62,902 bases of DNA from Candidatus Zhuqueibacterota bacterium (GTDB taxonomy: Bacteria > Zhuqueibacterota > QNDG01 > JABMRT01), in assembly GCA_013202295.1 (NCBI GenBank), contig JABMRT010000268.1:1-62902 (forward strand). The letters run 5' to 3'. The notes beneath the pieces were generated by a model. The model had not been told where the DNA came from. It saw only the letters and a list, made by a program, of their open reading frames with translations, and did no database searches. The translations under genes and the position numbers were made by a program. How positions within the stretch are numbered: position 1 is the stretch's first letter; each line of letters starts with the position of its first letter. Below are positions 1 through 62,902 of the stretch, one piece after another.

Positions 1-290
1 CGGTTTCAATAGAACAAGATGAATCTCTAAAAGAGTTAATAAAAACAGACTTCTGTATTAACGAACGTACTAAACAAAAACTCACAAAAAGGGGTGCACT
101 TTCATTTTGCATATGACCAATAGTGAATGGATTTGTGCTGTTTGATGACAACAACCAGGTAATTTGTTTCATCGATCTGGATAGGGTGATACAAGGGAAA
201 GATAGCCTATGACTTTGGGATGCCATTCGCACCTCCTGCAACACAAGACAAGAGGACTAGAAGCGACTTGAGAAGGTGGCCTTAATCTGG
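1..290 (+). pseudogene. Decayed NahK-like sugar kinase (APH-type phosphotransferase) fragment
   Basis: Pieces of one protein can be read in shifting frames. Positions 3-113 are open and enter from the left edge. After an in-frame TGA (114-116) the same frame gives VLFDDNNQ and VICFIDLDRVIQG (123-209). A frame change then gives YDFG, and another gives DAIRTSCNT (about 222-250). These blocks match, in order, the catalytic and metal-binding region of the aminoglycoside-phosphotransferase-fold N-acetylhexosamine kinase family (family pattern ...VIDLDTVMPG...YDFGDAIR...). The invariant HNDTK loop is broken at about 105-125. At least one stop and two frameshifts make it a pseudogene. A functional copy would phosphorylate a hexosamine released from glycans, which suits the neighbourhood. 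The 5' part lies outside the window. Family assignment is from memory of the motif. Confidence 0.6.
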
Positions 291-350
291 CACAGTTCCT
301 AAATATTACAGAAGGATTCCTTAGGCTAATCCGATCAATACTTACTCATG

Positions 351-374
351 GTTCCCAAATTTCAATTTGGGAAC
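351..374. repeat. Perfect 10-bp hairpin in the left intergenic region
   Basis: GTTCCCAAAT (351-360) and ATTTGGGAAC (365-374) are exact reverse complements around the 4-nt loop TTCA. No T-run follows, so it is not a classical intrinsic terminator. It resembles the short GTTCCCAA/TTGGGAAC interspersed palindromes seen in many uncultured bacteria. The rest of 290-480 shows nothing coding. Confidence 0.6.
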
Positions 375-477
375 TCAATTGTAGGAGAAACTCTGTTTCG
401 AGGTAGAGTGGTTATATAGTCTCGAGCAATACAAAGGTGAAAACATCTCTCTTCCTAGGCCCACGGCCTAATAAGCT

Positions 478-553
478 TGGAGGCGCCACTTCATGGGTCC
501 GTTGACCCATAAGGTTGCAGGCTTCTTCTTTTTGTGATAAGGAATGTGTCCAA
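478..553. repeat. Intergenic repeat, copy A (right part)
   Basis: This stretch shares an ordered set of blocks with copies near 44561-44780 and 58942-59187: GGCGCCAC (482-489), a hairpin (ATGGGTC 493-499 with GACCCAT 504-510), a GC-then-T tract (GCAGGCTTCTTCTTTTT), and ATAAGGAATGTGTCCAA at the right end. ATGTGTCCA (544-552) is the reverse complement of TGGACACAT, which begins copies B and C. I could not find the left end of copy A. The hairpin plus T-tract could act as a terminator. From 560 to 716 nothing recognisable is seen. Confidence 0.5.
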
Positions 554-716
554 ATTGTGACTTATAGGTTACAGAAAAGAATCGATTTGTCAATATGGCA
601 ACAGGTATAAATATGGCGTCCCCACGGGGGGAACTACGGCAATTTTTCAAAGGATATTTGAGCATCATCCTGCGAGCCAATCTTCGAGAGCCACGTTCTT
701 ATCCTCATGAAATATT

Positions 717-733
717 AGATAGAAAAACTATCT
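717..733. promoter_or_regulatory. Inverted repeat upstream of the sensory operon
   Basis: AGATAG (717-722) and CTATCT (728-733) are exact reverse complements around AAAAA, about 100 bases before the solute-binding-protein gene. It sits in an AT-rich stretch that must hold the operon promoter. It could be an operator. No -24/-12 or clear -35/-10 pair was found beside it. Confidence 0.25.
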
Positions 734-830
734 GTATTTTAGATGAAAAAATATTATCTTATTATTGAACATCAGAATAACTAAGAAATCGCTTCGACTG
801 GTTGAAGCGGAATAAGAACGGAAGCTCGCC

Positions 831-2159
831 TTGATTGGTCGAAACAGTTCTGATAATAGCAAGTATTTTATTTTTTATCCTGCAATCGCTCTTCTTTTCT
901 TTATCTTTGTGTGCTTATTCGCCTGGATAAACCTGGGTCATCTTTTGACTCGAAATTCGATGACAAAGGTTTATTACGCCGGTTATATCACGCCAACCCA
1001 TCAAAATATCATTGATCAATTCAATGCAACCAATGATGATCAAATAGAAGTTGTGCCCATTAACTATTTATCCCTGACTAATTTTAACACCAATCAGAGA
1101 AAAGAATTGCTCATCCGTGCATTGCGCAGTAAGAATAGCAATATTGATATCGTATCATTGGATGATATCTGGATTGCCCGGTTTGCTAAATGGAGTGAAC
1201 CTCTGGAAAAATATTTCAGCATGGATGAGCTTGAAGAACTACTCCCAGCCGCGCTGCAATCGTGTTTTTATGGAAGTCATCTGGTGGCCATTCCTTTTTA
1301 TATCGATGTGGGGCTCTTATATTACCGGATTGATTTATTGTCCAATCTTCCGAATTGGGAATCCATTGAACAAAAACTTAAAAAATCCATCACCTGGGAA
1401 GAACTGCTGCTTTTACAAAAATATTTCAAAGGAAACAAGAATCCATTCTTTGTATTTCCTCCGAATCGCGATGAAAGCCTGATGTGTGTATTCTGGGAAA
1501 CGATTGCCAGTCAAAACCGGTCACGATTGTTGGATAAGCAAATACAAATCAGGTCTCCCGAAGCGCGAAAGGGACTTCAGTTTCTGGTTGATCTGGTGAA
1601 TAAATACCATGTTATGCCAGACAGCATCCTGCAAATGAACGAAGCGGAAACATTTGATTATGCGATTAAAAATGATGCAGTATTTTTTCGAGGCTGGCCT
1701 GGTGTACTCAACGACATTTCTATCAATCCGGATATTGATGAGTCAAAATTCGGAGTCGCGGCTTTGCCGCATTTCGAGGGGCACGACTACGCATCCGTAC
1801 TGGGCGGTTGGAATTTGATGGTGTCCAGACATTCTAGGAAAAAGGAAGCGGCCGTCCAATTTATCAAATTCATCACGAGTCAAAAAATTCAGGAACAACT
1901 GTTTGAAGAATTGTACTATTTTCCCGTTCGGGAAGCGGTCTATTCCAACTCCTTCTTCATTGATAGACACCCTGAACTGATTTATTTCCAAAAATTGTTG
2001 GAGTCGGGATGTAATCGTCCTGCCATGCCTGATTACACACAAGTTTCGGATATTCTAGCTTACCATGTCCATGCAGCGATTCGACAGGAAATGTCGACTG
2101 ATGAGGCACTTGCTCAGGCACAGATAATGATCGAAGCTGATGAAGTATTGGTTAAATAA
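831..2159 (+). CDS. Membrane-anchored extracellular solute-binding protein (sensor subunit)
   Basis: This 442-residue protein is a family 1 (sugar-type) ABC solute-binding protein. One hydrophobic segment (about residues 13-35) precedes the mature fold without an obvious cleavage site or lipobox, so it is probably held in the membrane facing the periplasm. The body shows the usual type I SBP pattern: a start such as KVYYAGYITPTHQNIIDQF, a central VAIPFYIDVGLLYYR, and a late GGWNLMVS. The start is TTG at 831; the first ATG (961) would remove the anchor. The stop is 3 bases from the histidine kinase start, and no permease or ATPase gene is near. It therefore more likely presents a bound sugar to the kinase than feeds a transporter. 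The ligand cannot be read from sequence. Confidence 0.8.
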   Translation: MIGRNSSDNSKYFIFYPAIALLFFIFVCLFAWINLGHLLTRNSMTKVYYAGYITPTHQNIIDQFNATNDDQIEVVPINYLSLTNFNTNQRKELLIRALRSKNSNIDIVSLDDIWIARFAKWSEPLEKYFSMDELEELLPAALQSCFYGSHLVAIPFYIDVGLLYYRIDLLSNLPNWESIEQKLKKSITWEELLLLQKYFKGNKNPFFVFPPNRDESLMCVFWETIASQNRSRLLDKQIQIRSPEARKGLQFLVDLVNKYHVMPDSILQMNEAETFDYAIKNDAVFFRGWPGVLNDISINPDIDESKFGVAALPHFEGHDYASVLGGWNLMVSRHSRKKEAAVQFIKFITSQKIQEQLFEELYYFPVREAVYSNSFFIDRHPELIYFQKLLESGCNRPAMPDYTQVSDILAYHVHAAIRQEMSTDEALAQAQIMIEADEVLVK

Positions 2160-2162
2160 CTC

Positions 2163-3668
2163 ATGAAAACGCGTGCACAAAAACTTACAGACCGGTTAAC
2201 CAAATACCATTTCGAGTTGAAGCATCTTTTGGTGCTCTTCATTATTCTGCTTGTGTTCCAGTTGGTTCTGTCTTATATCAATCAAATTTCGATGAATTCA
2301 TTCCTGACCAGAACGCAGGATTGGTATCAACAAGATGCGGCCGAGAAATTGGCTAATCTAACGACGATGTCATTGGAGTTAATCCTTGGGCGTGGTGATT
2401 TTGACACGCCTGAGATCCCAAAACAAAAAGAAAAAATAATTAAATCCATACAACTTCTATTGGGGCAATCCTTTCTGCAGGAGCATGTTCGCGATCTTTG
2501 TATCCTCGTTCAGAAAAATGAGAACACGGCGGCCATAGACGATGGAAGGATATTATATCAATATATCACTGATCATGTTGTGCCAGAGGATGCATCCAAT
2601 TTAGACCATCTTGATGCATTGACACACTTTCAGGCTTTGCATGAACAGGTCCTTGAGAATGAGCAGATTCAAAGCGTGCTGGATTCCCTGCAAGCGTTCC
2701 ATGTATTCGTTCCCTTTGTACCAAAAGGTGAGGTGATGGGCGTGGTCTATATGAAGATAGTGCCTGATTTTTCCTTCATCACCGAAGAAATGGAACGAAG
2801 TTATATTAAAACAAATCTCGTATTTACGCTCATGATATTGATCGGCTTTCTGGTGATCCTCTACATCTCGACAACCACGATCAATGAACGGGATAAAACA
2901 CATCGTGTGTTGATGGATGAACGTGAAATACAAATCAGGAAGGACATGCATCAAGCTAAAGAGGCACTGTTTACTAAACGTATTTATCACACACATCATA
3001 AAGCTGAAAAGGTCATGGGATTTATACAGGAAGATTTGATGTCAGCGACAAGCCATACTTTTGAAAAAATCCGGGATCGTGTGATTAAATATGCGGGATT
3101 TGTTTCACGGGTCATTTATGACATGAAATCCTATGATCCCCCTGTGCAGACGATTCGTGGTCCTGCCTTTAATACGGATTTGAATAAGGTGATCAGCTAT
3201 TTGGTGGAGCATCTTTTCACACGGGTTTCGATTCAGACCGACAGAACACAATTTCACCTGAATCTGGATAGAAACTTACCCATTGTCCATGTCAATGAAT
3301 ATGTGATCTGGGAAATTCTGGAACCACTGATCCAGAACAGCATCGATCATGCGGGAGCAAATCCGGTCAAAATACAGATTCAAACAAACTATGATCCACA
3401 ATCCGGTCTGATCAAAGTCACCCTGTCTGACACGGGTCCGGGGATTCAGTCCGATTTACTCCAAGAGGATGAGCAAGGTGTAAAGCGGCTTTTTCATGAA
3501 TATGCCTCTACCAAAGAGGCCGTGACAGGTTCAGGATACGGTTGTTATATTGCTTATCAAATCGCAAAAACACGTTGTGGCTGGACTCTGGATGCTGAGA
3601 ATCTGGATCACAGGGGTTGCCGATTTACAATAACTATTCCTGGAGATCCGAGGGAGAAAAGAGTATGA
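2163..3668 (+). CDS. Sensor histidine kinase, atypical phospho-acceptor region
   Basis: 501 residues. TM1 (about 21-39), a periplasmic sensor region (40-216), TM2 (217-236), a charged linker, then an ATPase domain with N-box (NSIDH, about 392-396), G1 (DTGPG, 423-427) and G2 (GSGYG, 456-460). The phospho-acceptor helix lacks the usual H-E/D-x-x-x-P box; candidate histidines cluster in YHTHHKAEKV (about 275-284). No HAMP domain is evident. The gene starts 3 bases after the solute-binding-protein stop, and its own stop overlaps the response-regulator start as ATGA, which suggests translational coupling of all three. The sensor region likely contacts the anchored binding protein. The kinase assignment is secure; the phosphorylated His is inference. 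Confidence 0.88.
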   Translation: MKTRAQKLTDRLTKYHFELKHLLVLFIILLVFQLVLSYINQISMNSFLTRTQDWYQQDAAEKLANLTTMSLELILGRGDFDTPEIPKQKEKIIKSIQLLLGQSFLQEHVRDLCILVQKNENTAAIDDGRILYQYITDHVVPEDASNLDHLDALTHFQALHEQVLENEQIQSVLDSLQAFHVFVPFVPKGEVMGVVYMKIVPDFSFITEEMERSYIKTNLVFTLMILIGFLVILYISTTTINERDKTHRVLMDEREIQIRKDMHQAKEALFTKRIYHTHHKAEKVMGFIQEDLMSATSHTFEKIRDRVIKYAGFVSRVIYDMKSYDPPVQTIRGPAFNTDLNKVISYLVEHLFTRVSIQTDRTQFHLNLDRNLPIVHVNEYVIWEILEPLIQNSIDHAGANPVKIQIQTNYDPQSGLIKVTLSDTGPGIQSDLLQEDEQGVKRLFHEYASTKEAVTGSGYGCYIAYQIAKTRCGWTLDAENLDHRGCRFTITIPGDPREKRV

Positions 3669-5119
3669 TCAAACAAACCATCCGCCTGCTGCTGATTGAA
3701 GACGAAACCTTTGACGTGAGACGCGTTGAGAAGACGCTACATCCTTTTAAAGATAAAATCCAGATATCTGATGTGGTTGCAGATGGTGAGAGTGCCTTAA
3801 AACGGTTAAGACAGTCCCCAAACCAGTTTGACGTGATCGTTATGGATTTTCAAATTTCCGGCAGCCTGATGGGTGAAAATCTGATTCGTGAGATCAAGCG
3901 GATTGATCCAACTTATCAGATTATTGTCATGACCAAATTGACCATTAACAGCACTGATTTCGATTTTGCCAACCGGTTGCTCGAAGCGGGGGCAATGTGG
4001 TATTGTACCAAATATCCGGGTGACATCATCGACAGTATTTATCAGCCGACCGATTTTATCCTTAGTATTTATAATGCTTATGAGAAACGACGGCTCGAAA
4101 AGCAACGTCTGAAGACAACGCAAAAACTTCAAAAAAACATCGAGGATCGTCTTGAAGCAAAACCTCTGATTGGACAATCCCCTTACATTAAACAGCTGAT
4201 GGACTTGATTGCGCAAGTTGCACAAACGGACACCAGCGTGCTGATCGAGGGGGCATCGGGAACCGGGAAGGAGTTGGTGGCCAACCACATCCATTATCAA
4301 AGTCCACGAAAATATGAAGAGTTTGTCCCAGTCAACTGTGGGAGCCTTCCCGAGAATCTGATTGAAAGTGAGCTGTTTGGCTATCAGAAGGGCGCGTTCA
4401 CAGGTGCCACACAAGATAAAAAAGGACTCTTTGAGGTTGCTCATAAGGGAACGATTTTTCTCGATGAAATTGCTGAAATCCCTCCGAAGACTCAGGCTAC
4501 CTTGCTGCGTGTGTTGCAGGAAGGGGAGATCGACAAAATTGGACGATCTCAAAAAATCCAAGTAGATGTGCGCATCATCGCAGCAACCAATATGGACTTA
4601 AAAAAGGCCATCCGGGATGGACTATTTCGTGAGGATCTCTATTATCGACTGAATGTAGTACCCATCCGGATTCTTTCTCTCAAGGAACGGAGAGATGACA
4701 TCCCGCTTCTTGTGGATCACTTCCTTTTACTCACAAGTCAGGAGATGAACCGTCCGAAGCCATCGATTCAAAAACAGGCGATGGATCAATTGATCCAATA
4801 TGAATGGCCTGGAAATATCCGCGAACTGCAAAACGTGATTCAGAGACTGCTGTTTTTTGCCAAGTCCGGCATTACAGAGCAGGATGTTCAACTTGCTCTG
4901 GGTGTCCAGGGTGGAGAAATGGCTCAAGATCACGAGCATTCCAATTCATTTTGGAGCTCAACGAATATGCTGCCCTGGCGAGAGATGGAACGTGAGCTTC
5001 GGAGAGCCTATTTTGAATTTGTCCGCAGTCAATCCAAATCGGATGCTGAGGCTGCCAGAAAGCTCGGATTCGCTCCGCCCAATTATCATCGCATTTGTAA
5101 AGAGTTGGGATTGAAATAG
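3665..5119 (+). CDS. NtrC-family sigma-54-dependent response regulator
   Basis: 484 residues from ATG 3665, which overlaps the kinase stop (ATGA) and has GGGAG upstream; an earlier in-frame start at 3617 is less likely. Receiver domain (about 7-125) with acidic pocket (IEDE), phospho-acceptor Asp51 (VMDF) and Lys116. AAA+ domain (about 165-395) with Walker A GASGTGKE (196-203), intact sigma-54 contact loop GAFTGA (243-248), Walker B TIFLDEIAE and the R-finger region. A C-terminal Fis-type helix-turn-helix lies at about 458-480 (AEAARKLGFAPPNYHRICKEL). The intact GAFTGA loop means it should activate sigma-54 promoters, most likely of the receptor operon 240 bases downstream. It is the probable transcriptional switch of the locus. 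Confidence 0.93.
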   Translation: MIKQTIRLLLIEDETFDVRRVEKTLHPFKDKIQISDVVADGESALKRLRQSPNQFDVIVMDFQISGSLMGENLIREIKRIDPTYQIIVMTKLTINSTDFDFANRLLEAGAMWYCTKYPGDIIDSIYQPTDFILSIYNAYEKRRLEKQRLKTTQKLQKNIEDRLEAKPLIGQSPYIKQLMDLIAQVAQTDTSVLIEGASGTGKELVANHIHYQSPRKYEEFVPVNCGSLPENLIESELFGYQKGAFTGATQDKKGLFEVAHKGTIFLDEIAEIPPKTQATLLRVLQEGEIDKIGRSQKIQVDVRIIAATNMDLKKAIRDGLFREDLYYRLNVVPIRILSLKERRDDIPLLVDHFLLLTSQEMNRPKPSIQKQAMDQLIQYEWPGNIRELQNVIQRLLFFAKSGITEQDVQLALGVQGGEMAQDHEHSNSFWSSTNMLPWREMERELRRAYFEFVRSQSKSDAEAARKLGFAPPNYHRICKELGLK

Positions 5120-5182
5120 TCTTCTACACAGAGTATGTTACCACATTATTTTTGCATCCAATCATCTTTATCTTATCTCATT

Positions 5183-5199
5183 TAATAATGCCATTATTA
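5183..5199. promoter_or_regulatory. 17-bp perfect palindrome, candidate activator site
   Basis: TAATAATGCCATTATTA: exact arms TAATAATG (5183-5190) and CATTATTA (5192-5199) around one base, 162 bases before the TonB-receptor start and just after the response-regulator gene. Spacing fits an upstream activating sequence for the NtrC-type regulator. It is AT-rich, so a palindrome of this length has some chance probability. Confidence 0.4.
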
Positions 5200-5228
5200 T
5201 CAGCGATAATGAATAGGTATTTAATTAT

Positions 5229-5241
5229 CCATTTATAATGG
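5229..5241. promoter_or_regulatory. Second inverted repeat upstream of the receptor operon
   Basis: CCATT (5229-5233), TAT, AATGG (5237-5241). Its half-site resembles the CCATTAT half of the palindrome at 5183-5199; the two centres are about 44 bases apart, near four helical turns. A pair of sites on one face of the helix is typical for sigma-54 activators. No GG-N10-GC promoter element was found between here and 5361, which weakens the idea. Confidence 0.3.
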
Positions 5242-5360
5242 TTGCCAAATCCATAATTAATCAATATATAGCTTCACTCCATTCCTCATGGCTTAATTCT
5301 TGTAAATAGGATTGCATTGTATCATCATAAATAATCCACTCAACTAATTGGTAATGACTT

Positions 5361-8039
5361 ATGAAAATGAAAAACAGACTTCACATCTTCATTTTGATTT
5401 GTGTGTTGTTCTCAATCAATGTCTTTTCTCAGACCACGGGTAAAATCTCGGGTACGGTTCTGGATGCGGGTACGGGAGCTCCTCTGATTGGGGCGAACGT
5501 GATGCTTCAGGGCACCTATTTGGGGGCGGCTACAGCGCTCGATGGATCATTTTACATCATCAATATCCCGCCTGGAAAATTTACAGTACGTGTGTCCATG
5601 ATGGGATATGAAACACAGCATCTTGAAAATATGAAGGTCTCCGTAAATCGAACATCCACTATCATGGTCAAACTGAACCAGGCCGTTTTGGAAACCGGAG
5701 AGGTTGTTATTGTTCAAGCCGATAAAGTTTCTATCCGGAAGGATCAAACCAGCTCGATCCGTAATGTATCGTCCGATCAGATCAATCTCATGCCAGTTGA
5801 GGATGCAGGAGCGGTTATCGCATTGCAGGCTGGTGTGGTCGGCGGCCATTTCAGGGGTGGCCGGATTGGAGAAGTATCCTACATGATTGACGGGATGGGT
5901 GTGGACAATGCACTCGACCGCGGCCGAGCCATTGATCTGGATAAAGACGCTATTCAGGACATGGAAGTCATTACCGGCACTTTCGACGCAGAATATGGAA
6001 ATGCCATGAGCGGCGTGGTTAATCTGGTCACGAAAGATGGTGGTGATCAGATTCATGGTAAGGTTGAAGGATATTTTGCGAATTATTATACGCCGCACAC
6101 CGAGACCTTTATTGGGCTCAAAGCAAGTGAAATTGACCGGAATCAGGATTATCGTTTTGAACTTGAAGGACCCATCTTGAAAAGGCGGCTAAGTTTTTAT
6201 GCCAATTACCGATATGAAAACAACAATAATCACTTGAATGGCATCCGTCGGTACAATGTCGGCGACTATAACAATTTCAGCACTTCGCCGTTCGTATCAG
6301 AAGCGACAGGCGACAGTGCAATCGTACCTATTGGAGGCAACGACAGCCATAAATTCTTTGGTAAACTTTCCTGGCGTCTTCAGAGTTTGAAAGTGAATTT
6401 GGCCTATAACTGGAATCGGTCAGTCTGGCAGGGATACAATCACGCATTTAAATACAATCCTGATGGCAAGCTGAAATCTTACGGCCGGAACCAGATGCTC
6501 TCGCTGCAGATTAACCACATGTTTTCGAGACAGGCATTTTATGAATTCAAGGTCTGGTACAAAAAGGATCGGAATGGCAATTATCTTTTTGAGGATCCCA
6601 CGGATGAACGATATATCCATGATCTATACCTTGCAAATCAAGGGTACTGTGGATTTTATACGGGCGGACAGGAAAAGGCATATGGTTTAACCCTCACTGA
6701 GGATCTGAATGCGAAATTCGATATAACTTGGCAAGCGGACAAGCATCACAGTTTTAAGGCCGGATTCAAAGCCACACAGCACCAGTTTGACAGACTTAAT
6801 TCCTATATTCGCAACCGCTGGCATGGAACAGTTTTAGAGTATGATCTCTACGAACCCCAGCTTGCACCAGACTCTACATTGTCCGCCGATTATTATAAAA
6901 AAGAACCGGTTGAGGTCGCAGCTTATTTCCAGGACAAAATGGAATTCGATGAAATGGTTGTCAAGTTTGGATTCCGGATGGATTATTTTGATCCTAAAAC
7001 AGTTTACCCCTCACAGCGGCGAAATCCCGATAACAAACTGTTGTTTGAAGACGATCCCGACAGAATGTCTTCCTATCAACCCGCTGAAGCAAAATATCAA
7101 CTCAGTCCACGACTCGGTTTGTCTTATCAACTCGGCAACGCTGCTTTGCTCCATTTTAGTTATGGACATTTCTTTCAAACGCCCGCTTTTTATGCCATGT
7201 ATGAAAATGCTGATTTTCTGGTCGGAACCACTGATTACACCACAGAGATGGGAAATGGTCAGATTGAACCTGAACGAACTGTTCAATATGAAATCGGTCT
7301 CTGGCAAGAATTAATGCCTGGTATGGGATTGGATGTGTCTCTATTCTACAAGGACATTTATGACCTTCTGACACTCAATATCTATACAACCTATAATCAG
7401 ATCAGTTACGGATTGTATGGAAATAAAGATTATGGCAATGCCCGGGGATTGGAAGTCAAGTATGATGCGGCTTTTGGTCCATTTGCTGCGGGTTTTAACT
7501 ACACGTTGCAATACACACGGGGTGTGGCAGATAATCCGGCAACCACATTCAGTCGTGCTGGAGAAAGCAAGGATCCCATTTCTACTCTCATACCCCTAAA
7601 CTGGGATCAGCGTCACACCCTTAATATGCAAGTTGGATATAATGCCAAGAATTATGGTTTGACTCTGATTGCCAACTATGGATCCGGGATGCCCTATACA
7701 TTCACTCCTATTGGAGAGAATCCTTTATCACAGGTCAATCTCTATCCGAATAACAGTCAGAAACCGGGCACCTTTAGTGTGGACCTTCGCACACAATATG
7801 AAATCCAGCTCAAGTGGGGCATTAAAACGCGGCTGACACTTGTGGTTTATAATCTGCTTGATCGGATGAATGAATATGGTGTCAATCCACAAACGGGCCG
7901 GGCAAATCAGGCAATCATACTCGATTCACAATTGGCAAGCCATCGCAGTGACTTTAATGATTATAATGATCGCATTCAAAATCCCGGGTCTTTCTCCGCA
8001 CCAAGAATGGTGAAGTTGGGTGTTGGATTTTACTTCTAA
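5361..8039 (+). CDS. TonB-dependent outer-membrane receptor with carboxypeptidase-like N-domain
   Basis: 892 residues. Signal peptide (1-24), CarboxypepD_reg-like domain (about 27-110; GTVLDAGTGAPLIGANV), plug domain (about 130-230; YMIDGMGVDNA, GTFDAEYGNAMSGVVNLVTK), then a 22-strand-type beta-barrel ending in GVGFYF with a terminal aromatic residue. It should import oligosaccharide across the outer membrane using TonB energy. Unlike Bacteroidota SusC there is no SusD after it; the next genes are a large sorted protein and a PorV-like protein, an arrangement characteristic of Calditrichota/KSB1-type genomes. It is the first gene after the sigma-54 activator and likely heads an operon running to about 18625. 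Confidence 0.92.
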   Translation: MKMKNRLHIFILICVLFSINVFSQTTGKISGTVLDAGTGAPLIGANVMLQGTYLGAATALDGSFYIINIPPGKFTVRVSMMGYETQHLENMKVSVNRTSTIMVKLNQAVLETGEVVIVQADKVSIRKDQTSSIRNVSSDQINLMPVEDAGAVIALQAGVVGGHFRGGRIGEVSYMIDGMGVDNALDRGRAIDLDKDAIQDMEVITGTFDAEYGNAMSGVVNLVTKDGGDQIHGKVEGYFANYYTPHTETFIGLKASEIDRNQDYRFELEGPILKRRLSFYANYRYENNNNHLNGIRRYNVGDYNNFSTSPFVSEATGDSAIVPIGGNDSHKFFGKLSWRLQSLKVNLAYNWNRSVWQGYNHAFKYNPDGKLKSYGRNQMLSLQINHMFSRQAFYEFKVWYKKDRNGNYLFEDPTDERYIHDLYLANQGYCGFYTGGQEKAYGLTLTEDLNAKFDITWQADKHHSFKAGFKATQHQFDRLNSYIRNRWHGTVLEYDLYEPQLAPDSTLSADYYKKEPVEVAAYFQDKMEFDEMVVKFGFRMDYFDPKTVYPSQRRNPDNKLLFEDDPDRMSSYQPAEAKYQLSPRLGLSYQLGNAALLHFSYGHFFQTPAFYAMYENADFLVGTTDYTTEMGNGQIEPERTVQYEIGLWQELMPGMGLDVSLFYKDIYDLLTLNIYTTYNQISYGLYGNKDYGNARGLEVKYDAAFGPFAAGFNYTLQYTRGVADNPATTFSRAGESKDPISTLIPLNWDQRHTLNMQVGYNAKNYGLTLIANYGSGMPYTFTPIGENPLSQVNLYPNNSQKPGTFSVDLRTQYEIQLKWGIKTRLTLVVYNLLDRMNEYGVNPQTGRANQAIILDSQLASHRSDFNDYNDRIQNPGSFSAPRMVKLGVGFYF

Positions 8040-8063
8040 TAAACAACAGATAAAGGTGTCCTG

Positions 8064-11000
8064 ATGAAAAAATCGAAAATAATCATTTTTGTATTGATGG
8101 TTTTTCTGATGACTGGATCTAGCTTAATGGCCCAGTCGAAGATTTATGAAGGACCAGATGATCCGGCCGGTGATATATCAGCAGAACGTGAGGGCTGGAT
8201 GAATGGCAACCGTGTCCTCCTGCTTTTTCAGAATAATACGGAATTATCCGGTTGGCCCCGGATGGATGCCTCTCGCTGGCCCGATACGTATGAGGGTCGC
8301 AAGATGAATGATGGTGTCGGACTATTAATCGGTGCGCGTGTTTATATAAAAGAAGACAGCATCCCCGTTACAGACTTGAATGAAATCGCAACTCTCAGCG
8401 CTGCGGGTGAATTGGATACGCTATTTTATTGTCAGACAAGTTATCGTGAGAATATGGATACCAATCCGAATGAAACCGTTGAGTGGGGGCTTTATCCAGT
8501 TTCTGAATATCAAAATCTTTTAGGTGAAACACCAGCCCTCAGTAATAATCCTGATTCCTGGCCGGTAGATGGTTGGCCTTCACGGGGACGTGAGAAAAAA
8601 TGGGTCGGTGAATGGGACGGCCGATTCGGACGGGGTGTAATCAGTTCGGGGCTTGAATGTTATTTTGTAGCCAATGATGCGCATGATCAGGAAAATTTAC
8701 CAGCGAACAATGCAGAGGTGCGCTACTATCCACGGCCTGGAAAGTACATCGGAGATATTGATCCCACTGTGACTATCCAAAAAAACATGCCGTGGGGTGG
8801 CATTGGCACACGTGTCGAACAACGCGGGATGCAGTGGAGCAATCCCCAAGTACGTGATGCCATTTTCTGGGAATATACGATCGCAAATATTTCAGATTAT
8901 GATTTGCCAGAAGTCTCTTTCGGATACTGGGTAGACAATGCCATAGGTGGTGATGGGGCCATGGATGAGTTGGCAGCTTTTGACAAGGTTGAAAATTTAT
9001 CATATAGCTGGGATATCAATGGTATTGGTGCCGGTGGTGTGCAAACCGGTACCATGGGTTTTGCCTATCTTGAAAGCCCGAGTGTCTCATATGATGAAAA
9101 GGATAATGATGACGACGGGATTATTGATGAGAAGCGTGACAATGCAGCGACTTCGATAGTCGGCCCAGAATACGGGATTCAGGATATTCAAAAATTCCTC
9201 AGCTATTACCGAAAAGATTATGAAGATCTACGCGATCACTGGGATGCAGATGAAGATCAGGATTGGGATGACGGGATAGATTCGAATGGAGATGGTGTTT
9301 ATACTCCTGATGAATATGCTGGTGATGATGTGGGAACGGATGGAGTGGGCCCCACAGAACTCAATTATTATGGTCCTGATGCAGACGGCAGTGAAGGGAA
9401 TCATCGCCCCGATTATGTGGAAGGGCTTGGCAGTGAGCCCGATTTTGCTTCTACGGATGTTTCAGAATCAGACATGTTGGGTTTAACATCTTTCCATCTC
9501 TATCCGATTCAAGACCCCGAGGACCCAGAATCAGCCTGGTTTCATCATGATGAGGTGATGTGGGAGTTCGCGAGCAGTGACACATTGGCAGAGTTTATTG
9601 GAGAGATTTCAAATCTAATTGAAATATTTGCATCCGCTGTTTTCCCGATTTATCAGGGGCGAACAGAACGTATTTCTATGGCTGAGTTACATTCTTTTGA
9701 TCCTTTGTCCGGCCTGCAATCTTCTGAGCATCTTGCTCCCGCACTTTTCCAATTGAAATATATGGTACAGATTGTCTATGAAAGCGACTATCGGTTCGCA
9801 CAACCACCCAAAATGCCAACCCTAACAGCCACACCGGGTTACGAATCTGTAATCTTAACATGGAACAATGTCGCTGATACCAAGACCCGTGAACCCTTAC
9901 TGAATAATATCAATGATTTTGAGGGTTATAAACTGTATCGTGCAACTGATCCCAAAATGTCTGATCCTGAAGTTATTACCGACGGATACGGATCACCGCT
10001 TCTGATGAAACCGATTTTTGAGTGTGACATCAAAGACGGAAGAACAGGCTTCGCCAATTACGGCACTGTGGAAGATCAGGGTGCAGCTGTTTATCTCGGG
10101 CGTGATTCCGGCATTACACACTTTTTTGAAGACAATACGGTTCAAAATGGTAGAACCTATTATTATGCCCTGGCGGCCTATGATTACGGTATCCCGCCCG
10201 AGGAGTTCAAAGGCGAGGAGGGCCGTGATAAGAAGGTAGGAATTGCACCATCTCAGAATCCGGTGATCATCGAATTGGATGAATTTGAAAATATTAAATT
10301 TATTGGTCAGAATGTCGCCATTGTAACACCTGGTCCTGAAGCGATAGGTGTTGATATTCAGACCGAGTATGAACTAGACGATGATCAGATCTTAGGTGAT
10401 GGCACCCTAATCCCAGAGGTTGTGGCGATTAATTCAGTCAAACCGGGGCATATCTACCAGGCTACATTTGAAATCTGGCCGATTGCTGATATCGGTTTTT
10501 ATGATGATCATGGAGTCTATTATACCACGAGTGGAGTTCGAGTTCATGATATCACAGAGGGTGGTGAGAATCTGGTTTATGAAGATGTGATCAGGCAGAA
10601 TCAGGAAGAAGCGTATTGTTCAGATAATTATTATTCTGTCTTTCTTGAAGATACCACATTAGATGCCTGGTATATGCCCTCATCCGCACCAAATTACACG
10701 GGTGTTTTTGATGGTCTCCGTCTGAAAATTGAGACCGATGTCATTACAGCAGAATATGATACACTGAATTCCGGTTGGATTACGGGACAGACTCCTATGC
10801 AAATCACTCTATCTGATGAAGAATATCAATTTTTCCCATGGGATTATGATATTGTTTTTACAGGAGAGGATTCTGCTTATGTCAGCAGGTTGAGAAAGAA
10901 TTCAGTCGTCAGAGACGAGAATGGTGTTTCTGTTAAAGATGATATATTAAAAGGGATACCATTCAGCTTTTTTGTGAGAAACCGGTCTTTCATAGATACA

Positions 11001-11636
11001 ACAACAGGAGAACCGGAACTGATGGATATGGTGGTTGTGGATGATAATCACAATAGTACGTTTGACCTGTTTGAAGATCGAATTGTTGTCGGACCGCTGA
11101 CCTCAAAAGAAAGATGGGCAGGCACTATATTTAGTATGAATTTCAAAAGTCTCGCAAATGAAAGCGAAATGCCGGCTCCCGGTGATGTCTATCAGATCCT
11201 CTTTAATCGGCCGTTCTGGAAAGAAGATACAGTCACGTTCTCAATTAATGCTGACCGAGTGCTTGATCAAGAAAAAGCCAAAAATAGCCTTGATGACGTT
11301 GAAGTGGTACCCAATCCTTATGTGGCAACCAATGCCATGGAACCTTCTGTCGCGAACTTTGAGCTGAATCAGAGACGACGGATTATGTTCATGGGTATCC
11401 CGGAAAAATGCACGATCAAGATATTTACAGTCAGTGGGGTACTCGTTAGTGAAATCCACGCACCGGATGATGGCCTGGCTTCTTTTGATGGCATGGGTGA
11501 TGTAAATGGCGGAATTATTCACTGGGATCTGAAAACGCGCGAAGGGCTGGAAGTCGCTGCTGGCATGTATCTGTATCATCTCAAAGATGATTTGACCGGC
11601 CAAGAAAAAATGGGCAAGATTGCGATTATTAAATAA
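8064..11636 (+). CDS. Large secreted surface protein with C-terminal sorting-like domain
   Basis: 1190 residues with a signal peptide (cleavage near MAQ, residue 23). I recognise no catalytic domain. Visible parts: Asp-rich, calcium-binding-like segments (DNDDDGIIDE at about 346 and DSNGDGVYTPDEY at about 405), a fibronectin III-like region (about 580-720), and a C-terminal FlgD-like sandwich (from about 1080; VPNPYVA, then KIFTVSG, ending KMGKIAIIK). It lies 24 bases after the TonB receptor and 35 before the PorV-like gene. By position it may be a surface partner of the receptor, a functional counterpart of SusD, but that is inference from gene order only. Confidence 0.75.
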   Translation: MKKSKIIIFVLMVFLMTGSSLMAQSKIYEGPDDPAGDISAEREGWMNGNRVLLLFQNNTELSGWPRMDASRWPDTYEGRKMNDGVGLLIGARVYIKEDSIPVTDLNEIATLSAAGELDTLFYCQTSYRENMDTNPNETVEWGLYPVSEYQNLLGETPALSNNPDSWPVDGWPSRGREKKWVGEWDGRFGRGVISSGLECYFVANDAHDQENLPANNAEVRYYPRPGKYIGDIDPTVTIQKNMPWGGIGTRVEQRGMQWSNPQVRDAIFWEYTIANISDYDLPEVSFGYWVDNAIGGDGAMDELAAFDKVENLSYSWDINGIGAGGVQTGTMGFAYLESPSVSYDEKDNDDDGIIDEKRDNAATSIVGPEYGIQDIQKFLSYYRKDYEDLRDHWDADEDQDWDDGIDSNGDGVYTPDEYAGDDVGTDGVGPTELNYYGPDADGSEGNHRPDYVEGLGSEPDFASTDVSESDMLGLTSFHLYPIQDPEDPESAWFHHDEVMWEFASSDTLAEFIGEISNLIEIFASAVFPIYQGRTERISMAELHSFDPLSGLQSSEHLAPALFQLKYMVQIVYESDYRFAQPPKMPTLTATPGYESVILTWNNVADTKTREPLLNNINDFEGYKLYRATDPKMSDPEVITDGYGSPLLMKPIFECDIKDGRTGFANYGTVEDQGAAVYLGRDSGITHFFEDNTVQNGRTYYYALAAYDYGIPPEEFKGEEGRDKKVGIAPSQNPVIIELDEFENIKFIGQNVAIVTPGPEAIGVDIQTEYELDDDQILGDGTLIPEVVAINSVKPGHIYQATFEIWPIADIGFYDDHGVYYTTSGVRVHDITEGGENLVYEDVIRQNQEEAYCSDNYYSVFLEDTTLDAWYMPSSAPNYTGVFDGLRLKIETDVITAEYDTLNSGWITGQTPMQITLSDEEYQFFPWDYDIVFTGEDSAYVSRLRKNSVVRDENGVSVKDDILKGIPFSFFVRNRSFIDTTTGEPELMDMVVVDDNHNSTFDLFEDRIVVGPLTSKERWAGTIFSMNFKSLANESEMPAPGDVYQILFNRPFWKEDTVTFSINADRVLDQEKAKNSLDDVEVVPNPYVATNAMEPSVANFELNQRRRIMFMGIPEKCTIKIFTVSGVLVSEIHAPDDGLASFDGMGDVNGGIIHWDLKTREGLEVAAGMYLYHLKDDLTGQEKMGKIAIIK

Positions 11637-11671
11637 TCCTGGTCGAATGACAATAAAATGAGGTTCTCGAA

Positions 11672-12733
11672 ATGAACAAAAACCATCACCGAATTGCATA
11701 TGTTGTCCTGATTACTGGCATCTTTATTGGATCCGTATGGGCACAACAACCTTATAGAGTGGGCACAACCGCAGCCACCTTTCTTGAGATTGGAATTGGT
11801 GAAGGCAATGCACTGGGAGACGCCTATGTGGCGATGACCGGCGATTTGTCTTCTGTGTATTGGAATCCCGCCGGACTGGCTTTCATGGAGAAAAGCGAAG
11901 CCCTGTTCATGCACCAACCCTGGATTGTGGATATCAACACGGCGTTTGCCGGAGTCGGATTGGTTCTACCGAATATTGGAACACTGGGGCTCAGTGTGTT
12001 TCATACCGGGTATGGCGAGATGAAAGTGACTACCGTTGCTAAACCACGTGGTACGGGTGAAATGTTTAGTGCTAATGATATGGTTATCAGTCTCTCATAT
12101 TCACGCCGGTTGGTGCAATGGTTCTCTTTCGGAGTGAATGCAAAATATGTGTCTTCTCAAATCTGGCATACCACGGCCAATGCGCTTGCTCTCGATCTGG
12201 GTGTGATTGTGAAAACGAACTTTTTTTCTCCAACCGGCCAACGAGAGGATGGCATGAATATCGGGATGAGCATCTCCAATTATGGTACCCGTATGAAGTA
12301 TGATGGAATGGATCTGCTGCGCCCGATTGATATCCTGCCCAATGAAGCAGGCAATTACAAGGATGTCCCTGGTCAGTTTAAAACAAGTGAGTATGAACTG
12401 CCGTTGATTTTCAGAGTTGGCGTTGCATTGCATCCGATAGTCATCGGTTCACATAGAGTTACTTTGCTTGTGGATGCCCTGCATCCGAATAACAACAGTG
12501 AGTCAATTAATGTTGGCGCTCAGTACAGCGTCCGAATGCCGGGCTTTGGTGATTTCTATATACGATCAGGATATAAGGCTCTATTCATGGATGAATCTGA
12601 ATATGGTCCGACTTTCGGCAGTGGATTGGTTTTCTGGATGGGATCGCAGATGGGAATAAAGTTTGATTATGCTTTTAAATCCATCGGGATTCTCGGCAAT
12701 ATTCATAGTTATGGCTTTAGCTTTCTGTTTTAA
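11672..12733 (+). CDS. PorV/PorQ-like outer-membrane beta-barrel protein (UPF0164 type)
   Basis: 353 residues, signal peptide to about residue 25 (VWAQQ). The N-terminus AATFLEIGIGEGNALGDAYV followed by GDLSSVYWNPAGLA is the hallmark of the PorV/PorQ/UPF0164 family, and the protein ends in a beta-strand with terminal Phe (GFSFLF). PorV in the type IX system shuttles sorted proteins at the outer membrane. Its place right after a protein with a sorting-like C-terminus suggests it serves that protein or the TonB receptor. The next gene (receiver domain) starts 2 bases after its stop. Confidence 0.85.
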   Translation: MNKNHHRIAYVVLITGIFIGSVWAQQPYRVGTTAATFLEIGIGEGNALGDAYVAMTGDLSSVYWNPAGLAFMEKSEALFMHQPWIVDINTAFAGVGLVLPNIGTLGLSVFHTGYGEMKVTTVAKPRGTGEMFSANDMVISLSYSRRLVQWFSFGVNAKYVSSQIWHTTANALALDLGVIVKTNFFSPTGQREDGMNIGMSISNYGTRMKYDGMDLLRPIDILPNEAGNYKDVPGQFKTSEYELPLIFRVGVALHPIVIGSHRVTLLVDALHPNNNSESINVGAQYSVRMPGFGDFYIRSGYKALFMDESEYGPTFGSGLVFWMGSQMGIKFDYAFKSIGILGNIHSYGFSFLF

Positions 12734-12735
12734 TC

Positions 12736-13218
12736 ATGTTTAAACAAAACAAGAAAGCAGCATCAGACAGCAATCTCGAAACTTGGAACGGATCCCCCAT
12801 TTTTATGGTCGTTGAAGATGATTGTATTATTGCAGAGGATATCCGGCGTCTTTTAATAACTTCTCTTTCATCCACAGTTTATTTATTCGATTCAGGTGAA
12901 TATTGCCTAAATCAGCTTTCAGCTATTCATCCTGATATGGTCATACTCGATTTAAATATTCGTGGCCCCTATGATGGTGTTCAGACTGCCCGATTTATTC
13001 GATCGAAATCAGATGTGCCCATGCTTTTTATTACAGCGAACACCGATTCTGATAACCTAAACCGGATTAGTCAGATCCACAATGCCTATCTCTTGAAAAA
13101 GCCTTTTCACACCAATGATTTGAGTGAACGGATCAAGCAGATATTTGCTTACAGAACGATGCTTCAATTTCACTTAAATAAGGTGAATCAACAAATTACT
13201 CATTTTCAAGAGTCATGA
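12736..13218 (+). CDS. Stand-alone receiver-domain response regulator
   Basis: 160 residues forming one REC domain: acidic pair Asp28-Asp29 (VVEDDC), phospho-acceptor Asp72 (ILDLNI), Thr100 (FITAN) and Lys121/122 before Pro (LLKKPF). No output domain follows; the last 25 residues are a polar helix. It starts 2 bases after the PorV-like gene, inside an operon of outer-membrane and secreted proteins, which is an odd place for a cytoplasmic signalling protein. It may compete for phosphate from the kinase at 2163 or feed back on another regulator; no partner is proven. Confidence 0.85.
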   Translation: MFKQNKKAASDSNLETWNGSPIFMVVEDDCIIAEDIRRLLITSLSSTVYLFDSGEYCLNQLSAIHPDMVILDLNIRGPYDGVQTARFIRSKSDVPMLFITANTDSDNLNRISQIHNAYLLKKPFHTNDLSERIKQIFAYRTMLQFHLNKVNQQITHFQES

Positions 13219-13236
13219 TTTAATTAAGGAAATCAT

Positions 13237-15423
13237 TTGAAGCGTCTCATATTATTGTTTTTCTTTCTCGTATTTGTGAGCTGTTTTCAGTCGGTCCGAA
13301 AACCTGTTGATTATGTCAATCCTTTTATTGGAACGAGTAATAGCGGAAATACATTTCCCGGCGCAGTACTACCGTTTGGTATGGTTTCAGTCGGTCCGCA
13401 CACAGAAACGGATAGCTGTCGATCAGGTTATATTTCCGGGCGGCCCTATTTTTATGGATTCGGTCATGTGCATTTAAGCGGCACCGGTTGTCCTGAACTG
13501 GGCAACATCATTCTGGCACCCACAACAGGAAATGTCAAGCACGACACCAGTGGATATCGATCAACCTATGCGAGACAGTCCGCCATGCCTGGATTCTTTG
13601 AGACGAATCTGACTTCCTTCAACATTCATGCTGAGATGACAGCGACAATCCATACGAGTCTCAACCGATATACTTTCCCCGAGTGTGATGGTGATGCTAA
13701 TATCCTGCTGGATGTCTCTCAACGATTTTCATGGAATCGTGATAGAGACGGTTATGCCCGGATTATCTCTCCCACAGAGGTTGAGGGATGGAGCCTAAGC
13801 GGTGACTTCTGCAACACAGGTAATCGTCAGCTGGTTTATTTTGTTGCTCAATTTAATAAGGGTGCTACTTCTTTTGGGACCTGGACAGATGATTCACTCA
13901 CTGCTGATTTGGAAACCACCGGATCCCAGATAGGGGCCTATTTCCGATTTCAGACGAAACCGTCTGAAGAAATCCTGGTGAAGGTGGGGATTTCGTATGT
14001 TTCCATAGAAAATGCGCGTTTAAATTTAAATGTGGAACAACCCGGATGGGACTTTAAATCCATTCGACAGAATGCATACAAGGCCTGGAACGATGAGCTT
14101 TCACGAATTGATGTAAAAGGCGGCACCGAAGCTCAAAGAACGATTTTTTATACAGGACTTTACCATGTCATGATGCATCCGAATCTTTTTTGTGATGTAA
14201 ATGGGGAATACCCTGCAATGGGATCGAAAGAGATCCTCAATTCAAATGGTCACAAGCGCTATACGGTTTTTTCACTCTGGGACACTTATCGAACGGTGCA
14301 TCCGTTGTTAACCCTGGTCTATCCTGATCGTCAACTGGATATGATTCATTCTATGGTCAGCATGGTTCGCGAAAATGGATGGCTGCCCAAGTGGGAGCTG
14401 GCCAGTTCAGAAACCTATGTGATGGTGGGTGATCCCGCAGTGCCTGTGATCACGGATACCTATTTAAAAGGATTAACCGGTTTTGATGTGGAGACTGCGT
14501 ACGAGGCAATGAAGAATTCGGCTGACGATGTGGATGAAAATCCTATTCGTCCCGGACTTCAATCTTATCTGAGTTATGGATACATCCCGATGGAGGATCC
14601 TGGCAGCAAGGATGTCTGGGGATCGGTTTCGACCACATTGGAATACAATTTCGCCGACTGGAATCTTGCGCAACTGGCCAAGTCGCTCGGGCATGCACAG
14701 GATTATGATCGATACATGGCCCGTAGTCGGTTCTACAGAAATCTATACGATTCCGACACAGGATTTCTTCGGCCACGATACACCGATGGTACATGGCTGA
14801 CACCCTTTGATCCTGTTTTTACGAATGAATGGCCCGGTTCACCCGGTTATGTGGAAGGCAGCGCCTGGCATTATTCCTTTTTTGTCAACCATGATATTCC
14901 CGGATTGGCAAAGCTTATGGGTGGCAATGAATCCTTTCTAAAAAAACTGGATCAGTGTTTTGAAGAGGATCTGTTCGTGCTATGGAATGAACCGGATATG
15001 GCTTATCCTTATCTTTATACATATTTTCAAGGGCATGAGTGGAAGACACAAAAAATAGTCCGCGAGAGTATATACAAACATTTTAGAACCGGCCCTGATG
15101 GGATTCCCGGTAATGATGATACAGGGACCTTGTCAGCCTGGTACGTATTTTCGGCAATGGGATTGTATCCAGTTTGTCCGGGCAATCCGGAATATCGCCT
15201 TGGCAGTCCAATCTTTGATACCATTCAAATTCATTTAAATCAAAAACACTACCCCGGAGAGGTGTTTACGATTCGGACCAAGAATGCATCTGAAAAGAAT
15301 AGATACATTCAGTCAATGCAGCTGAATGGTAATCCATACCCGAATTACTATTTGCAGCATAAGGATATCGTGGCCGGCGGCGAACTCGTTCTGAAAATGG
15401 GAAGTCAACCGGTTCAAAATTGA
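13237..15423 (+). CDS. GH92 alpha-mannosidase lipoprotein
   Basis: 728 residues starting at TTG 13237 behind TAAGGA. Lipoprotein signal with Cys16 (FVSC). The N-terminal sandwich carries the GH92 signature VNPFIGT...GNTFPGA...PFGMVSVGP (about 26-53). The (alpha/alpha)6 catalytic part has GSAWHYSFFVNHD and GNDDTGTLSAWYVFSAMGLY near the C-terminus. GH92 enzymes are calcium-dependent exo-alpha-mannosidases (1,2, 1,3, 1,4 or 1,6 linkages) working on N-glycans or yeast mannan; linkage specificity is not predicted here. It lies in the receptor operon and points to a mannose-containing glycan as substrate. Confidence 0.93.
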   Translation: MKRLILLFFFLVFVSCFQSVRKPVDYVNPFIGTSNSGNTFPGAVLPFGMVSVGPHTETDSCRSGYISGRPYFYGFGHVHLSGTGCPELGNIILAPTTGNVKHDTSGYRSTYARQSAMPGFFETNLTSFNIHAEMTATIHTSLNRYTFPECDGDANILLDVSQRFSWNRDRDGYARIISPTEVEGWSLSGDFCNTGNRQLVYFVAQFNKGATSFGTWTDDSLTADLETTGSQIGAYFRFQTKPSEEILVKVGISYVSIENARLNLNVEQPGWDFKSIRQNAYKAWNDELSRIDVKGGTEAQRTIFYTGLYHVMMHPNLFCDVNGEYPAMGSKEILNSNGHKRYTVFSLWDTYRTVHPLLTLVYPDRQLDMIHSMVSMVRENGWLPKWELASSETYVMVGDPAVPVITDTYLKGLTGFDVETAYEAMKNSADDVDENPIRPGLQSYLSYGYIPMEDPGSKDVWGSVSTTLEYNFADWNLAQLAKSLGHAQDYDRYMARSRFYRNLYDSDTGFLRPRYTDGTWLTPFDPVFTNEWPGSPGYVEGSAWHYSFFVNHDIPGLAKLMGGNESFLKKLDQCFEEDLFVLWNEPDMAYPYLYTYFQGHEWKTQKIVRESIYKHFRTGPDGIPGNDDTGTLSAWYVFSAMGLYPVCPGNPEYRLGSPIFDTIQIHLNQKHYPGEVFTIRTKNASEKNRYIQSMQLNGNPYPNYYLQHKDIVAGGELVLKMGSQPVQN

Positions 15424-15447
15424 GTTGTGTATCCTAAGGAGATTTAT

Positions 15448-16182
15448 GTGGGTGTCATTCATAAATACATTATTCCAATTTCCCTTTTCTTTTGCTTAAA
15501 TGCCGGGGCTCAAAACCTTGAAGAAATAATAAACCTCCATATCGAGGCGAGGGGAGGACTTGAAGTAATTCGTTCAGTTCAAACTGTAAGAATGATCGGC
15601 CGCAACCAATTGTATGAACTGGACTGGACCATGATGCCTGTTGAGATTTCGATCTCACGGAGAGGTCAAATTCGAATCGACAATTATTGGTTTGAGGCGT
15701 TCATCGTGCAATATTGTGATTCATCCCAAGCCATTTGGAAAGATCCCAATACTGAACGTTTTGAAAAAATGATTCCGTTTCAGGAGGAAAAGGTTCGGGA
15801 AATGGCAGATTTGGATGGGTATTTTATTGATTCTGAATCCAAAGGATTGTCCGTTGAGTTGATGGGAAAAGGGACTTGTGATAACCATCAATTCTGGAAG
15901 ATCCGATTGTCTCATGCAAAATTCGAGCGGATTGTTTTCATCAATACTGAGACCTACCTGATTTCCAAAGAGATAGAATTCAGACAGATACAAGGCGTTC
16001 AAACAAAAATGGAAAAAGTCTATCGTGATTACCGTTCCATCTCGGAGCTTGTTCTCCCCTTTGAAATTGAAACAAGGCTGAATGGTCACTCCAACAGTCA
16101 TTTCGTATTCTGCGACATTCAAATTAATCCCGAATTTGTGGATTCATTGTTTGACAGAAAACACAGCCCGTTACCCAAATGA
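15448..16182 (+). CDS. LolA-like outer-membrane lipoprotein-sorting domain protein
   Basis: 244 residues from GTG 15448, chosen because AAGGAG lies 6 bases upstream and a clean signal peptide follows (MGVIHKYIIPISLFFCLNAGAQ); an in-frame GTG at 15427 has no such site. The mature part begins EEIINLHIEARGGLEVIRSVQTVRM, the usual opening of LolA/LolB-like lipoprotein-sorting family proteins, and continues as beta-strands. Its stop overlaps the next start as ATGA. A periplasmic hydrophobic-ligand or lipoprotein carrier is the family role. What it does for a glycan operon is unknown; perhaps it helps place the abundant lipoproteins encoded here. Confidence 0.65.
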   Translation: MGVIHKYIIPISLFFCLNAGAQNLEEIINLHIEARGGLEVIRSVQTVRMIGRNQLYELDWTMMPVEISISRRGQIRIDNYWFEAFIVQYCDSSQAIWKDPNTERFEKMIPFQEEKVREMADLDGYFIDSESKGLSVELMGKGTCDNHQFWKIRLSHAKFERIVFINTETYLISKEIEFRQIQGVQTKMEKVYRDYRSISELVLPFEIETRLNGHSNSHFVFCDIQINPEFVDSLFDRKHSPLPK

Positions 16183-17729
16183 GGATTGAAAAGCTGATGT
16201 CACCAAAGTGTGTACTCATGTTTTTGTGTCTTGCTGCTCAACTGACTTCTCAAGAAAATCGAGGTGTGTATTTTGAAAAAAAGGAATACACACAGAAATC
16301 ACTGCCGACATTTTCTGAATCAAAGGACTTCTTGCCCCATCCTGTTATTGAGGGCAATCCTGACTTGATCGATTTATATTGGAAAGCATGGGAGATTGCT
16401 TTTACCAAGTTGCGTCAGCCACAGGATGGCTCCACACTTGTATCCAACTATATTGATGAGGCGTTCTCAAATAATATTTTTCAGTGGGATACAGCATTAA
16501 TGATCCTGTTTTCCCGTTATGGTCATCATGTATTTCCTGCGATCCAGTCCCTGGATAATTTTTATGCCAATCAGCACGAGAATGGATTTATCTGTCGAGA
16601 AATCCGTGAAGAAGATGGATCAGATTTCTATTACTTCCTCGATTTCTTCGGAACGAAAAACTTGATTAATCCACCCATATTTACATGGGCTGAAACGGAA
16701 TCTTACAAGATCAGTGGTGACAAGTCCCGTTATACGATGGTGATTCCGGTCCTGGAAAAGTATGCAGAATGGCTTGAAAAGTACCGGTGTAAATCTAACA
16801 CCAAACATGAGCTGTACTGGAATACCGGTCTTGGCTCAGGCATGGATAATACACCCCGTCATGGATCGGGATGGGTAGACATGTCGAGCCAGATGGTGAT
16901 GCTCTATCGTGATCTGGCTGAGATGTGTGATGAAATTGGAAAATCCAAGAAGGCTGACAAATTTCGAAATACAGCAGCATCCATCTCTGATCGCATCAAT
17001 CAGTTCATGTGGAACGAGACAGATGGATTGTATTACGATGTAGACGATAATGGAAAGCAGGTTCCCTGGAAAACGATAGCTTGTTTCTGGCCAATGCTGG
17101 CAGGGGTATGTTCCGAACATCAGGCTGAAGAGCTCATACGTCACATCACCGATCCCAATTCATTCTGGCGAACGATTCCATTTCCATCTCATGCGGCGGA
17201 TGAAGAAGGCTACTGTCCCATGGGTGATTATTGGCGGGGGGGCGTTTGGGCTCCAACCAATCACATGGTAATCAAAGGAGTTGAACAATATGGTTATGAT
17301 AAAATCGCTTCTACAGCTTCTGAGAAATACCTTGATGGCCTTTCAAAAGTATATCAACAAACAGGAACACTTTGGGAAAATTATGCTCCCGATTCAGTGG
17401 CGCCCGGAAATAAATCCCGTCCGGATTTTGTCGGATTTACAGGATGTGGCCCGATCGCCCTATTATTGGAGAATGTAATCGGTATTCGTCCGAATGCGCC
17501 TGATAATACGATTACCTGGTATTTGCATCGGGATGACAAACATGGTATAAACAACTTAAGGTTTGGCGACATCACAGTAAGTCTGATCTGTGAGCCTGCC
17601 TTATCCGGAAATAATAAAAGGTTGATCCAGATTGAAACGGATATGCCTTTTACGCTTATTGTTCGAACTGAGGAAGGTGAGAATCAATTCGAGGTTTCCG
17701 CAGGACAAACAAAAATAGAAGTCCCCTAA
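16179..17729 (+). CDS. MGH1-like / GH63-type (alpha/alpha)6 glycoside hydrolase
   Basis: 516 residues, ATG overlapping the previous stop (ATGA); signal peptide to about residue 24. The (alpha/alpha)6 barrel shows GLGSGMDNTPR, VDMSSQMVMLY, FMWNETDGLYYDVD, YWRGGVWAPTNHMV and LWENYAPDS, the pattern of mannosylglycerate-hydrolase-like GH63 enzymes (also related to trehalase GH37). The Asp in SGMDNTPR and Glu in LWENY fit the expected acid/base positions of this clan. Likely removes alpha-linked glucose or mannose from oligosaccharides in the periplasm; it sits directly behind GH92. The exact family (GH63 against GH37) needs an HMM search. Confidence 0.82.
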   Translation: MRIEKLMSPKCVLMFLCLAAQLTSQENRGVYFEKKEYTQKSLPTFSESKDFLPHPVIEGNPDLIDLYWKAWEIAFTKLRQPQDGSTLVSNYIDEAFSNNIFQWDTALMILFSRYGHHVFPAIQSLDNFYANQHENGFICREIREEDGSDFYYFLDFFGTKNLINPPIFTWAETESYKISGDKSRYTMVIPVLEKYAEWLEKYRCKSNTKHELYWNTGLGSGMDNTPRHGSGWVDMSSQMVMLYRDLAEMCDEIGKSKKADKFRNTAASISDRINQFMWNETDGLYYDVDDNGKQVPWKTIACFWPMLAGVCSEHQAEELIRHITDPNSFWRTIPFPSHAADEEGYCPMGDYWRGGVWAPTNHMVIKGVEQYGYDKIASTASEKYLDGLSKVYQQTGTLWENYAPDSVAPGNKSRPDFVGFTGCGPIALLLENVIGIRPNAPDNTITWYLHRDDKHGINNLRFGDITVSLICEPALSGNNKRLIQIETDMPFTLIVRTEEGENQFEVSAGQTKIEVP

Positions 17730-17767
17730 TAAATTATTGAGTGCGACTGTTATTGGGAGGAAAGATA

Positions 17768-18625
17768 GTGAAAAGCTTTTTTAAATATTGGCATTGTGTG
17801 TTCTTTACGTTTGCATCTTTCACTATTATATTAGCTCAAGAGAATTTACTGCAGAATCCTGAATTCGACGCTGGGATGGAGTCTTGGATTCCGGTGCAGA
17901 TTGAACCTTCGGTGAGTTTATTCGAGGTGGATGATAGCAGTGTTTTATCGGGAGAAAATTCTCTACAAGTGTATGTGGTTGATGGAGGTCCTTTAGAGTA
18001 TTCAGTTCAGGTATATCAAAGTGTGCCTATTCAAGATGACCACACCTACTCAATCACATTTCTGGCTTATTATGAGGCCGATGATGAGCTGCAAATCAAG
18101 ATCGATTGGGAAGAGGATGGAGGAAACTGGACCCGCTATTTTTTTAAAGGGATCACATTAAATGAGGAAACTGAGAGATACGGCCCTTACACATTCACGA
18201 GCCGCTATGAAGATAGTGACGCTAACTTTAAATTATTTTTAGGCCAACTTATGGATACGGTTGTTTATCTAGATTCCATTGTAATTAATGATATTACAAA
18301 TACGAACGTCGCTTCTTATCCAGTTACTTTGCCTGACCGGTATCAACTTGCTCAGAATTATCCCAATCCTTTTAATCCTACAACTGTGATTCCGTACACT
18401 CTGTCAAAATCAGGTCAGGTTACGTTGGATATTCTCAATATCCGTGGAAAGCGGATTTGCTCTCTCGTTCATGGTGTGCAAACAGCTGGAAACTATCAAA
18501 TTCACTGGAATTCTTCCGATGATACAGGAAACAGGGTAACCAACGGGATTTACTTTTACACACTCTCTGTCTCTGGTACACATGGTTTTTTTAAAAAGAC
18601 ACACAAAATGGTTTTAATGAAATAG
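17768..18625 (+). CDS. Secreted carbohydrate-binding (CBM4/9-like) protein with sorting domain
   Basis: 285 residues from GTG 17768, preceded by GGGAGG at 7 bases; the earlier GTG at 17741 lacks a site. Signal peptide to about residue 23. A beta-sandwich of CBM4/9 type (about 25-180) opens with NLLQNPEFDAGMESW and has SLQVYV and KLFLGQ strands. The C-terminal 95 residues are the FlgD-like sorting module with QNYPNPFNPTT and a conserved ending HKMVLMK. No catalytic domain is present, so it probably tethers glycan at the surface. It is the last gene before a 264-base AT-rich gap that has no other feature than a weak sigma-54-like GG-N10-GC at 18808-18821. Confidence 0.8.
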   Translation: MKSFFKYWHCVFFTFASFTIILAQENLLQNPEFDAGMESWIPVQIEPSVSLFEVDDSSVLSGENSLQVYVVDGGPLEYSVQVYQSVPIQDDHTYSITFLAYYEADDELQIKIDWEEDGGNWTRYFFKGITLNEETERYGPYTFTSRYEDSDANFKLFLGQLMDTVVYLDSIVINDITNTNVASYPVTLPDRYQLAQNYPNPFNPTTVIPYTLSKSGQVTLDILNIRGKRICSLVHGVQTAGNYQIHWNSSDDTGNRVTNGIYFYTLSVSGTHGFFKKTHKMVLMK

Positions 18626-18889
18626 ACAAGGAAATTTTCTCTAATTTATTATTGTCCCAATCAACCTAGGTTAAGATTATATCTGGTTAAAGCTGAATGT
18701 TTAGAACCATTGATTTATTCCAATATTTTTTGCAATGAAAAGACTTTCAATTGCGATAAGACAGCAGATCTATTATCTTAAAGGATGAAATTCTAAATTC
18801 AAGATCTGGTTTTAAAATCGCTTCCGAAAGTTGTTATGGTTTTTTAAATATATAGATTCTACTTTCCTGTAATTTATATGGAGCAACAT

Positions 18890-21800
18890 GTGATCAATTT
18901 ATATCCAAAACATCGGAATCTCATATTTTTAAGTACAATACAGATCCTTTTCATTCTTCTGTCAACAACTTCCATCGCAAGGCAAGTTCAAACTAAATAT
19001 GAAATTTATGAATGGCTTATTCTTCCGGTATTTCCTCTTAATGACGGACCACGCGCTCTTGATTTGTCGTATTTCTCCGAGCCTGATATCGCCCCCTCTC
19101 CCAGTAAACAAATGGGTCTATATACCTGGCAGACGATTCGGTCAAAAAATAACCGGATTGACATGCTTCACCAGAATTACGCCAGAACGACAAATTGTGC
19201 AGTATATGCTTTTGTTTATATTCATGCGTCGAAAACGCATGCCTCGAAACTGTTAATGGGATCCGATGACGGCATTGCAGCATGGGTGAATGGTGAGCAA
19301 GTGTGGAACAATCATCTGGCTCGCGGGCATTCCGCGGAAGATGATATCGCTGCCATTCAGCTGCGGGAAGGTTGGAATCGTTTACTATTGAAAATCAGCC
19401 AGCTAGGAGGTGGATGGGCGTTTTCCTGTTCAGTATCCAGTAATGCAACACTTCGTTTTTCTTTGGACAATCCGTTACCAGATCAATGGCCCAGTATTGA
19501 GAACTGGCAACCGGGAATCAGATTGCTGAATTGCTATTTGGGTGAAATGATTTCACCTGATACCATCCGGGTGAAAATGGACATTATGAGTTTCTATTCT
19601 TCTCCCGTGGATCAAGTCTCTATTGATCTTATAGGGATGAATGATGCTGTCCTGAACAATTTGAAATTGGAAATTCTGAATCCGACTCAGATTGTATCCG
19701 GTCATTCTGATGTTTCTCTATTGGATGTGGCAAAGACATCTGCTACGGGATCGATGAAAATTCGTATTCACGATGGAAAAAATGCAGTATCCACTCCGGT
19801 TTTGAATCATTCTGAAATACAACTGGTTTCTCTTCTTTGTCAGTCAGATCAGGCGATACCGGAAGAAATTAAAAAAGCAGCAAAATCACTGAGAAATTTA
19901 TTTATTGTCTATCGTCCTGCAATCAATCAATTTAAAGAGAGTGCACAAGATGCTTTGGTAGCCTATTTTGATAATGACTTTAACACACTTGAATCACTTC
20001 TGGAAACAATGGTTGAACAGTTGATTGAACAATATCCTGATCGAAGTACTGATGTGGCTTATTTGCTCGGGCATGCCCATATTGACATGAACTGGTTATG
20101 GACCTATGATGAAACACTCAAGACTTCTCATGATACCTTCAGACAGGTGCTGGCCTTTATGGAAGAATATGAGGATATGACTTATATTCAAAGTCAACCC
20201 TATATTTATCAGGCCATGGAATTGATTGATCCCGCCATGTTCTCTCAAATTTTGCAGCGTGTTCAGGAAGGCCGTTGGGAATTGGCCGGCGGAATGCTCG
20301 TTGAAGGAGATACCAATCTTCCCGGTGGAGAAGCATTGGCCCGGTCATTTTTATTAGGACAGCGGTATTTTCTAACAGCATTTGGCAAAATAGCGACAAC
20401 TGGCTGGCTTCCGGACAATTTTGGTCATACAGCCCAGCTGCCACAAATTCTAAGACTAGCCGGATGTGATTCCTACTATTTTCACCGATGCCATCCTTAT
20501 CTGGGACTTTTTACCTGGCAGGCACCTGATGGCTCACGCGTTTCCGCATACAGCAATCATACTTACAGCGGAACCATTCAACCAGCACTAATGGGTGAAT
20601 TTGATAAGCTTGTGCCTGAAACCCGTCAGCTGCTGCATTTAACAGGAGTGGGGGATCACGGAGGTGGGCCTACACGGCGTGATATTGAAATGGCACAGTT
20701 ATTACAGGAGACGCCCCGCTTTCCGACGGTGAAATTTTCAACGGCAAAAGCGTTCTTTGAGGATGGGCAAGCAAACCAGGTCAGTATGCCTGTGCATCAG
20801 GGAGAAATGCAATATGTGTTTGAAGGATGTTATTCATCCGTTTCACGCATTAAAGAGGGCAATCGTTTGTGTGAATCCAGACTTGCAGAAGCAGAGTGGG
20901 TCTGTGTTTGGAATCAGTTCGAGGGCTATCCATATCCTCAAGAGAAACTCAATGATGCGTGGGGGAAAGTTGTTTTCAACCAGTTTCACGATATCTTACC
21001 CGGAACTGCTATCCATGAATCCAATCAGGATGCGGTTGCCAATTATCGTGTGGCTCTGAATGAAGCCACACAAATCAGGGACCGGGCATTGAGAAATCTT
21101 GCAGATCGCATACTGATCGATCAACAAAAGGGGCAGCCTGTTGTGGTGTTTAATCCGCAACCGAAAGAACGAACCTCTATTGTAGAAGCTGAAATATTTA
21201 CCCATGAACTGCCCAAAACCGTCAAACTGTCCAGATGGACGGATTATGACGGAGGAGAAGAAATAGAACCTGTGGATGTAGGCCAGGGAGCAGTGCCCAG
21301 TATTTTAGTAGAGGATTCAGAAGGAAATGTCATTCCCGCTCAGATTATCTGGGGAAAACAGTTTCCTCCGGGATGGCGCTCACGGATTCAGTTTATTGCA
21401 GAAGCGTTGCCAGCTGGTGGTTACAGAACCTATTATGTCCATCCGGATCACGAAAGTGAAACCAGTCAATCCATTCAGGTGAATGAAAATTCTTTTGAAA
21501 CAGATTATTACAAAATCCGTTTTAATATGGAAACGGGTGAAATTGCAGAACTGTATGACAAATGTTTGGGAATGGATTATGTTGCTTCCGATCAAACAAT
21601 CAATCAATTGAAAATTTTTATCGAAGATGCGCAGACTATGGATGCGTGGAATATTGGCAACATTCTGGATATTCAAAACATCTCCAATGTTGAGAGCATT
21701 CGTGTTACAGAGAATGGGCCTGTTCGTGCATGTGTTGAAGTTATCAAAACATGGGGAAAATCAAAATTTGTTCAAAAAACATATTTATATCAACGGTATC

Positions 21801-22543
21801 CCCGAATTGATTTTGACCTGGAAGTGCATTGGTTTGAGCAGGGAGGGCCGGATCAGAATGCCCCGATGCTTCGTGTGACTTTCCCTTTAAATATTTCTGA
21901 TCCAGAATTCAATTGTCATGTGCCTTTTTATATCGCTCAAAGGCCCATCAATGGTCAGGAAGTTCCTGCACAAAAATGGGTGGATATTTCAAATGCAAGT
22001 TCCGGAATGGCCTTGTTGAACCAGACTAAATATGGTCACTCATTCGAGGATGGCGAATTGCGATTGACTTTATTACGCAGTTCCTATCATCCAGATGTGT
22101 ATCCTGATCAGGGTCTGCATCGCATCAAATATGCTTTGTTCCCCCATGGAAAGCATTGGGCATCGGATGTCTGGGTTGAAGGCAATGATTTTAATTGTCC
22201 TGCCATGGCTGTTGAACCCCCCTCATTTGCATTGAAGAAAAATCATGTATCCCCAAAACACGAGGCCTCTTATTTGAATGTTTCACCCCACAATATTCAA
22301 TTAACGGGATTGAAAAAAACGGAAGACAGCAAGGAAATTGTCTTGCGAATGGTAGAAATATTGGGTGAACAAACTGAAACCACGATTCAATTGGCGTATC
22401 CTGTCCGGTCTGTAAGGCGAATCAATTTGATTGAGGAATCCATAAACAATGGTGAAAGACTTAACATTAAGGATGGCAAAATCACGGTAAATATAAATCC
22501 CTATGAAATTGTGTCACTGGCAATTGACATGGAAACCAATTAA
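18890..22543 (+). CDS. GH38 alpha-mannosidase with extra N-terminal sugar-binding-like domain
   Basis: 1217 residues from GTG 18890, which has GGAG 6 bases upstream; ATG 18878 has no site. After a signal peptide comes a sandwich domain (about 110-190) with GSDDGIAAWVNGEQVW and LKISQLGGGW, nearly repeated in the phosphatase at 37887. The GH38 catalytic domain starts at about 390 with zinc ligands in GHAHIDMNWLW; the nucleophile Asp lies in WLPDNFGHTAQLP (about residue 509). The C-terminal half is the beta-rich GH38 tail. It is longer than usual because of the added N-terminal domain. It should cleave alpha-mannosidic bonds in the periplasm, with GH92 providing complementary linkages. Confidence 0.93.
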   Translation: MINLYPKHRNLIFLSTIQILFILLSTTSIARQVQTKYEIYEWLILPVFPLNDGPRALDLSYFSEPDIAPSPSKQMGLYTWQTIRSKNNRIDMLHQNYARTTNCAVYAFVYIHASKTHASKLLMGSDDGIAAWVNGEQVWNNHLARGHSAEDDIAAIQLREGWNRLLLKISQLGGGWAFSCSVSSNATLRFSLDNPLPDQWPSIENWQPGIRLLNCYLGEMISPDTIRVKMDIMSFYSSPVDQVSIDLIGMNDAVLNNLKLEILNPTQIVSGHSDVSLLDVAKTSATGSMKIRIHDGKNAVSTPVLNHSEIQLVSLLCQSDQAIPEEIKKAAKSLRNLFIVYRPAINQFKESAQDALVAYFDNDFNTLESLLETMVEQLIEQYPDRSTDVAYLLGHAHIDMNWLWTYDETLKTSHDTFRQVLAFMEEYEDMTYIQSQPYIYQAMELIDPAMFSQILQRVQEGRWELAGGMLVEGDTNLPGGEALARSFLLGQRYFLTAFGKIATTGWLPDNFGHTAQLPQILRLAGCDSYYFHRCHPYLGLFTWQAPDGSRVSAYSNHTYSGTIQPALMGEFDKLVPETRQLLHLTGVGDHGGGPTRRDIEMAQLLQETPRFPTVKFSTAKAFFEDGQANQVSMPVHQGEMQYVFEGCYSSVSRIKEGNRLCESRLAEAEWVCVWNQFEGYPYPQEKLNDAWGKVVFNQFHDILPGTAIHESNQDAVANYRVALNEATQIRDRALRNLADRILIDQQKGQPVVVFNPQPKERTSIVEAEIFTHELPKTVKLSRWTDYDGGEEIEPVDVGQGAVPSILVEDSEGNVIPAQIIWGKQFPPGWRSRIQFIAEALPAGGYRTYYVHPDHESETSQSIQVNENSFETDYYKIRFNMETGEIAELYDKCLGMDYVASDQTINQLKIFIEDAQTMDAWNIGNILDIQNISNVESIRVTENGPVRACVEVIKTWGKSKFVQKTYLYQRYPRIDFDLEVHWFEQGGPDQNAPMLRVTFPLNISDPEFNCHVPFYIAQRPINGQEVPAQKWVDISNASSGMALLNQTKYGHSFEDGELRLTLLRSSYHPDVYPDQGLHRIKYALFPHGKHWASDVWVEGNDFNCPAMAVEPPSFALKKNHVSPKHEASYLNVSPHNIQLTGLKKTEDSKEIVLRMVEILGEQTETTIQLAYPVRSVRRINLIEESINNGERLNIKDGKITVNINPYEIVSLAIDMETN

Positions 22544-22554
22544 TAAAAGGCTTT

Positions 22555-24564
22555 ATGATGAAACTTCAAAAATCCATTTTTATAATCCCAATTGTTGTAT
22601 TGTTTTTTCAATGTGCTTCAGTCTCTGAGTCAAAATTAAAATCAGAATACAAAGGAGGCCAAACAGGATTATCAGGTTTTGTGACAGATGCTGAAACCGG
22701 AGATCCGCTTCCTGCCAGAATCGTACTCAATGATCACCAAAGGCAGACGGTTCAAACTTATTATCAATCTTATCCCGGTATTTATACAGATGACCGGGGC
22801 ATTTTTCAAATAGAGACCAGTCCTGGTACCTATAACCTTATAATTAGCCGAGGGATTGATTATCTCTCTCAGTCACATGAAATTCAGATAAATGAAGGTC
22901 AAACGCTTCATCTTACAATAGCACTTGAATCTTGGGTGCCGCTGAGAAAAATGGGGTGGGTGAATGGTGAGGGGCATGCACATCTGTATACCGACAAACA
23001 TCCGGATGATGAAATGCTGGGAGTAGTCCGGAAAATCTGTCGAGCACAGGGTGTGGATTTTATTGCGACCAACCAGGGTTGGGGCGGATACAATGATGAT
23101 AACTGGCGTGAAGGGTATGCACAATTCTCTGACGAGAAATTCCTGTTGTCTTATGGAGCCGAAATGCCGAAGTACCGGACAGGTCATACGTGGTGGCTCA
23201 ATTTAAAATCCTGCCGTCATTATTTTAAGATGACAATGGATACAGTTTATGAAAACGGGTATTACCAGTCCCCGAAGGCTGAAACCTGGCAGTTTGCCGA
23301 TCTTCCGTTCCCGAATATCCCGGACGTGGAACTGATTCCCTATTTCAAGAATGCGGATGAAGCGGTTGCCTGTATTGCACATCCGACCTCATGGTGGTGG
23401 CAGAAACGTGGAGATATCGAGAAATATACGACCAATGTGTGTGAGTATCTGTCGTTCAGTCTGCTGGCCGGCAATCTATGGGACGGCATGGTGGTCATGG
23501 GGTATGACAAGGATCATTATTTTTATCAGAACCTCTGGTTTCACGTGCTGAATGAAGGATACCGGCTCACACCTCTGGCTGAACTCGATGGTGGCTATGG
23601 AGAGAACAACAAGTTTCCATATGGTTCCATGAGAGTCTACTATCAGGTGGGAGAGCATATGTCCATGTCAAATATCGCGGAGGCCGTGCGAAAGGGGAGG
23701 ACGTTTGTCACGTCCGGCCCGATTGTTTTTGCCGATATGGATGGACAATATCAAGTTGGTGATGTTGTGCCGGCTGATGGGATGAAGCATAAACTGTACA
23801 TCGATGCCTATGCCTCAGGTGAGATCGATGATTATCTATCCTACGTTATCGTTTTCCGCAACGGCAAAATCCATAAACTTTGGGATCTGCGTGATGAGAA
23901 GCCCCGGCATGTAGAGAAAAACCTCGAGATCATAGAGTCAAAGCAGGCATGGTATGCGATCAAAGCGTATGGAAGGGATGCCTGGGAAGATCCCAAGAAT
24001 CTGGATGTGATGGCTGTGTGTGAGGAGATCCAGACCGGTACTTTTAAGGGTGAGATTCGGAAAGAAAATTCGAATTGCATGACAAGTCCCTTTTATTTCA
24101 GGTCAGAATCGATGTCAGATCCAGCTCCTTTGGAGTCGAATGTCACACTGACATTAAAACATCCAAAGACAAAGCTGTTGGTCAAAAAAGCAAGGATTGA
24201 TGTCCTCCTCAATGGAAATAAAATAAATGAGTTGGATGTGACGAATGGACAGGTATCCTTTAAAATGCCTGTGAACGCAATACTGAAAATATCATCTCCC
24301 GGATTACCGACCATCCGGCGTGGCCTATACCTTGATTATCCGCCTCATCAGAAAATGATCGAGACTTTTGCCAGCGGCCGCTGGCTGGATCAAAGTAACT
24401 GGAAAAAACTTCTCAGTCCGGGACAGGTGCCATGGGAAGCGTTTCAGTTCGAGAAGGCACGCTCCGTTCTGTCCAACGTGGACTGGATCCTTGAAATGAA
24501 GCCCAATGAACGAGACGAGCTGTGGGAAGAGTTTGAGCGGTTGTTTGAGGCCGGTACTCAGTGA
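22555..24564 (+). CDS. CehA/McbA-family metallohydrolase lipoprotein
   Basis: 669 residues. Lipoprotein Cys20 (LFFQC). A carboxypeptidase-regulatory-like sandwich (about 36-120; GFVTDAETGDPLPARIVL) is followed by a PHP-type metallohydrolase of the CehA/McbA family (about 130-470) with metal-site histidines in GEGHAHLYTDKH, a middle IAHPTSWW and a late RKGRTFVTSGP. The 190 residues after about 480 (from VMAVCEEIQ) form a C-terminal module that is nearly repeated in the chimeric frame at 30838. It starts 11 bases after the GH38 stop; either ATG 22555 or 22558 may be used. The family includes a carbamate hydrolase; the substrate here is unknown. Confidence 0.8.
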   Translation: MMKLQKSIFIIPIVVLFFQCASVSESKLKSEYKGGQTGLSGFVTDAETGDPLPARIVLNDHQRQTVQTYYQSYPGIYTDDRGIFQIETSPGTYNLIISRGIDYLSQSHEIQINEGQTLHLTIALESWVPLRKMGWVNGEGHAHLYTDKHPDDEMLGVVRKICRAQGVDFIATNQGWGGYNDDNWREGYAQFSDEKFLLSYGAEMPKYRTGHTWWLNLKSCRHYFKMTMDTVYENGYYQSPKAETWQFADLPFPNIPDVELIPYFKNADEAVACIAHPTSWWWQKRGDIEKYTTNVCEYLSFSLLAGNLWDGMVVMGYDKDHYFYQNLWFHVLNEGYRLTPLAELDGGYGENNKFPYGSMRVYYQVGEHMSMSNIAEAVRKGRTFVTSGPIVFADMDGQYQVGDVVPADGMKHKLYIDAYASGEIDDYLSYVIVFRNGKIHKLWDLRDEKPRHVEKNLEIIESKQAWYAIKAYGRDAWEDPKNLDVMAVCEEIQTGTFKGEIRKENSNCMTSPFYFRSESMSDPAPLESNVTLTLKHPKTKLLVKKARIDVLLNGNKINELDVTNGQVSFKMPVNAILKISSPGLPTIRRGLYLDYPPHQKMIETFASGRWLDQSNWKKLLSPGQVPWEAFQFEKARSVLSNVDWILEMKPNERDELWEEFERLFEAGTQ

Positions 24565-24644
24565 ATCAATATGGATCTATAATATCGACCCATTTATTTT
24601 CGAAAAGGACGCTGTTTCAGCTTTCATAACAAAGGAATTTTGAA

Positions 24645-26978
24645 ATGATTAAATTGAAGAAAGATTATATCTACTACTTTATATATTTAATTTTTTTAAG
24701 TCTGATTTTTTCATGTACAAACCAGGTGGATAACACGGTTTTGCACAATAAATTAAAAACCGAGATCCGGCAGTCTGAAGGAAAACCAACTTTATTTGTC
24801 AATAATGAGCCTCATCACGGACTATTTTGTTCGGTGCCGATGAATTATATGCAGAATTTTATTGATGCAGGATTTGATGTTTTTGATACACATCCGTTTA
24901 CACCCCATGGCTGGGTTGGAGAAGACCAATATGATTATACAGATACCGATACTTACATTGAAAGCTATTTAAAACAAAAACCTGATGCGTTATTGATTCT
25001 TCGGATTTGGATGGGATATAATCAATCTGGCCCTGGCGATTGGATAAATAAACCTGATTGGTACGTTAACGAACACCCTGATGCAGCCATTCAAACCACT
25101 CACGGTCCACAGGGACAGGATGATCATGTATTGGTATCACCCTCATTTGCATCGGCAGACTATCGTGAAAAGGCAGGAATTGCGATCAAAAATATGATCG
25201 AACATGTTGAGAGCAAGTATGGAAACAATATATTGGGTTATGTAGTCGGTGGTGGGCCTTGTGGTGAATGGTTTCATTGGTTTGCCTATTATTGCCAGCG
25301 GGATCAAAGTCCAGAGCTGTTAGATGATTATTCAGAACCAATGAAGAAGACGTTTATTGCCTTTGCAAAAGAAAAATATCGAACAATAGCGGACGTGAAT
25401 AAAACCTGGCACACGGACTATCAAACATTTGAAGATATTACATTGCCGGGAATTGAATCAAGATTAAACGCGACTATCGGCAACATTCGGGACGGGCGTC
25501 AGGAACAGAAAGTATTGGATTTTTATCATGTTTTTAATCGCCAAACAATTAATAACCTTTTGCATTGGACCGCAAAGGCAAAAGAAGGTTGTCGCAATCA
25601 AAAAGTGATTATGGCATTTTATGGATATTTATGGCATAATCAGGATGGCGTCGTGCAGGCGCGGTCTGGCCATATTGACCTCGATATGGCATTATCATCT
25701 CCGGATATTGATTATATCATTGCTCCATCTCATTATACATTTCGACAATTGGAAGGCGTCATTTCAGGCCAGGGAGTCGTGTCCAGCACGTTATTCCGTG
25801 AGAAGCAATATATTCAAGAGATTGACGGCTCCACATTTCTTAAAAAAAGCTGGCCCTGTACCACCCATGCGAATCCGGTTGATATCGATGAGACGATCCA
25901 TTTATTAAAACGTGACCTCGGCAAAGTATTGACTGAAGGTTCGTCTGCCTGGATCATGGATTTAATGGGTGGTATGTATGATGACCCGGAGTTGATACAG
26001 GAATTAAAACAGATTACTGAAATTGCAAAAACGCATTACCATCAAACCGGACACAATAACAAACAAGTGGCTGTTGTTTTAAATCCTGATGAGTCATTCT
26101 ATTTTAAAGAAGCCGAACAACTGCTGGTGCCATTAATCTCTATGTTTAAGCAATATGAACTGGAACGTATGGGATTGGGATATGATGATCTGATTTTGGA
26201 AGATTTGAAATATCTGTCTCAAGAACAAACAGAACGCTATAAGTTCTGGATATTCCCTTCTGCTATTTCACTCTCAGATGAAGAAATCAGACTTATCCGT
26301 AAACATTGTATGCGGAATGATAATTACATTTTATGGAATTATGCTCCTGCTGTTTGGACGGAAAATGGATTAAATTTAGAGCGAATGAAAGAATTAACAG
26401 GATTTGATTGTGGCTACACTTTAGAACCAGGTGAAGCAATTGTAAAAATCGCAAAGCCAACTCATCCAATATTAGAAGGATTGGATTTACCCATTACTTT
26501 TGGCACCAATGGCGATTTATCGCGAGATGATATTAAATATCATGCCTGTTTGGGAGTTTACCCATCTAACAATGATAAATTCAATGTAACTCCCAGATTC
26601 TATATAAAGAAGGCTGATCAGACACTTGGAGATTTAGTTTCTTATCAAAATGGGAAGTATGGCGGTTTTGGCTTAAAAGATATGGGAAACTGGACTTCGG
26701 TCTTAAGCACGGTTCCGTTAACTCCCAATGCCATTTTACGTAATATTGCACGAGCAGCGGGATGCCATGTATACTCTGATATTTTAGGACAAACTTTTCA
26801 TTGTAAAAACTATATCGGTATGTTTTTTCATGAAGATGGTGAGTGTCAAATTAAGTTACCTTATCGTGTTGATGTTGTGAAAGATGTCTGGACTAACCAA
26901 GAAATAGCCAGGAATGTCGATAAACTTGATCTGACTGTGAAAAAAAATAATGCCGTTTTATATACTTATTCACGATGA
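24645..26978 (+). CDS. GH42-like clan GH-A glycosidase lipoprotein
   Basis: 777 residues with lipoprotein Cys24 (LIFSC). A TIM-barrel follows; Glu208 in GGGPCGEWFHW and Glu392 in QYIQEIDGS fit acid/base and nucleophile of a GH-A enzyme. A later Rossmann-like region (about 465-650; VAVVLNPDESFYF, LKYLSQEQTERYKFWIFP) resembles the trimerisation domain of beta-galactosidase GH42. Probable role is release of terminal beta-linked galactose or a related sugar. It is distant from well-known GH42, so the substrate is open. Its stop overlaps the next start (ATGA). Confidence 0.7.
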   Translation: MIKLKKDYIYYFIYLIFLSLIFSCTNQVDNTVLHNKLKTEIRQSEGKPTLFVNNEPHHGLFCSVPMNYMQNFIDAGFDVFDTHPFTPHGWVGEDQYDYTDTDTYIESYLKQKPDALLILRIWMGYNQSGPGDWINKPDWYVNEHPDAAIQTTHGPQGQDDHVLVSPSFASADYREKAGIAIKNMIEHVESKYGNNILGYVVGGGPCGEWFHWFAYYCQRDQSPELLDDYSEPMKKTFIAFAKEKYRTIADVNKTWHTDYQTFEDITLPGIESRLNATIGNIRDGRQEQKVLDFYHVFNRQTINNLLHWTAKAKEGCRNQKVIMAFYGYLWHNQDGVVQARSGHIDLDMALSSPDIDYIIAPSHYTFRQLEGVISGQGVVSSTLFREKQYIQEIDGSTFLKKSWPCTTHANPVDIDETIHLLKRDLGKVLTEGSSAWIMDLMGGMYDDPELIQELKQITEIAKTHYHQTGHNNKQVAVVLNPDESFYFKEAEQLLVPLISMFKQYELERMGLGYDDLILEDLKYLSQEQTERYKFWIFPSAISLSDEEIRLIRKHCMRNDNYILWNYAPAVWTENGLNLERMKELTGFDCGYTLEPGEAIVKIAKPTHPILEGLDLPITFGTNGDLSRDDIKYHACLGVYPSNNDKFNVTPRFYIKKADQTLGDLVSYQNGKYGGFGLKDMGNWTSVLSTVPLTPNAILRNIARAAGCHVYSDILGQTFHCKNYIGMFFHEDGECQIKLPYRVDVVKDVWTNQEIARNVDKLDLTVKKNNAVLYTYSR

Positions 26979-27295
26979 AAAGAGCAACTGTTTTGCTTTT
27001 CATGTTGGTATGTGGATTTTTTGTGTTTAATTGCAACTCAAACAAGACCGATTTTACTGAAATCATTTTAGATGAAAACAGTCTGCTGAACTGTTGGACA
27101 AAAACCATTGGTGATTTGAATCAGGATGGAATAGACGAGCTGGTAATCGGTGGGCATAATGGTGGTGGACTCTGTGTTTTTATGTCACCAAAACTCAATA
27201 AAATTCAAATTACCAATATGCCGGGACTTTCAACGTATGCAGAAGTCGCGGATATCGATAATGACGTAAAAATATGGTTGAATAACTTGAAGTAA
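26975..27295 (+). pseudogene. Truncated FG-GAP/VCBS repeat lipoprotein
   Basis: 106 codons, overlapping the previous stop (ATGA). A probable lipoprotein signal (FVFNC, Cys20) is followed by one calcium-binding FG-GAP motif (GDLNQDGIDELVIGGHNGGG) and the start of a second (YAEVADIDND), where the expected DG continuation is missing and the frame jumps to VKIWLNNLK and a stop. Full-length relatives have several such propeller blades and are hundreds of residues long, so this looks like an internal deletion that joined the first blade to a late one. It could still make a small lipoprotein. The 115 bases that follow show nothing. Confidence 0.6.
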
Positions 27296-27410
27296 TGAAT
27301 AAAAGATTAACAGATGTTAAATGCACAATTGAAGTGATGGAAAAGAACGAGACACCTTATTAACTTAGTTAGAAGCCCTGTTTTAACCTGTAGAGGAAGG
27401 AAGTATCCAA

Positions 27411-30400
27411 ATGCTGAAAAGGACATATTTTTCGTTTTTCTTAATGACTCTATTATTTTGTGCTGTCTTTGCGATTGGTGCTGATGTGGTTCATATCGGA
27501 ACAGCTGATTATAATGCCATTGTGTTGGTGATAGAAACGGCTGATGGAGAAAACACGCCTACGCAGGATGCTTCATCGTGGAAAGTTAACGACTCAAATC
27601 CAGTACTGGTTGGTAGATATACCTATGTTTGGTATGAGGAAAAGGCTGCGGGTGCGAGATACCCGGTCACGTTGCGACATCATATGTACATCAAACTGTC
27701 TGATCCATTAATGGATGACTCGACATACACCATCGAAACACCATTCGGGATTCAGGTTTTAAATTTCAGTGAAACAGAAACCCGCTGTGAGGCCATTCAT
27801 GTCAATCAAGTCGGATATTTCGGAGGATCTTCCATTCGCTATGCCAACATGGGAATTTTCCTAGGTGATATGGGCACACGTGCCATTGATCCATTACCTC
27901 AATGTCGTGTGCTGTCACAAGCCGATGGATCTGAAGTGATGGCCGGCACCTTATCTTATTGGGGCGATGACACAGATCCCGAAATGGAAAGCGGTGAACA
28001 TGTCTATCGTATTGATCTTTTGGATTTACCCGATGGCGGTCCCTATATCATTTCGGTTGATGGCTATGGGTGCTCCTATCCCTTTGGTGTGGGTCCGGAT
28101 TACATCAATCAATCGGCCTATGTTCATTTTCGTGGACTCTATCATCAACGATGCGGCATTGCATTGGAAGAACCCTATACATCTTTTACCCGCGGGACTT
28201 GTCATACTTCTGTTGAAGTAACTGATGCCGAACCGCCTGATTTTATAACCGAACGCGGCACAGCCATGGAGATACACGGAGGCTATCATGATGCCGGAGA
28301 TTTTGACAGGCGGTTGAGTCATGTCATGATTCCTGCGTGGATGCTTAATTTATATGAAGCCTATCCCGATCAATTTACCGACAATCAGTATAATATCCCC
28401 GAATCGAGTAATGGCATTCCTGATTGGCTGGATGAAGCCTTATGGGGGCTTCTGGTCTGGGAATATCTTCAGGATGAGAGCGGTGGTGTCCGGGCAGGTA
28501 CTGAAGCAAACAGGCATCCAGGATATGGAGATGTCAATGCAGAAACAGATGACTTAATATATCGAACCTACAAAATATATGGACATAACACAGCATTTTG
28601 TGCCGGCTTGTTTGCCCATGCTTCAAGGCTGGTAGAGCCCTATGATACCACTCGTGCGGCTGAATTGTTAGAACGATCGCAACGGGCCTGGGCTTATTTG
28701 CAGATCCATGATATGCCCACAGCCCATGATGCACAGATGATGTACGCCTCTCTTCAACTCTACCTGGCAACTGAAAATGAGGTGTATCATACCGCATTTC
28801 AGCAGCATGCCACCTATTGTCTGACGTCCGGCTGGCCTGAACAATATCATCCCATTTATTTTAATTTGAACACTGTACGCGATGGTATGATTTTTACTCC
28901 CTATTTCTTTCCTTATTTAATTACCGACTTATCGACTGATCAGACTCTTGTGGATGAGTATACACAACTTCTTTCATCCAAGGCTAATGAAATGTTAACA
29001 TTGGTCAATGAGCAACCCTATCCTCTCGGAGATGCCAGAGGTAATCTGGCCTGGGGAAATGCCACCAATCAAGGTCGTTATGCAGATCCCATGATTTTGA
29101 CTTACCGGTTGACTGAGGATGACAGGTATTTATCCGCAGTTAGTCAATTGGCAGATTATACTCTGGGTTTAAATCCATTGGGCAAGGTTTATGTTACGGG
29201 TTTGGGTTCCAATCCTCCCAATTGTCCGCTTCAACTGGATTCCTATTTTACCCACCAAGAAGGCAAAGGGAATGTTCCAGGAATTGTGGTATTTGGTCCT
29301 GTGAGTTCTCCCAGTAATGCAAACTGGGAAAAAGCGGTTTGGTCTCATGTGTATCCGAATTATGAATCTCTCCCCATGCAGCGCCGGTATACAGATGGCT
29401 GGTCTTTTGTGGGTGCCAATGAATTTACTCCTCAATCGACCATGGTTTTAAATATCTGCATGTATGGATTTTTAAGTTCTATAGGAGGAGGGGGTGTGAT
29501 TGCGGATCCACCTGCTGTGCCCGACGAATTGACTTTAGGAGCTCTGTCAAGCCATCAAATATCTGTCTCCTGGTCAGATAATTCTGATGATGAGCATGGA
29601 TTTAAAATTGAACGCAAAACAGGAGAGAATGGAGTCTATTCTCAAATTGCATCGGTGAATACAGATACAACATCCATTACGGACAACGGACTTTTGCCGT
29701 CCACACCCTATTATTACAGAGTTCGTGCCTACAATAGCGGTGGCAATTCTGAATATTCTGCCGAAAGTTCGATCAACACACTGGGGGGGCCTTTGTCTCC
29801 AAGTGAGCTTTCAGTAACACCTTCTTCTTCCAGTCAGATGGATCTTTCGTGGACGGACAATGCCACTGATGAAGATGGATTTAAAATTGAACGGAAAACA
29901 ATCAACGCATCTGACTGGTCTGAAATTGCTGAAGTTGGTGTAGATGAAACGATTTACTCAGATACCGATCTCTCTATGGGAATGACCTATTATTATCGGG
30001 TTTATGCTTTTAACATCGATGGCATTTCTGACTATTCGAATGAAGCATACGGCACGCTGAGTGGTGGGAATATTGCATTAAACCGTCCTGTATATGTGTC
30101 TTCAATTGAAAGTAGTGATATCGATTCTTCACATGCTGTTGATGGTGACATGTCAACCCGATGGGCCAGCGATCGATCTGACCCCCAGTGGATCTATGTG
30201 GATTTGGGAGCAATTTATCCCATTTACCAAGTCATCCTTCATTGGGAAGCAGCTTATGGCAGTGAGTATGAAATACAGGTTTCTGATGATGCTGTTGATT
30301 GGACCACCCTTTATACTGAGACAGAGGGGAATGGCGGCACTGACGAAGTTTCGGGATTGTCAGGCAATGGACGATATGTTCGTATGTATGGCACTGCCAG

Positions 30401-30779
30401 GGGAACGAATTGGGGATATTCACTTTGGGAGTTTGAAGTTTACAGTGATGCCACCAGTCAAGTCTCGTCAGATGTAACTAACTTGCCCGGTTCATTTATT
30501 CTTGAGAATAATTACCCCAATCCGTTCAATCCGCAAACCCATATTCGCTATTCAATTTCTGAAAATGCATGGGTCGAACTGGATATCTTCAATATTCGGG
30601 GAGAAAAAATAAAATCACTGGTCAAGGCGCATCAGTCTACCGGTTATTATACTGTGATGTGGGATGCATTAAATAATTCAGGAGATCAGATATCGAGCGG
30701 TGTCTATTTTTATAAAATCAGGGTCATCGGCCAGTCAAAGAACTTTACAGAAGTCAGGAAGCTGTTGTTTACCAAATAA
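27411..30779 (+). CDS. GH9 endoglucanase-like enzyme with Fn3-Fn3-CBM32 and sorting domain (copy 1)
   Basis: 1122 residues: signal peptide (1-24), cellulase-N Ig-like region (about 25-215), GH9 (alpha/alpha)6 catalytic domain (about 220-690) with GGYHDAGDFDRR (Asp pair near 293-296) and the late general-acid region GANEFTPQSTM (Glu near 670), two fibronectin III domains (about 700-875), CBM32/discoidin domain (about 885-1010; SHAVDGDMSTRWAS), and the FlgD-like sorting module (NNYPNPFNPQT, ending VRKLLFTK). GH9 enzymes cut beta-1,4-glucans or act as exo-glucosaminidases. It is a paralogue of the GH9 at 34396, which lacks Fn3 and CBM32. Surface display is expected from the sorting domain. Confidence 0.92.
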   Translation: MLKRTYFSFFLMTLLFCAVFAIGADVVHIGTADYNAIVLVIETADGENTPTQDASSWKVNDSNPVLVGRYTYVWYEEKAAGARYPVTLRHHMYIKLSDPLMDDSTYTIETPFGIQVLNFSETETRCEAIHVNQVGYFGGSSIRYANMGIFLGDMGTRAIDPLPQCRVLSQADGSEVMAGTLSYWGDDTDPEMESGEHVYRIDLLDLPDGGPYIISVDGYGCSYPFGVGPDYINQSAYVHFRGLYHQRCGIALEEPYTSFTRGTCHTSVEVTDAEPPDFITERGTAMEIHGGYHDAGDFDRRLSHVMIPAWMLNLYEAYPDQFTDNQYNIPESSNGIPDWLDEALWGLLVWEYLQDESGGVRAGTEANRHPGYGDVNAETDDLIYRTYKIYGHNTAFCAGLFAHASRLVEPYDTTRAAELLERSQRAWAYLQIHDMPTAHDAQMMYASLQLYLATENEVYHTAFQQHATYCLTSGWPEQYHPIYFNLNTVRDGMIFTPYFFPYLITDLSTDQTLVDEYTQLLSSKANEMLTLVNEQPYPLGDARGNLAWGNATNQGRYADPMILTYRLTEDDRYLSAVSQLADYTLGLNPLGKVYVTGLGSNPPNCPLQLDSYFTHQEGKGNVPGIVVFGPVSSPSNANWEKAVWSHVYPNYESLPMQRRYTDGWSFVGANEFTPQSTMVLNICMYGFLSSIGGGGVIADPPAVPDELTLGALSSHQISVSWSDNSDDEHGFKIERKTGENGVYSQIASVNTDTTSITDNGLLPSTPYYYRVRAYNSGGNSEYSAESSINTLGGPLSPSELSVTPSSSSQMDLSWTDNATDEDGFKIERKTINASDWSEIAEVGVDETIYSDTDLSMGMTYYYRVYAFNIDGISDYSNEAYGTLSGGNIALNRPVYVSSIESSDIDSSHAVDGDMSTRWASDRSDPQWIYVDLGAIYPIYQVILHWEAAYGSEYEIQVSDDAVDWTTLYTETEGNGGTDEVSGLSGNGRYVRMYGTARGTNWGYSLWEFEVYSDATSQVSSDVTNLPGSFILENNYPNPFNPQTHIRYSISENAWVELDIFNIRGEKIKSLVKAHQSTGYYTVMWDALNNSGDQISSGVYFYKIRVIGQSKNFTEVRKLLFTK

Positions 30780-30837
30780 AATCAAATCAATTAGAGTTAA
30801 AGCATAGAGGCAGTTGAATTATTCCAGGGGACCAGAT

Positions 30838-31566
30838 ATGGCAGATCAAAAACAGGAAATGATCCTTGCCCTGAATCGGGGACAGCCTTTTACAGCCGTT
30901 CCGATCTGGGAGTTTGAATTTCACCCATGGAATTTGTTTCACAAAAATTCAGTTATTGTTGGAACAGCTTTTCAGAATCTTCCCTCGAATCAGCAGGACA
31001 AAGTTCTACACAGCAATGCTGAGGTGATGGCTGTGTGTGAGCAGATCCAGACCGGGGAATTTAAGGGTGAGGTTCGGAAAGAAAATTCCAATTGTATGAC
31101 AAGTCCATTTTATTTCAGGCCGAAGGCCGTCCAGGACCCCCCGTGTTTAGAAGCGAATGTTATGCTAACATTGGTGGATCCTGAGACAAAACGAAAAGTA
31201 AAGTACGCAAAAATTGAGATTCTCCTGTATGGGGGGAAAATTAAAGAACTGGATGTGACGCAAGGTCAGGTCTCCTTTAATATGCCAGTAAACGCGATGC
31301 TGAAAATATCATCTCCCGGTTTGCCAAAAATTCACCGCAGTCTGTATCTCGATTATCCGCCCCATCAACAGCTTATTGAGACTTTTGCAAGCGGCCGATG
31401 GCTGGAACAAAATAACTGGAAAGAATTTATGAATCCGGGTCAGGTTCCCTGGGAAGCCTTTGCTTTTGAGGAAACAGAAGAGGTGCTTTCCAATGTGAAC
31501 TGGACCATTGAGATTCAAGAAAATAAGCGAGACGCATTGTGGAAAGAATTTGAATCACTCTTTTAA
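30838..31566 (+). CDS. Chimeric frame: UroD-family N-terminus joined to CehA-type C-terminal module
   Basis: 242 residues from ATG 30838 (GGGGA 6-7 bases upstream; a TTG at 30814 is less likely). The first ~64 residues match the UroD-family protein at 36878 with 8 differences over 61 aligned residues (shared core FHPWNLFHKNSVIVGTAFQN). From MAVCEQIQTG onward it instead matches the C-terminus of the CehA/McbA protein at 22555 (shared KENSNCMTSPFYF, SSPGLP, YLDYPPHQ, SGRWL, PGQVPWEAF). The switch falls at the hexamer GTGATG (31024-31029), present in frame in both parents (24007-24012 and 37061-37066). It lacks both the UroD active-site barrel and the CehA metal site, so catalysis is unlikely. 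The frame is intact and has a ribosome site, so a product may be made. Confidence 0.85.
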   Translation: MADQKQEMILALNRGQPFTAVPIWEFEFHPWNLFHKNSVIVGTAFQNLPSNQQDKVLHSNAEVMAVCEQIQTGEFKGEVRKENSNCMTSPFYFRPKAVQDPPCLEANVMLTLVDPETKRKVKYAKIEILLYGGKIKELDVTQGQVSFNMPVNAMLKISSPGLPKIHRSLYLDYPPHQQLIETFASGRWLEQNNWKEFMNPGQVPWEAFAFEETEEVLSNVNWTIEIQENKRDALWKEFESLF

Positions 31567-31578
31567 GAGGAAGAAATC

Positions 31579-32403
31579 ATGAAGCGGAACATCTTTTTGT
31601 TATGGATCATTGTAATTCCCATACAATTACTGCATGCTCAGATTGGAGCGGTGACAATCGAGGGTGACACGGTGCTGCTGAATCCCGACTTTACCTGGCA
31701 ATTCAAACAGTCCCTGGTTCCGGAACTGGTTTTTATACAGGGCGGCGAATTTCAGATGGGGAGTAATCATGTTCTTGCAGATGAAGATGAAAAACCTGTC
31801 CATACGGTCAGATTAAATGATTATAGGATGAGCAAAACCGAGGTCAATGTCAAACAATATAAAATTTTCTGTGATGATACGGGGTATCCGATGCCTGAAG
31901 TCCCTTCCTGGGGGTGGCATGATGAATATCCGATTGTTAATGTAACCTGGCATGACGCTGTTACTTATTGTGACTGGTTGAGTCAAAAAACCGGAATGAA
32001 ATTCCACTTGCCCACAGAGGCCCAATGGGAATTCGCAGCCCGTGGAGGGACTAAAAGTAAGGGAACCATTTATAGCGGTAGCAATCGGATTCAATCAGTC
32101 GCCTGGTATGCTGGGAATACGGATTCCAAGGGGCCTCATCCTGTCGGTACGAAGAAAGCTAATACACTGGGTTTATTTGATATGAGCGGAAACATCGCAG
32201 AATGGTGTCAAGATTATTATGGGAAAAATTATTATACCCGATGTCCCATCGAGAATCCTGCGGGACCAAATCTCGGAACACATCGACTGGTTCGGGGAGG
32301 AAGCTGGAAGGAAGAGGCCATACGGTGCAGATCTACTTTTCGTTATATCAACACAAGCATCATCCCGTATGATTTTATTGGATTCCGTCTGGTCGGAGAT
32401 TGA
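31579..32403 (+). CDS. Secreted SUMF1/formylglycine-generating-enzyme-like protein
   Basis: 274 residues, signal peptide to about residue 20 (LHAQ). SUMF1-fold landmarks: GGEFQMGS, YPIVNVTWHDAVTYCDWL, LPTEAQWEFAARGG, GLFDMSGNIAEWCQDYY, LVRGGSWKEEAIRCRSTFR and terminal IGFRLVGD. True formylglycine-generating enzymes use two cysteines after the GGS(Y/W) motif; here the first position is Glu and only one Cys is present, so sulfatase activation is doubtful. No sulfatase gene is in the window. It follows the chimeric frame by 12 bases. It may be a periplasmic binding or structural member of the family. Confidence 0.85.
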   Translation: MKRNIFLLWIIVIPIQLLHAQIGAVTIEGDTVLLNPDFTWQFKQSLVPELVFIQGGEFQMGSNHVLADEDEKPVHTVRLNDYRMSKTEVNVKQYKIFCDDTGYPMPEVPSWGWHDEYPIVNVTWHDAVTYCDWLSQKTGMKFHLPTEAQWEFAARGGTKSKGTIYSGSNRIQSVAWYAGNTDSKGPHPVGTKKANTLGLFDMSGNIAEWCQDYYGKNYYTRCPIENPAGPNLGTHRLVRGGSWKEEAIRCRSTFRYINTSIIPYDFIGFRLVGD

Positions 32404-32461
32404 TGAACAAATCTTAGAATTGTGACAGCTGTTTTTCACTTTTAGAATGGGAATAATTGTT

Positions 32462-34336
32462 ATGACTCGGAACTTGAATAAGGTCATGCTACTCACTTTG
32501 CTTGGAAATAGTATCCTTATTATTAATCTCATGTCTCAAGACGTACATGTATGGGAAAAAGTCGAATTGGAATTTCAGAGCCAGAACAGCTATGACAATC
32601 CATATACAGAGGTGGAGGTCTGGGTTGATTTAAAGGGACCGGATTTTAATAAACGGTGTTTCGGATTTTGGGATGGTGACAATGTGTACAGGGTGAGACT
32701 CGTAGCCACAACGCCGGGTGTATGGTCCTGGATAAGTGGTTCTAATCAGTATGATGTGGGTCTAAAGAATCAATCCGGCAAATTTAATGCAGTTGCATGG
32801 ACGGAAAAAGATAAAGAAGTCGTGTCAACACGGCGTGGTTATATTCAGCCTACAGAGAATGGTCATGCCTTTGAATATGCGGATGGCGTTCCTTTTATTA
32901 TGATGGGCGATACCTGGTGGTCGACTCCCACATTCCGCTTCCCCTGGTATGATGATGACGAGAGCCGGCCCATAGGACCCACGGCTGGTTTTAAAGATTA
33001 TGTTAAATTTAGAAAGAAACAGGGATTTAACTGTATTGCCATGTTAGCTGCATTTCCTGCATGGGCTGATGATGGAGCTCCCTGGAGAATCGTTCTTGAT
33101 GAAAAAGCCAATCTGGGTGTCCGTTCAGCCTGGGTGCATCAGGGTGATATGCGCGGCGGGAAACGTCATGACCGGATGCGGGCCAAAGATATGCATAATG
33201 AGGGTGGTCGCGCATTTCTGTTTCCGGGTAAAATTCCCGGTTATGAACAGGTCTATCCGGACGTTGATCGGATTAATCCCGAATATTTTAAATACATGGA
33301 TCGAAAAATAGATTATTTAAATGATCAGGGATTTATTCCCTTTATTGAAATCATGCGGCGGGATGCCAGTTCTGCGTGGAAACATTTTTATGACTGGCCC
33401 GATTCCTATGCCCGTTATATACAGTATGTCTGGTCGCGATATCAGGCCAATAATTGTCTTTACAGTCCCATGCATTATGATCACTGGCATATGGCCATCT
33501 CTGAGTCGGATATCAATGATGTGGGCAATTTTGTGATTGAGAAATACGGGGCACCGCCATTTGGAACGCTTGTATCCTGTAATGCCTCCCCGTCATCACT
33601 CATCAATTTCGGGCAATTCGAGAACAATCAATGGCTCACATTTCATCAAACCGGTAACTGGCGGGAGCATGAGTACTACTGGTACTTAACAGAAATTTTT
33701 AATCATGAACCGGTTATGCCCGCCATTAATGGTGAACCTTATTATTCCGGGCTCAGTGATACACGCTACGGCACAGATAAAAGTGTTCCGGTTGGTGGCA
33801 CTGAGCTGGACGCCTTGTACACACGGTCAGCGATTTATGGCAGTTTCCTTTCAGGTGGATTTGGCGGCATTATCTATGGCGCACAGGGATTGTGGGGTGG
33901 TGATGTGGAGTCGGGATCCGATCCGTATATGTGGGATGCCTTTTTATGGATTTCTGCAACGTATGTACAGCATTTAAAAACATTTGTTCTTTCCGAGGGG
34001 AAGAAATATCAGAATTTGATCCCCAATGCGGATCTGATTTCTCCCAATAAAACGCATGAATTAAGGGCGTTTACGGGATGGGCCTATTGTGCTTATACTG
34101 AGGAAAGGGATTACTTCCTCGTTTATTTTGAAAGAGACTGTATCTCCAGTGTTTTACGGGGAACCAGGATCAACTCACTGTATAAAGCGGATTGGTTCAA
34201 TCCGAGAACAGGTGAATGGATACCGGTTGGAGGCACGATCCTTCAGACTGACCGATGGGGTCGAATCAAAGTTCCTGATTTTCCGACGGATGATGATTGG
34301 GGATTGAGACTCACCTTTTTGTCAAAACTAGATTAA
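32462..34336 (+). CDS. DUF5060 / apiosidase-like (DUF4038) glycoside hydrolase
   Basis: 624 residues from ATG 32462 (ATG 32447 also in frame; neither has a strong ribosome site). Signal segment ends near LMSQ. DUF5060 Ig-like domain (about 22-100; WEKVELEFQSQNSYDNPYTEVEVWV, typically seen with such enzymes) precedes a TIM barrel of the apiosidase-like family (about 120-510) with GDTWWSTPTFRF, RKKQGFNCIAMLAAFPAW, FIPFIEIMRR and INGEPYYSG, and a short C-terminal sandwich (about 530-624). Related families include GH140 apiosidases of pectin breakdown. Asp and Glu in the GDTWW and NGEPYY motifs are plausible catalytic residues. Substrate uncertain. Confidence 0.8.
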   Translation: MTRNLNKVMLLTLLGNSILIINLMSQDVHVWEKVELEFQSQNSYDNPYTEVEVWVDLKGPDFNKRCFGFWDGDNVYRVRLVATTPGVWSWISGSNQYDVGLKNQSGKFNAVAWTEKDKEVVSTRRGYIQPTENGHAFEYADGVPFIMMGDTWWSTPTFRFPWYDDDESRPIGPTAGFKDYVKFRKKQGFNCIAMLAAFPAWADDGAPWRIVLDEKANLGVRSAWVHQGDMRGGKRHDRMRAKDMHNEGGRAFLFPGKIPGYEQVYPDVDRINPEYFKYMDRKIDYLNDQGFIPFIEIMRRDASSAWKHFYDWPDSYARYIQYVWSRYQANNCLYSPMHYDHWHMAISESDINDVGNFVIEKYGAPPFGTLVSCNASPSSLINFGQFENNQWLTFHQTGNWREHEYYWYLTEIFNHEPVMPAINGEPYYSGLSDTRYGTDKSVPVGGTELDALYTRSAIYGSFLSGGFGGIIYGAQGLWGGDVESGSDPYMWDAFLWISATYVQHLKTFVLSEGKKYQNLIPNADLISPNKTHELRAFTGWAYCAYTEERDYFLVYFERDCISSVLRGTRINSLYKADWFNPRTGEWIPVGGTILQTDRWGRIKVPDFPTDDDWGLRLTFLSKLD

Positions 34337-34395
34337 AAGTACCTGGAAAATCAATCGATGTATAAAATATCCAGCAACTATTGAAAGGAAAATAC

Positions 34396-36840
34396 GTGGC
34401 CATACAGAAAGTGATGATAAAATATATCAGTGCAGCTTTTTTATTCTGTTTAAGTCAGTTGTGCTTTGCTGGCCAAATTGTCCATGTCGGTACAGCATCC
34501 TCCGATGTCATTGTCGTGGTGATTGAAACAGTGGATGGAGAGGCGGTGCCTTCGCAGGATTCTGCACTTTGGCCGGTTAATGATTCTGAACCATCTCAGG
34601 TTGGCCGTTATTCCTATGTGTGGTATGAAGAAAAAGCGCAGGGTGCGAGATATCCCCTGAGCCAGCGCCATCATATGTATCTGCAGTTGTCCTCTGAATT
34701 GACTGAAGACGCCATTTATATCATTGAGACTCCTTACGGTCCCGACACCTTGGAATTCAATTCACGCGCATCATTGTGTGAATCGATCAAGGTGAATCAA
34801 ACCGGATATTTTGAGTTCGGTACTGTGCGCTATGCCAATCTTGGAATTTTCCTCGGAGATCTGGGTCCTCAGGAACTGATATCCTTGCCCACCTATGATG
34901 TGGTGGATGCATCCTCGGATGAAATTGTATTGTCCGGAGATGTGACCTATTGGGGCGATGACACAGATCCTTCTCCCAGCGCTATTCAAGAACGGGGCAG
35001 CGGAGAATATGTATATCGCATGGATCTGTCCGGTCTAACCGATGGGGGACCATACTATATCTCCATTCCTGGATTCGGAAGATCTTACGAATTCGGTGTT
35101 GGTGAAACCAGCACCAAAGAAATCGCTTATGTACATACGCGCGGGCTTTATCACCAGCGTTGCGGCATTGCACTCGAAGCGCCTTTTACCTCCTTCACAC
35201 GAGGAACCTGTCACACATCAGTGGAGATCACTGAGGCCGATCCGGATGGCTTCATTACTGATCGCGGTGATGTCATGGAAATTCACGGTGGATATCATGA
35301 TGCGGGTGACTTTGATCGCCGATTCGGCCACACTTTAATCCCGGCCTGGATGCTGAATCTTTATGAAGCATTTCCCGATCATTTTGCGGATAAGCAATAT
35401 CTGCTGCCTGAATCCGGAAATGGCATCCCTGACTGGCTCGATGAAACGTTGTGGAGTATTCTGGTATGGGAATATCTTCAGGATGAGAGCGGAGGGATTC
35501 GTGGTGGAACCGAAGCAAACCGACACCCTGAGTACGGCGTAGTCAACGCAGAGACCGATCATCTGATTTATCGCACATACCGGATCTATGGACACACGAC
35601 TGCCGTCGGCGCCGGACTATTCGCCCATGCATCCCGTCTTGTGCGTTCCTTTGATTCACAACGGGCTGACTCGCTTCAGGATCGGGCCGTGAGGGCATGG
35701 GAGTATCTGGAGAGCCACGATCTTGCTACCGCACATGATGCACAGAAAATGTATGCTTCTCTTCAGCTCTATCTGGCCACCGGTGCTGCCGAATACCATG
35801 ATGCTTTCAAGACTCATGCCGGGTATCTTCTGGGGAATCCCGGATGGCCGGAACAGTATAATCCTGTCTGGTGGAATCTTAATACGATCAAAGACGGGAT
35901 GATTTTTACGCCCTACTTTTTCGGTTATCTGATCACAGACAGGGAAGTCGATCCCGGTATCCAGACAGAATTGTCTCAGTTGATTCAAGACGCGGCGCAA
36001 ACTCAACTGAATGTGGTGATGAATCAGCCGTATCCTATTGGTGATACACCTGGTCTGGCATGGGGCACGGCTACCAATCAGGGGCGATATGCAGAGCCCA
36101 TGATACTAATGTATCGTCTTACAGGCGATCAGGAATATCTGGATGGCGTGAGTCTGCTCGCAGATTATAGCCTGGGTTTGAATCCACTCGGGAAATGTTA
36201 TGTGACTGGTCTGGGTGACAATCCGCCAAACTGTCCGCTTCAACTGGATTCTTATTTCACTTATCAGGCGGGTAAAGGCAATGTGCCAGGTATTGTAGTG
36301 TATGGACCTGTGGCTGATCCTAATGATGTAAATTGGGAGCGAGCTGTATGGGAAAAGATCTATCCTGAAATCGATACTCTGCCTGAACAACGACGTTATT
36401 CTGATGGCTGGTCTTTCATCGGCGCGAATGAGTTTACAACCTGGGAGACCATGGCTCTGAATGTATGCATGTATGGTTTTCTCAGCTCGTTTTATGAGCC
36501 AGACACGGTGCATAGTACGGTTAAAAAAAAAGAACACCTTGATGCGCCGGCATCTATAAAACTGCTTCAAAATTATCCCAATCCGTTTAATCCTGTTACC
36601 ACTATTCGTTATTTTCTACCAGAAAATTCAACAGTCAGGCTGGATATTTATAACATCAAGGGACAAAAGATAAAAACGTTGGTGAATAAAAAACAGTCAG
36701 CTGGCACATATACTGTTAGATGGGATGCTTTGAACGAGTCAGGGATTCAGGTTGCAAATGGCGTTTATTTATGTAAAATAAAAGCAACTAACCATTCAAT
36801 GACCTTCTCGGAAGTTAAAAGACTATTGTTTGCTAAATAA
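34396..36840 (+). CDS. GH9 endoglucanase-like enzyme with sorting domain (copy 2)
   Basis: 814 residues from GTG 34396, selected for AAGGA 6 bases upstream (a TTG at 34381 has none). Signal peptide to about residue 25 (CFAG). Ig-like N-domain, GH9 catalytic domain with GGYHDAGDFDRR (about 298-309) and GANEFTTWETM (about 677), then directly the FlgD-like sorting module (QNYPNPFNPVT, ending VKRLLFAK). It is closely similar to the GH9 at 27411 across the catalytic part but has no Fn3 or CBM32. It is followed 37 bases later by a UroD gene, and copy 1 by the UroD-derived chimera, so the unit GH9-UroD was duplicated. Confidence 0.92.
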   Translation: MAIQKVMIKYISAAFLFCLSQLCFAGQIVHVGTASSDVIVVVIETVDGEAVPSQDSALWPVNDSEPSQVGRYSYVWYEEKAQGARYPLSQRHHMYLQLSSELTEDAIYIIETPYGPDTLEFNSRASLCESIKVNQTGYFEFGTVRYANLGIFLGDLGPQELISLPTYDVVDASSDEIVLSGDVTYWGDDTDPSPSAIQERGSGEYVYRMDLSGLTDGGPYYISIPGFGRSYEFGVGETSTKEIAYVHTRGLYHQRCGIALEAPFTSFTRGTCHTSVEITEADPDGFITDRGDVMEIHGGYHDAGDFDRRFGHTLIPAWMLNLYEAFPDHFADKQYLLPESGNGIPDWLDETLWSILVWEYLQDESGGIRGGTEANRHPEYGVVNAETDHLIYRTYRIYGHTTAVGAGLFAHASRLVRSFDSQRADSLQDRAVRAWEYLESHDLATAHDAQKMYASLQLYLATGAAEYHDAFKTHAGYLLGNPGWPEQYNPVWWNLNTIKDGMIFTPYFFGYLITDREVDPGIQTELSQLIQDAAQTQLNVVMNQPYPIGDTPGLAWGTATNQGRYAEPMILMYRLTGDQEYLDGVSLLADYSLGLNPLGKCYVTGLGDNPPNCPLQLDSYFTYQAGKGNVPGIVVYGPVADPNDVNWERAVWEKIYPEIDTLPEQRRYSDGWSFIGANEFTTWETMALNVCMYGFLSSFYEPDTVHSTVKKKEHLDAPASIKLLQNYPNPFNPVTTIRYFLPENSTVRLDIYNIKGQKIKTLVNKKQSAGTYTVRWDALNESGIQVANGVYLCKIKATNHSMTFSEVKRLLFAK

Positions 36841-36877
36841 AATTAGATCATTATGAGAATTATCGAGACGATATGTG

Positions 36878-37861
36878 ATGCTTCAAAAACAGGATATGAT
36901 CATTGCCCTGAACGGAGGGCAGCCTTATACAGCCGTACCTGTCTGGGAGCTGGAATTTCACCCATGGAATTTATTTCATAAAAATTCCGTTATTGTGGGA
37001 ACAGCTTTTCAGAATCTTCCCTCGAGCCAGCAGGATAAAGTTCTGCACAACAATGCTGAGGTGATGATTGATGTGGCTGAGAAACTTTACTTTTCGGCTA
37101 TCACTGTTCCCGGTGGATACTGGGAAGTGGCACCCGGACATCCGGCTTATTTCTGGCTTCCTGAAAAGGCACGCTATGAACAGATCCGTATCCTCAAAAA
37201 AATGGCTCCCGACAACCTGATGCTCATTGCTGGATCGGGCGGCATTCTGGCCATGCCATCCGCAGACGAATATGTGACATTTTCCTGTGAGCTTCTGGAA
37301 TATCCTGAAAAAATCGAAAGTCGCGCCAAATCGTGCCTTAATGCAGGACTCGAAACAGCGCGTCATTTATTTGACTGTGGTATTGATACGGTTTATTCAG
37401 CATCGGATCTGGCGGACAATCATGGCCCTTACTTTAATCCCGATCAGATGCAGCGGCTCATTCTGCCATATCTTTCTGACTGGGCGACAACAATCAGGTC
37501 GATGCAAAAATTCTGCATTCTCCATTCAGATGGGAACCTGATGCCTACTCTTGATCAGATCGCTGACAGCGATATTCATGCCCTGCAGGCTATTGATCCC
37601 GTCGCGGGCATGGATATGAAAACGGTTAAAGGGAAGGTGGCCGGGCGAATCTGTCTCTGCGGTAATGTCGACTGCGGCCTCCTTTTAACCGGAACGCCAG
37701 AAACGGTTTATGAATCCACACGAGCACTCCTGGAAGAAAATAAGTCTGGCGGCGGTCTGGTACTAGGTGCCTCCAATGCTGTGCAAGAGGAGACCCCTTC
37801 AGAAAACTATCTTGCAATGATTGAAGCCTGGAAACGGTTTGGACAGTATGAATTTCAATGA
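36878..37861 (+). CDS. Uroporphyrinogen decarboxylase (URO-D)-family protein
   Basis: 327 residues from ATG 36878; no signal peptide, so cytoplasmic. The URO-D-like barrel shows DLADNHGPYFNPDQMQRLILPYL, FCILHSDGNLMPTLDQIADS, ALQAIDPVAGMDMKTVKGKV, ICLCGNVDCGLLLTGTPETV and GGGLVLGASNAV. This branch is typical of the methylcobamide methyltransferase-like or uncharacterised URO-D proteins common beside glycoside hydrolases, rather than haem biosynthesis; the residues that bind uroporphyrinogen are not recognisable. A His (LHSDG) and Cys (LCGN) could bind metal. It is the intact parent of the N-terminus of the chimera at 30838. Its role in glycan use is unknown. Confidence 0.82.
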   Translation: MLQKQDMIIALNGGQPYTAVPVWELEFHPWNLFHKNSVIVGTAFQNLPSSQQDKVLHNNAEVMIDVAEKLYFSAITVPGGYWEVAPGHPAYFWLPEKARYEQIRILKKMAPDNLMLIAGSGGILAMPSADEYVTFSCELLEYPEKIESRAKSCLNAGLETARHLFDCGIDTVYSASDLADNHGPYFNPDQMQRLILPYLSDWATTIRSMQKFCILHSDGNLMPTLDQIADSDIHALQAIDPVAGMDMKTVKGKVAGRICLCGNVDCGLLLTGTPETVYESTRALLEENKSGGGLVLGASNAVQEETPSENYLAMIEAWKRFGQYEFQ

Positions 37862-37886
37862 GAGAAAATTAAATCTGGAGATGACA

Positions 37887-40217
37887 ATGAATTTCAAATG
37901 GATCCCTTTATTATTTATTCTGACAAAAATGCTTCTAGCTGGCGATCTCCCCGAGTCTCTTTATATTCAGCCCTATTTACAAAATGTATCTCAATCCAGC
38001 ATCGTCATCATGTGGAAAACGACTGAATCCTGTCAGGGCGAAATTCAATATGGACTCTCGATAGATCAAATGACGTTATCTCAGAAGGAATCTTCCTCTA
38101 AAAAATTGCATGAAATTAAATTAAAGGGATTAGAAGTCGGACAATCCTATTATTATCGATGTTTATGGGATGAGGAAAAAACAAAAACCTGGCAATTTAA
38201 AACATCGCCTACACGAGATGAAGAAAATATAAAGATTGTTACTTATGGAGATTCACGTAGCAATCCAAAGGTGCATCATCAAATCGCTCAATTGGTTGCG
38301 GAGGAGAAACCGGATTTAATTTTACACTCCGGTGATTTTGTGATGTATGGTGATGATGAAGCCTCCTGGAAACCGGAGTTTTTTGATCCCATTGCACCTT
38401 TTGGTCCCGAAGTGCCCATCTTAACCGTTTTAGGGAATCACGAGCGTAATGCGGTTTATTATTATAATTTTTATGCACTTAACAATAACGAAGCCTGGTG
38501 GTCTCAGGATTATGGTCCGGTGCATATCATCGGATTAGATAGCAATCAGCCAGGTGAGCCGGGAACTGAGCAATATGAATGGTTGGTTAACGATCTCGAA
38601 ACCCATCAGGATGCCAAATGGATTATTGCCATGTTTCATCATCCACTTTTTAATGCAAACAAATGGCGCGATACTTATTATCTGCGCTGGCACTGGCACC
38701 CTTTGTTCGAAAAGTACAATGTCGATATCGTCATTAACGGGGATGACCATTATTATTATAGATCGTTACCGATTGGCCTTACAGCCGAAGAGCAGAATGG
38801 TGTGACTTACATTATTTCGGCCGGAGGAGGCGCTCCTCTTTATCCAACTACGCATGAAGATTATGTCGCCCAGAGAAGAAGCATTTATCATTATACGGTG
38901 TTTGATATTCAGGGTGATCATTTGATCGGGCGTGCGGTTAATGTGGATGGAAAGGTCTTTGATACATGGGGAATGCATAAAGATGAAATGATAGCACCTG
39001 AATCTTTTATTTCCTATGAAATGATTTTACTTGAAGAAGCGCTTAAAAAGCAATTTTCTGTATCCTGGCTTCAGGAAGAGAATGGTAAAATGGCATTCTC
39101 CTGCGACTTTGTTCTGCCGACATCGTTTCAGATTCCGGTTCAAGTCAATGTTCGCTGGGAGAGCGGAACGCAGTGGTTTTTTAAAGAAAGTAATATAACC
39201 CATGTTATTCAACCTGGAGAGTCCATCCCTTTTCAATTTTCTGGGATTGTACCTTTTGATCAAATGGTTCCTTTGCCGGCATTACGGGTTGATATTGAAG
39301 GGTTGGAATCAGAACGCTGGGAAGATGTCCGATTGCCCACCGGATTTAAAAATACAAATATTCGTTTGAATTTGGAAAATGCATTTTATCAGGCCATCAA
39401 AGATCAAAACAGTGCATTTACAAATTATGCCGATGCAATTCAATTTTTGAATTATTTCCCGGAAAGTCAATATGCCGAGGCAATCAAGAAATATTTCTTC
39501 GAAACGGTTCAATCTGAAGATTTGGCATCTCCATCTATAATAAAAAATATTGAAAAGTTGATCAAGTCAGCTCAAACCCCTCAGGCTGAATCTGTTTATT
39601 ATCCCATGATGTTTTTGCTGGGTGATTTCTCCCAATGGGACATGTGGCTGAATATGGTTCATGGTTTTAAATTGCGTGAGCGGGAGCCTCTGCGTAAGAA
39701 TTTAATTGCTCTCTCAGAATCTGAGAAGGTATCCGGCGGTGCTATCAATAACTGGTATGTTTTAGGTTCCTTTGAAAATACGGATGACAAGGGTTTTGAT
39801 GCCATGTATCCTCCTGAAAATACTGTGGATTTAGATACATCCTATCCGGGTGTTCAGGGAGAATCCATACACTGGAAGAAAATGAAACTCAATGCCGGTA
39901 ATCAATTTGATTTTAATCAATTGTTTAAAGAACATGAATATGGCATTGTTTATTGTTATACTACAATTAAATCGTTAAAAGATACTGTTTTGCCCTTACT
40001 TTTGGGAAGTGACGACGGTATTGTTGTTTGGATAAACGGTCAGGAAATTTATCGCCACAATGAAGCGCGGGGTGTGGTGCCGGGTCAGGATTTTCTGTTT
40101 GCCGAATTCAATCAGGGTGCCAATGAATTGTTAATCAAGGTCAGTCAAAAAGGCGGTGGATGGGGCGTATCTGCACACATTTTGGACAAAGAGAACGTGT
40201 TAACCTTTATAAAATAA
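37887..40217 (+). CDS. Purple-acid-phosphatase-like metallophosphoesterase with sugar-binding-like C-domain
   Basis: 776 residues from ATG 37887 (GGAG 6 bases upstream). Signal peptide to about 19. Fibronectin III-like N-domain of purple acid phosphatases (about 22-115), then the metallophosphoesterase core: YGDSRSN, LHSGDFV, LGNHER, MFHHPLFN, NGDDHYYYR. These are the five metal-ligand blocks, all present. A long middle region has no recognisable domain. The C-terminus (about 700-776) carries LLGSDDGIVVWINGQEIY and IKVSQKGGGWG, the same sandwich as in GH38 at 18890. It should hydrolyse phosphomonoesters or diesters in the periplasm, which would suit phosphorylated glycans. Confidence 0.88.
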   Translation: MNFKWIPLLFILTKMLLAGDLPESLYIQPYLQNVSQSSIVIMWKTTESCQGEIQYGLSIDQMTLSQKESSSKKLHEIKLKGLEVGQSYYYRCLWDEEKTKTWQFKTSPTRDEENIKIVTYGDSRSNPKVHHQIAQLVAEEKPDLILHSGDFVMYGDDEASWKPEFFDPIAPFGPEVPILTVLGNHERNAVYYYNFYALNNNEAWWSQDYGPVHIIGLDSNQPGEPGTEQYEWLVNDLETHQDAKWIIAMFHHPLFNANKWRDTYYLRWHWHPLFEKYNVDIVINGDDHYYYRSLPIGLTAEEQNGVTYIISAGGGAPLYPTTHEDYVAQRRSIYHYTVFDIQGDHLIGRAVNVDGKVFDTWGMHKDEMIAPESFISYEMILLEEALKKQFSVSWLQEENGKMAFSCDFVLPTSFQIPVQVNVRWESGTQWFFKESNITHVIQPGESIPFQFSGIVPFDQMVPLPALRVDIEGLESERWEDVRLPTGFKNTNIRLNLENAFYQAIKDQNSAFTNYADAIQFLNYFPESQYAEAIKKYFFETVQSEDLASPSIIKNIEKLIKSAQTPQAESVYYPMMFLLGDFSQWDMWLNMVHGFKLREREPLRKNLIALSESEKVSGGAINNWYVLGSFENTDDKGFDAMYPPENTVDLDTSYPGVQGESIHWKKMKLNAGNQFDFNQLFKEHEYGIVYCYTTIKSLKDTVLPLLLGSDDGIVVWINGQEIYRHNEARGVVPGQDFLFAEFNQGANELLIKVSQKGGGWGVSAHILDKENVLTFIK

Positions 40218-40226
40218 TCGGAGTGA

Positions 40227-43200
40227 ATGAATATGTTACAGAAAAGGCTATTGGCCCTTGTGATTCTCTTATTCGTAGTGTCTTCGCTTTTCAGTCAGGA
40301 ATTGCCGATTTATATTTTCAAAGATCCGGCATTCAAGGCTCATAAAACCTATCATGCAGATGATGTTGCCCGATTGTTAAAGGAGAAGAATCGATCATTT
40401 AAAATAATTGATCATCAGGCTTTGGAAACCTTGTCAAGAGATCAGACCCAGCTGTTGATCCTTCCCTATATTCAGGGCAACTTTTCAGAGAAGGCATTGG
40501 AGCGTCTGGTGTCTTTTCACGAAAACGGAGGTGGGATTCTGATCCTTGGAGACCACCCGAATAAAGACAAATGGTATCCATTGCGGAATATGCAGTCCTC
40601 TCTGCTGCATCTGACACGATCCGGTGAAGGGATGAAAGTTGAGGGATTGACTCTAAAAGGCAAGGAAATATTTGATGATCTTCCGGATCTCGAATATTTT
40701 AAGGAAAAGAATGTGGTCGGTGTGAAGACCACGGCGTATCCCCCGGATAAAACATATGATCTCCTTCAAAACAATTCGACCTCCTCGGCCGAGCCGATTG
40801 TCGTCGCTGTTGAGCGGAAGGGCAAATTTCTCGGATCACGATTCGGCATCATCGGTGCAAACGGCGGTGAGCCGCGCGAAAATGTGGACGGCGCCTATCA
40901 GATGGAATGGACATACAATCCCGGTATATTGACGCGGGACTGGAAGGGGATCGATACGGTGGTATGGCGATTTTCGCAATGGATTCTTAATCGTCCAGAC
41001 ATTGCCGGCCATATTGACCTGATACCTGTCCATCGCGAGGGAACCGGGAAAAAGATAACCTTGCGTATTCGGAATTTATCCGATCAACAAATCCTGTTAA
41101 AAAATCTCGATCTGTTCGAATCCAGACAGAACAAACTCGTATATTCAAAGAACGATGTGATTATCCCGGCTCGTCAAATTCTGGAAGTGGCTTCGATCGA
41201 TGCCGCTCAATCATTCGGCAGTTATAAGTATATTCTATCCGCTAAATTGAACGAACAAGCCATTCAGCTTGACCAGGTTGAGGAATTTGTATTCCCGAAA
41301 GAAGCGTCAGATTCCAGGGGGTTTGGCTTTTCCATGTACTGGGCTTTTCAGGAACCGCAGGTGAGTGAGTCGTATAAATATTTTGTGAAAGAAATGATGA
41401 AAAAGGGTTCTCAATATGTCCGGGCAAATATTCCGTGGGAGGATGTAGAACCGGAACCAGGGCAATATGACTGGCGCATCCCTGCTGATATGTTGAAATT
41501 TGCGGAGCAGGAAAATCTGAAGGTTTTCTTCTGGATGTTCGCAACCACAAGAGGATCCGGTCTCGGTGATGGTGGCGTGCCCTGGTGGTCATTAAAAGAA
41601 CCGGCCATTGATCGTGATGGCAACAAAGGATTTCATCCCACCCTGTGGAGCCCATTCTACCGGCAGCATTACTTTGGTATGATCGACGGATTTACAAAAG
41701 AGTTTGCCAATGCACCGGCCCTGGATCGCTTTGTGCTCGATTTTGGTAATTCAGATTTTCCTTATGGCTATAATTATTATGTGAATCCCCCGCATTTGTT
41801 CGACTATTCTGATTACGAGCGTGAGGCATTTGCCAAATACCTGCGTCAGGACATGGATTATGATCTGGCTAAAACCTCCCGACTGTACGACAAAGAATTC
41901 ACTTCCTGGGATGACGTGCCTGTTCCTCTGGTTGAGGAACAAGAACCGTGGCGGATTTATCTCAATTTTCGCCGTTGGAGTGTGCAAAACGGCATGGAAA
42001 ATGTCGCTGAAATCTGTACCAGAAATGCGCCCGACAAAGTGGCGTCGGATCCCCCTGGGCATGGACTCGGATCGATCTCCGATTTAAGTGCAAGCTGGTA
42101 TGATGTGAAGAAACGGCACTGGAACGAAGAGCAAAAGTACGATAAAAAATATACGCGGCTCCACAATGCCGGGCCTGAGTGGGGTGGCGAGCCATGGCAG
42201 GTTGGTGGTACCTATAAGGAATATGACGATGCCCTGTTCGGATCACTCCGGTACAATTCTAATTATTTCAGTATTCCTGCGCCAGACATTGCCTGCGATG
42301 CAGACGGTATTGCCCGCATCGGATTCATTCGACGGACTATTATGGGCGCCTCCCAAACTCCAGCTGAAATCGCGGTCATTGACAAGACATCATGGAACGT
42401 GTTTCAATCCAACTGCCAGGTGGCCGTACGCATGGATCAGGGAGTCGACTTGCTCTGCAGTCAGCATCGCTTTGATTTTTCCTGTTACAAACTGCTGGCC
42501 CTTCCCAACGATGAATTGCAGTCATCTGTGGGTACAGTCACAACCAAAGGCTCCTTGCTTCCCATGGATGAACACTGGTACTGGCTCATTCGTGAGAGTG
42601 TTGAAAAGGGATTAACGATTGTGGTATATCCCAAAACCTGTCTGATCGGTCGCACGCCTGTGCAGATGACATTCCTTCGGCAGGTGATGGCTTTGGAGGA
42701 TGTCCGATATGGTGAACGAAAAACGAGGACCGTCGAATATCCAGCGGCATTTGGTGGCGGGATATCAACCGGACAGGCGGTTTCGATTGATGCTGAGGGC
42801 GAAGTGTTGCTGAGGGATGAAACTGGCGAACCTGTTCTGGTAAAACGTCCATTCGGCAAAGGAGCCATTTTGCTAGCCGGATGGGACGATGAAGAAGACT
42901 CTTTTAACGGCAGACGAAATTATTTTGAACAGGATCGGATTGGGGATCATACACTTGTTCGGATTGCGGAGTATATGGGATTAACCTCAAAGGAGATAAA
43001 ATCCGATCATCTCAATATCTATAAATCATTGGTCCATCAGGGCGATAAAGATTATTTTCTGGTTTATAGCCATCTCAAGAATCCTGTCGAAAAATCATTT
43101 TACATCAAGCTTCAACAACCCTCCCGATCTGCCTTTGATCTTGCGACAGATGAAGTAATTCCGGTTGAAGATGCTGGTGATGGTTGGTATAAAATCAATC

Positions 43201-43247
43201 TTAAAATCGAATCCAGAAAAGGAAGATATTTGAGTTTTCACGACTGA
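40227..43247 (+). CDS. Large GH42-like clan GH-A glycosidase
   Basis: 1006 residues (ATG 40227; ATG 40233 better spaced from GGAG). Signal peptide to about 24 (LFSQ). The N-terminal 230 residues look like a glutamine-amidotransferase/ThuA-like fold (LILPYIQGNFS, GGGILILGDHPN). An Ig-like segment leads to a TIM barrel (about 360-700) with VRANIPWEDVEPEPGQYDW and FWMFATTRG, the family GH42-type substrate entry. A trimerisation-like Rossmann region follows (about 720-900; YKLLALPNDELQ, GLTIVVYPKT), then a small sandwich. Overall architecture is that of a beta-galactosidase GH42-like enzyme with an extra N-domain. Catalytic Glu residues could not be fixed with confidence. Confidence 0.68.
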   Translation: MNMLQKRLLALVILLFVVSSLFSQELPIYIFKDPAFKAHKTYHADDVARLLKEKNRSFKIIDHQALETLSRDQTQLLILPYIQGNFSEKALERLVSFHENGGGILILGDHPNKDKWYPLRNMQSSLLHLTRSGEGMKVEGLTLKGKEIFDDLPDLEYFKEKNVVGVKTTAYPPDKTYDLLQNNSTSSAEPIVVAVERKGKFLGSRFGIIGANGGEPRENVDGAYQMEWTYNPGILTRDWKGIDTVVWRFSQWILNRPDIAGHIDLIPVHREGTGKKITLRIRNLSDQQILLKNLDLFESRQNKLVYSKNDVIIPARQILEVASIDAAQSFGSYKYILSAKLNEQAIQLDQVEEFVFPKEASDSRGFGFSMYWAFQEPQVSESYKYFVKEMMKKGSQYVRANIPWEDVEPEPGQYDWRIPADMLKFAEQENLKVFFWMFATTRGSGLGDGGVPWWSLKEPAIDRDGNKGFHPTLWSPFYRQHYFGMIDGFTKEFANAPALDRFVLDFGNSDFPYGYNYYVNPPHLFDYSDYEREAFAKYLRQDMDYDLAKTSRLYDKEFTSWDDVPVPLVEEQEPWRIYLNFRRWSVQNGMENVAEICTRNAPDKVASDPPGHGLGSISDLSASWYDVKKRHWNEEQKYDKKYTRLHNAGPEWGGEPWQVGGTYKEYDDALFGSLRYNSNYFSIPAPDIACDADGIARIGFIRRTIMGASQTPAEIAVIDKTSWNVFQSNCQVAVRMDQGVDLLCSQHRFDFSCYKLLALPNDELQSSVGTVTTKGSLLPMDEHWYWLIRESVEKGLTIVVYPKTCLIGRTPVQMTFLRQVMALEDVRYGERKTRTVEYPAAFGGGISTGQAVSIDAEGEVLLRDETGEPVLVKRPFGKGAILLAGWDDEEDSFNGRRNYFEQDRIGDHTLVRIAEYMGLTSKEIKSDHLNIYKSLVHQGDKDYFLVYSHLKNPVEKSFYIKLQQPSRSAFDLATDEVIPVEDAGDGWYKINLKIESRKGRYLSFHD

Positions 43248-43328
43248 TTTGGGATACAGATTTACTTTGTGCAATTTATTTTATATTTTATTGAAAATAT
43301 CCATGAATCTAACTTGAAGAGGTAAGAA

Positions 43329-44486
43329 ATGAATCGATTGATCCTTCATCTAGGCGCCATCTTTATCCTGATCCAAACCGGATTGGGATTTACTCAATCC
43401 ACCGATTCCACTGCAGATTCTTTGAAGACGTATCTGAATGAGCGCTTCTATGATCCGGTTGATGTGGATGTACAGAAATTGGTGCAGCAAAAACGTGTAA
43501 AAAACATTATCCTTTTTATTGGTGACGGAATGGGCGTTACACACGTTTTCTCCGGCTTAACAGCCAATAAAGGCAAGCTGAACCTGCTCAATCTGAAAAC
43601 CATCGGCTTTTCAAAAACGCAGCCTGCGACGCGCTATGTTACCGATTCAGCAGCCGGAGGAACAGCCTTGTCTACTGGTGTCAAGACATACAACGGTGCA
43701 ATCGCTGTGGATGTGGATTCTCTCCCGGTGAAAACTATTCTAGAATTGGCTGAAAAAGAAGGCCTGGCAACCGGATTGGTGGCCACATCCTCAATCACTC
43801 ATGCAACGCCTGCGTCCTTTATTGCACACCAGAAATCCAGAAGTCTTGATTTTGAGATTGCAAAAGATTTTATGAACACAGACATTGACGTGTTCATTGG
43901 TGGTGGTCAGCGTTTTTTCGATAAACGTGAAGATGGATTCAATTTAATCCATGATTTGGAGAACAAAGGATATCAGGTTCTCAGTGATTTAGATGCAGCG
44001 TTTGATGTGGAGACTGGCCCCCTTGCGGTGTTCACTGCCGAGGAATCAAATCTGAGAGCAAGTAAGCGGAATGGGATGCTGCCCAAAGCCACGGAGCTTG
44101 CCATTAAAATACTCAGTCAGAATGAGAAAGGTTTTTTTCTAATGGTAGAAGGTTCGCAGATCGACTGGGGAGCGCATGGAAGTAACACAGGATATGTGAT
44201 CGAAGACATGCTCGATCTGGATCTTTGCATAGGAAAGGCGCTCGAGTTCGCCGTAAAAGAGGGAGAGACTCTTATTATTCTAACCGCTGATCATGAGACA
44301 GGCGGGATGGCGGTTGAAGATGGATCGATGCAGACTGGTTATGTGAAAGCAGATTATACCACAGGCGGTCATACAGGTGTCATGGTTCCTGTGTTTGCGG
44401 CAGGTCCGAAGGCAGAGTTATTCATGGGTATTTATGAGAACACGGCAATTTTCTACAAAATAAAGAAGGCATTAGGTATAAACTGA
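43329..44486 (+). CDS. PhoA-type alkaline phosphatase
   Basis: 385 residues, signal peptide to about residue 22. All PhoA-family blocks are present: IGDGMG (metal Asp), nucleophile Ser107 in VTDSAAGGTALSTG, TPASF, VEGSQIDWGAHG, LTADHETGGM and TTGGHTG. It is shorter than E. coli PhoA (471) but normal for many environmental forms. It would release phosphate from sugar phosphates or other monoesters in the periplasm. With the metallophosphoesterase two genes upstream it gives the locus two phosphatases. No Pho-box was seen upstream. The gene is followed by repeat copy B. Confidence 0.95.
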   Translation: MNRLILHLGAIFILIQTGLGFTQSTDSTADSLKTYLNERFYDPVDVDVQKLVQQKRVKNIILFIGDGMGVTHVFSGLTANKGKLNLLNLKTIGFSKTQPATRYVTDSAAGGTALSTGVKTYNGAIAVDVDSLPVKTILELAEKEGLATGLVATSSITHATPASFIAHQKSRSLDFEIAKDFMNTDIDVFIGGGQRFFDKREDGFNLIHDLENKGYQVLSDLDAAFDVETGPLAVFTAEESNLRASKRNGMLPKATELAIKILSQNEKGFFLMVEGSQIDWGAHGSNTGYVIEDMLDLDLCIGKALEFAVKEGETLIILTADHETGGMAVEDGSMQTGYVKADYTTGGHTGVMVPVFAAGPKAELFMGIYENTAIFYKIKKALGIN

Positions 44487-44560
44487 CTTGTGATGTCGGA
44501 TTTGTATTTATTATTCAAATAATGAATTTCTTTCTTAATACCAGAATAGTTCTTTATTCC

Positions 44561-44780
44561 GGTGGTAAATGGCGGTATGGACACATATGAACAAAACAAT
44601 AGGTTGCAATTTAGTTTGATAGGTAATTATTAAACTTAACTTGCTTTCCCGCGGATTGTAAATCCGTGTGTCCCCAGTTTTCTGCCTGTCGGCAGACAGG
44701 GATTCTGGGAGACGCCACTCCAAAGGCTTGGTAAGTAGATAAACGCCTTTTTCGTTTTGTTGTGAAGGATTAGGATCTGA
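44561..44780. repeat. Intergenic repeat, copy B
   Basis: Left end GGTGGTAAATGGCGG then TATGGACACATATG matches copy C (58942 on) at about 27 of 33 bases. Shared blocks follow in order: AAATCCGTGTGTCCC, GACAGGGATTCTGGGA, CGCCAC, and a GCCTTTTTCGTTTT T-tract. It contains a CTGCC/GGCAG hairpin (44683-44696 region) and, unlike C, a 5-bp stem/7-nt loop TTGTAAA (44651-44667) that looks like a tRNA-Tyr anticodon arm. The right end (expected TGGAYACAT complement) is worn. The flanks 44487-44560 and 44781-44944 hold nothing recognisable. Confidence 0.6.
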
Positions 44781-44944
44781 GTATGGCTTCCCTTTTTGAA
44801 ACAATCGCACTCCCAATAAAATCCTTGAAAAATGTGAGGAAAAAGATTGCGGTTCAGAGGAAAATGTCCGGATTGAAATGAGACGTCGTGGCTTTTTCTA
44901 CATACCGACAGAAAATTATCTAACTTGAATGGGAGGTGTTTCTT

Positions 44945-46120
44945 ATGAATCGTTCTGTCCTAACTGTTTTGCTGTGTATCAGCATTCTTTTACCCATCCA
45001 CGCCAAAGCCGATGAAGTGGTCAATGAATTGTATTTTACGGCCGATTTAACGGATATCTATGGCAGCGGCCTTGGATTTTTTGATCCTGCAGTAAACACT
45101 ATGAACTTGATGGGCCTGGACTGGGTCGGTGCTGTTGTGCTTGAAGATGAAAGTGAACGCCGGTTTGAGGAGGATCCCTTTAATCCCGGAATCTTTATGG
45201 CGATTATGGTCATAGAGGGTCAGGAGGGCGACTCGACTAAATGGAAATGCAAAGCGGAACCGGGGGGCAATTTCTTTAATGACGGCTGGGAAATTTCACC
45301 GGATTACTGGTATACGATCCAGGAGCATGGACATGTCGAGGATATCGAATTCAAACCCAACATTTTTCCGATCCAGCCTGTTCTTGAAGAGGGAGTATCC
45401 ATTCTATTTCAGGTGGATATGAAACAAGCGACCAATTTTTATACACAGGAAGTCATTGATCCTGCCACAGTTGAATGGGTGGGACTGAAAGGTCAAAACT
45501 CAGCGCTGGGGGCATGGGCTGGCAACTGGCTGCCCACGGACACCCTAGGCACAGATAAAACATTACATGTGCTTCGGGATGACGGCCAAAATGGTGATAA
45601 GCTTGCAGGGGATTTCATTTTTTCAGCACAAGTCGAATTCCCGGCTGGAAATGAAGGCGGCCCCGGTTTATTCAAATACGGCGCTTATTACTCGGGTGCG
45701 CTTGAAGCGAATGGAGGGGTGAGTCCTCTCGACAATGAAATGCATGGTACCGACCACTGGATCAATATCAAAGTGGGGGGGCAGCCGGAAATTCTGAACC
45801 GGTTTGGCGTTATCGAAGCTGTCACTGGAGTGGAAGACAGAGAAGCGATAAAACCGGACGATATACGGCTCCTCCAAAATTACCCTAATCCCTTTAATCC
45901 TTCCACAACCCTTGTTTATAACCTGCATAAACCAGCTTCTGTTGACCTGTCTGTATATAATCTGAAGGGACAAAAAGTGGCAACGCTCGTGAAACAATTG
46001 CAACAACAGGGAAAGTATTCGGAAACGTTTAACGCGACCTCTTTACCCAGCGGTGTGTACGTATTCCGTCTGCAAACCGAAGAGTTTTGTGTGATGAAAA
46101 AGGTGATTCTGGTAAAATAA
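44945..46120 (+). CDS. Secreted Ig-like protein with sorting domain
   Basis: 391 residues from ATG 44945, with GGGAGG 8 bases upstream. Signal peptide to about 23 (IHAKA). Two beta-sandwich repeats, one beginning VNELYFTADLTDIYG, the other VSILFQVDMKQATNFYTQEV, recall the E-set/starch-binding CBM20-like units found in amylolytic and secreted proteins, but I cannot name the family. The C-terminus is the FlgD-like sorting module (QNYPNPFNPSTTLVYNL, ending MKKVILVK). No catalytic residues. It precedes a GH66 enzyme by 43 bases and may bind the same alpha-glucan at the surface (inference from order). Confidence 0.72.
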   Translation: MNRSVLTVLLCISILLPIHAKADEVVNELYFTADLTDIYGSGLGFFDPAVNTMNLMGLDWVGAVVLEDESERRFEEDPFNPGIFMAIMVIEGQEGDSTKWKCKAEPGGNFFNDGWEISPDYWYTIQEHGHVEDIEFKPNIFPIQPVLEEGVSILFQVDMKQATNFYTQEVIDPATVEWVGLKGQNSALGAWAGNWLPTDTLGTDKTLHVLRDDGQNGDKLAGDFIFSAQVEFPAGNEGGPGLFKYGAYYSGALEANGGVSPLDNEMHGTDHWINIKVGGQPEILNRFGVIEAVTGVEDREAIKPDDIRLLQNYPNPFNPSTTLVYNLHKPASVDLSVYNLKGQKVATLVKQLQQQGKYSETFNATSLPSGVYVFRLQTEEFCVMKKVILVK

Positions 46121-46163
46121 AGCACTCCGTTTCACTTGTGACTGGATACATAGGAAAACCGAT

Positions 46164-48212
46164 TTGCCAGAGAGTAAAACAAAAATCCGGATTGCACTAA
46201 TTTTGTGGAGTCTTTCTGCTATCGTCGGTGCATCTGTTATCGAATCCGTTATTACGGATAAAGCTCGATACTCTCCTGGCGAGACTGTTAGGTTTAGTGT
46301 GCAGTTTGATGAAGATATAGCAGGTGCATCTCTGTACATTTCATATTATTACATGAATGATGAAGTAAACAGTCAGACTCTGACTATTGATACCCATCCC
46401 TTCACTTGGCAGTGGCAGCCACCGCAAACGGATTACAGAGGCTATCTCACCGAGATCGTACTTCAGAACGGTGTTGAAAAACCGGATACAGTTACGATTG
46501 CTATTGATCTCTCTTCGGATTGGTCGAAATTTCCTCGATATGGCTTTTTGTCCAAGTATTCTTACCTGAGCACTTCTCAAATTGAAGGGATCATTGAGAA
46601 GCTGAACCGCTATCACATCAATGGTCTTCAATTTTACGACTGGCATTACAAACATCATATGCCATTGAAGGGAAAACCTGAAAATCCGGCATCGACATGG
46701 AATGACATTGCCAACCGCATAAATTATTTTTCAACTGTCACCGGCTTTATTGAGGCAGCGCACGCACGAAACATGATGGCCCTGTCGTACAATTTGCTGT
46801 ATGGAGCATATGAGGATGCGGCCCTGGATGGTGTGCAGAACTATTGGCGGCTGTTCCGGGATCAAAATCACCGTCAACCCGATTTTCATGATTTGCCTTC
46901 TTCCTGGGCCAGTGATATTTATCTCATTGATCCATCCAATCCAGAGTGGGTGGATTATATCATCGGACAAACACAGGATGCACTGGGTGTGTTTGCATTT
47001 GACGGATGGCATATTGATCAGTTGGGGGACAGGGGCACACTGTATGACCATACAGGGCAGAACGTGTTTTTGCCGGATACTTATTATCCGTTTATTCACG
47101 AAGTAAAAAATACGCTTAATACATCACTGGTCATAAACGCCGTCAATCAATACGGTCAATCCGAGATTGCAGAAAGTCCGGTTGATTTTCTCTACACAGA
47201 AGTTTGGTCGCCAAACGACAGCTATAATACGCTTGTATCCATCATTCTACAAAACAATTCATGGTCAAATGGAAATTTGGCAACGGTGCTTGCCGCCTAT
47301 GTCAATAAACCTCAATCCACACAGCCGGGGCTGTTCAATGCGCCCGGTGTTCTTCTGACCGATGCTGTGATTTTTGCCGCGGGAGGTGCACACCTCGAGC
47401 TAGGTGAGCACATGCTGGCGAACGAATATTTTCCCAACGACAATTTACAGATGCCAGGTGGGCTGGATGAACAGCTTATCGGTTATTATGATTTTTTGGT
47501 GGCCTACCAAAACCTGTTACGCGATGGTGGTGATTTCACACAGGATTACTTGCAATCCGAAGGGGATGTGTCTATCCGGAATACGCTGCGTAAAGGCAGC
47601 ATCTGGAGTTTTTCAAAAATGGTGGAAAACACTCAAATATTTCATATGATCAATTTTGAAAATGCCACAACCTTGAATTGGAGAGATGATGACGGAGACC
47701 AGCCTGAACCGGATATGTTAAGAGATATTCAAGTTTTCTTCACAGCTTCCGAAGAAGTTAACTCGCTCTGGCTGGCATCGCCGGACATCGGAGGTGGTGT
47801 TGCGCAGGATCTCACATTCCAGCAGGACGGTGATATGGTCTGGTTTACTGTTCCAACGTTGAAGTACTGGAATATGGTGGTTGCTAACTATGGGCCAGTA
47901 TCTCGTGTGGAGAATGAAAAATCCGCTCTGCATCCAAAGTTTATCTTTAAAGGAAATTATCCAAATCCATTTAATCAATCAACAAAACTCCAGTTTGATC
48001 TGTCGAATGATGTTGATGTCACTTTGAGAATATATGATATACGAGGTCGTGAAATCGATACGCTTGTGGATAACAATATGCCAGCTGGATTTAATGAGGT
48101 CGTATGGGATGGTTTGAATAGGTATAACAATCCGATTTTGTCAGGAGTGTATATCGTTAGAATTATTGCGGGTGAGAATATAGCTGTGAGTAAAATGATC
48201 TTGATGAAATAA
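46164..48212 (+). CDS. GH66 dextranase / cycloisomaltooligosaccharide glucanotransferase-like enzyme
   Basis: 682 residues from TTG 46164 (AGGAAAA upstream). Signal peptide to about 25. An N-terminal Ig-like domain (about 27-115; ARYSPGETVRFSVQF) precedes the GH66 TIM barrel (about 120-480) with YHINGLQFYDWHYKHH, nucleophile Asp285 in FDGWHIDQLGD and acid/base Glu346 in FLYTEVWS, both in family-typical places. A C-terminal sandwich leads to the sorting module (GNYPNPFNQSTKLQF, ending SKMILMK). GH66 acts on alpha-1,6-glucan (dextran). No CBM35 insertion, as needed by cyclising members, is evident, so dextranase is favoured. Confidence 0.88.
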   Translation: MPESKTKIRIALILWSLSAIVGASVIESVITDKARYSPGETVRFSVQFDEDIAGASLYISYYYMNDEVNSQTLTIDTHPFTWQWQPPQTDYRGYLTEIVLQNGVEKPDTVTIAIDLSSDWSKFPRYGFLSKYSYLSTSQIEGIIEKLNRYHINGLQFYDWHYKHHMPLKGKPENPASTWNDIANRINYFSTVTGFIEAAHARNMMALSYNLLYGAYEDAALDGVQNYWRLFRDQNHRQPDFHDLPSSWASDIYLIDPSNPEWVDYIIGQTQDALGVFAFDGWHIDQLGDRGTLYDHTGQNVFLPDTYYPFIHEVKNTLNTSLVINAVNQYGQSEIAESPVDFLYTEVWSPNDSYNTLVSIILQNNSWSNGNLATVLAAYVNKPQSTQPGLFNAPGVLLTDAVIFAAGGAHLELGEHMLANEYFPNDNLQMPGGLDEQLIGYYDFLVAYQNLLRDGGDFTQDYLQSEGDVSIRNTLRKGSIWSFSKMVENTQIFHMINFENATTLNWRDDDGDQPEPDMLRDIQVFFTASEEVNSLWLASPDIGGGVAQDLTFQQDGDMVWFTVPTLKYWNMVVANYGPVSRVENEKSALHPKFIFKGNYPNPFNQSTKLQFDLSNDVDVTLRIYDIRGREIDTLVDNNMPAGFNEVVWDGLNRYNNPILSGVYIVRIIAGENIAVSKMILMK

Positions 48213-48267
48213 AAATAGTGTTTCAATTGACAATTCTGATATGTCACATAAAAAAAAGGATTGAATT

Positions 48268-49701
48268 ATGAAATCTGAAGGCAAAAAGTCGTCTCAGAAT
48301 CAAATGAATCCCTTATCAAGACGTCAGTTTTTAAACAAGACGGGATCAGCCGTGGCTGCTGCCACCTTGGTTCCCCGGCATGTATTGGGCGGTGCTGGAT
48401 TTACTCCACCAAGCGACAAACTCAACGTGGCCATGATTGGTGTGGGGGGCCAGGGCATGCAAAACACAAAGAACCTGCTACAGCAGAATGATGTGCAGAT
48501 TGTCGCGATCGCAGACACTGCAGAATGGGCCGATTATAGCCGTTTCTATCATGAAGAGCCCGGAGGGAGGAAACCCACCTATGACCGAATCAGCAGACAT
48601 TATGCAAGCAATCCGGCCACAGCAGAATATCATGAATGCAGGGTATACGTTGATTATCGCAGGATGCTGGATCAGGAAAAGGATTATGATGCTGTCGTGA
48701 TATCCACACCGGATCATACGCATGCCATTACCGCCATGGCCGCGATTGATAGAAAAAAACATGTTTACATTGAAAAACCACTGGCTCGTACGATTTCGGA
48801 AGTGAGAAAGTTAACAGAGGCTGCCGAAAAAGCAGGGATCGTGACCCAGCTTGGACATCAGGGGCATGGGGATGAAGGCATACGGCTGACCCGTGAATGG
48901 ATTCAGGATGGTGTTATCGGGCCGGTCACCGAAGTACACGCTTGGAGCAATGGACCGAATCGGTCCGCTTCAGGGCGACCGGCTGATCAGCCTCCGATAC
49001 CCAAAGATTTGGATTGGGATTTGTGGATTGGCCCTGCACCTTATAGACCTTATCATCCTGAATACACGCCTTGCGGCTGGCGGTATTACTGGGACTTCGG
49101 GACATCAAAGATCGGAGATATGGGATCCCACAATATGGATCCGGCTTTCTTCGCATTGGACCTTGGATATCCAGAATGGGTGGAAGCCCGCTCTGCCTGG
49201 GGCGATCGTGTAAAAAGGCCTTATGTATCTATCGTTCATTATCAGTTTCCTGCGCGGGGAAATCAACCCCCTGTACGGCTAATCTGGTACGAAGGCTTGA
49301 TGCCTCCGCGCCCAGAGGAACTGGAACCAGGACGTGATTTATCAGGGAATGGAAATGGTATTTTGTTTGTTGGTGAAAAAGGAAAAATTATGTGCCCGGG
49401 TTGGGCCGGTAATCCACGACTCATTCCTGAAAGTAAGATGAAAGAATATTCAAGACCACCGAAAACATTACCCCGTGTGGGAGGCATTTATCGCGACTGG
49501 ATAAACGCTTGCATGACCGGGGGAAAAGCCAGTTCAGACTGGAGCTATTCGGGTCCTTTCATCGAAGCCATTCTATCCGGTGTAGTAGCAATGCGGATAG
49601 AAAAAAAATTATATTGGGATTGGACAAGTATGAAAGTGACTAACCATCCTGATGCCGAGCAATATATTTTTCCTGAGTATCAGAATGGCTGGAAACTATA
49701 A
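48268..49701 (+). CDS. Tat-exported Gfo/Idh/MocA-family oxidoreductase
   Basis: 477 residues. Twin-arginine signal (SRRQFLNKTG, about 17-26, then an Ala-rich core). NAD-binding Rossmann fold with GVGGQGMQN (about 57-65) and the family EKP motif (HVYIEKPLAR, near 168), then the C-terminal alpha/beta domain. Tat export implies cofactor loading in the cytoplasm and work in the periplasm. Followed by a DUF1080 protein and a ThuA-like protein, which matches the published gene set for oxidising a glycoside C3 to a 3-keto sugar before cleavage. This enzyme would be the oxidising step. Substrate sugar unknown. Confidence 0.88.
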   Translation: MKSEGKKSSQNQMNPLSRRQFLNKTGSAVAAATLVPRHVLGGAGFTPPSDKLNVAMIGVGGQGMQNTKNLLQQNDVQIVAIADTAEWADYSRFYHEEPGGRKPTYDRISRHYASNPATAEYHECRVYVDYRRMLDQEKDYDAVVISTPDHTHAITAMAAIDRKKHVYIEKPLARTISEVRKLTEAAEKAGIVTQLGHQGHGDEGIRLTREWIQDGVIGPVTEVHAWSNGPNRSASGRPADQPPIPKDLDWDLWIGPAPYRPYHPEYTPCGWRYYWDFGTSKIGDMGSHNMDPAFFALDLGYPEWVEARSAWGDRVKRPYVSIVHYQFPARGNQPPVRLIWYEGLMPPRPEELEPGRDLSGNGNGILFVGEKGKIMCPGWAGNPRLIPESKMKEYSRPPKTLPRVGGIYRDWINACMTGGKASSDWSYSGPFIEAILSGVVAMRIEKKLYWDWTSMKVTNHPDAEQYIFPEYQNGWKL

Positions 49702-49749
49702 TAAACTTAATTATCTGTCATCAAGATTATAGATTATAAGGAGGAAATG

Positions 49750-50466
49750 ATGTACAAATTTAAAACTTCAACTTTAATCCTTTTATTGTTCATTATGAGT
49801 GTTGGAATCGAATCAGGGTACAGTAAAAAAAGTGATGATCAATGGATCGATTTGTTTGATAAAGAGACACTGTCTGGCTGGTCTGTTCATAGTGGATATG
49901 GCAAATACCATGTTGAGGATGGTACTATTGTAGGCACAGCAGTCAAAGGAAGTCCCAATACATTTTTATGTACGGATAAGGAATATTGCAATTTTATTTT
50001 AGAATTTGAAGTAAAACTGGAAGATCCTGAACTTAACTCGGGAGTGCAGTTTAGAAGTAAAATCGCAAATGAAGAGAAAACATTTTGGTTCAGGGATAAT
50101 CAGGGTCAGAACAATAAACTGGTTATTCCTAAAGACAGGGTATACGGGTATCAGGCTGAAATTGCCACAGAAAAGCGCGGATCATCAGGAGGCATTTATG
50201 ACGAAGCCAGACGAGCGTTTATGTTGCAGGATGTGAGCGATGATCCGAAGGCCAGCAAAGCATTTAAAGATAAACAATGGAATACTTATAGAATTGAGTG
50301 TATTGGAAGTTCAATTAAAACTTTTATAAATGATATTCCCTGTGCTGATCTCCAAGACTCAATGACACAATGTGGTGTGATCGGTTTACAGGTTCATGAT
50401 GTGGGTGATGATCCCACACCCTATCAGGTTCGCTGGCGAAACATCAGAATTAAACCAATGGATTAA
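49750..50466 (+). CDS. DUF1080 / 3-keto-disaccharide hydrolase-domain protein
   Basis: 238 residues from ATG 49750 (AAGGAGG at 5 bases; ATG 49747 is too close). Signal peptide to about 22. A single LamG-like jelly-roll of the DUF1080 family: WIDLFDKETLSGWSVHSG, WHVEDGTI-type strand (YHVEDGTIVG), CNFILEFEVKL, NSGVQFRS, YGYQAEI, WNTYRIECIGSSIKTFIND and VRWRNIRIK. In this family some members cleave 3-keto glycosides by elimination rather than hydrolysis. It lies between the oxidoreductase and ThuA-like genes, so cleavage of the oxidised sugar is the likely job. Confidence 0.87.
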   Translation: MYKFKTSTLILLLFIMSVGIESGYSKKSDDQWIDLFDKETLSGWSVHSGYGKYHVEDGTIVGTAVKGSPNTFLCTDKEYCNFILEFEVKLEDPELNSGVQFRSKIANEEKTFWFRDNQGQNNKLVIPKDRVYGYQAEIATEKRGSSGGIYDEARRAFMLQDVSDDPKASKAFKDKQWNTYRIECIGSSIKTFINDIPCADLQDSMTQCGVIGLQVHDVGDDPTPYQVRWRNIRIKPMD

Positions 50467-50517
50467 TATCCTATACAGTCGAAAGAGCGATATCCAAATT
50501 AAAAAGGAGTGACAAGA

Positions 50518-51291
50518 ATGAAAACGAACAGAATGATATTTGGTATCCTCATTTTATTCGGTGCATTCAATCTTGAAGCCCAAACCGATAATCAATTTGA
50601 TGTGCTGGTCTATGCCGCTCCAGATTTCTGGCACGGTCCCGCCATACCGACTGCAATTCAATCATTGGAGAAAATGGCAGAAAAATATCAGTTTGGACTT
50701 ACCTGGACACAGGATAATAAAATTTTCAACGAAGAGAAGTTCTTTAATTTTGCTGCAATCGTTTTTTTAAATTCTAATGCAGATGATTTTAGTGAAATAC
50801 AAAAAGTTAACTTTGAAAAATATATCGCCAACGGTGGCGGGTTTGTTGGCATTCATGCTGCTTCGGTAACGGACAAAAAATGGACATGGTACACTCAACT
50901 CGTGGGTCGCGTGTTCAGCGAACATCCAGAAGTCCAGTTTGGCGTTCTGCGGGTGCTCGATAAAAAATTCCCGGCAACCATGCATTTACCCGATCAATGG
51001 CTATGGTCTGATGAATGGTACACGTTTGAAACAGAACCATTGGCAAATTCTCTAAATGTACTGATGACAGTAGATGAATCAACCTATGATCCGAAGAAGG
51101 ACTGGGGGCGCGGGGAGATGAAAGGTATGGGAGATTTCCATCCGATTGCCTGGTATCAGGAATTTAATGGCGGTCGTTCATTTTATACGGCTTTGGGACA
51201 TATGCCTGGATTATATTTGGATGAAATATTTCTTGCACACATTGTAGGCGGGATTTATTGGGCTGCGACTGGAAAGGGGATCTGTAATTAG
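50518..51291 (+). CDS. ThuA-like domain protein (periplasmic)
   Basis: 257 residues from ATG 50518 (AAGGAG 8 bases upstream; GTG 50509 rejected because it overlaps the site). Signal peptide to about 22 (NLEAQ). ThuA/glutamine-amidotransferase-like fold: FDVLVYAAPDFWHG, AIVFLNSNAD, GGGFVGIHAASVT, WYTQLVGRVFSEHP, PIAWYQEFNGGRSFYTALGH and a terminal HIVGGIYWAA. The typical catalytic Cys of amidotransferases is absent, as in ThuA. ThuA proteins act with ThuB-type oxidoreductases on trehalose and related 3-keto sugars. It forms a trio with the two genes before it. Confidence 0.88.
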   Translation: MKTNRMIFGILILFGAFNLEAQTDNQFDVLVYAAPDFWHGPAIPTAIQSLEKMAEKYQFGLTWTQDNKIFNEEKFFNFAAIVFLNSNADDFSEIQKVNFEKYIANGGGFVGIHAASVTDKKWTWYTQLVGRVFSEHPEVQFGVLRVLDKKFPATMHLPDQWLWSDEWYTFETEPLANSLNVLMTVDESTYDPKKDWGRGEMKGMGDFHPIAWYQEFNGGRSFYTALGHMPGLYLDEIFLAHIVGGIYWAATGKGICN

Positions 51292-51332
51292 GATTTAAGT
51301 ATGAGCCAGTATCCAGCCATTTCGGCCTTTAG

Positions 51333-51416
51333 GTGAAATTCCTCAATGCAGTAAAAAGTAAAGAAGATTATGATCCCCAGCATGTGATGCTCGATTTGAA
51401 GCGGTTGCCTCGATAG
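51333..51416 (+). pseudogene. Possible remnant of a Gfo/Idh/MocA C-terminus
   Basis: In the 158-base gap after the ThuA-like gene the frame from GTG 51333 to TAG 51414 reads VKFLNAVKSKEDYDPQHV and then LDLKRLPR. The FLNAVKSKED part resembles the (D)FL(D/N)AVKSR(K/E) stretch near the C-terminus of Gfo/Idh/MocA oxidoreductases. A stop precedes it, and nothing recognisable lies upstream. It may be a scrap of a lost second oxidoreductase. Chance similarity over so few residues cannot be excluded. Confidence 0.3.
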
Positions 51417-51449
51417 ACAGCGTGAAACAGATTAATCCGAGGAGAAGAT

Positions 51450-52301
51450 ATGAGGATTCAGTATTCCGAGGTTCGAGTTTTTTGCCTGCTGCTTATTATG
51501 GGATTAACGGCAGGATTGGCATTGGCCCAGTATGAAGTGAAATCTTTGGATCTGGATGAAAAACCGTTTCCCTGGCCTGAGGGGAAAATATGTGCGATCA
51601 GTCTGACTTTTGATGATGCCCGTCTCAGTCAGATCGATTCCGGTATTCCACTGCTCGATCGGTATGATATTAAAGCGACTTTCTATATATCTCCAGATGA
51701 TTTAAAAAAACGGCTCGATGGATGGAAAAAGGCCGTGGCAAACGGTCATGAAATCGGGAACCATACGATGAATCATCCCTGTACGGGTAATTACGCATTC
51801 GCCCGGCACAAGGCTCTTGAAGACTACTCCCTGAAAAAAATGGCAAAAGAGCTGGATGATGCCAACACCTTAATAACTTCCCTTCTGGATGTGCAACCCA
51901 AATCATTTGCCTATCCCTGCGGGCAGACATTTGTAGGCCGCGGTACGGAAACGGGTAGTTATGTGCCGCTCGTTGCAAAGTGGTTCCTCACCGGACGCAA
52001 GTGGCTGAACGAAGATTCCAATGATCCCTGGTTCTGTGATATGGCGCAGCTTCTTGCCATGGAAGCGGATAACAAATCCTTCGAACAATTGCTCGATCTG
52101 ATCCAGAAAGTCAAGGAAGAGGGGCGCTGGCTCATCCTGGCTGGCCATGAGATGGGCGAATCCGGTTTTCAAACAACCTATCTCAAAACACTTGAGCAGT
52201 TTTGCGAGTACGCTAATAATCCAGAAAATGGTATCTGGATTGACACGGTGGGTAATGTGGCAGCCTACATACTCGTACGACGAAAACTGGGGAAGGAGTG
52301 A
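51450..52301 (+). CDS. Polysaccharide deacetylase (CE4, NodB-like), secreted
   Basis: 283 residues, signal peptide to about residue 26 (ALAQ); GAGGAG-type site upstream. NodB motifs: motif 1 SLTFDDAR (catalytic Asp pair; family form TFDDG), motif 2 GHEIGNHTMNHP (metal His pair HTMNH), motif 3 FAYPCGQ (where R/Y-P-x-G is usual) and a late LILAGHEMG. CE4 enzymes remove N- or O-acetyl groups from glycans such as chitin or xylan. The stop is 3 bases from the next gene. A deacetylase here suggests the glycan carries acetyl groups. Confidence 0.86.
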   Translation: MRIQYSEVRVFCLLLIMGLTAGLALAQYEVKSLDLDEKPFPWPEGKICAISLTFDDARLSQIDSGIPLLDRYDIKATFYISPDDLKKRLDGWKKAVANGHEIGNHTMNHPCTGNYAFARHKALEDYSLKKMAKELDDANTLITSLLDVQPKSFAYPCGQTFVGRGTETGSYVPLVAKWFLTGRKWLNEDSNDPWFCDMAQLLAMEADNKSFEQLLDLIQKVKEEGRWLILAGHEMGESGFQTTYLKTLEQFCEYANNPENGIWIDTVGNVAAYILVRRKLGKE

Positions 52302-52304
52302 CAG

Positions 52305-53576
52305 ATGAAAAGTAACCTAATCTCCATTGTATTGCTGTTATTATTGATCGGAAGTGTCTATGTCACTGCCGAAGAGGGATTGTTTTGCGGTATTTCTAAA
52401 ATGGATATTACACCAACCGAACCGGTGATTATGGCCGGTTACGAGAACCGCACGGATTTATCCAAGGGCATCCACGATTCTTTGTCTGTGCGTGTGGTGG
52501 CGTTTCAATCCGGCAAAGACAAACTGGTGCTGGTGTCCACGGATGTGATTGGATTTTATAGCGGTACAGCAGAAATAATCCGACAATCCATCCTCAAGAA
52601 ATACAAGCTGGATCCATCCGAACTGTTTCTGACAGCTATTCATACACACGCGGCTCCCAGTATTACGTTAGATTTGGAAAATGGACATCCCAACAATGTG
52701 GCTTATACGAAGATTCTTCAGAAACGAATCCTTCAAACAGTTGGGGAAGCATTGAAAAACGTGAAACCTGCCGAGATCGGAACAGGTACTGGATACTCGC
52801 CGGTAGGTGTGAATCGCCGTGAAGTGTTTTATGATGAAGTAGGCAATCCACGTACCTGGATCGGGCGCAATCCCTCTGGTGTTCAGGATAAGGAGGTGCA
52901 GGTTCTCAAAATCCTTCAGGAAAAGAAATTGGCAGGTGTTCTGTTTGATTATGCCTGTCACAGCACATCCCTGGGCTGGGATAATTATCAGATCAGTGGA
53001 GATATTCATGGGCTTGCCGAACAGTTTATCGAACGCTATTTCGGAGGTGGTGTGGTCGCACCGGGATTTGCCGGAGCTTCGGGAGACATTGATCCCTGGT
53101 ATCGCGTTCTCCCAGGTTTCGACACAAAAAACGGGTGGGTTCCGGAGCCGGTGCTGATGGGTACGATGTTAGGAGAAGAGGTGATTCATGTGCTGAGGGC
53201 TATTGAATCCATGGATTGTGGAGGAGAGATCCGTTCCGATCATATATCTCTGGAACTTCCGGGGAAACCCCGTGGTGAATGGGAAACAACGATTGATCAT
53301 CCAAAAACCACGATTGATGTGACAGTGGCAAGAGTTGGGGAGGTTGCTTTTGTCGGCTTGGGTGGAGAAATACTCAGCGAAATCGGTCTGGCAATCAAGG
53401 TGGCATCACCCTTTCAACAAACGTTTATTTTCACCCATTGCAACGGTACATCCGGCTATATGGCGCCGCAGCATCGATTTATTGAACAAGGATATGAAAT
53501 CCAAAGTACACCTTTTGCGTCCACAGCTGCAAATATGTTGGTGAAGCAGGTAGTGAAGATGCTGCATGCGCTTTAG
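52305..53576 (+). CDS. Neutral/alkaline ceramidase-like N-domain protein
   Basis: 423 residues, ATG 52305 with AAGGAG 6 bases upstream and overlapping the CE4 end closely. Signal peptide to about 24. Ceramidase-type landmarks: GISKMDITPTEPVIMAGY, LVLVSTDVIGF, zinc site AIHTHAAPS, DYACHSTSLG and GFAGASGDIDPWYR. Full ceramidases are about 650-760 residues with a C-terminal Ig-like domain; this one is only the N-terminal catalytic part. Such short forms are common in environmental glycan loci, and their true substrate is unknown. It could cut an amide (lipid or N-acyl sugar). Confidence 0.82.
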   Translation: MKSNLISIVLLLLLIGSVYVTAEEGLFCGISKMDITPTEPVIMAGYENRTDLSKGIHDSLSVRVVAFQSGKDKLVLVSTDVIGFYSGTAEIIRQSILKKYKLDPSELFLTAIHTHAAPSITLDLENGHPNNVAYTKILQKRILQTVGEALKNVKPAEIGTGTGYSPVGVNRREVFYDEVGNPRTWIGRNPSGVQDKEVQVLKILQEKKLAGVLFDYACHSTSLGWDNYQISGDIHGLAEQFIERYFGGGVVAPGFAGASGDIDPWYRVLPGFDTKNGWVPEPVLMGTMLGEEVIHVLRAIESMDCGGEIRSDHISLELPGKPRGEWETTIDHPKTTIDVTVARVGEVAFVGLGGEILSEIGLAIKVASPFQQTFIFTHCNGTSGYMAPQHRFIEQGYEIQSTPFASTAANMLVKQVVKMLHAL

Positions 53577-53598
53577 AAATAGTACAGGAAATTGAAGA

Positions 53599-53629
53599 TC
53601 CGTCTTCGCTAAAGAACAGCTTCGGCGGA
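53599..53629. repeat. Short imperfect palindrome between ceramidase-like and GH3 genes
   Basis: TCCGTC (53599-53604) pairs with GGCGGA (53624-53629) with one G-T wobble, enclosing CTTCGCTAAAG...CTTCGG. It resembles the TTCGCTAAAGC/GGCGGACAAG interspersed palindromes found widely in uncultured bacterial genomes. It may weaken transcription between the two genes. No T-run follows. Confidence 0.35.
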
Positions 53630-53670
53630 CAAGCGGGAAACAGAAAAAGTAAATATTTATTGGAGATAAA

Positions 53671-56019
53671 ATGTTTCTCAAAAAAATCGCTAGGTATTCG
53701 CTTATATTGGGCGGGCTGGTTTTCTTGAATTCAGGATATGGAAAATCCGAGGCAATTTATAAAGATCCGACACAACCAATTGATGTTCGTGTAGAAGATC
53801 TTCTATCCCGGATGACGCTGAAGGAAAAGATCGGACAGCTGAACATGCCCTGTGTGTATGTGGGTGGATTGGGTAAAACTGTTGAGGAGAAAATGGTGGG
53901 TGTGAAGGCCTTTGCCGAGGGAACGCATCTGGATTTTGTCGGACCCGGCGGCGGATTTTTTACTTTGCCGAATAATATTTTATTTGAAGGACCTTTCCAA
54001 CAGGCTGAATTTCTGAATGAACTTCAGAGAATCGCCATTTCAAAAACCAGACTTGGTATTCCTCTACTCCAAACCGAAGAAGGTACGCATGGGCTGATGT
54101 GCACAGGTGGCACGATTTATCCAGAAGGTCCCGCGCTAGGCAGTACCTGGAACCTCGATCTTTTATCCCGGATTTATGCCGCAACTGCCAAAGAGGCACG
54201 TGCTATCGGGATACATCAGATTTTCACTCTGGTCGTGGAACCGATTCGTGATCCCCGGCTTGGGCGCAATCAAGAGGCGTATAGTGAAGATGCATTCCAG
54301 TGTGCGCGCATTGCGAAGACCATCGTCCGTGCTGTGCAGGGAGACGATATCTCCGCTTCTGATAAAACAGTGGCCGGATTGTGTCATTATCCTGGTCAGA
54401 GTGAACCGGTGAGCGGACTTGAACGTGGCGCCATGGAGATTTCTGAACGCAAGCTGCGTGAAGTGTTCCTGCCACCGTGGGAAGCCGGTATTAAATCTGC
54501 CGGTGCTCTGGGAGTGATGGCGACCTATCCGGCTGTGGATGGTGTGCCGACCCATGCCTCCCATAAGCTGTTGACGGGTATTCTCCGCGAAGAATTCGGA
54601 TTTGAGGGTCTTGTCCTCTCCGAAGGCGGCGGGATCGAAACGCTGGTCTATGAAGGATTGGCACCGACTCAGAAAGAAGCCGGACAGCTTGCGCTGGCAG
54701 CAGGATTGGATGTAGGTATTTCCTATGAATCGGGATTTATGGCAGATATGGTCGAAAGTATTGAGGAAGGCAAAGCATCCATAACCGATATTGACCGGTC
54801 GGTCAGGCGTGTGCTCAAACAGAAATTTCGGTTGGGATTGTTCGAGAATCCCTATGTGGATCCAAAACAGGCCGTGAAAATTGTCCATAATCAAGCTTAT
54901 CAAGAATTGGCCCTTGTAGCGGCACGGGAAGGTGTGGTCCTGTTGAGAAATGAGGGTGACCTTCTACCTTTAAATAAGGATCTCAAATCTATTGCTGTGA
55001 TCGGACCGAATGCGGATCATGCCAAGAACCAGCTGGGCGATTATACAGCCTTGCAGGTTTCACAGGAGATTACGACAATTCTCAAAGGAATCCGTACTAT
55101 CGTATCACCAGAAACAGATGTCCAGTATGTCAAAGGATGCGATGTCGTCGGATCCAGGACACAGGAAATTGATAAGGCGGTGCAGACAGCTAAGGAGGCG
55201 GATGCCGCAGTTGTGGTGGTGGGTGAAAATGAATGGCAGCAGCATGATGAGGATGGCAACCGAATCGCGAACAGCGGGGAAGGATTCGATGTGGCCAATC
55301 TGGATTTGAGCGGCATGCAAACTGAACTAGTCAAGGCAGTGGTTGCAACCGGAACACCAACGATTGTAATTCTGGTGAATGGACGACCGTTGTCCACGCG
55401 CTGGATTTCTGAAAACGTCCCTGCAATTATCGAATCTTGGATTCCCGGTGAAAAAGGCGGACAGGCCATTGCGGAAATTCTGTTTGGGGATGTGAATCCT
55501 TCTGGCAAGTTGACAGTCACAATCCCGCGTCATTCAGGTCAATTACCCGTCTATTATAACGCAAAAAGATCCAAACGCCACTGGCTCGAACATGGCTGGG
55601 GCAATTCCTACGCGGACATGGATTACAGGCCGCTTTATCCATTCGGACACGGTCTGAGTTATACCACATTTAAGTACAGCAACCTGCGGTTCGATCAATC
55701 TGAAATCGGTGTTGCCGGATCTATACAGGTCAGTGTGGATGTTCGGAATACAGGTGATCGAGCTGGCAAAGAAGTTGTTCAGCTTTACATACAGGATGTG
55801 ATTGCCACAGTGTCTGTTCCGGAGATTGAGCTGCGCGGATTTCAGAAAATCCATTTGAATCCTGGCGAGAAGAAAACGGTCACATTTGAAATAGGTCCTG
55901 AACACTTGGAACTCTACAACCAGCATCTGGAACGGATTGTGGAACCGGGTGAATTCAAGATTAAAATTGCTGCTTCGTCCGCAGATATCCGACTCGAAGA
56001 TTCGGTTTGGGTGAAGTAG
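53671..56019 (+). CDS. GH3 glycosidase with non-standard nucleophile position
   Basis: 782 residues, signal peptide to about 25 (SGYGKS). GH3 N-domain (about 30-390; VEDLLSRMTLKEKIGQLN, EEGTHG, RDPRLGRNQEAYSED, VMATYPAVDGVPTHAS), GH3 C-domain (about 400-640; GVVLLRNEGDLLPL, VIGPNAD, VVVGEN, NGRPLST) and a fibronectin III-like C-domain (about 680-780; YRPLYPFGHGLSYTTF). In the nucleophile segment GFEGLVLSEGGG the usual Asp is Glu318, and the conserved Lys-His substrate-binding pair is Cys238-His239. Other features are typical of beta-glucosidases or xylosidases. It either uses Glu, has changed chemistry, or is inactive. It precedes the symporter by 52 bases. Confidence 0.9.
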   Translation: MFLKKIARYSLILGGLVFLNSGYGKSEAIYKDPTQPIDVRVEDLLSRMTLKEKIGQLNMPCVYVGGLGKTVEEKMVGVKAFAEGTHLDFVGPGGGFFTLPNNILFEGPFQQAEFLNELQRIAISKTRLGIPLLQTEEGTHGLMCTGGTIYPEGPALGSTWNLDLLSRIYAATAKEARAIGIHQIFTLVVEPIRDPRLGRNQEAYSEDAFQCARIAKTIVRAVQGDDISASDKTVAGLCHYPGQSEPVSGLERGAMEISERKLREVFLPPWEAGIKSAGALGVMATYPAVDGVPTHASHKLLTGILREEFGFEGLVLSEGGGIETLVYEGLAPTQKEAGQLALAAGLDVGISYESGFMADMVESIEEGKASITDIDRSVRRVLKQKFRLGLFENPYVDPKQAVKIVHNQAYQELALVAAREGVVLLRNEGDLLPLNKDLKSIAVIGPNADHAKNQLGDYTALQVSQEITTILKGIRTIVSPETDVQYVKGCDVVGSRTQEIDKAVQTAKEADAAVVVVGENEWQQHDEDGNRIANSGEGFDVANLDLSGMQTELVKAVVATGTPTIVILVNGRPLSTRWISENVPAIIESWIPGEKGGQAIAEILFGDVNPSGKLTVTIPRHSGQLPVYYNAKRSKRHWLEHGWGNSYADMDYRPLYPFGHGLSYTTFKYSNLRFDQSEIGVAGSIQVSVDVRNTGDRAGKEVVQLYIQDVIATVSVPEIELRGFQKIHLNPGEKKTVTFEIGPEHLELYNQHLERIVEPGEFKIKIAASSADIRLEDSVWVK

Positions 56020-56071
56020 TCCGAATGGCAATGAATAGGCTGTAGGCGATAATAGCAGTATTGGAGAATGT

Positions 56072-57658
56072 ATGGCGACCATGACGTTGACGCCATTTGA
56101 GATTGGTATTTTTATTCTTTATCTTGTCACGGTAATAGTGATTGGGTTTGTTTCGGGCCGAAAGGGAAAAGAGTCCACCTCTGATTTTTTTCTTGCAGGC
56201 CGGGGACTGCCTTGGTTTGTGATTGGCTTTTCTCTGATCGCTTCCAGTATCAGTTCCGAGCAATTCATCGGGGAAGTTGGTTGGGGTTATAAATACGGTA
56301 TGGCCGTGGCCAATTGGGAATGGCTGGTATGGCCAGCCCAGGGGCTGCTGCTTTTTATCTTTTTGCCAGTCTATTTAAAGAATAAAATATTTACCATTCC
56401 CGAATATTTAACCCGACGGTTTGGCAGGCTTGCAGGCTCCACCTTCGCGCTCGTATGTATGATTCAGTATCTCGTCATCAATCTGCCATTGGTCCTCTAT
56501 TCCGGCGGTTTTGTCATCCACAAAGTGTTTGGAATGAACCTCTATCTGGCCATCTGGATTCTCGTGATCGCTGCTGGATCCTACACGATTTTTGGCGGAT
56601 TGTCCGCTGTCGCCTGGGTGGATCTGTTCAATGGTGTTCTACTCATCGGCGGCGGTCTCTTGGTGTTCATCCTCGGTGTACTTGCTGTGGATGGCGGTTT
56701 TTCCGCCATTGTCGGCACTGGTGAACGCGCTCATTTGATACTCCCGGCAGACCATCCTGAATTGCCATGGACCGGTATGCTCGCCGTGGCTTTTGTGATG
56801 AGCGGCTATTACTATTCCACAAATCAGTTTATTACCCAGAGGTGCCTTGCAGCAAAAAACGTATGGCACGGTAAAATGGGTGTGATCCTCGCCGCATTCC
56901 TCGCCATCCCATTGGCGTTGAGTGTGACCTGGCCTGGTATGATCGCTTACGCACTGAATCCCAATCTGGCGCACCCGGATGACGCTTATCCCTTTCTGAT
57001 TAAAACACTGATCCCGGTCGGACTGCGTGGATTCATGTTCGCAGTTCTCATTGGTGCCATCATGTCGACTATCGACAGCCTGGTCAATTCTACATCCTCT
57101 TTGCTCACACTGGATATTTACAAAGGCTTGATCCGGAAAAAAGCCACTGATAGGCAACTCGTAAAATTTGCACAACTCTCCGGTATCGGCCTGCTGGTTT
57201 TTGGTGCAGTATGGTCGCCCATGGTCGGCAAGTTCGGTTCTATCTTTTCCTATGCGCAAGATTGCTGGGCACTCATGTTGGCTCCGGTTATGGCGGTTTT
57301 TATCATGGCTATTTTCTGGAGGGGGATGACCAAAGTCGCGGCCATCGCTACGCTGTTTATGGCCGTTCCTATGCTGCTCATTGTTTTCTTGCGGGAGATG
57401 ACGGGTATGCTTGCATCATTCAATATTTTTAACCTATCCGCAATTATCTTTTTAATTTCGCTAGGATTTATCGCAATCATCAGCAGGTTGACTACCACAC
57501 CCTCTGCTGGTGAGATTGAATCCACCTTATGGACACCGGCCTTGCTCAAACCCACAGAAGAAGAACTGGCCATGGGATACCCCTGGTGGAAAAGGATAGG
57601 TTTTTGGTTTACGGTTTTGGTGCTTTGTTTTACAATTATATATGCAATCTTTTGGTAA
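56072..57658 (+). CDS. Sodium:solute symporter (SSS family), probable sugar transporter
   Basis: 528 residues with about 13-14 hydrophobic helices. SSS-family signatures: GRGLPWFVIGFSLIASSIS (TM1 region), EWLVWPAQGLLLF, IPEYLTRRFG, YTIFGGLSAVAWVDLFNG, QRCLAAKN and AVLIGAIMSTIDSLVNSTSSL (the conserved sodium-site helix). Inner-membrane import of a monosaccharide or similar solute with sodium is expected. It is the only inner-membrane transporter in the window, so it is the likely uptake route for end products. The aminotransferase follows 24 bases later. Confidence 0.93.
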   Translation: MATMTLTPFEIGIFILYLVTVIVIGFVSGRKGKESTSDFFLAGRGLPWFVIGFSLIASSISSEQFIGEVGWGYKYGMAVANWEWLVWPAQGLLLFIFLPVYLKNKIFTIPEYLTRRFGRLAGSTFALVCMIQYLVINLPLVLYSGGFVIHKVFGMNLYLAIWILVIAAGSYTIFGGLSAVAWVDLFNGVLLIGGGLLVFILGVLAVDGGFSAIVGTGERAHLILPADHPELPWTGMLAVAFVMSGYYYSTNQFITQRCLAAKNVWHGKMGVILAAFLAIPLALSVTWPGMIAYALNPNLAHPDDAYPFLIKTLIPVGLRGFMFAVLIGAIMSTIDSLVNSTSSLLTLDIYKGLIRKKATDRQLVKFAQLSGIGLLVFGAVWSPMVGKFGSIFSYAQDCWALMLAPVMAVFIMAIFWRGMTKVAAIATLFMAVPMLLIVFLREMTGMLASFNIFNLSAIIFLISLGFIAIISRLTTTPSAGEIESTLWTPALLKPTEEELAMGYPWWKRIGFWFTVLVLCFTIIYAIFW

Positions 57659-57682
57659 GAATCCAAATAAGTGAGGTGAGTG

Positions 57683-58873
57683 ATGCCAGGTCCCGGAAGT
57701 TATTGGATTGGAGAAGAAGAGAAGAAAGAAATCCTTGATGTTTTGGAATCGGGTTATGTTTTCCGCTATGGTGAGTTGGATGATCCCGCCTATAAACGAA
57801 AAGTGTATACCTATGAAAAAGAGCTGGCTGCATATACGGGCACGCGATATGCGCTGGCCACGACATCCGGAAGCGCATCACTGATTGTATCCCTGCTCGC
57901 GCTGGGTATTGGTCCTGGGGATGAGGTGATTGTCCCTGCCTATACATTTGTGGCCACATTCAGCTCTGTGATCTTTACGGGAGCAACACCCATTCTGACC
58001 GAGATTGATGAGTCGCTGAATATTGATCCAACCGATATCGAGAAACGGATCACGTCGAAAACCAAGGCAATCATTCCTGTACACATGTTAGGCAATGCTT
58101 GTGACATGGATGCGATTATGGCCATTGCCAAAAAACATAATCTGGCCGTTCTCGAGGATGCTTGTCAGGCTGTTGGCGGTTCGTATAAAGGGCATGCTCT
58201 GGGTTCCATTGGGGATATGGGCGCTTATTCCCTGAATGTATTCAAGATGATCACAGCCGGTGATGGCGGCAGTGTGATTACCCACAATGAAGATCTCTAT
58301 ACACGCGCCTTTGCGCTTCATGATCAGGGGCATACGCCTAACCGGGCGGGTGTTCAGGTGGGCGATAGAAGCATTCTCGGCATGAATTTCAGGATGAATG
58401 AACTCACTGGTGCTGTGGCGCTTGCTCAATTGCGAAAGCTGGACAGAATTGTCTCAGCGTTACGGGAGAAGAAAAAGAAATTCAAGGATCAGATCAAAGG
58501 GATCCCAGGAGTGAGCTTTAGAAAGCTCAATGATCCAACAGGCGATTGCGCAACGCTTTGTACTGTTCTGTTTGAGTTGGCTGATCATGCAAAAGCGGTG
58601 GCAGCTAAACTGGATTCATCCACTGTTGATCAGAGTGGATGGCATGTATATGCTAATATGGAGCATGTGAACGAATATCTTAAAAATGCCGGATTGCCAT
58701 ATGGCAAGGGTGCCTATCCCCAAACAGATGACATTCTTAGCCGATCCATAAATTTGAGTGTGGGAGTGGTTGATGCGGGATTGGGTGCTGGATTTGGGAT
58801 CGATATCAATTCCACGGATGAAGAGATCAAAGAGATATCCGAAAGGTTTAGACAAGCTTGTAGCATGGTTTAA
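57683..58873 (+). CDS. DegT/DnrJ/EryC1/StrS-family PLP aminotransferase
   Basis: 396 residues from ATG 57683 (GTG 57680 directly before it, GAGGTGAG upstream). Cytoplasmic. Family blocks: YWIGEEEKKEILDVL, ALATTSGSASLIVSLLALGIGPGDEVIVPAYTFVAT, VHMLGNACDMDAI, VLEDACQAVGGSYKG, and the PLP lysine in NVFKMITAGDGG; then LGMNFRMNELTGAVALAQL. These enzymes transaminate keto-sugars or keto-cyclitols. Placed after the 3-keto-sugar trio and the symporter, it could aminate an imported keto-sugar (inference), or make a nucleotide-linked amino sugar. Followed by repeat copy C. Confidence 0.9.
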   Translation: MPGPGSYWIGEEEKKEILDVLESGYVFRYGELDDPAYKRKVYTYEKELAAYTGTRYALATTSGSASLIVSLLALGIGPGDEVIVPAYTFVATFSSVIFTGATPILTEIDESLNIDPTDIEKRITSKTKAIIPVHMLGNACDMDAIMAIAKKHNLAVLEDACQAVGGSYKGHALGSIGDMGAYSLNVFKMITAGDGGSVITHNEDLYTRAFALHDQGHTPNRAGVQVGDRSILGMNFRMNELTGAVALAQLRKLDRIVSALREKKKKFKDQIKGIPGVSFRKLNDPTGDCATLCTVLFELADHAKAVAAKLDSSTVDQSGWHVYANMEHVNEYLKNAGLPYGKGAYPQTDDILSRSINLSVGVVDAGLGAGFGIDINSTDEEIKEISERFRQACSMV

Positions 58874-58941
58874 AGATATGCAGCAGCTAATTGAATGATC
58901 TATATTCAAATTATACTGAACTCTTTGACAGAAAAACCTTC

Positions 58942-59187
58942 GGTGGCAAATGATGGTGTGGACACATATGTACAGTTATGGATAAAACTATAGAATGCGC
59001 GTTATCTTCTTCATCGAGTTCGATAGTTTGTTCTTATTAAGCTTAACTCACTTGCCTGTGGAAAGAAAATCCGTGTGTCCCAAGTTCCATACCTGTTGGA
59101 AGACAGGGATTCTGGGAAGCGCCACAAAATTAGCCATAGACCTAAAAGGTCGCGGGCTTTTTCTTTTTATGGTAAGGAATGTATCCA
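58942..59187. repeat. Intergenic repeat, copy C (best preserved ends)
   Basis: Shares the ordered blocks of copy B. The core runs from TGGACACAT (58959-58967) to ATGTATCCA (59179-59187), which are inverted repeats with one mismatch, enclosing 229 bases. Inside lies GACCTAAAAGGTC followed by a GCGGGCTTTTTCTTTTT tract, a plausible terminator. A 65-codon frame (58995-59192) is spurious. The rest of 59188-59427 is AT-rich and must hold the promoter of the next gene; TTGACA and TATAAT are visible near 59370-59403 but 21 bases apart. Confidence 0.6.
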
Positions 59188-59427
59188 ATTAGTACCCTTT
59201 GGTCTACAATTTTCTTATGGTCATTAGAAGTTGTCGAAACAAATTATCAATTTAACAATCTAATTAAATTTTTCTATCTATCCTCGGCGTAAGCCTGAAT
59301 CAGAGCCTCGGTTAAACAAATAAATGATGTAACAATCCAATATGCACATACAATTATACTATTTGATCTTTTTGACAGGATCAGTATATTGATTCAATTA
59401 TAATGTGGAAAAAATAAGGAGTGCCTC

Positions 59428-60759
59428 ATGAGATTTTCAATTCGATTCATCCTGCTTTTATGTTTGTTCATGGTTGTTTCAACATCCGCGAAAGATCTAA
59501 ACTGGCCGACCTGGAGAGGACCCACATCCAACGGAGTCGCTCCTGAGGGTAATCCACCAATCGAATTCAGCGAAGATTTGAATGTGCGTTGGAAGATTGC
59601 GATTCCGGGCAAAGGATTATCCACACCCGTGGTCTGGGATGATCAGATATTTATTACAACTGCTGTCAGCATAGACAAACCGGTCGATCCGGAAGCGCTG
59701 AAAGACAAAGCGGATCCTCCTGCTTGGATGGCAGGTCAGGCGAAAAGTGCGGATAAAATCCAGCAATTTCTGATTTATAGTATCAGCCGTAAAACCGGTA
59801 AGATACTGTGGCAGAAAACCGTCAGGGAAGAACTGCCTCATGAAGGCACCCATAATGATGGAAGCTGGGCCTCGAATTCATGTGTCACAGATGGTGAGCA
59901 CCTGATCGCATTTTTTGGATCCTACGGCGTCTATTGTTTTGATATGAAGGGAGACCTGATCTGGGAAAAGGATCTGGGAGAATTGCAGACCAGTAATTCA
60001 TTCGGAGCTGGAAGCTCACCGACATTAACCGAGAATTATGTGGTGATCAACTGGGATCATGAAGGAGATTCCTTTATTGTTCTTCTGGATAAGAAGACAG
60101 GAGAAACCATTTGGAAAAAAGAACGGGATGAAGGCACTTCCTGGTCAACCCCATTTGTCACTGAAGTCAATGGGAAATCCCAGATTATTGTGAGTGCATC
60201 CGGGCTCTCCCGTGGATATGACCTGAAAAGCGGAGAGGTAATCTGGACTTTGAGCGGATTAACACGGAATGTGATCCCGTCTCCGGTTTATGAAAATGGT
60301 ATCGTCACTCTGATGAGTGGATTTCGCGGCAATGCCATGCAAGCCATCCAGCTTGATATCGCAAAAGGTGAGCTCCAGGATTCACCTGCCTTGTTGTGGT
60401 CCAATTCTGAAAAAATTACTCCTTATGTCCCTTCACCTTTACTTTTTCAAGGGAAACTCTATTGTCTTCATGGCAATAGCAATAAGCTTTCCTGTGTTGA
60501 TGCAAAAACCGGAGAAATCCATTATTCACGTGAGGCGTTGGGGGAGGTAAAGGGCGTCTATGCGTCTCCGGTGGGTGTGAAGGATCGGATTTATGTGGCT
60601 GGCAGAAATGGTGTTGTGGCTGTGGTCAAACCTGGACCGGTTTTTGAGGTTGTAGCCAATAATACTTTAGAAGACAGTTTTGATGCGTCTCCGGCCATTG
60701 TTGGAAATGATTTGATTCTTCGGGGAATTGAGAATTTATACTGCATATCAAAAGAATGA
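59428..60759 (+). CDS. PQQ-type beta-propeller protein (first of three)
   Basis: 443 residues, AAGGAG upstream, signal peptide to about 21 (TSAK). Begins WPTWRGPTSNG, the N-terminal hallmark of secreted PQQ-like propeller proteins, and has repeated blade motifs such as ISRKTGKILWQKTV, DKKTGETIWKKE, DLKSGEVIWTLSG and DAKTGEIHYSRE. An inserted loop (about 85-105; DPEALKDKADPPAWM) is typical of planctomycete/FCB versions. No c-type haem or PQQ-enzyme active-site motif (e.g. dehydrogenase Asp-Glu set) is recognisable. Function unknown; perhaps a periplasmic scaffold or sugar-binding propeller. Confidence 0.85.
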   Translation: MRFSIRFILLLCLFMVVSTSAKDLNWPTWRGPTSNGVAPEGNPPIEFSEDLNVRWKIAIPGKGLSTPVVWDDQIFITTAVSIDKPVDPEALKDKADPPAWMAGQAKSADKIQQFLIYSISRKTGKILWQKTVREELPHEGTHNDGSWASNSCVTDGEHLIAFFGSYGVYCFDMKGDLIWEKDLGELQTSNSFGAGSSPTLTENYVVINWDHEGDSFIVLLDKKTGETIWKKERDEGTSWSTPFVTEVNGKSQIIVSASGLSRGYDLKSGEVIWTLSGLTRNVIPSPVYENGIVTLMSGFRGNAMQAIQLDIAKGELQDSPALLWSNSEKITPYVPSPLLFQGKLYCLHGNSNKLSCVDAKTGEIHYSREALGEVKGVYASPVGVKDRIYVAGRNGVVAVVKPGPVFEVVANNTLEDSFDASPAIVGNDLILRGIENLYCISKE

Positions 60760-60816
60760 TAGAATGAATTAAATCGGATTATTTCCAATCTGTCCAAACT
60801 TAATAATAAAACTATC

Positions 60817-60856
60817 AGGGTGGCAATGGTTGAATAATTGTCGCCCTTTTTCTTTT
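60817..60856 (+). terminator. Intrinsic terminator after the first PQQ-like gene
   Basis: AGGGTGGCAAT (60817-60827) pairs with ATTGTCGCCCT (about 60837-60847), 11 pairs with two G-T wobbles, followed by TTTTTCTTTT. It lies 58 bases after the stop, so the first propeller gene is probably its own transcript. The remaining gap to 61020 is AT-rich and shows nothing else. Confidence 0.75.
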
Positions 60857-61019
60857 AGGGAAATAGAATGAGGAGTAATATTCGATAAATCGATTAAATG
60901 TAAAAGAATGTTAGGACGGGAACGTCATGTTTTAATTTCTCGTTTATTTATGTATATTAAACAAAATTCGTAAATAGAGGATAAAAACCACATTTAGCAT
61001 TTTTTCAGGAGAGAATACA

Positions 61020-62225
61020 ATGAAGCTAAAATATTTTTCTAGATTGTTGTTAGTGATGTTATTATTGGCCTGGATTTCAGCTGGCTATACTGCCGATTGG
61101 CCCAGATGGCGGGGTATTCACGGGGATGGGATATCAGCTGAAACCCGATGGAATCCTCAAACTATCGTGGATGGCAGTAAGGAATTGTTCAGAGTTAAAC
61201 TGGGTGAGGGCTGGTCTGCTGTTTCTGTCAGAGAAGACCGGCTATACACCATGGGAAATATCAATAATCAGGATATTGTTTACTGTTTAAATCCGAAAAC
61301 AGGGAAAGAAGTCTGGCGCTTTGCCTATGATTGTGCGGCGGGAAATTATCCAGGACCCCGTTCGACTCCGATTCTGGATGAAGATTGCCTTTATGTGACC
61401 AGCCGGGAGGGCCATGTTTTCTGCCTGAATGCAGAGTCCGGAAAAATGATCTGGAAGCGGCATGTCGTGGAAGAGCTTCAATCTGGAATTCCTACCTGGG
61501 GTTTTGCGGGATCAGTGGTGATTGAGGGTGATCTTGCGCTGATTAATGCAGGTATCAGCGGAATGGCTTTCAATAAAAAAACTGGGAAATCCATCTGGGG
61601 AAATGGAGGCATTGGCGGGTATTCAACCCCAGTTGTTTTTACTTATCAGGAAAAGCGGCTGGCCGCGATTTTCGGGGAAGTTAAAATTCATACGGTCGAT
61701 GTAAAAACAGGCAAAGTGGCCTGGTCTTATGCCTGGGAGACCAAACATCATATTAATGCTTCTGATCCCCTGATTATTGCGGATAAAATGTTCATCTCAT
61801 CAGGATATGGACGGGGTTGTGTGCTTTTACAAATGACCGGAAACAGTGTGAAGCCGCTCTGGACTTTGAAGGATATGAATAATCAGTTCAGCAGCAGTAT
61901 CCATTTAAATGGATTCCTATACGGGATAGATGGTAATGTGGGACGCGGTCAGCTGAAATGTCTTGAAGTCAAATCCGGCGAGATCAAGTGGGCTCAGAAT
62001 ACCGGATTTGCATCTCTCATCTCTGCTGCAGGAAATCTCATTGTGCTTAATGAGAAGGGAACCCTGAGAATGGTTAAAGCAGATCCTGTCAGTTATCGGG
62101 AAATCGCTTCCACATCTAACCTGCTGAAATCCAAATGTTGGACAGCTCCGGTATTGAGTGATGGCATCCTTTATCTGCGGAATAACGGTGGAGAATTGCT
62201 GGCGCTCGATGTCCGGGACAATTAA
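61020..62225 (+). CDS. PQQ-type beta-propeller protein (second of three)
   Basis: 401 residues, CAGGAG upstream, signal peptide to about 23 (GYTAD). Opens DWPRWRGIHGDGISAET and has propeller blade repeats NPKTGKEVWRF, NAESGKMIWKR, NKKTGKSIWG, DVKTGKVAWSY and EVKSGEIKWAQN. Shares the overall architecture with the genes on both sides but is clearly diverged from them. The next gene begins 19 bases after the stop, so these two are likely co-transcribed. Role unknown. Confidence 0.85.
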   Translation: MKLKYFSRLLLVMLLLAWISAGYTADWPRWRGIHGDGISAETRWNPQTIVDGSKELFRVKLGEGWSAVSVREDRLYTMGNINNQDIVYCLNPKTGKEVWRFAYDCAAGNYPGPRSTPILDEDCLYVTSREGHVFCLNAESGKMIWKRHVVEELQSGIPTWGFAGSVVIEGDLALINAGISGMAFNKKTGKSIWGNGGIGGYSTPVVFTYQEKRLAAIFGEVKIHTVDVKTGKVAWSYAWETKHHINASDPLIIADKMFISSGYGRGCVLLQMTGNSVKPLWTLKDMNNQFSSSIHLNGFLYGIDGNVGRGQLKCLEVKSGEIKWAQNTGFASLISAAGNLIVLNEKGTLRMVKADPVSYREIASTSNLLKSKCWTAPVLSDGILYLRNNGGELLALDVRDN

Positions 62226-62244
62226 AAGACGAATGGAGCATAAG

Positions 62245-62902
62245 ATGAAGCTTATCAAAACAAGATCTTTAAATGGTCCATTCTCAATTCTATCAATCTT
62301 CATGTTTCTCATTATCCTGCATCAGTCCTCAGGTCTGGCTGAGGACTGGCCACAGTTTCTTGGACCAAACAGGAACTGTATATCTTTCCAGAAAGGCATT
62401 TTACGGTCCTGGCCGAAGGATGGGCCAGAAGTTCTATGGACTGTACCTGTTGGTATAGGTTTTGGCGGACCTGTTGTCAAAGACGGTGAGGTCTATTTAC
62501 TGGATAGAGATGACGAGGTTGGGGATAATCTGAGGTGTTTCGACCTTTCCAGTGGAAAAGAACTCTGGAATTTTGGATATGCAGCTCCCGGATCTGTTAT
62601 GTTTCCTGGCTCGCGAAGTGTGCCCACTGTGGACGGCAATCATGTTTATTCGTGTGGTCCCTACGGTGACTTGTATTGCATAGATATTAACACACACGAG
62701 CCTGTCTGGAATAAGAACGTTTGGGCGGATTTCGGCGGTGGTCAAATTCCAACATGGGCAATTACTCAGTGTCCTTTGGTTTACGGTGATTTGCTAATTT
62801 TGGCTTCACAGGCTCCGGATGCCGGCGTAGTTGCTTACGAGAAACTCACCGGCAAAGTGAAATGGAAAACACCGTCCCTTGGCCCTGTTGGATATGTTAG
62901 TC
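62245..62902 (+). CDS. PQQ-type beta-propeller protein (third of three, cut by window edge)
   Basis: An open frame from ATG 62245 (GGAG 6 bases upstream) runs through the window edge, 219 codons so far. Signal peptide to about residue 32 (SGLAED), then DWPQFLGPNRNC, the family N-terminal motif, and blade repeats CFDLSSGKELWNF, CIDINTHEPVWNK and YEKLTGKVKWK. The 3' part lies outside the window. Its order behind a related gene suggests tandem duplication followed by divergence. Confidence 0.85.
   Translation, partial: MKLIKTRSLNGPFSILSIFMFLIILHQSSGLAEDWPQFLGPNRNCISFQKGILRSWPKDGPEVLWTVPVGIGFGGPVVKDGEVYLLDRDDEVGDNLRCFDLSSGKELWNFGYAAPGSVMFPGSRSVPTVDGNHVYSCGPYGDLYCIDINTHEPVWNKNVWADFGGGQIPTWAITQCPLVYGDLLILASQAPDAGVVAYEKLTGKVKWKTPSLGPVGYVS

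Follow-up and report, generated by a model that had tools for sequence, protein, structure and literature searches.

The window analysed here is a stretch of 62,902 nucleotides from the draft genome of an uncultured KSB1 bacterium (5.15 Mb in 303 contigs, completeness 95.65%). On its plus strand, a CehA/McbA metallohydrolase gene (starting at 22555) is followed by a GH42-like gene (24645), an FG-GAP fragment (26975) and GH9a (27411); next comes an open reading frame (30838) in which the N-terminus of a URO-D protein is joined in frame to the C-terminus of CehA, and after it an FGE-type gene (31579), an apiosidase-like gene (32447), GH9b (34381) and a complete URO-D gene (36878). The features of the locus are as follows.

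22555–24564, plus strand: intact upstream parent, a lipoprotein-like CehA/McbA metallohydrolase of 669 aa (NF038032 above its cut-off, residues 134–515)
24645–27295, plus strand: filler of unit A, the GH42-like gene and the truncated FG-GAP fragment
27411–30779, plus strand: GH9a, 1122 aa with a T9SS-type C-terminal tail, closing unit A before the chimera
30838–31566, plus strand: chimeric ORF of 242 aa, URO-D N-terminus and CehA C-terminus in frame (ORF list, sequence, BLASTP against both parents)
30847–31029, plus strand: URO-D-derived 5' segment of the chimera, 88.5% identical in nucleotides to 36884–37066 (dS 0.46, dN 0.057)
31024–31029, plus strand: joint GTGATG, in frame in both parents (24007–24012 and 37061–37066)
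31030–31119, plus strand: first CehA-derived stretch, where the CehA/McbA domain ends (its last ~30 residues), of low synonymous divergence (changepoint, sliding dS)
31120–31563, plus strand: old CehA C-terminal module, 69% identical in nucleotides, its synonymous sites near saturation
31579–34336, plus strand: filler of unit B, the FGE-sulfatase-type gene and the apiosidase-like gene
34381–36840, plus strand: GH9b of unit B, 819 aa, about 63–64% identical to GH9a
36878–37861, plus strand: intact downstream parent, a URO-D/MtaA-like protein of 327 aa (PF01208, E 5.5e-21)

The chimeric frame is open from its ATG at 30838 to a TAA at 31564–31566, and a purine-rich AGGGGA lies just 5' of the ATG. 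Residues 4–64 correspond to codons 3–63 of URO-D; over these 61 codons, 53 of the 61 amino acids are identical to those of the gene at 36878, and 30847–31029 differs from 36884–37066 by 21 nucleotides and 8 amino acids (BLASTP E 2e-35). The remainder (31024–31563) aligns with 24007–24546 and corresponds to CehA residues 485–664, with 70% amino acid identity over 183 aa (BLASTP E 1e-86). Both parental matches are far beyond chance. The residues that span the joint are ...LHSNAEVMAVCEQIQTG.... A first-pass annotation, made from the sequence of the window, had described an intact in-frame fusion of these same two genes, with 8 differences in 61 URO-D residues and a switch at a GTGATG shared in frame at 24007, 31024 and 37061, and alignment of the three regions bears out each of these points; its assignment of the other half to CehA is likewise correct, but that half is about 180 residues long rather than the ~190 proposed.

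The genes on either side of the chimera form two units. When the DNA of 24007–31029 was compared with that of 31024–37900, three homologous blocks were found, the CehA end, GH9, and the GH9 end together with the URO-D start; this homology extends from 24007–24536 versus 31024–31553, by way of the GH9 genes, to 30510–31029 versus 36571–37066. In the same comparison, the sequence that precedes CehA codon 485 and the sequence that follows URO-D codon 63 proved to be unrepeated. At both ends the homology stops at the joint, which marks the chimera as the border of two tandem units. GH9a and GH9b are lineage-specific duplicates, since they are 64% identical to each other and their next-best relative in the 20 genomes compared is only 38% identical. 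GH9a also has two fibronectin III domains and one F5/8 type C domain (29500–30470), located between its catalytic domain and its C-terminal tail, that are absent from GH9b. While the duplication takes in the CehA end, GH9 and the URO-D start, the fillers consist of different genes in the two units, and the DNA comparison detected no homology beyond chance between them. The spacing of the copies is nearly equal (7017 nt for 24129–31146 and 7009 nt for 28103–35112) with unrelated genes between them and, as the fillers have no homology, this near-equality looks coincidental. The FG-GAP-type ORF adjoining GH9a (26975–27295, 106 aa, lipoprotein-like) is seemingly truncated and is possibly a gene remnant. 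Apart from the chimera, the source genome has only one CehA and one close URO-D, and no further parental copies.

The chimera thus consists of the 5' part of a downstream gene and the 3' part of an upstream gene, with the intact parents on its outer sides, which is the arrangement that a short-junction tandem duplication leaves behind. Comparable chimeras are known from Staphylococcus aureus, in which tandem duplications with short junctions yield nusG'-'sigH and rplK'-'sigH fusions that were selected in the laboratory and are reversible, the unit being 1.2 kb in the B1 clone (PMC3486894). There too, the 5' part of the downstream gene is joined in frame at a short repeat to the 3' part of the upstream one, intact copies remain on the outside, and the start signals come from the downstream gene (PMC3486894). 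In contrast to the S. aureus cases, the KSB1 unit is old, diverged and ~7 kb long, carries a later patch over its joint, and has a product that is predicted. Microhomology joints are also usual in duplications in Escherichia coli; the duplications and amplifications that arise in starving cells have 3–30 bp of microhomology at their junctions, and complex joints into which nearby sequence is inserted (PMC3161906). The KSB1 joint resembles them in both respects, in its microhomology of a few bases between otherwise non-homologous sequences and in its complexity, but the E. coli mechanism was experimentally demonstrated, whereas in KSB1 we infer it from the sequence (PMC3161906). The URO-D'-'CehA frame is a real chimera of natural origin that belongs to a known kind and is situated at a tandem-duplication boundary, a position that the first-pass annotation had not recognized; it had likewise missed the younger age of the DNA across the joint.

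We consider it probable that an old tandem duplication of the block CehA – filler – GH9 – URO-D has the chimera as its joint, that the patch across this joint was remade later, and that the chimera is now likely a passenger of its operon. The chimera itself, the gene order, the limits of homology, the young patch and the low dN/dS are observed, and from them we deduce the duplication, its mechanism and the lack of a function. An ancestral glycan-degradation block would have been duplicated in tandem when replication slipped, or switched template, from the URO-D start (codon 63) back to the CehA end (codon 485) at the 6-nt GTGATG; such a switch would leave CehA whole at the left, URO-D whole at the right and an in-frame URO-D'-'CehA between them. 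A single duplication would explain the full layout with no extra deletion, given that the GH9 genes are lineage-specific duplicates and that the flank homology ends at one point. The first-pass annotation had instead invoked a microhomology-mediated deletion that joined an ancestral URO-D to a CehA copy lying downstream; the 6-nt joint makes the microhomology plausible, but deletion is not the most economical route to the layout. Nonetheless, the non-homologous fillers mean that replacement or reciprocal loss must be added to the duplication account, and the young patch with its two donors needs at least one further event.

This patch occupies ~274 bp across the joint (30846–31119). It is ~90% identical to both parents, with a dS of about 0.4 (0.46 in the URO-D part and, by sliding dS, 0.32 in the first 30 CehA codons), and it is markedly younger than its flanks, because the synonymous sites of GH9a/GH9b and of the CehA part beyond 31120 are nearly saturated. 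At 31120 the divergence of the CehA part from its parent rises from 10% to 31% (changepoint, permutation p 0.001), and on the other side 14 of 61 third positions differ in the URO-D N-terminus versus 36 of 61 in the adjoining GH9 end (p 9e-5). Constraint on protein or codons as the cause of the low divergence beside the joint was ruled out, as CehA orthologues have no special conservation there; in that stretch, the orthologues of two other genomes of the phylum differ with a pN of 0.34–0.39 and a saturated pS. The duplicated parts, which in an unmodified duplication would share one age, are consequently not all equally old, and the label of tandem duplication fits the layout rather than an untouched joint; a later event is required. 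The patch was formed, or homogenised, later than its flanks, and its donor differs from one side to the other. At a time corresponding to a dS of about 0.4, it would have been remade from both intact parents by gene conversion or template-switch repair, and the surrounding copies would have gone on diverging after that event. Several routes would produce it equally well: gene conversion from each of the parents, template-switch repair in two steps, or an array that was amplified and then collapsed. The origin of the chimera is ordinary; it is the younger patch across the joint that is unusual.

The same divergence values bear on whether the contig could be an artefact of assembly that joins two loci, either from the same genome or from two strains. 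The assembly is a draft in many contigs and incomplete, and the related records found are metagenome assemblies. However, the patch is ~10% different from both parents and the adjoining flanks 31–36% different, which makes a k-mer misjoin unlikely; moreover, the ORF is intact over every boundary and there is one copy only of each parent. We therefore regard an artefact as very improbable, in agreement with the first-pass annotation, which had argued from the divergence of both halves that this was no simple assembly join.

A biological alternative, which takes up the deletion of the first-pass annotation, is that a larger block, with complete URO-D and CehA genes, was duplicated, that its inner genes were partly converted by the outer copies, and that a recent microhomology-mediated deletion then fused the two; the chimera would be young debris, and its constraint a legacy of the full-length genes. 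The layout that results from such a larger duplication and a subsequent deletion is identical to that of the one-step event, and this history would explain the parental constraint in both halves without any function. Conversion tracts are natural along full-length genes, 6 of the 8 URO-D changes are at sites that vary in the family, and fusion-specific changes affect 6 of 103 otherwise invariant sites, versus 3 in the parents. Against this stand the number of steps, a larger duplication, conversions and a deletion that erased all traces of the unit ends, and the finding that no remnant of CehA codons 1–484 or of URO-D codons 64–327 lies between the units. We find this history possible but rather doubtful, and retain the single tandem duplication with a later patch as the preferred reading. 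It counts against the preferred reading that no intermediate state was found among 119 relatives and 82 genomes of the phylum, its own included. A search of the same set, including genome contigs, found no fusion; its hits were confined to a fragment at a contig end and to two genomes of the phylum in which full-length CehA and URO-D lie on different contigs. The fusion is accordingly absent from all of the 81 other phylum genomes in this set.

Whichever its origin, the reading frame shows constraint. The dN/dS is low in both halves and 0.145 in the patch; a neutral chimera simulated over the whole time would have accumulated 39–40 nonsynonymous differences, versus 12.5 observed, and the simulation allows a neutral share of at most about 30% of the time since the patch. 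Had the frame been neutral throughout, the probability of no stop in 242 codons would be about 0.003. Provided that the fusion is not much younger than the patch, the low dN/dS and the open frame reject neutral drift from the patch onwards, and they speak against a long-lived neutral passenger. The sequence has thus been under constraint during most of the period that followed the patch; the chimera is either in use or was only recently cut from full-length genes. For the new protein that the first-pass annotation suggested, the signal is ambiguous: the frame shows constraint, but after a recent fusion this could simply have come down from the full-length parents.

No domain model of Pfam or NCBIfam matches the chimera. 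The NF038032 catalytic domain of the CehA parent covers residues 134–515, and the chimera begins at CehA residue 485; it keeps the last ~30 domain residues and the C-terminal module of this metallohydrolase, and lacks its signal sequence, N-terminal beta domain and catalytic part with the metal-binding domain. Similarly, its first 61 residues follow a member of the URO-D/MtaA methylcobamide:CoM methyltransferase family (PF01208, PDB 4ay7), but they stop at residue 63; the missing residues 64–327 include the whole Pfam-matched region (100–320) and the barrel with the C-terminal active-site half. Neither parental catalytic apparatus is kept, and the chimera is apparently enzyme-dead. The lipoprotein-like signal LFFQC with which the CehA parent starts (sequence inspection) is also absent. 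Structure prediction gives a beta-sandwich at residues 105–168 (pLDDT about 77–96) and no confident fold for the URO-D stub (pLDDT 33–59), the alignment behind the model being shallow; the prediction for full CehA is a poor model. In a fold search the chimera had weak beta-sandwich matches only, none at E <= 0.001. If made, the product would be cytoplasmic, with one beta-sandwich and with no signal peptide, URO-D barrel or CehA metal site. A scan of the surroundings of the ORF found no more promoters or terminators than in shuffles. Directly 3' of its stop is GAGGAAG, and the FGE gene starts 12 nt after the stop. As this ribosome-site-like GAGGAAG abuts the stop, keeping the frame open may be of importance for how the operon is translated.

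Judged from the sequence, the chimera most likely rides along in its operon as a co-translated passenger with a frame that has escaped decay, and its functional weight is probably minor; a maintained role in binding or coupling is a live alternative. In its stronger form, which is compatible with either origin, the chimera would be a functional gene that purifying selection has maintained ever since the patch arose, for example as a cytoplasmic beta-sandwich binding protein or as an open frame that lets ribosomes through to the FGE gene. The dN/dS of the patch, the improbability of an unbroken neutral frame and the stop codon followed at once by the next gene's GAGGAAG all argue for it. On the other hand, the constraint could be older than the fusion, the catalytic residues and export signal are lost, the stub has no confident fold, and the phylum set lacks any conserved homologue of the fusion. 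Hence, we hold a functional gene to be a tentative proposition. We think it unlikely that a gene was born at the duplication joint, was kept by purifying selection in nature because it encodes a new cytoplasmic protein made of a URO-D stub and the C-terminal module of an exported enzyme, and was re-homogenised at its joint by the two parents that still exist.

Chimeric genes at duplication joints have been proposed as raw material for new proteins. The clear bacterial cases that we found come from laboratory selections, and the KSB1 chimera is an old natural case. As both parents persist beside it, the origin and the fate of such a gene can be dated, and the younger patch would be an example of a chimera that evolves in concert with two donors.

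Elsewhere in the window, genes for a TonB-receptor-like protein, an unassigned protein of 1190 aa and a PorV-like protein (5361–12733) lie 10 kb from CehA; in another genome of the phylum (L016), these genes adjoin CehA. A dispersed intergenic repeat, for which there is no Rfam match, is present at 44627–44718 and 59034–59125 (80% alike within the window), and a search with 44600–44760 located it at six places in the genome.
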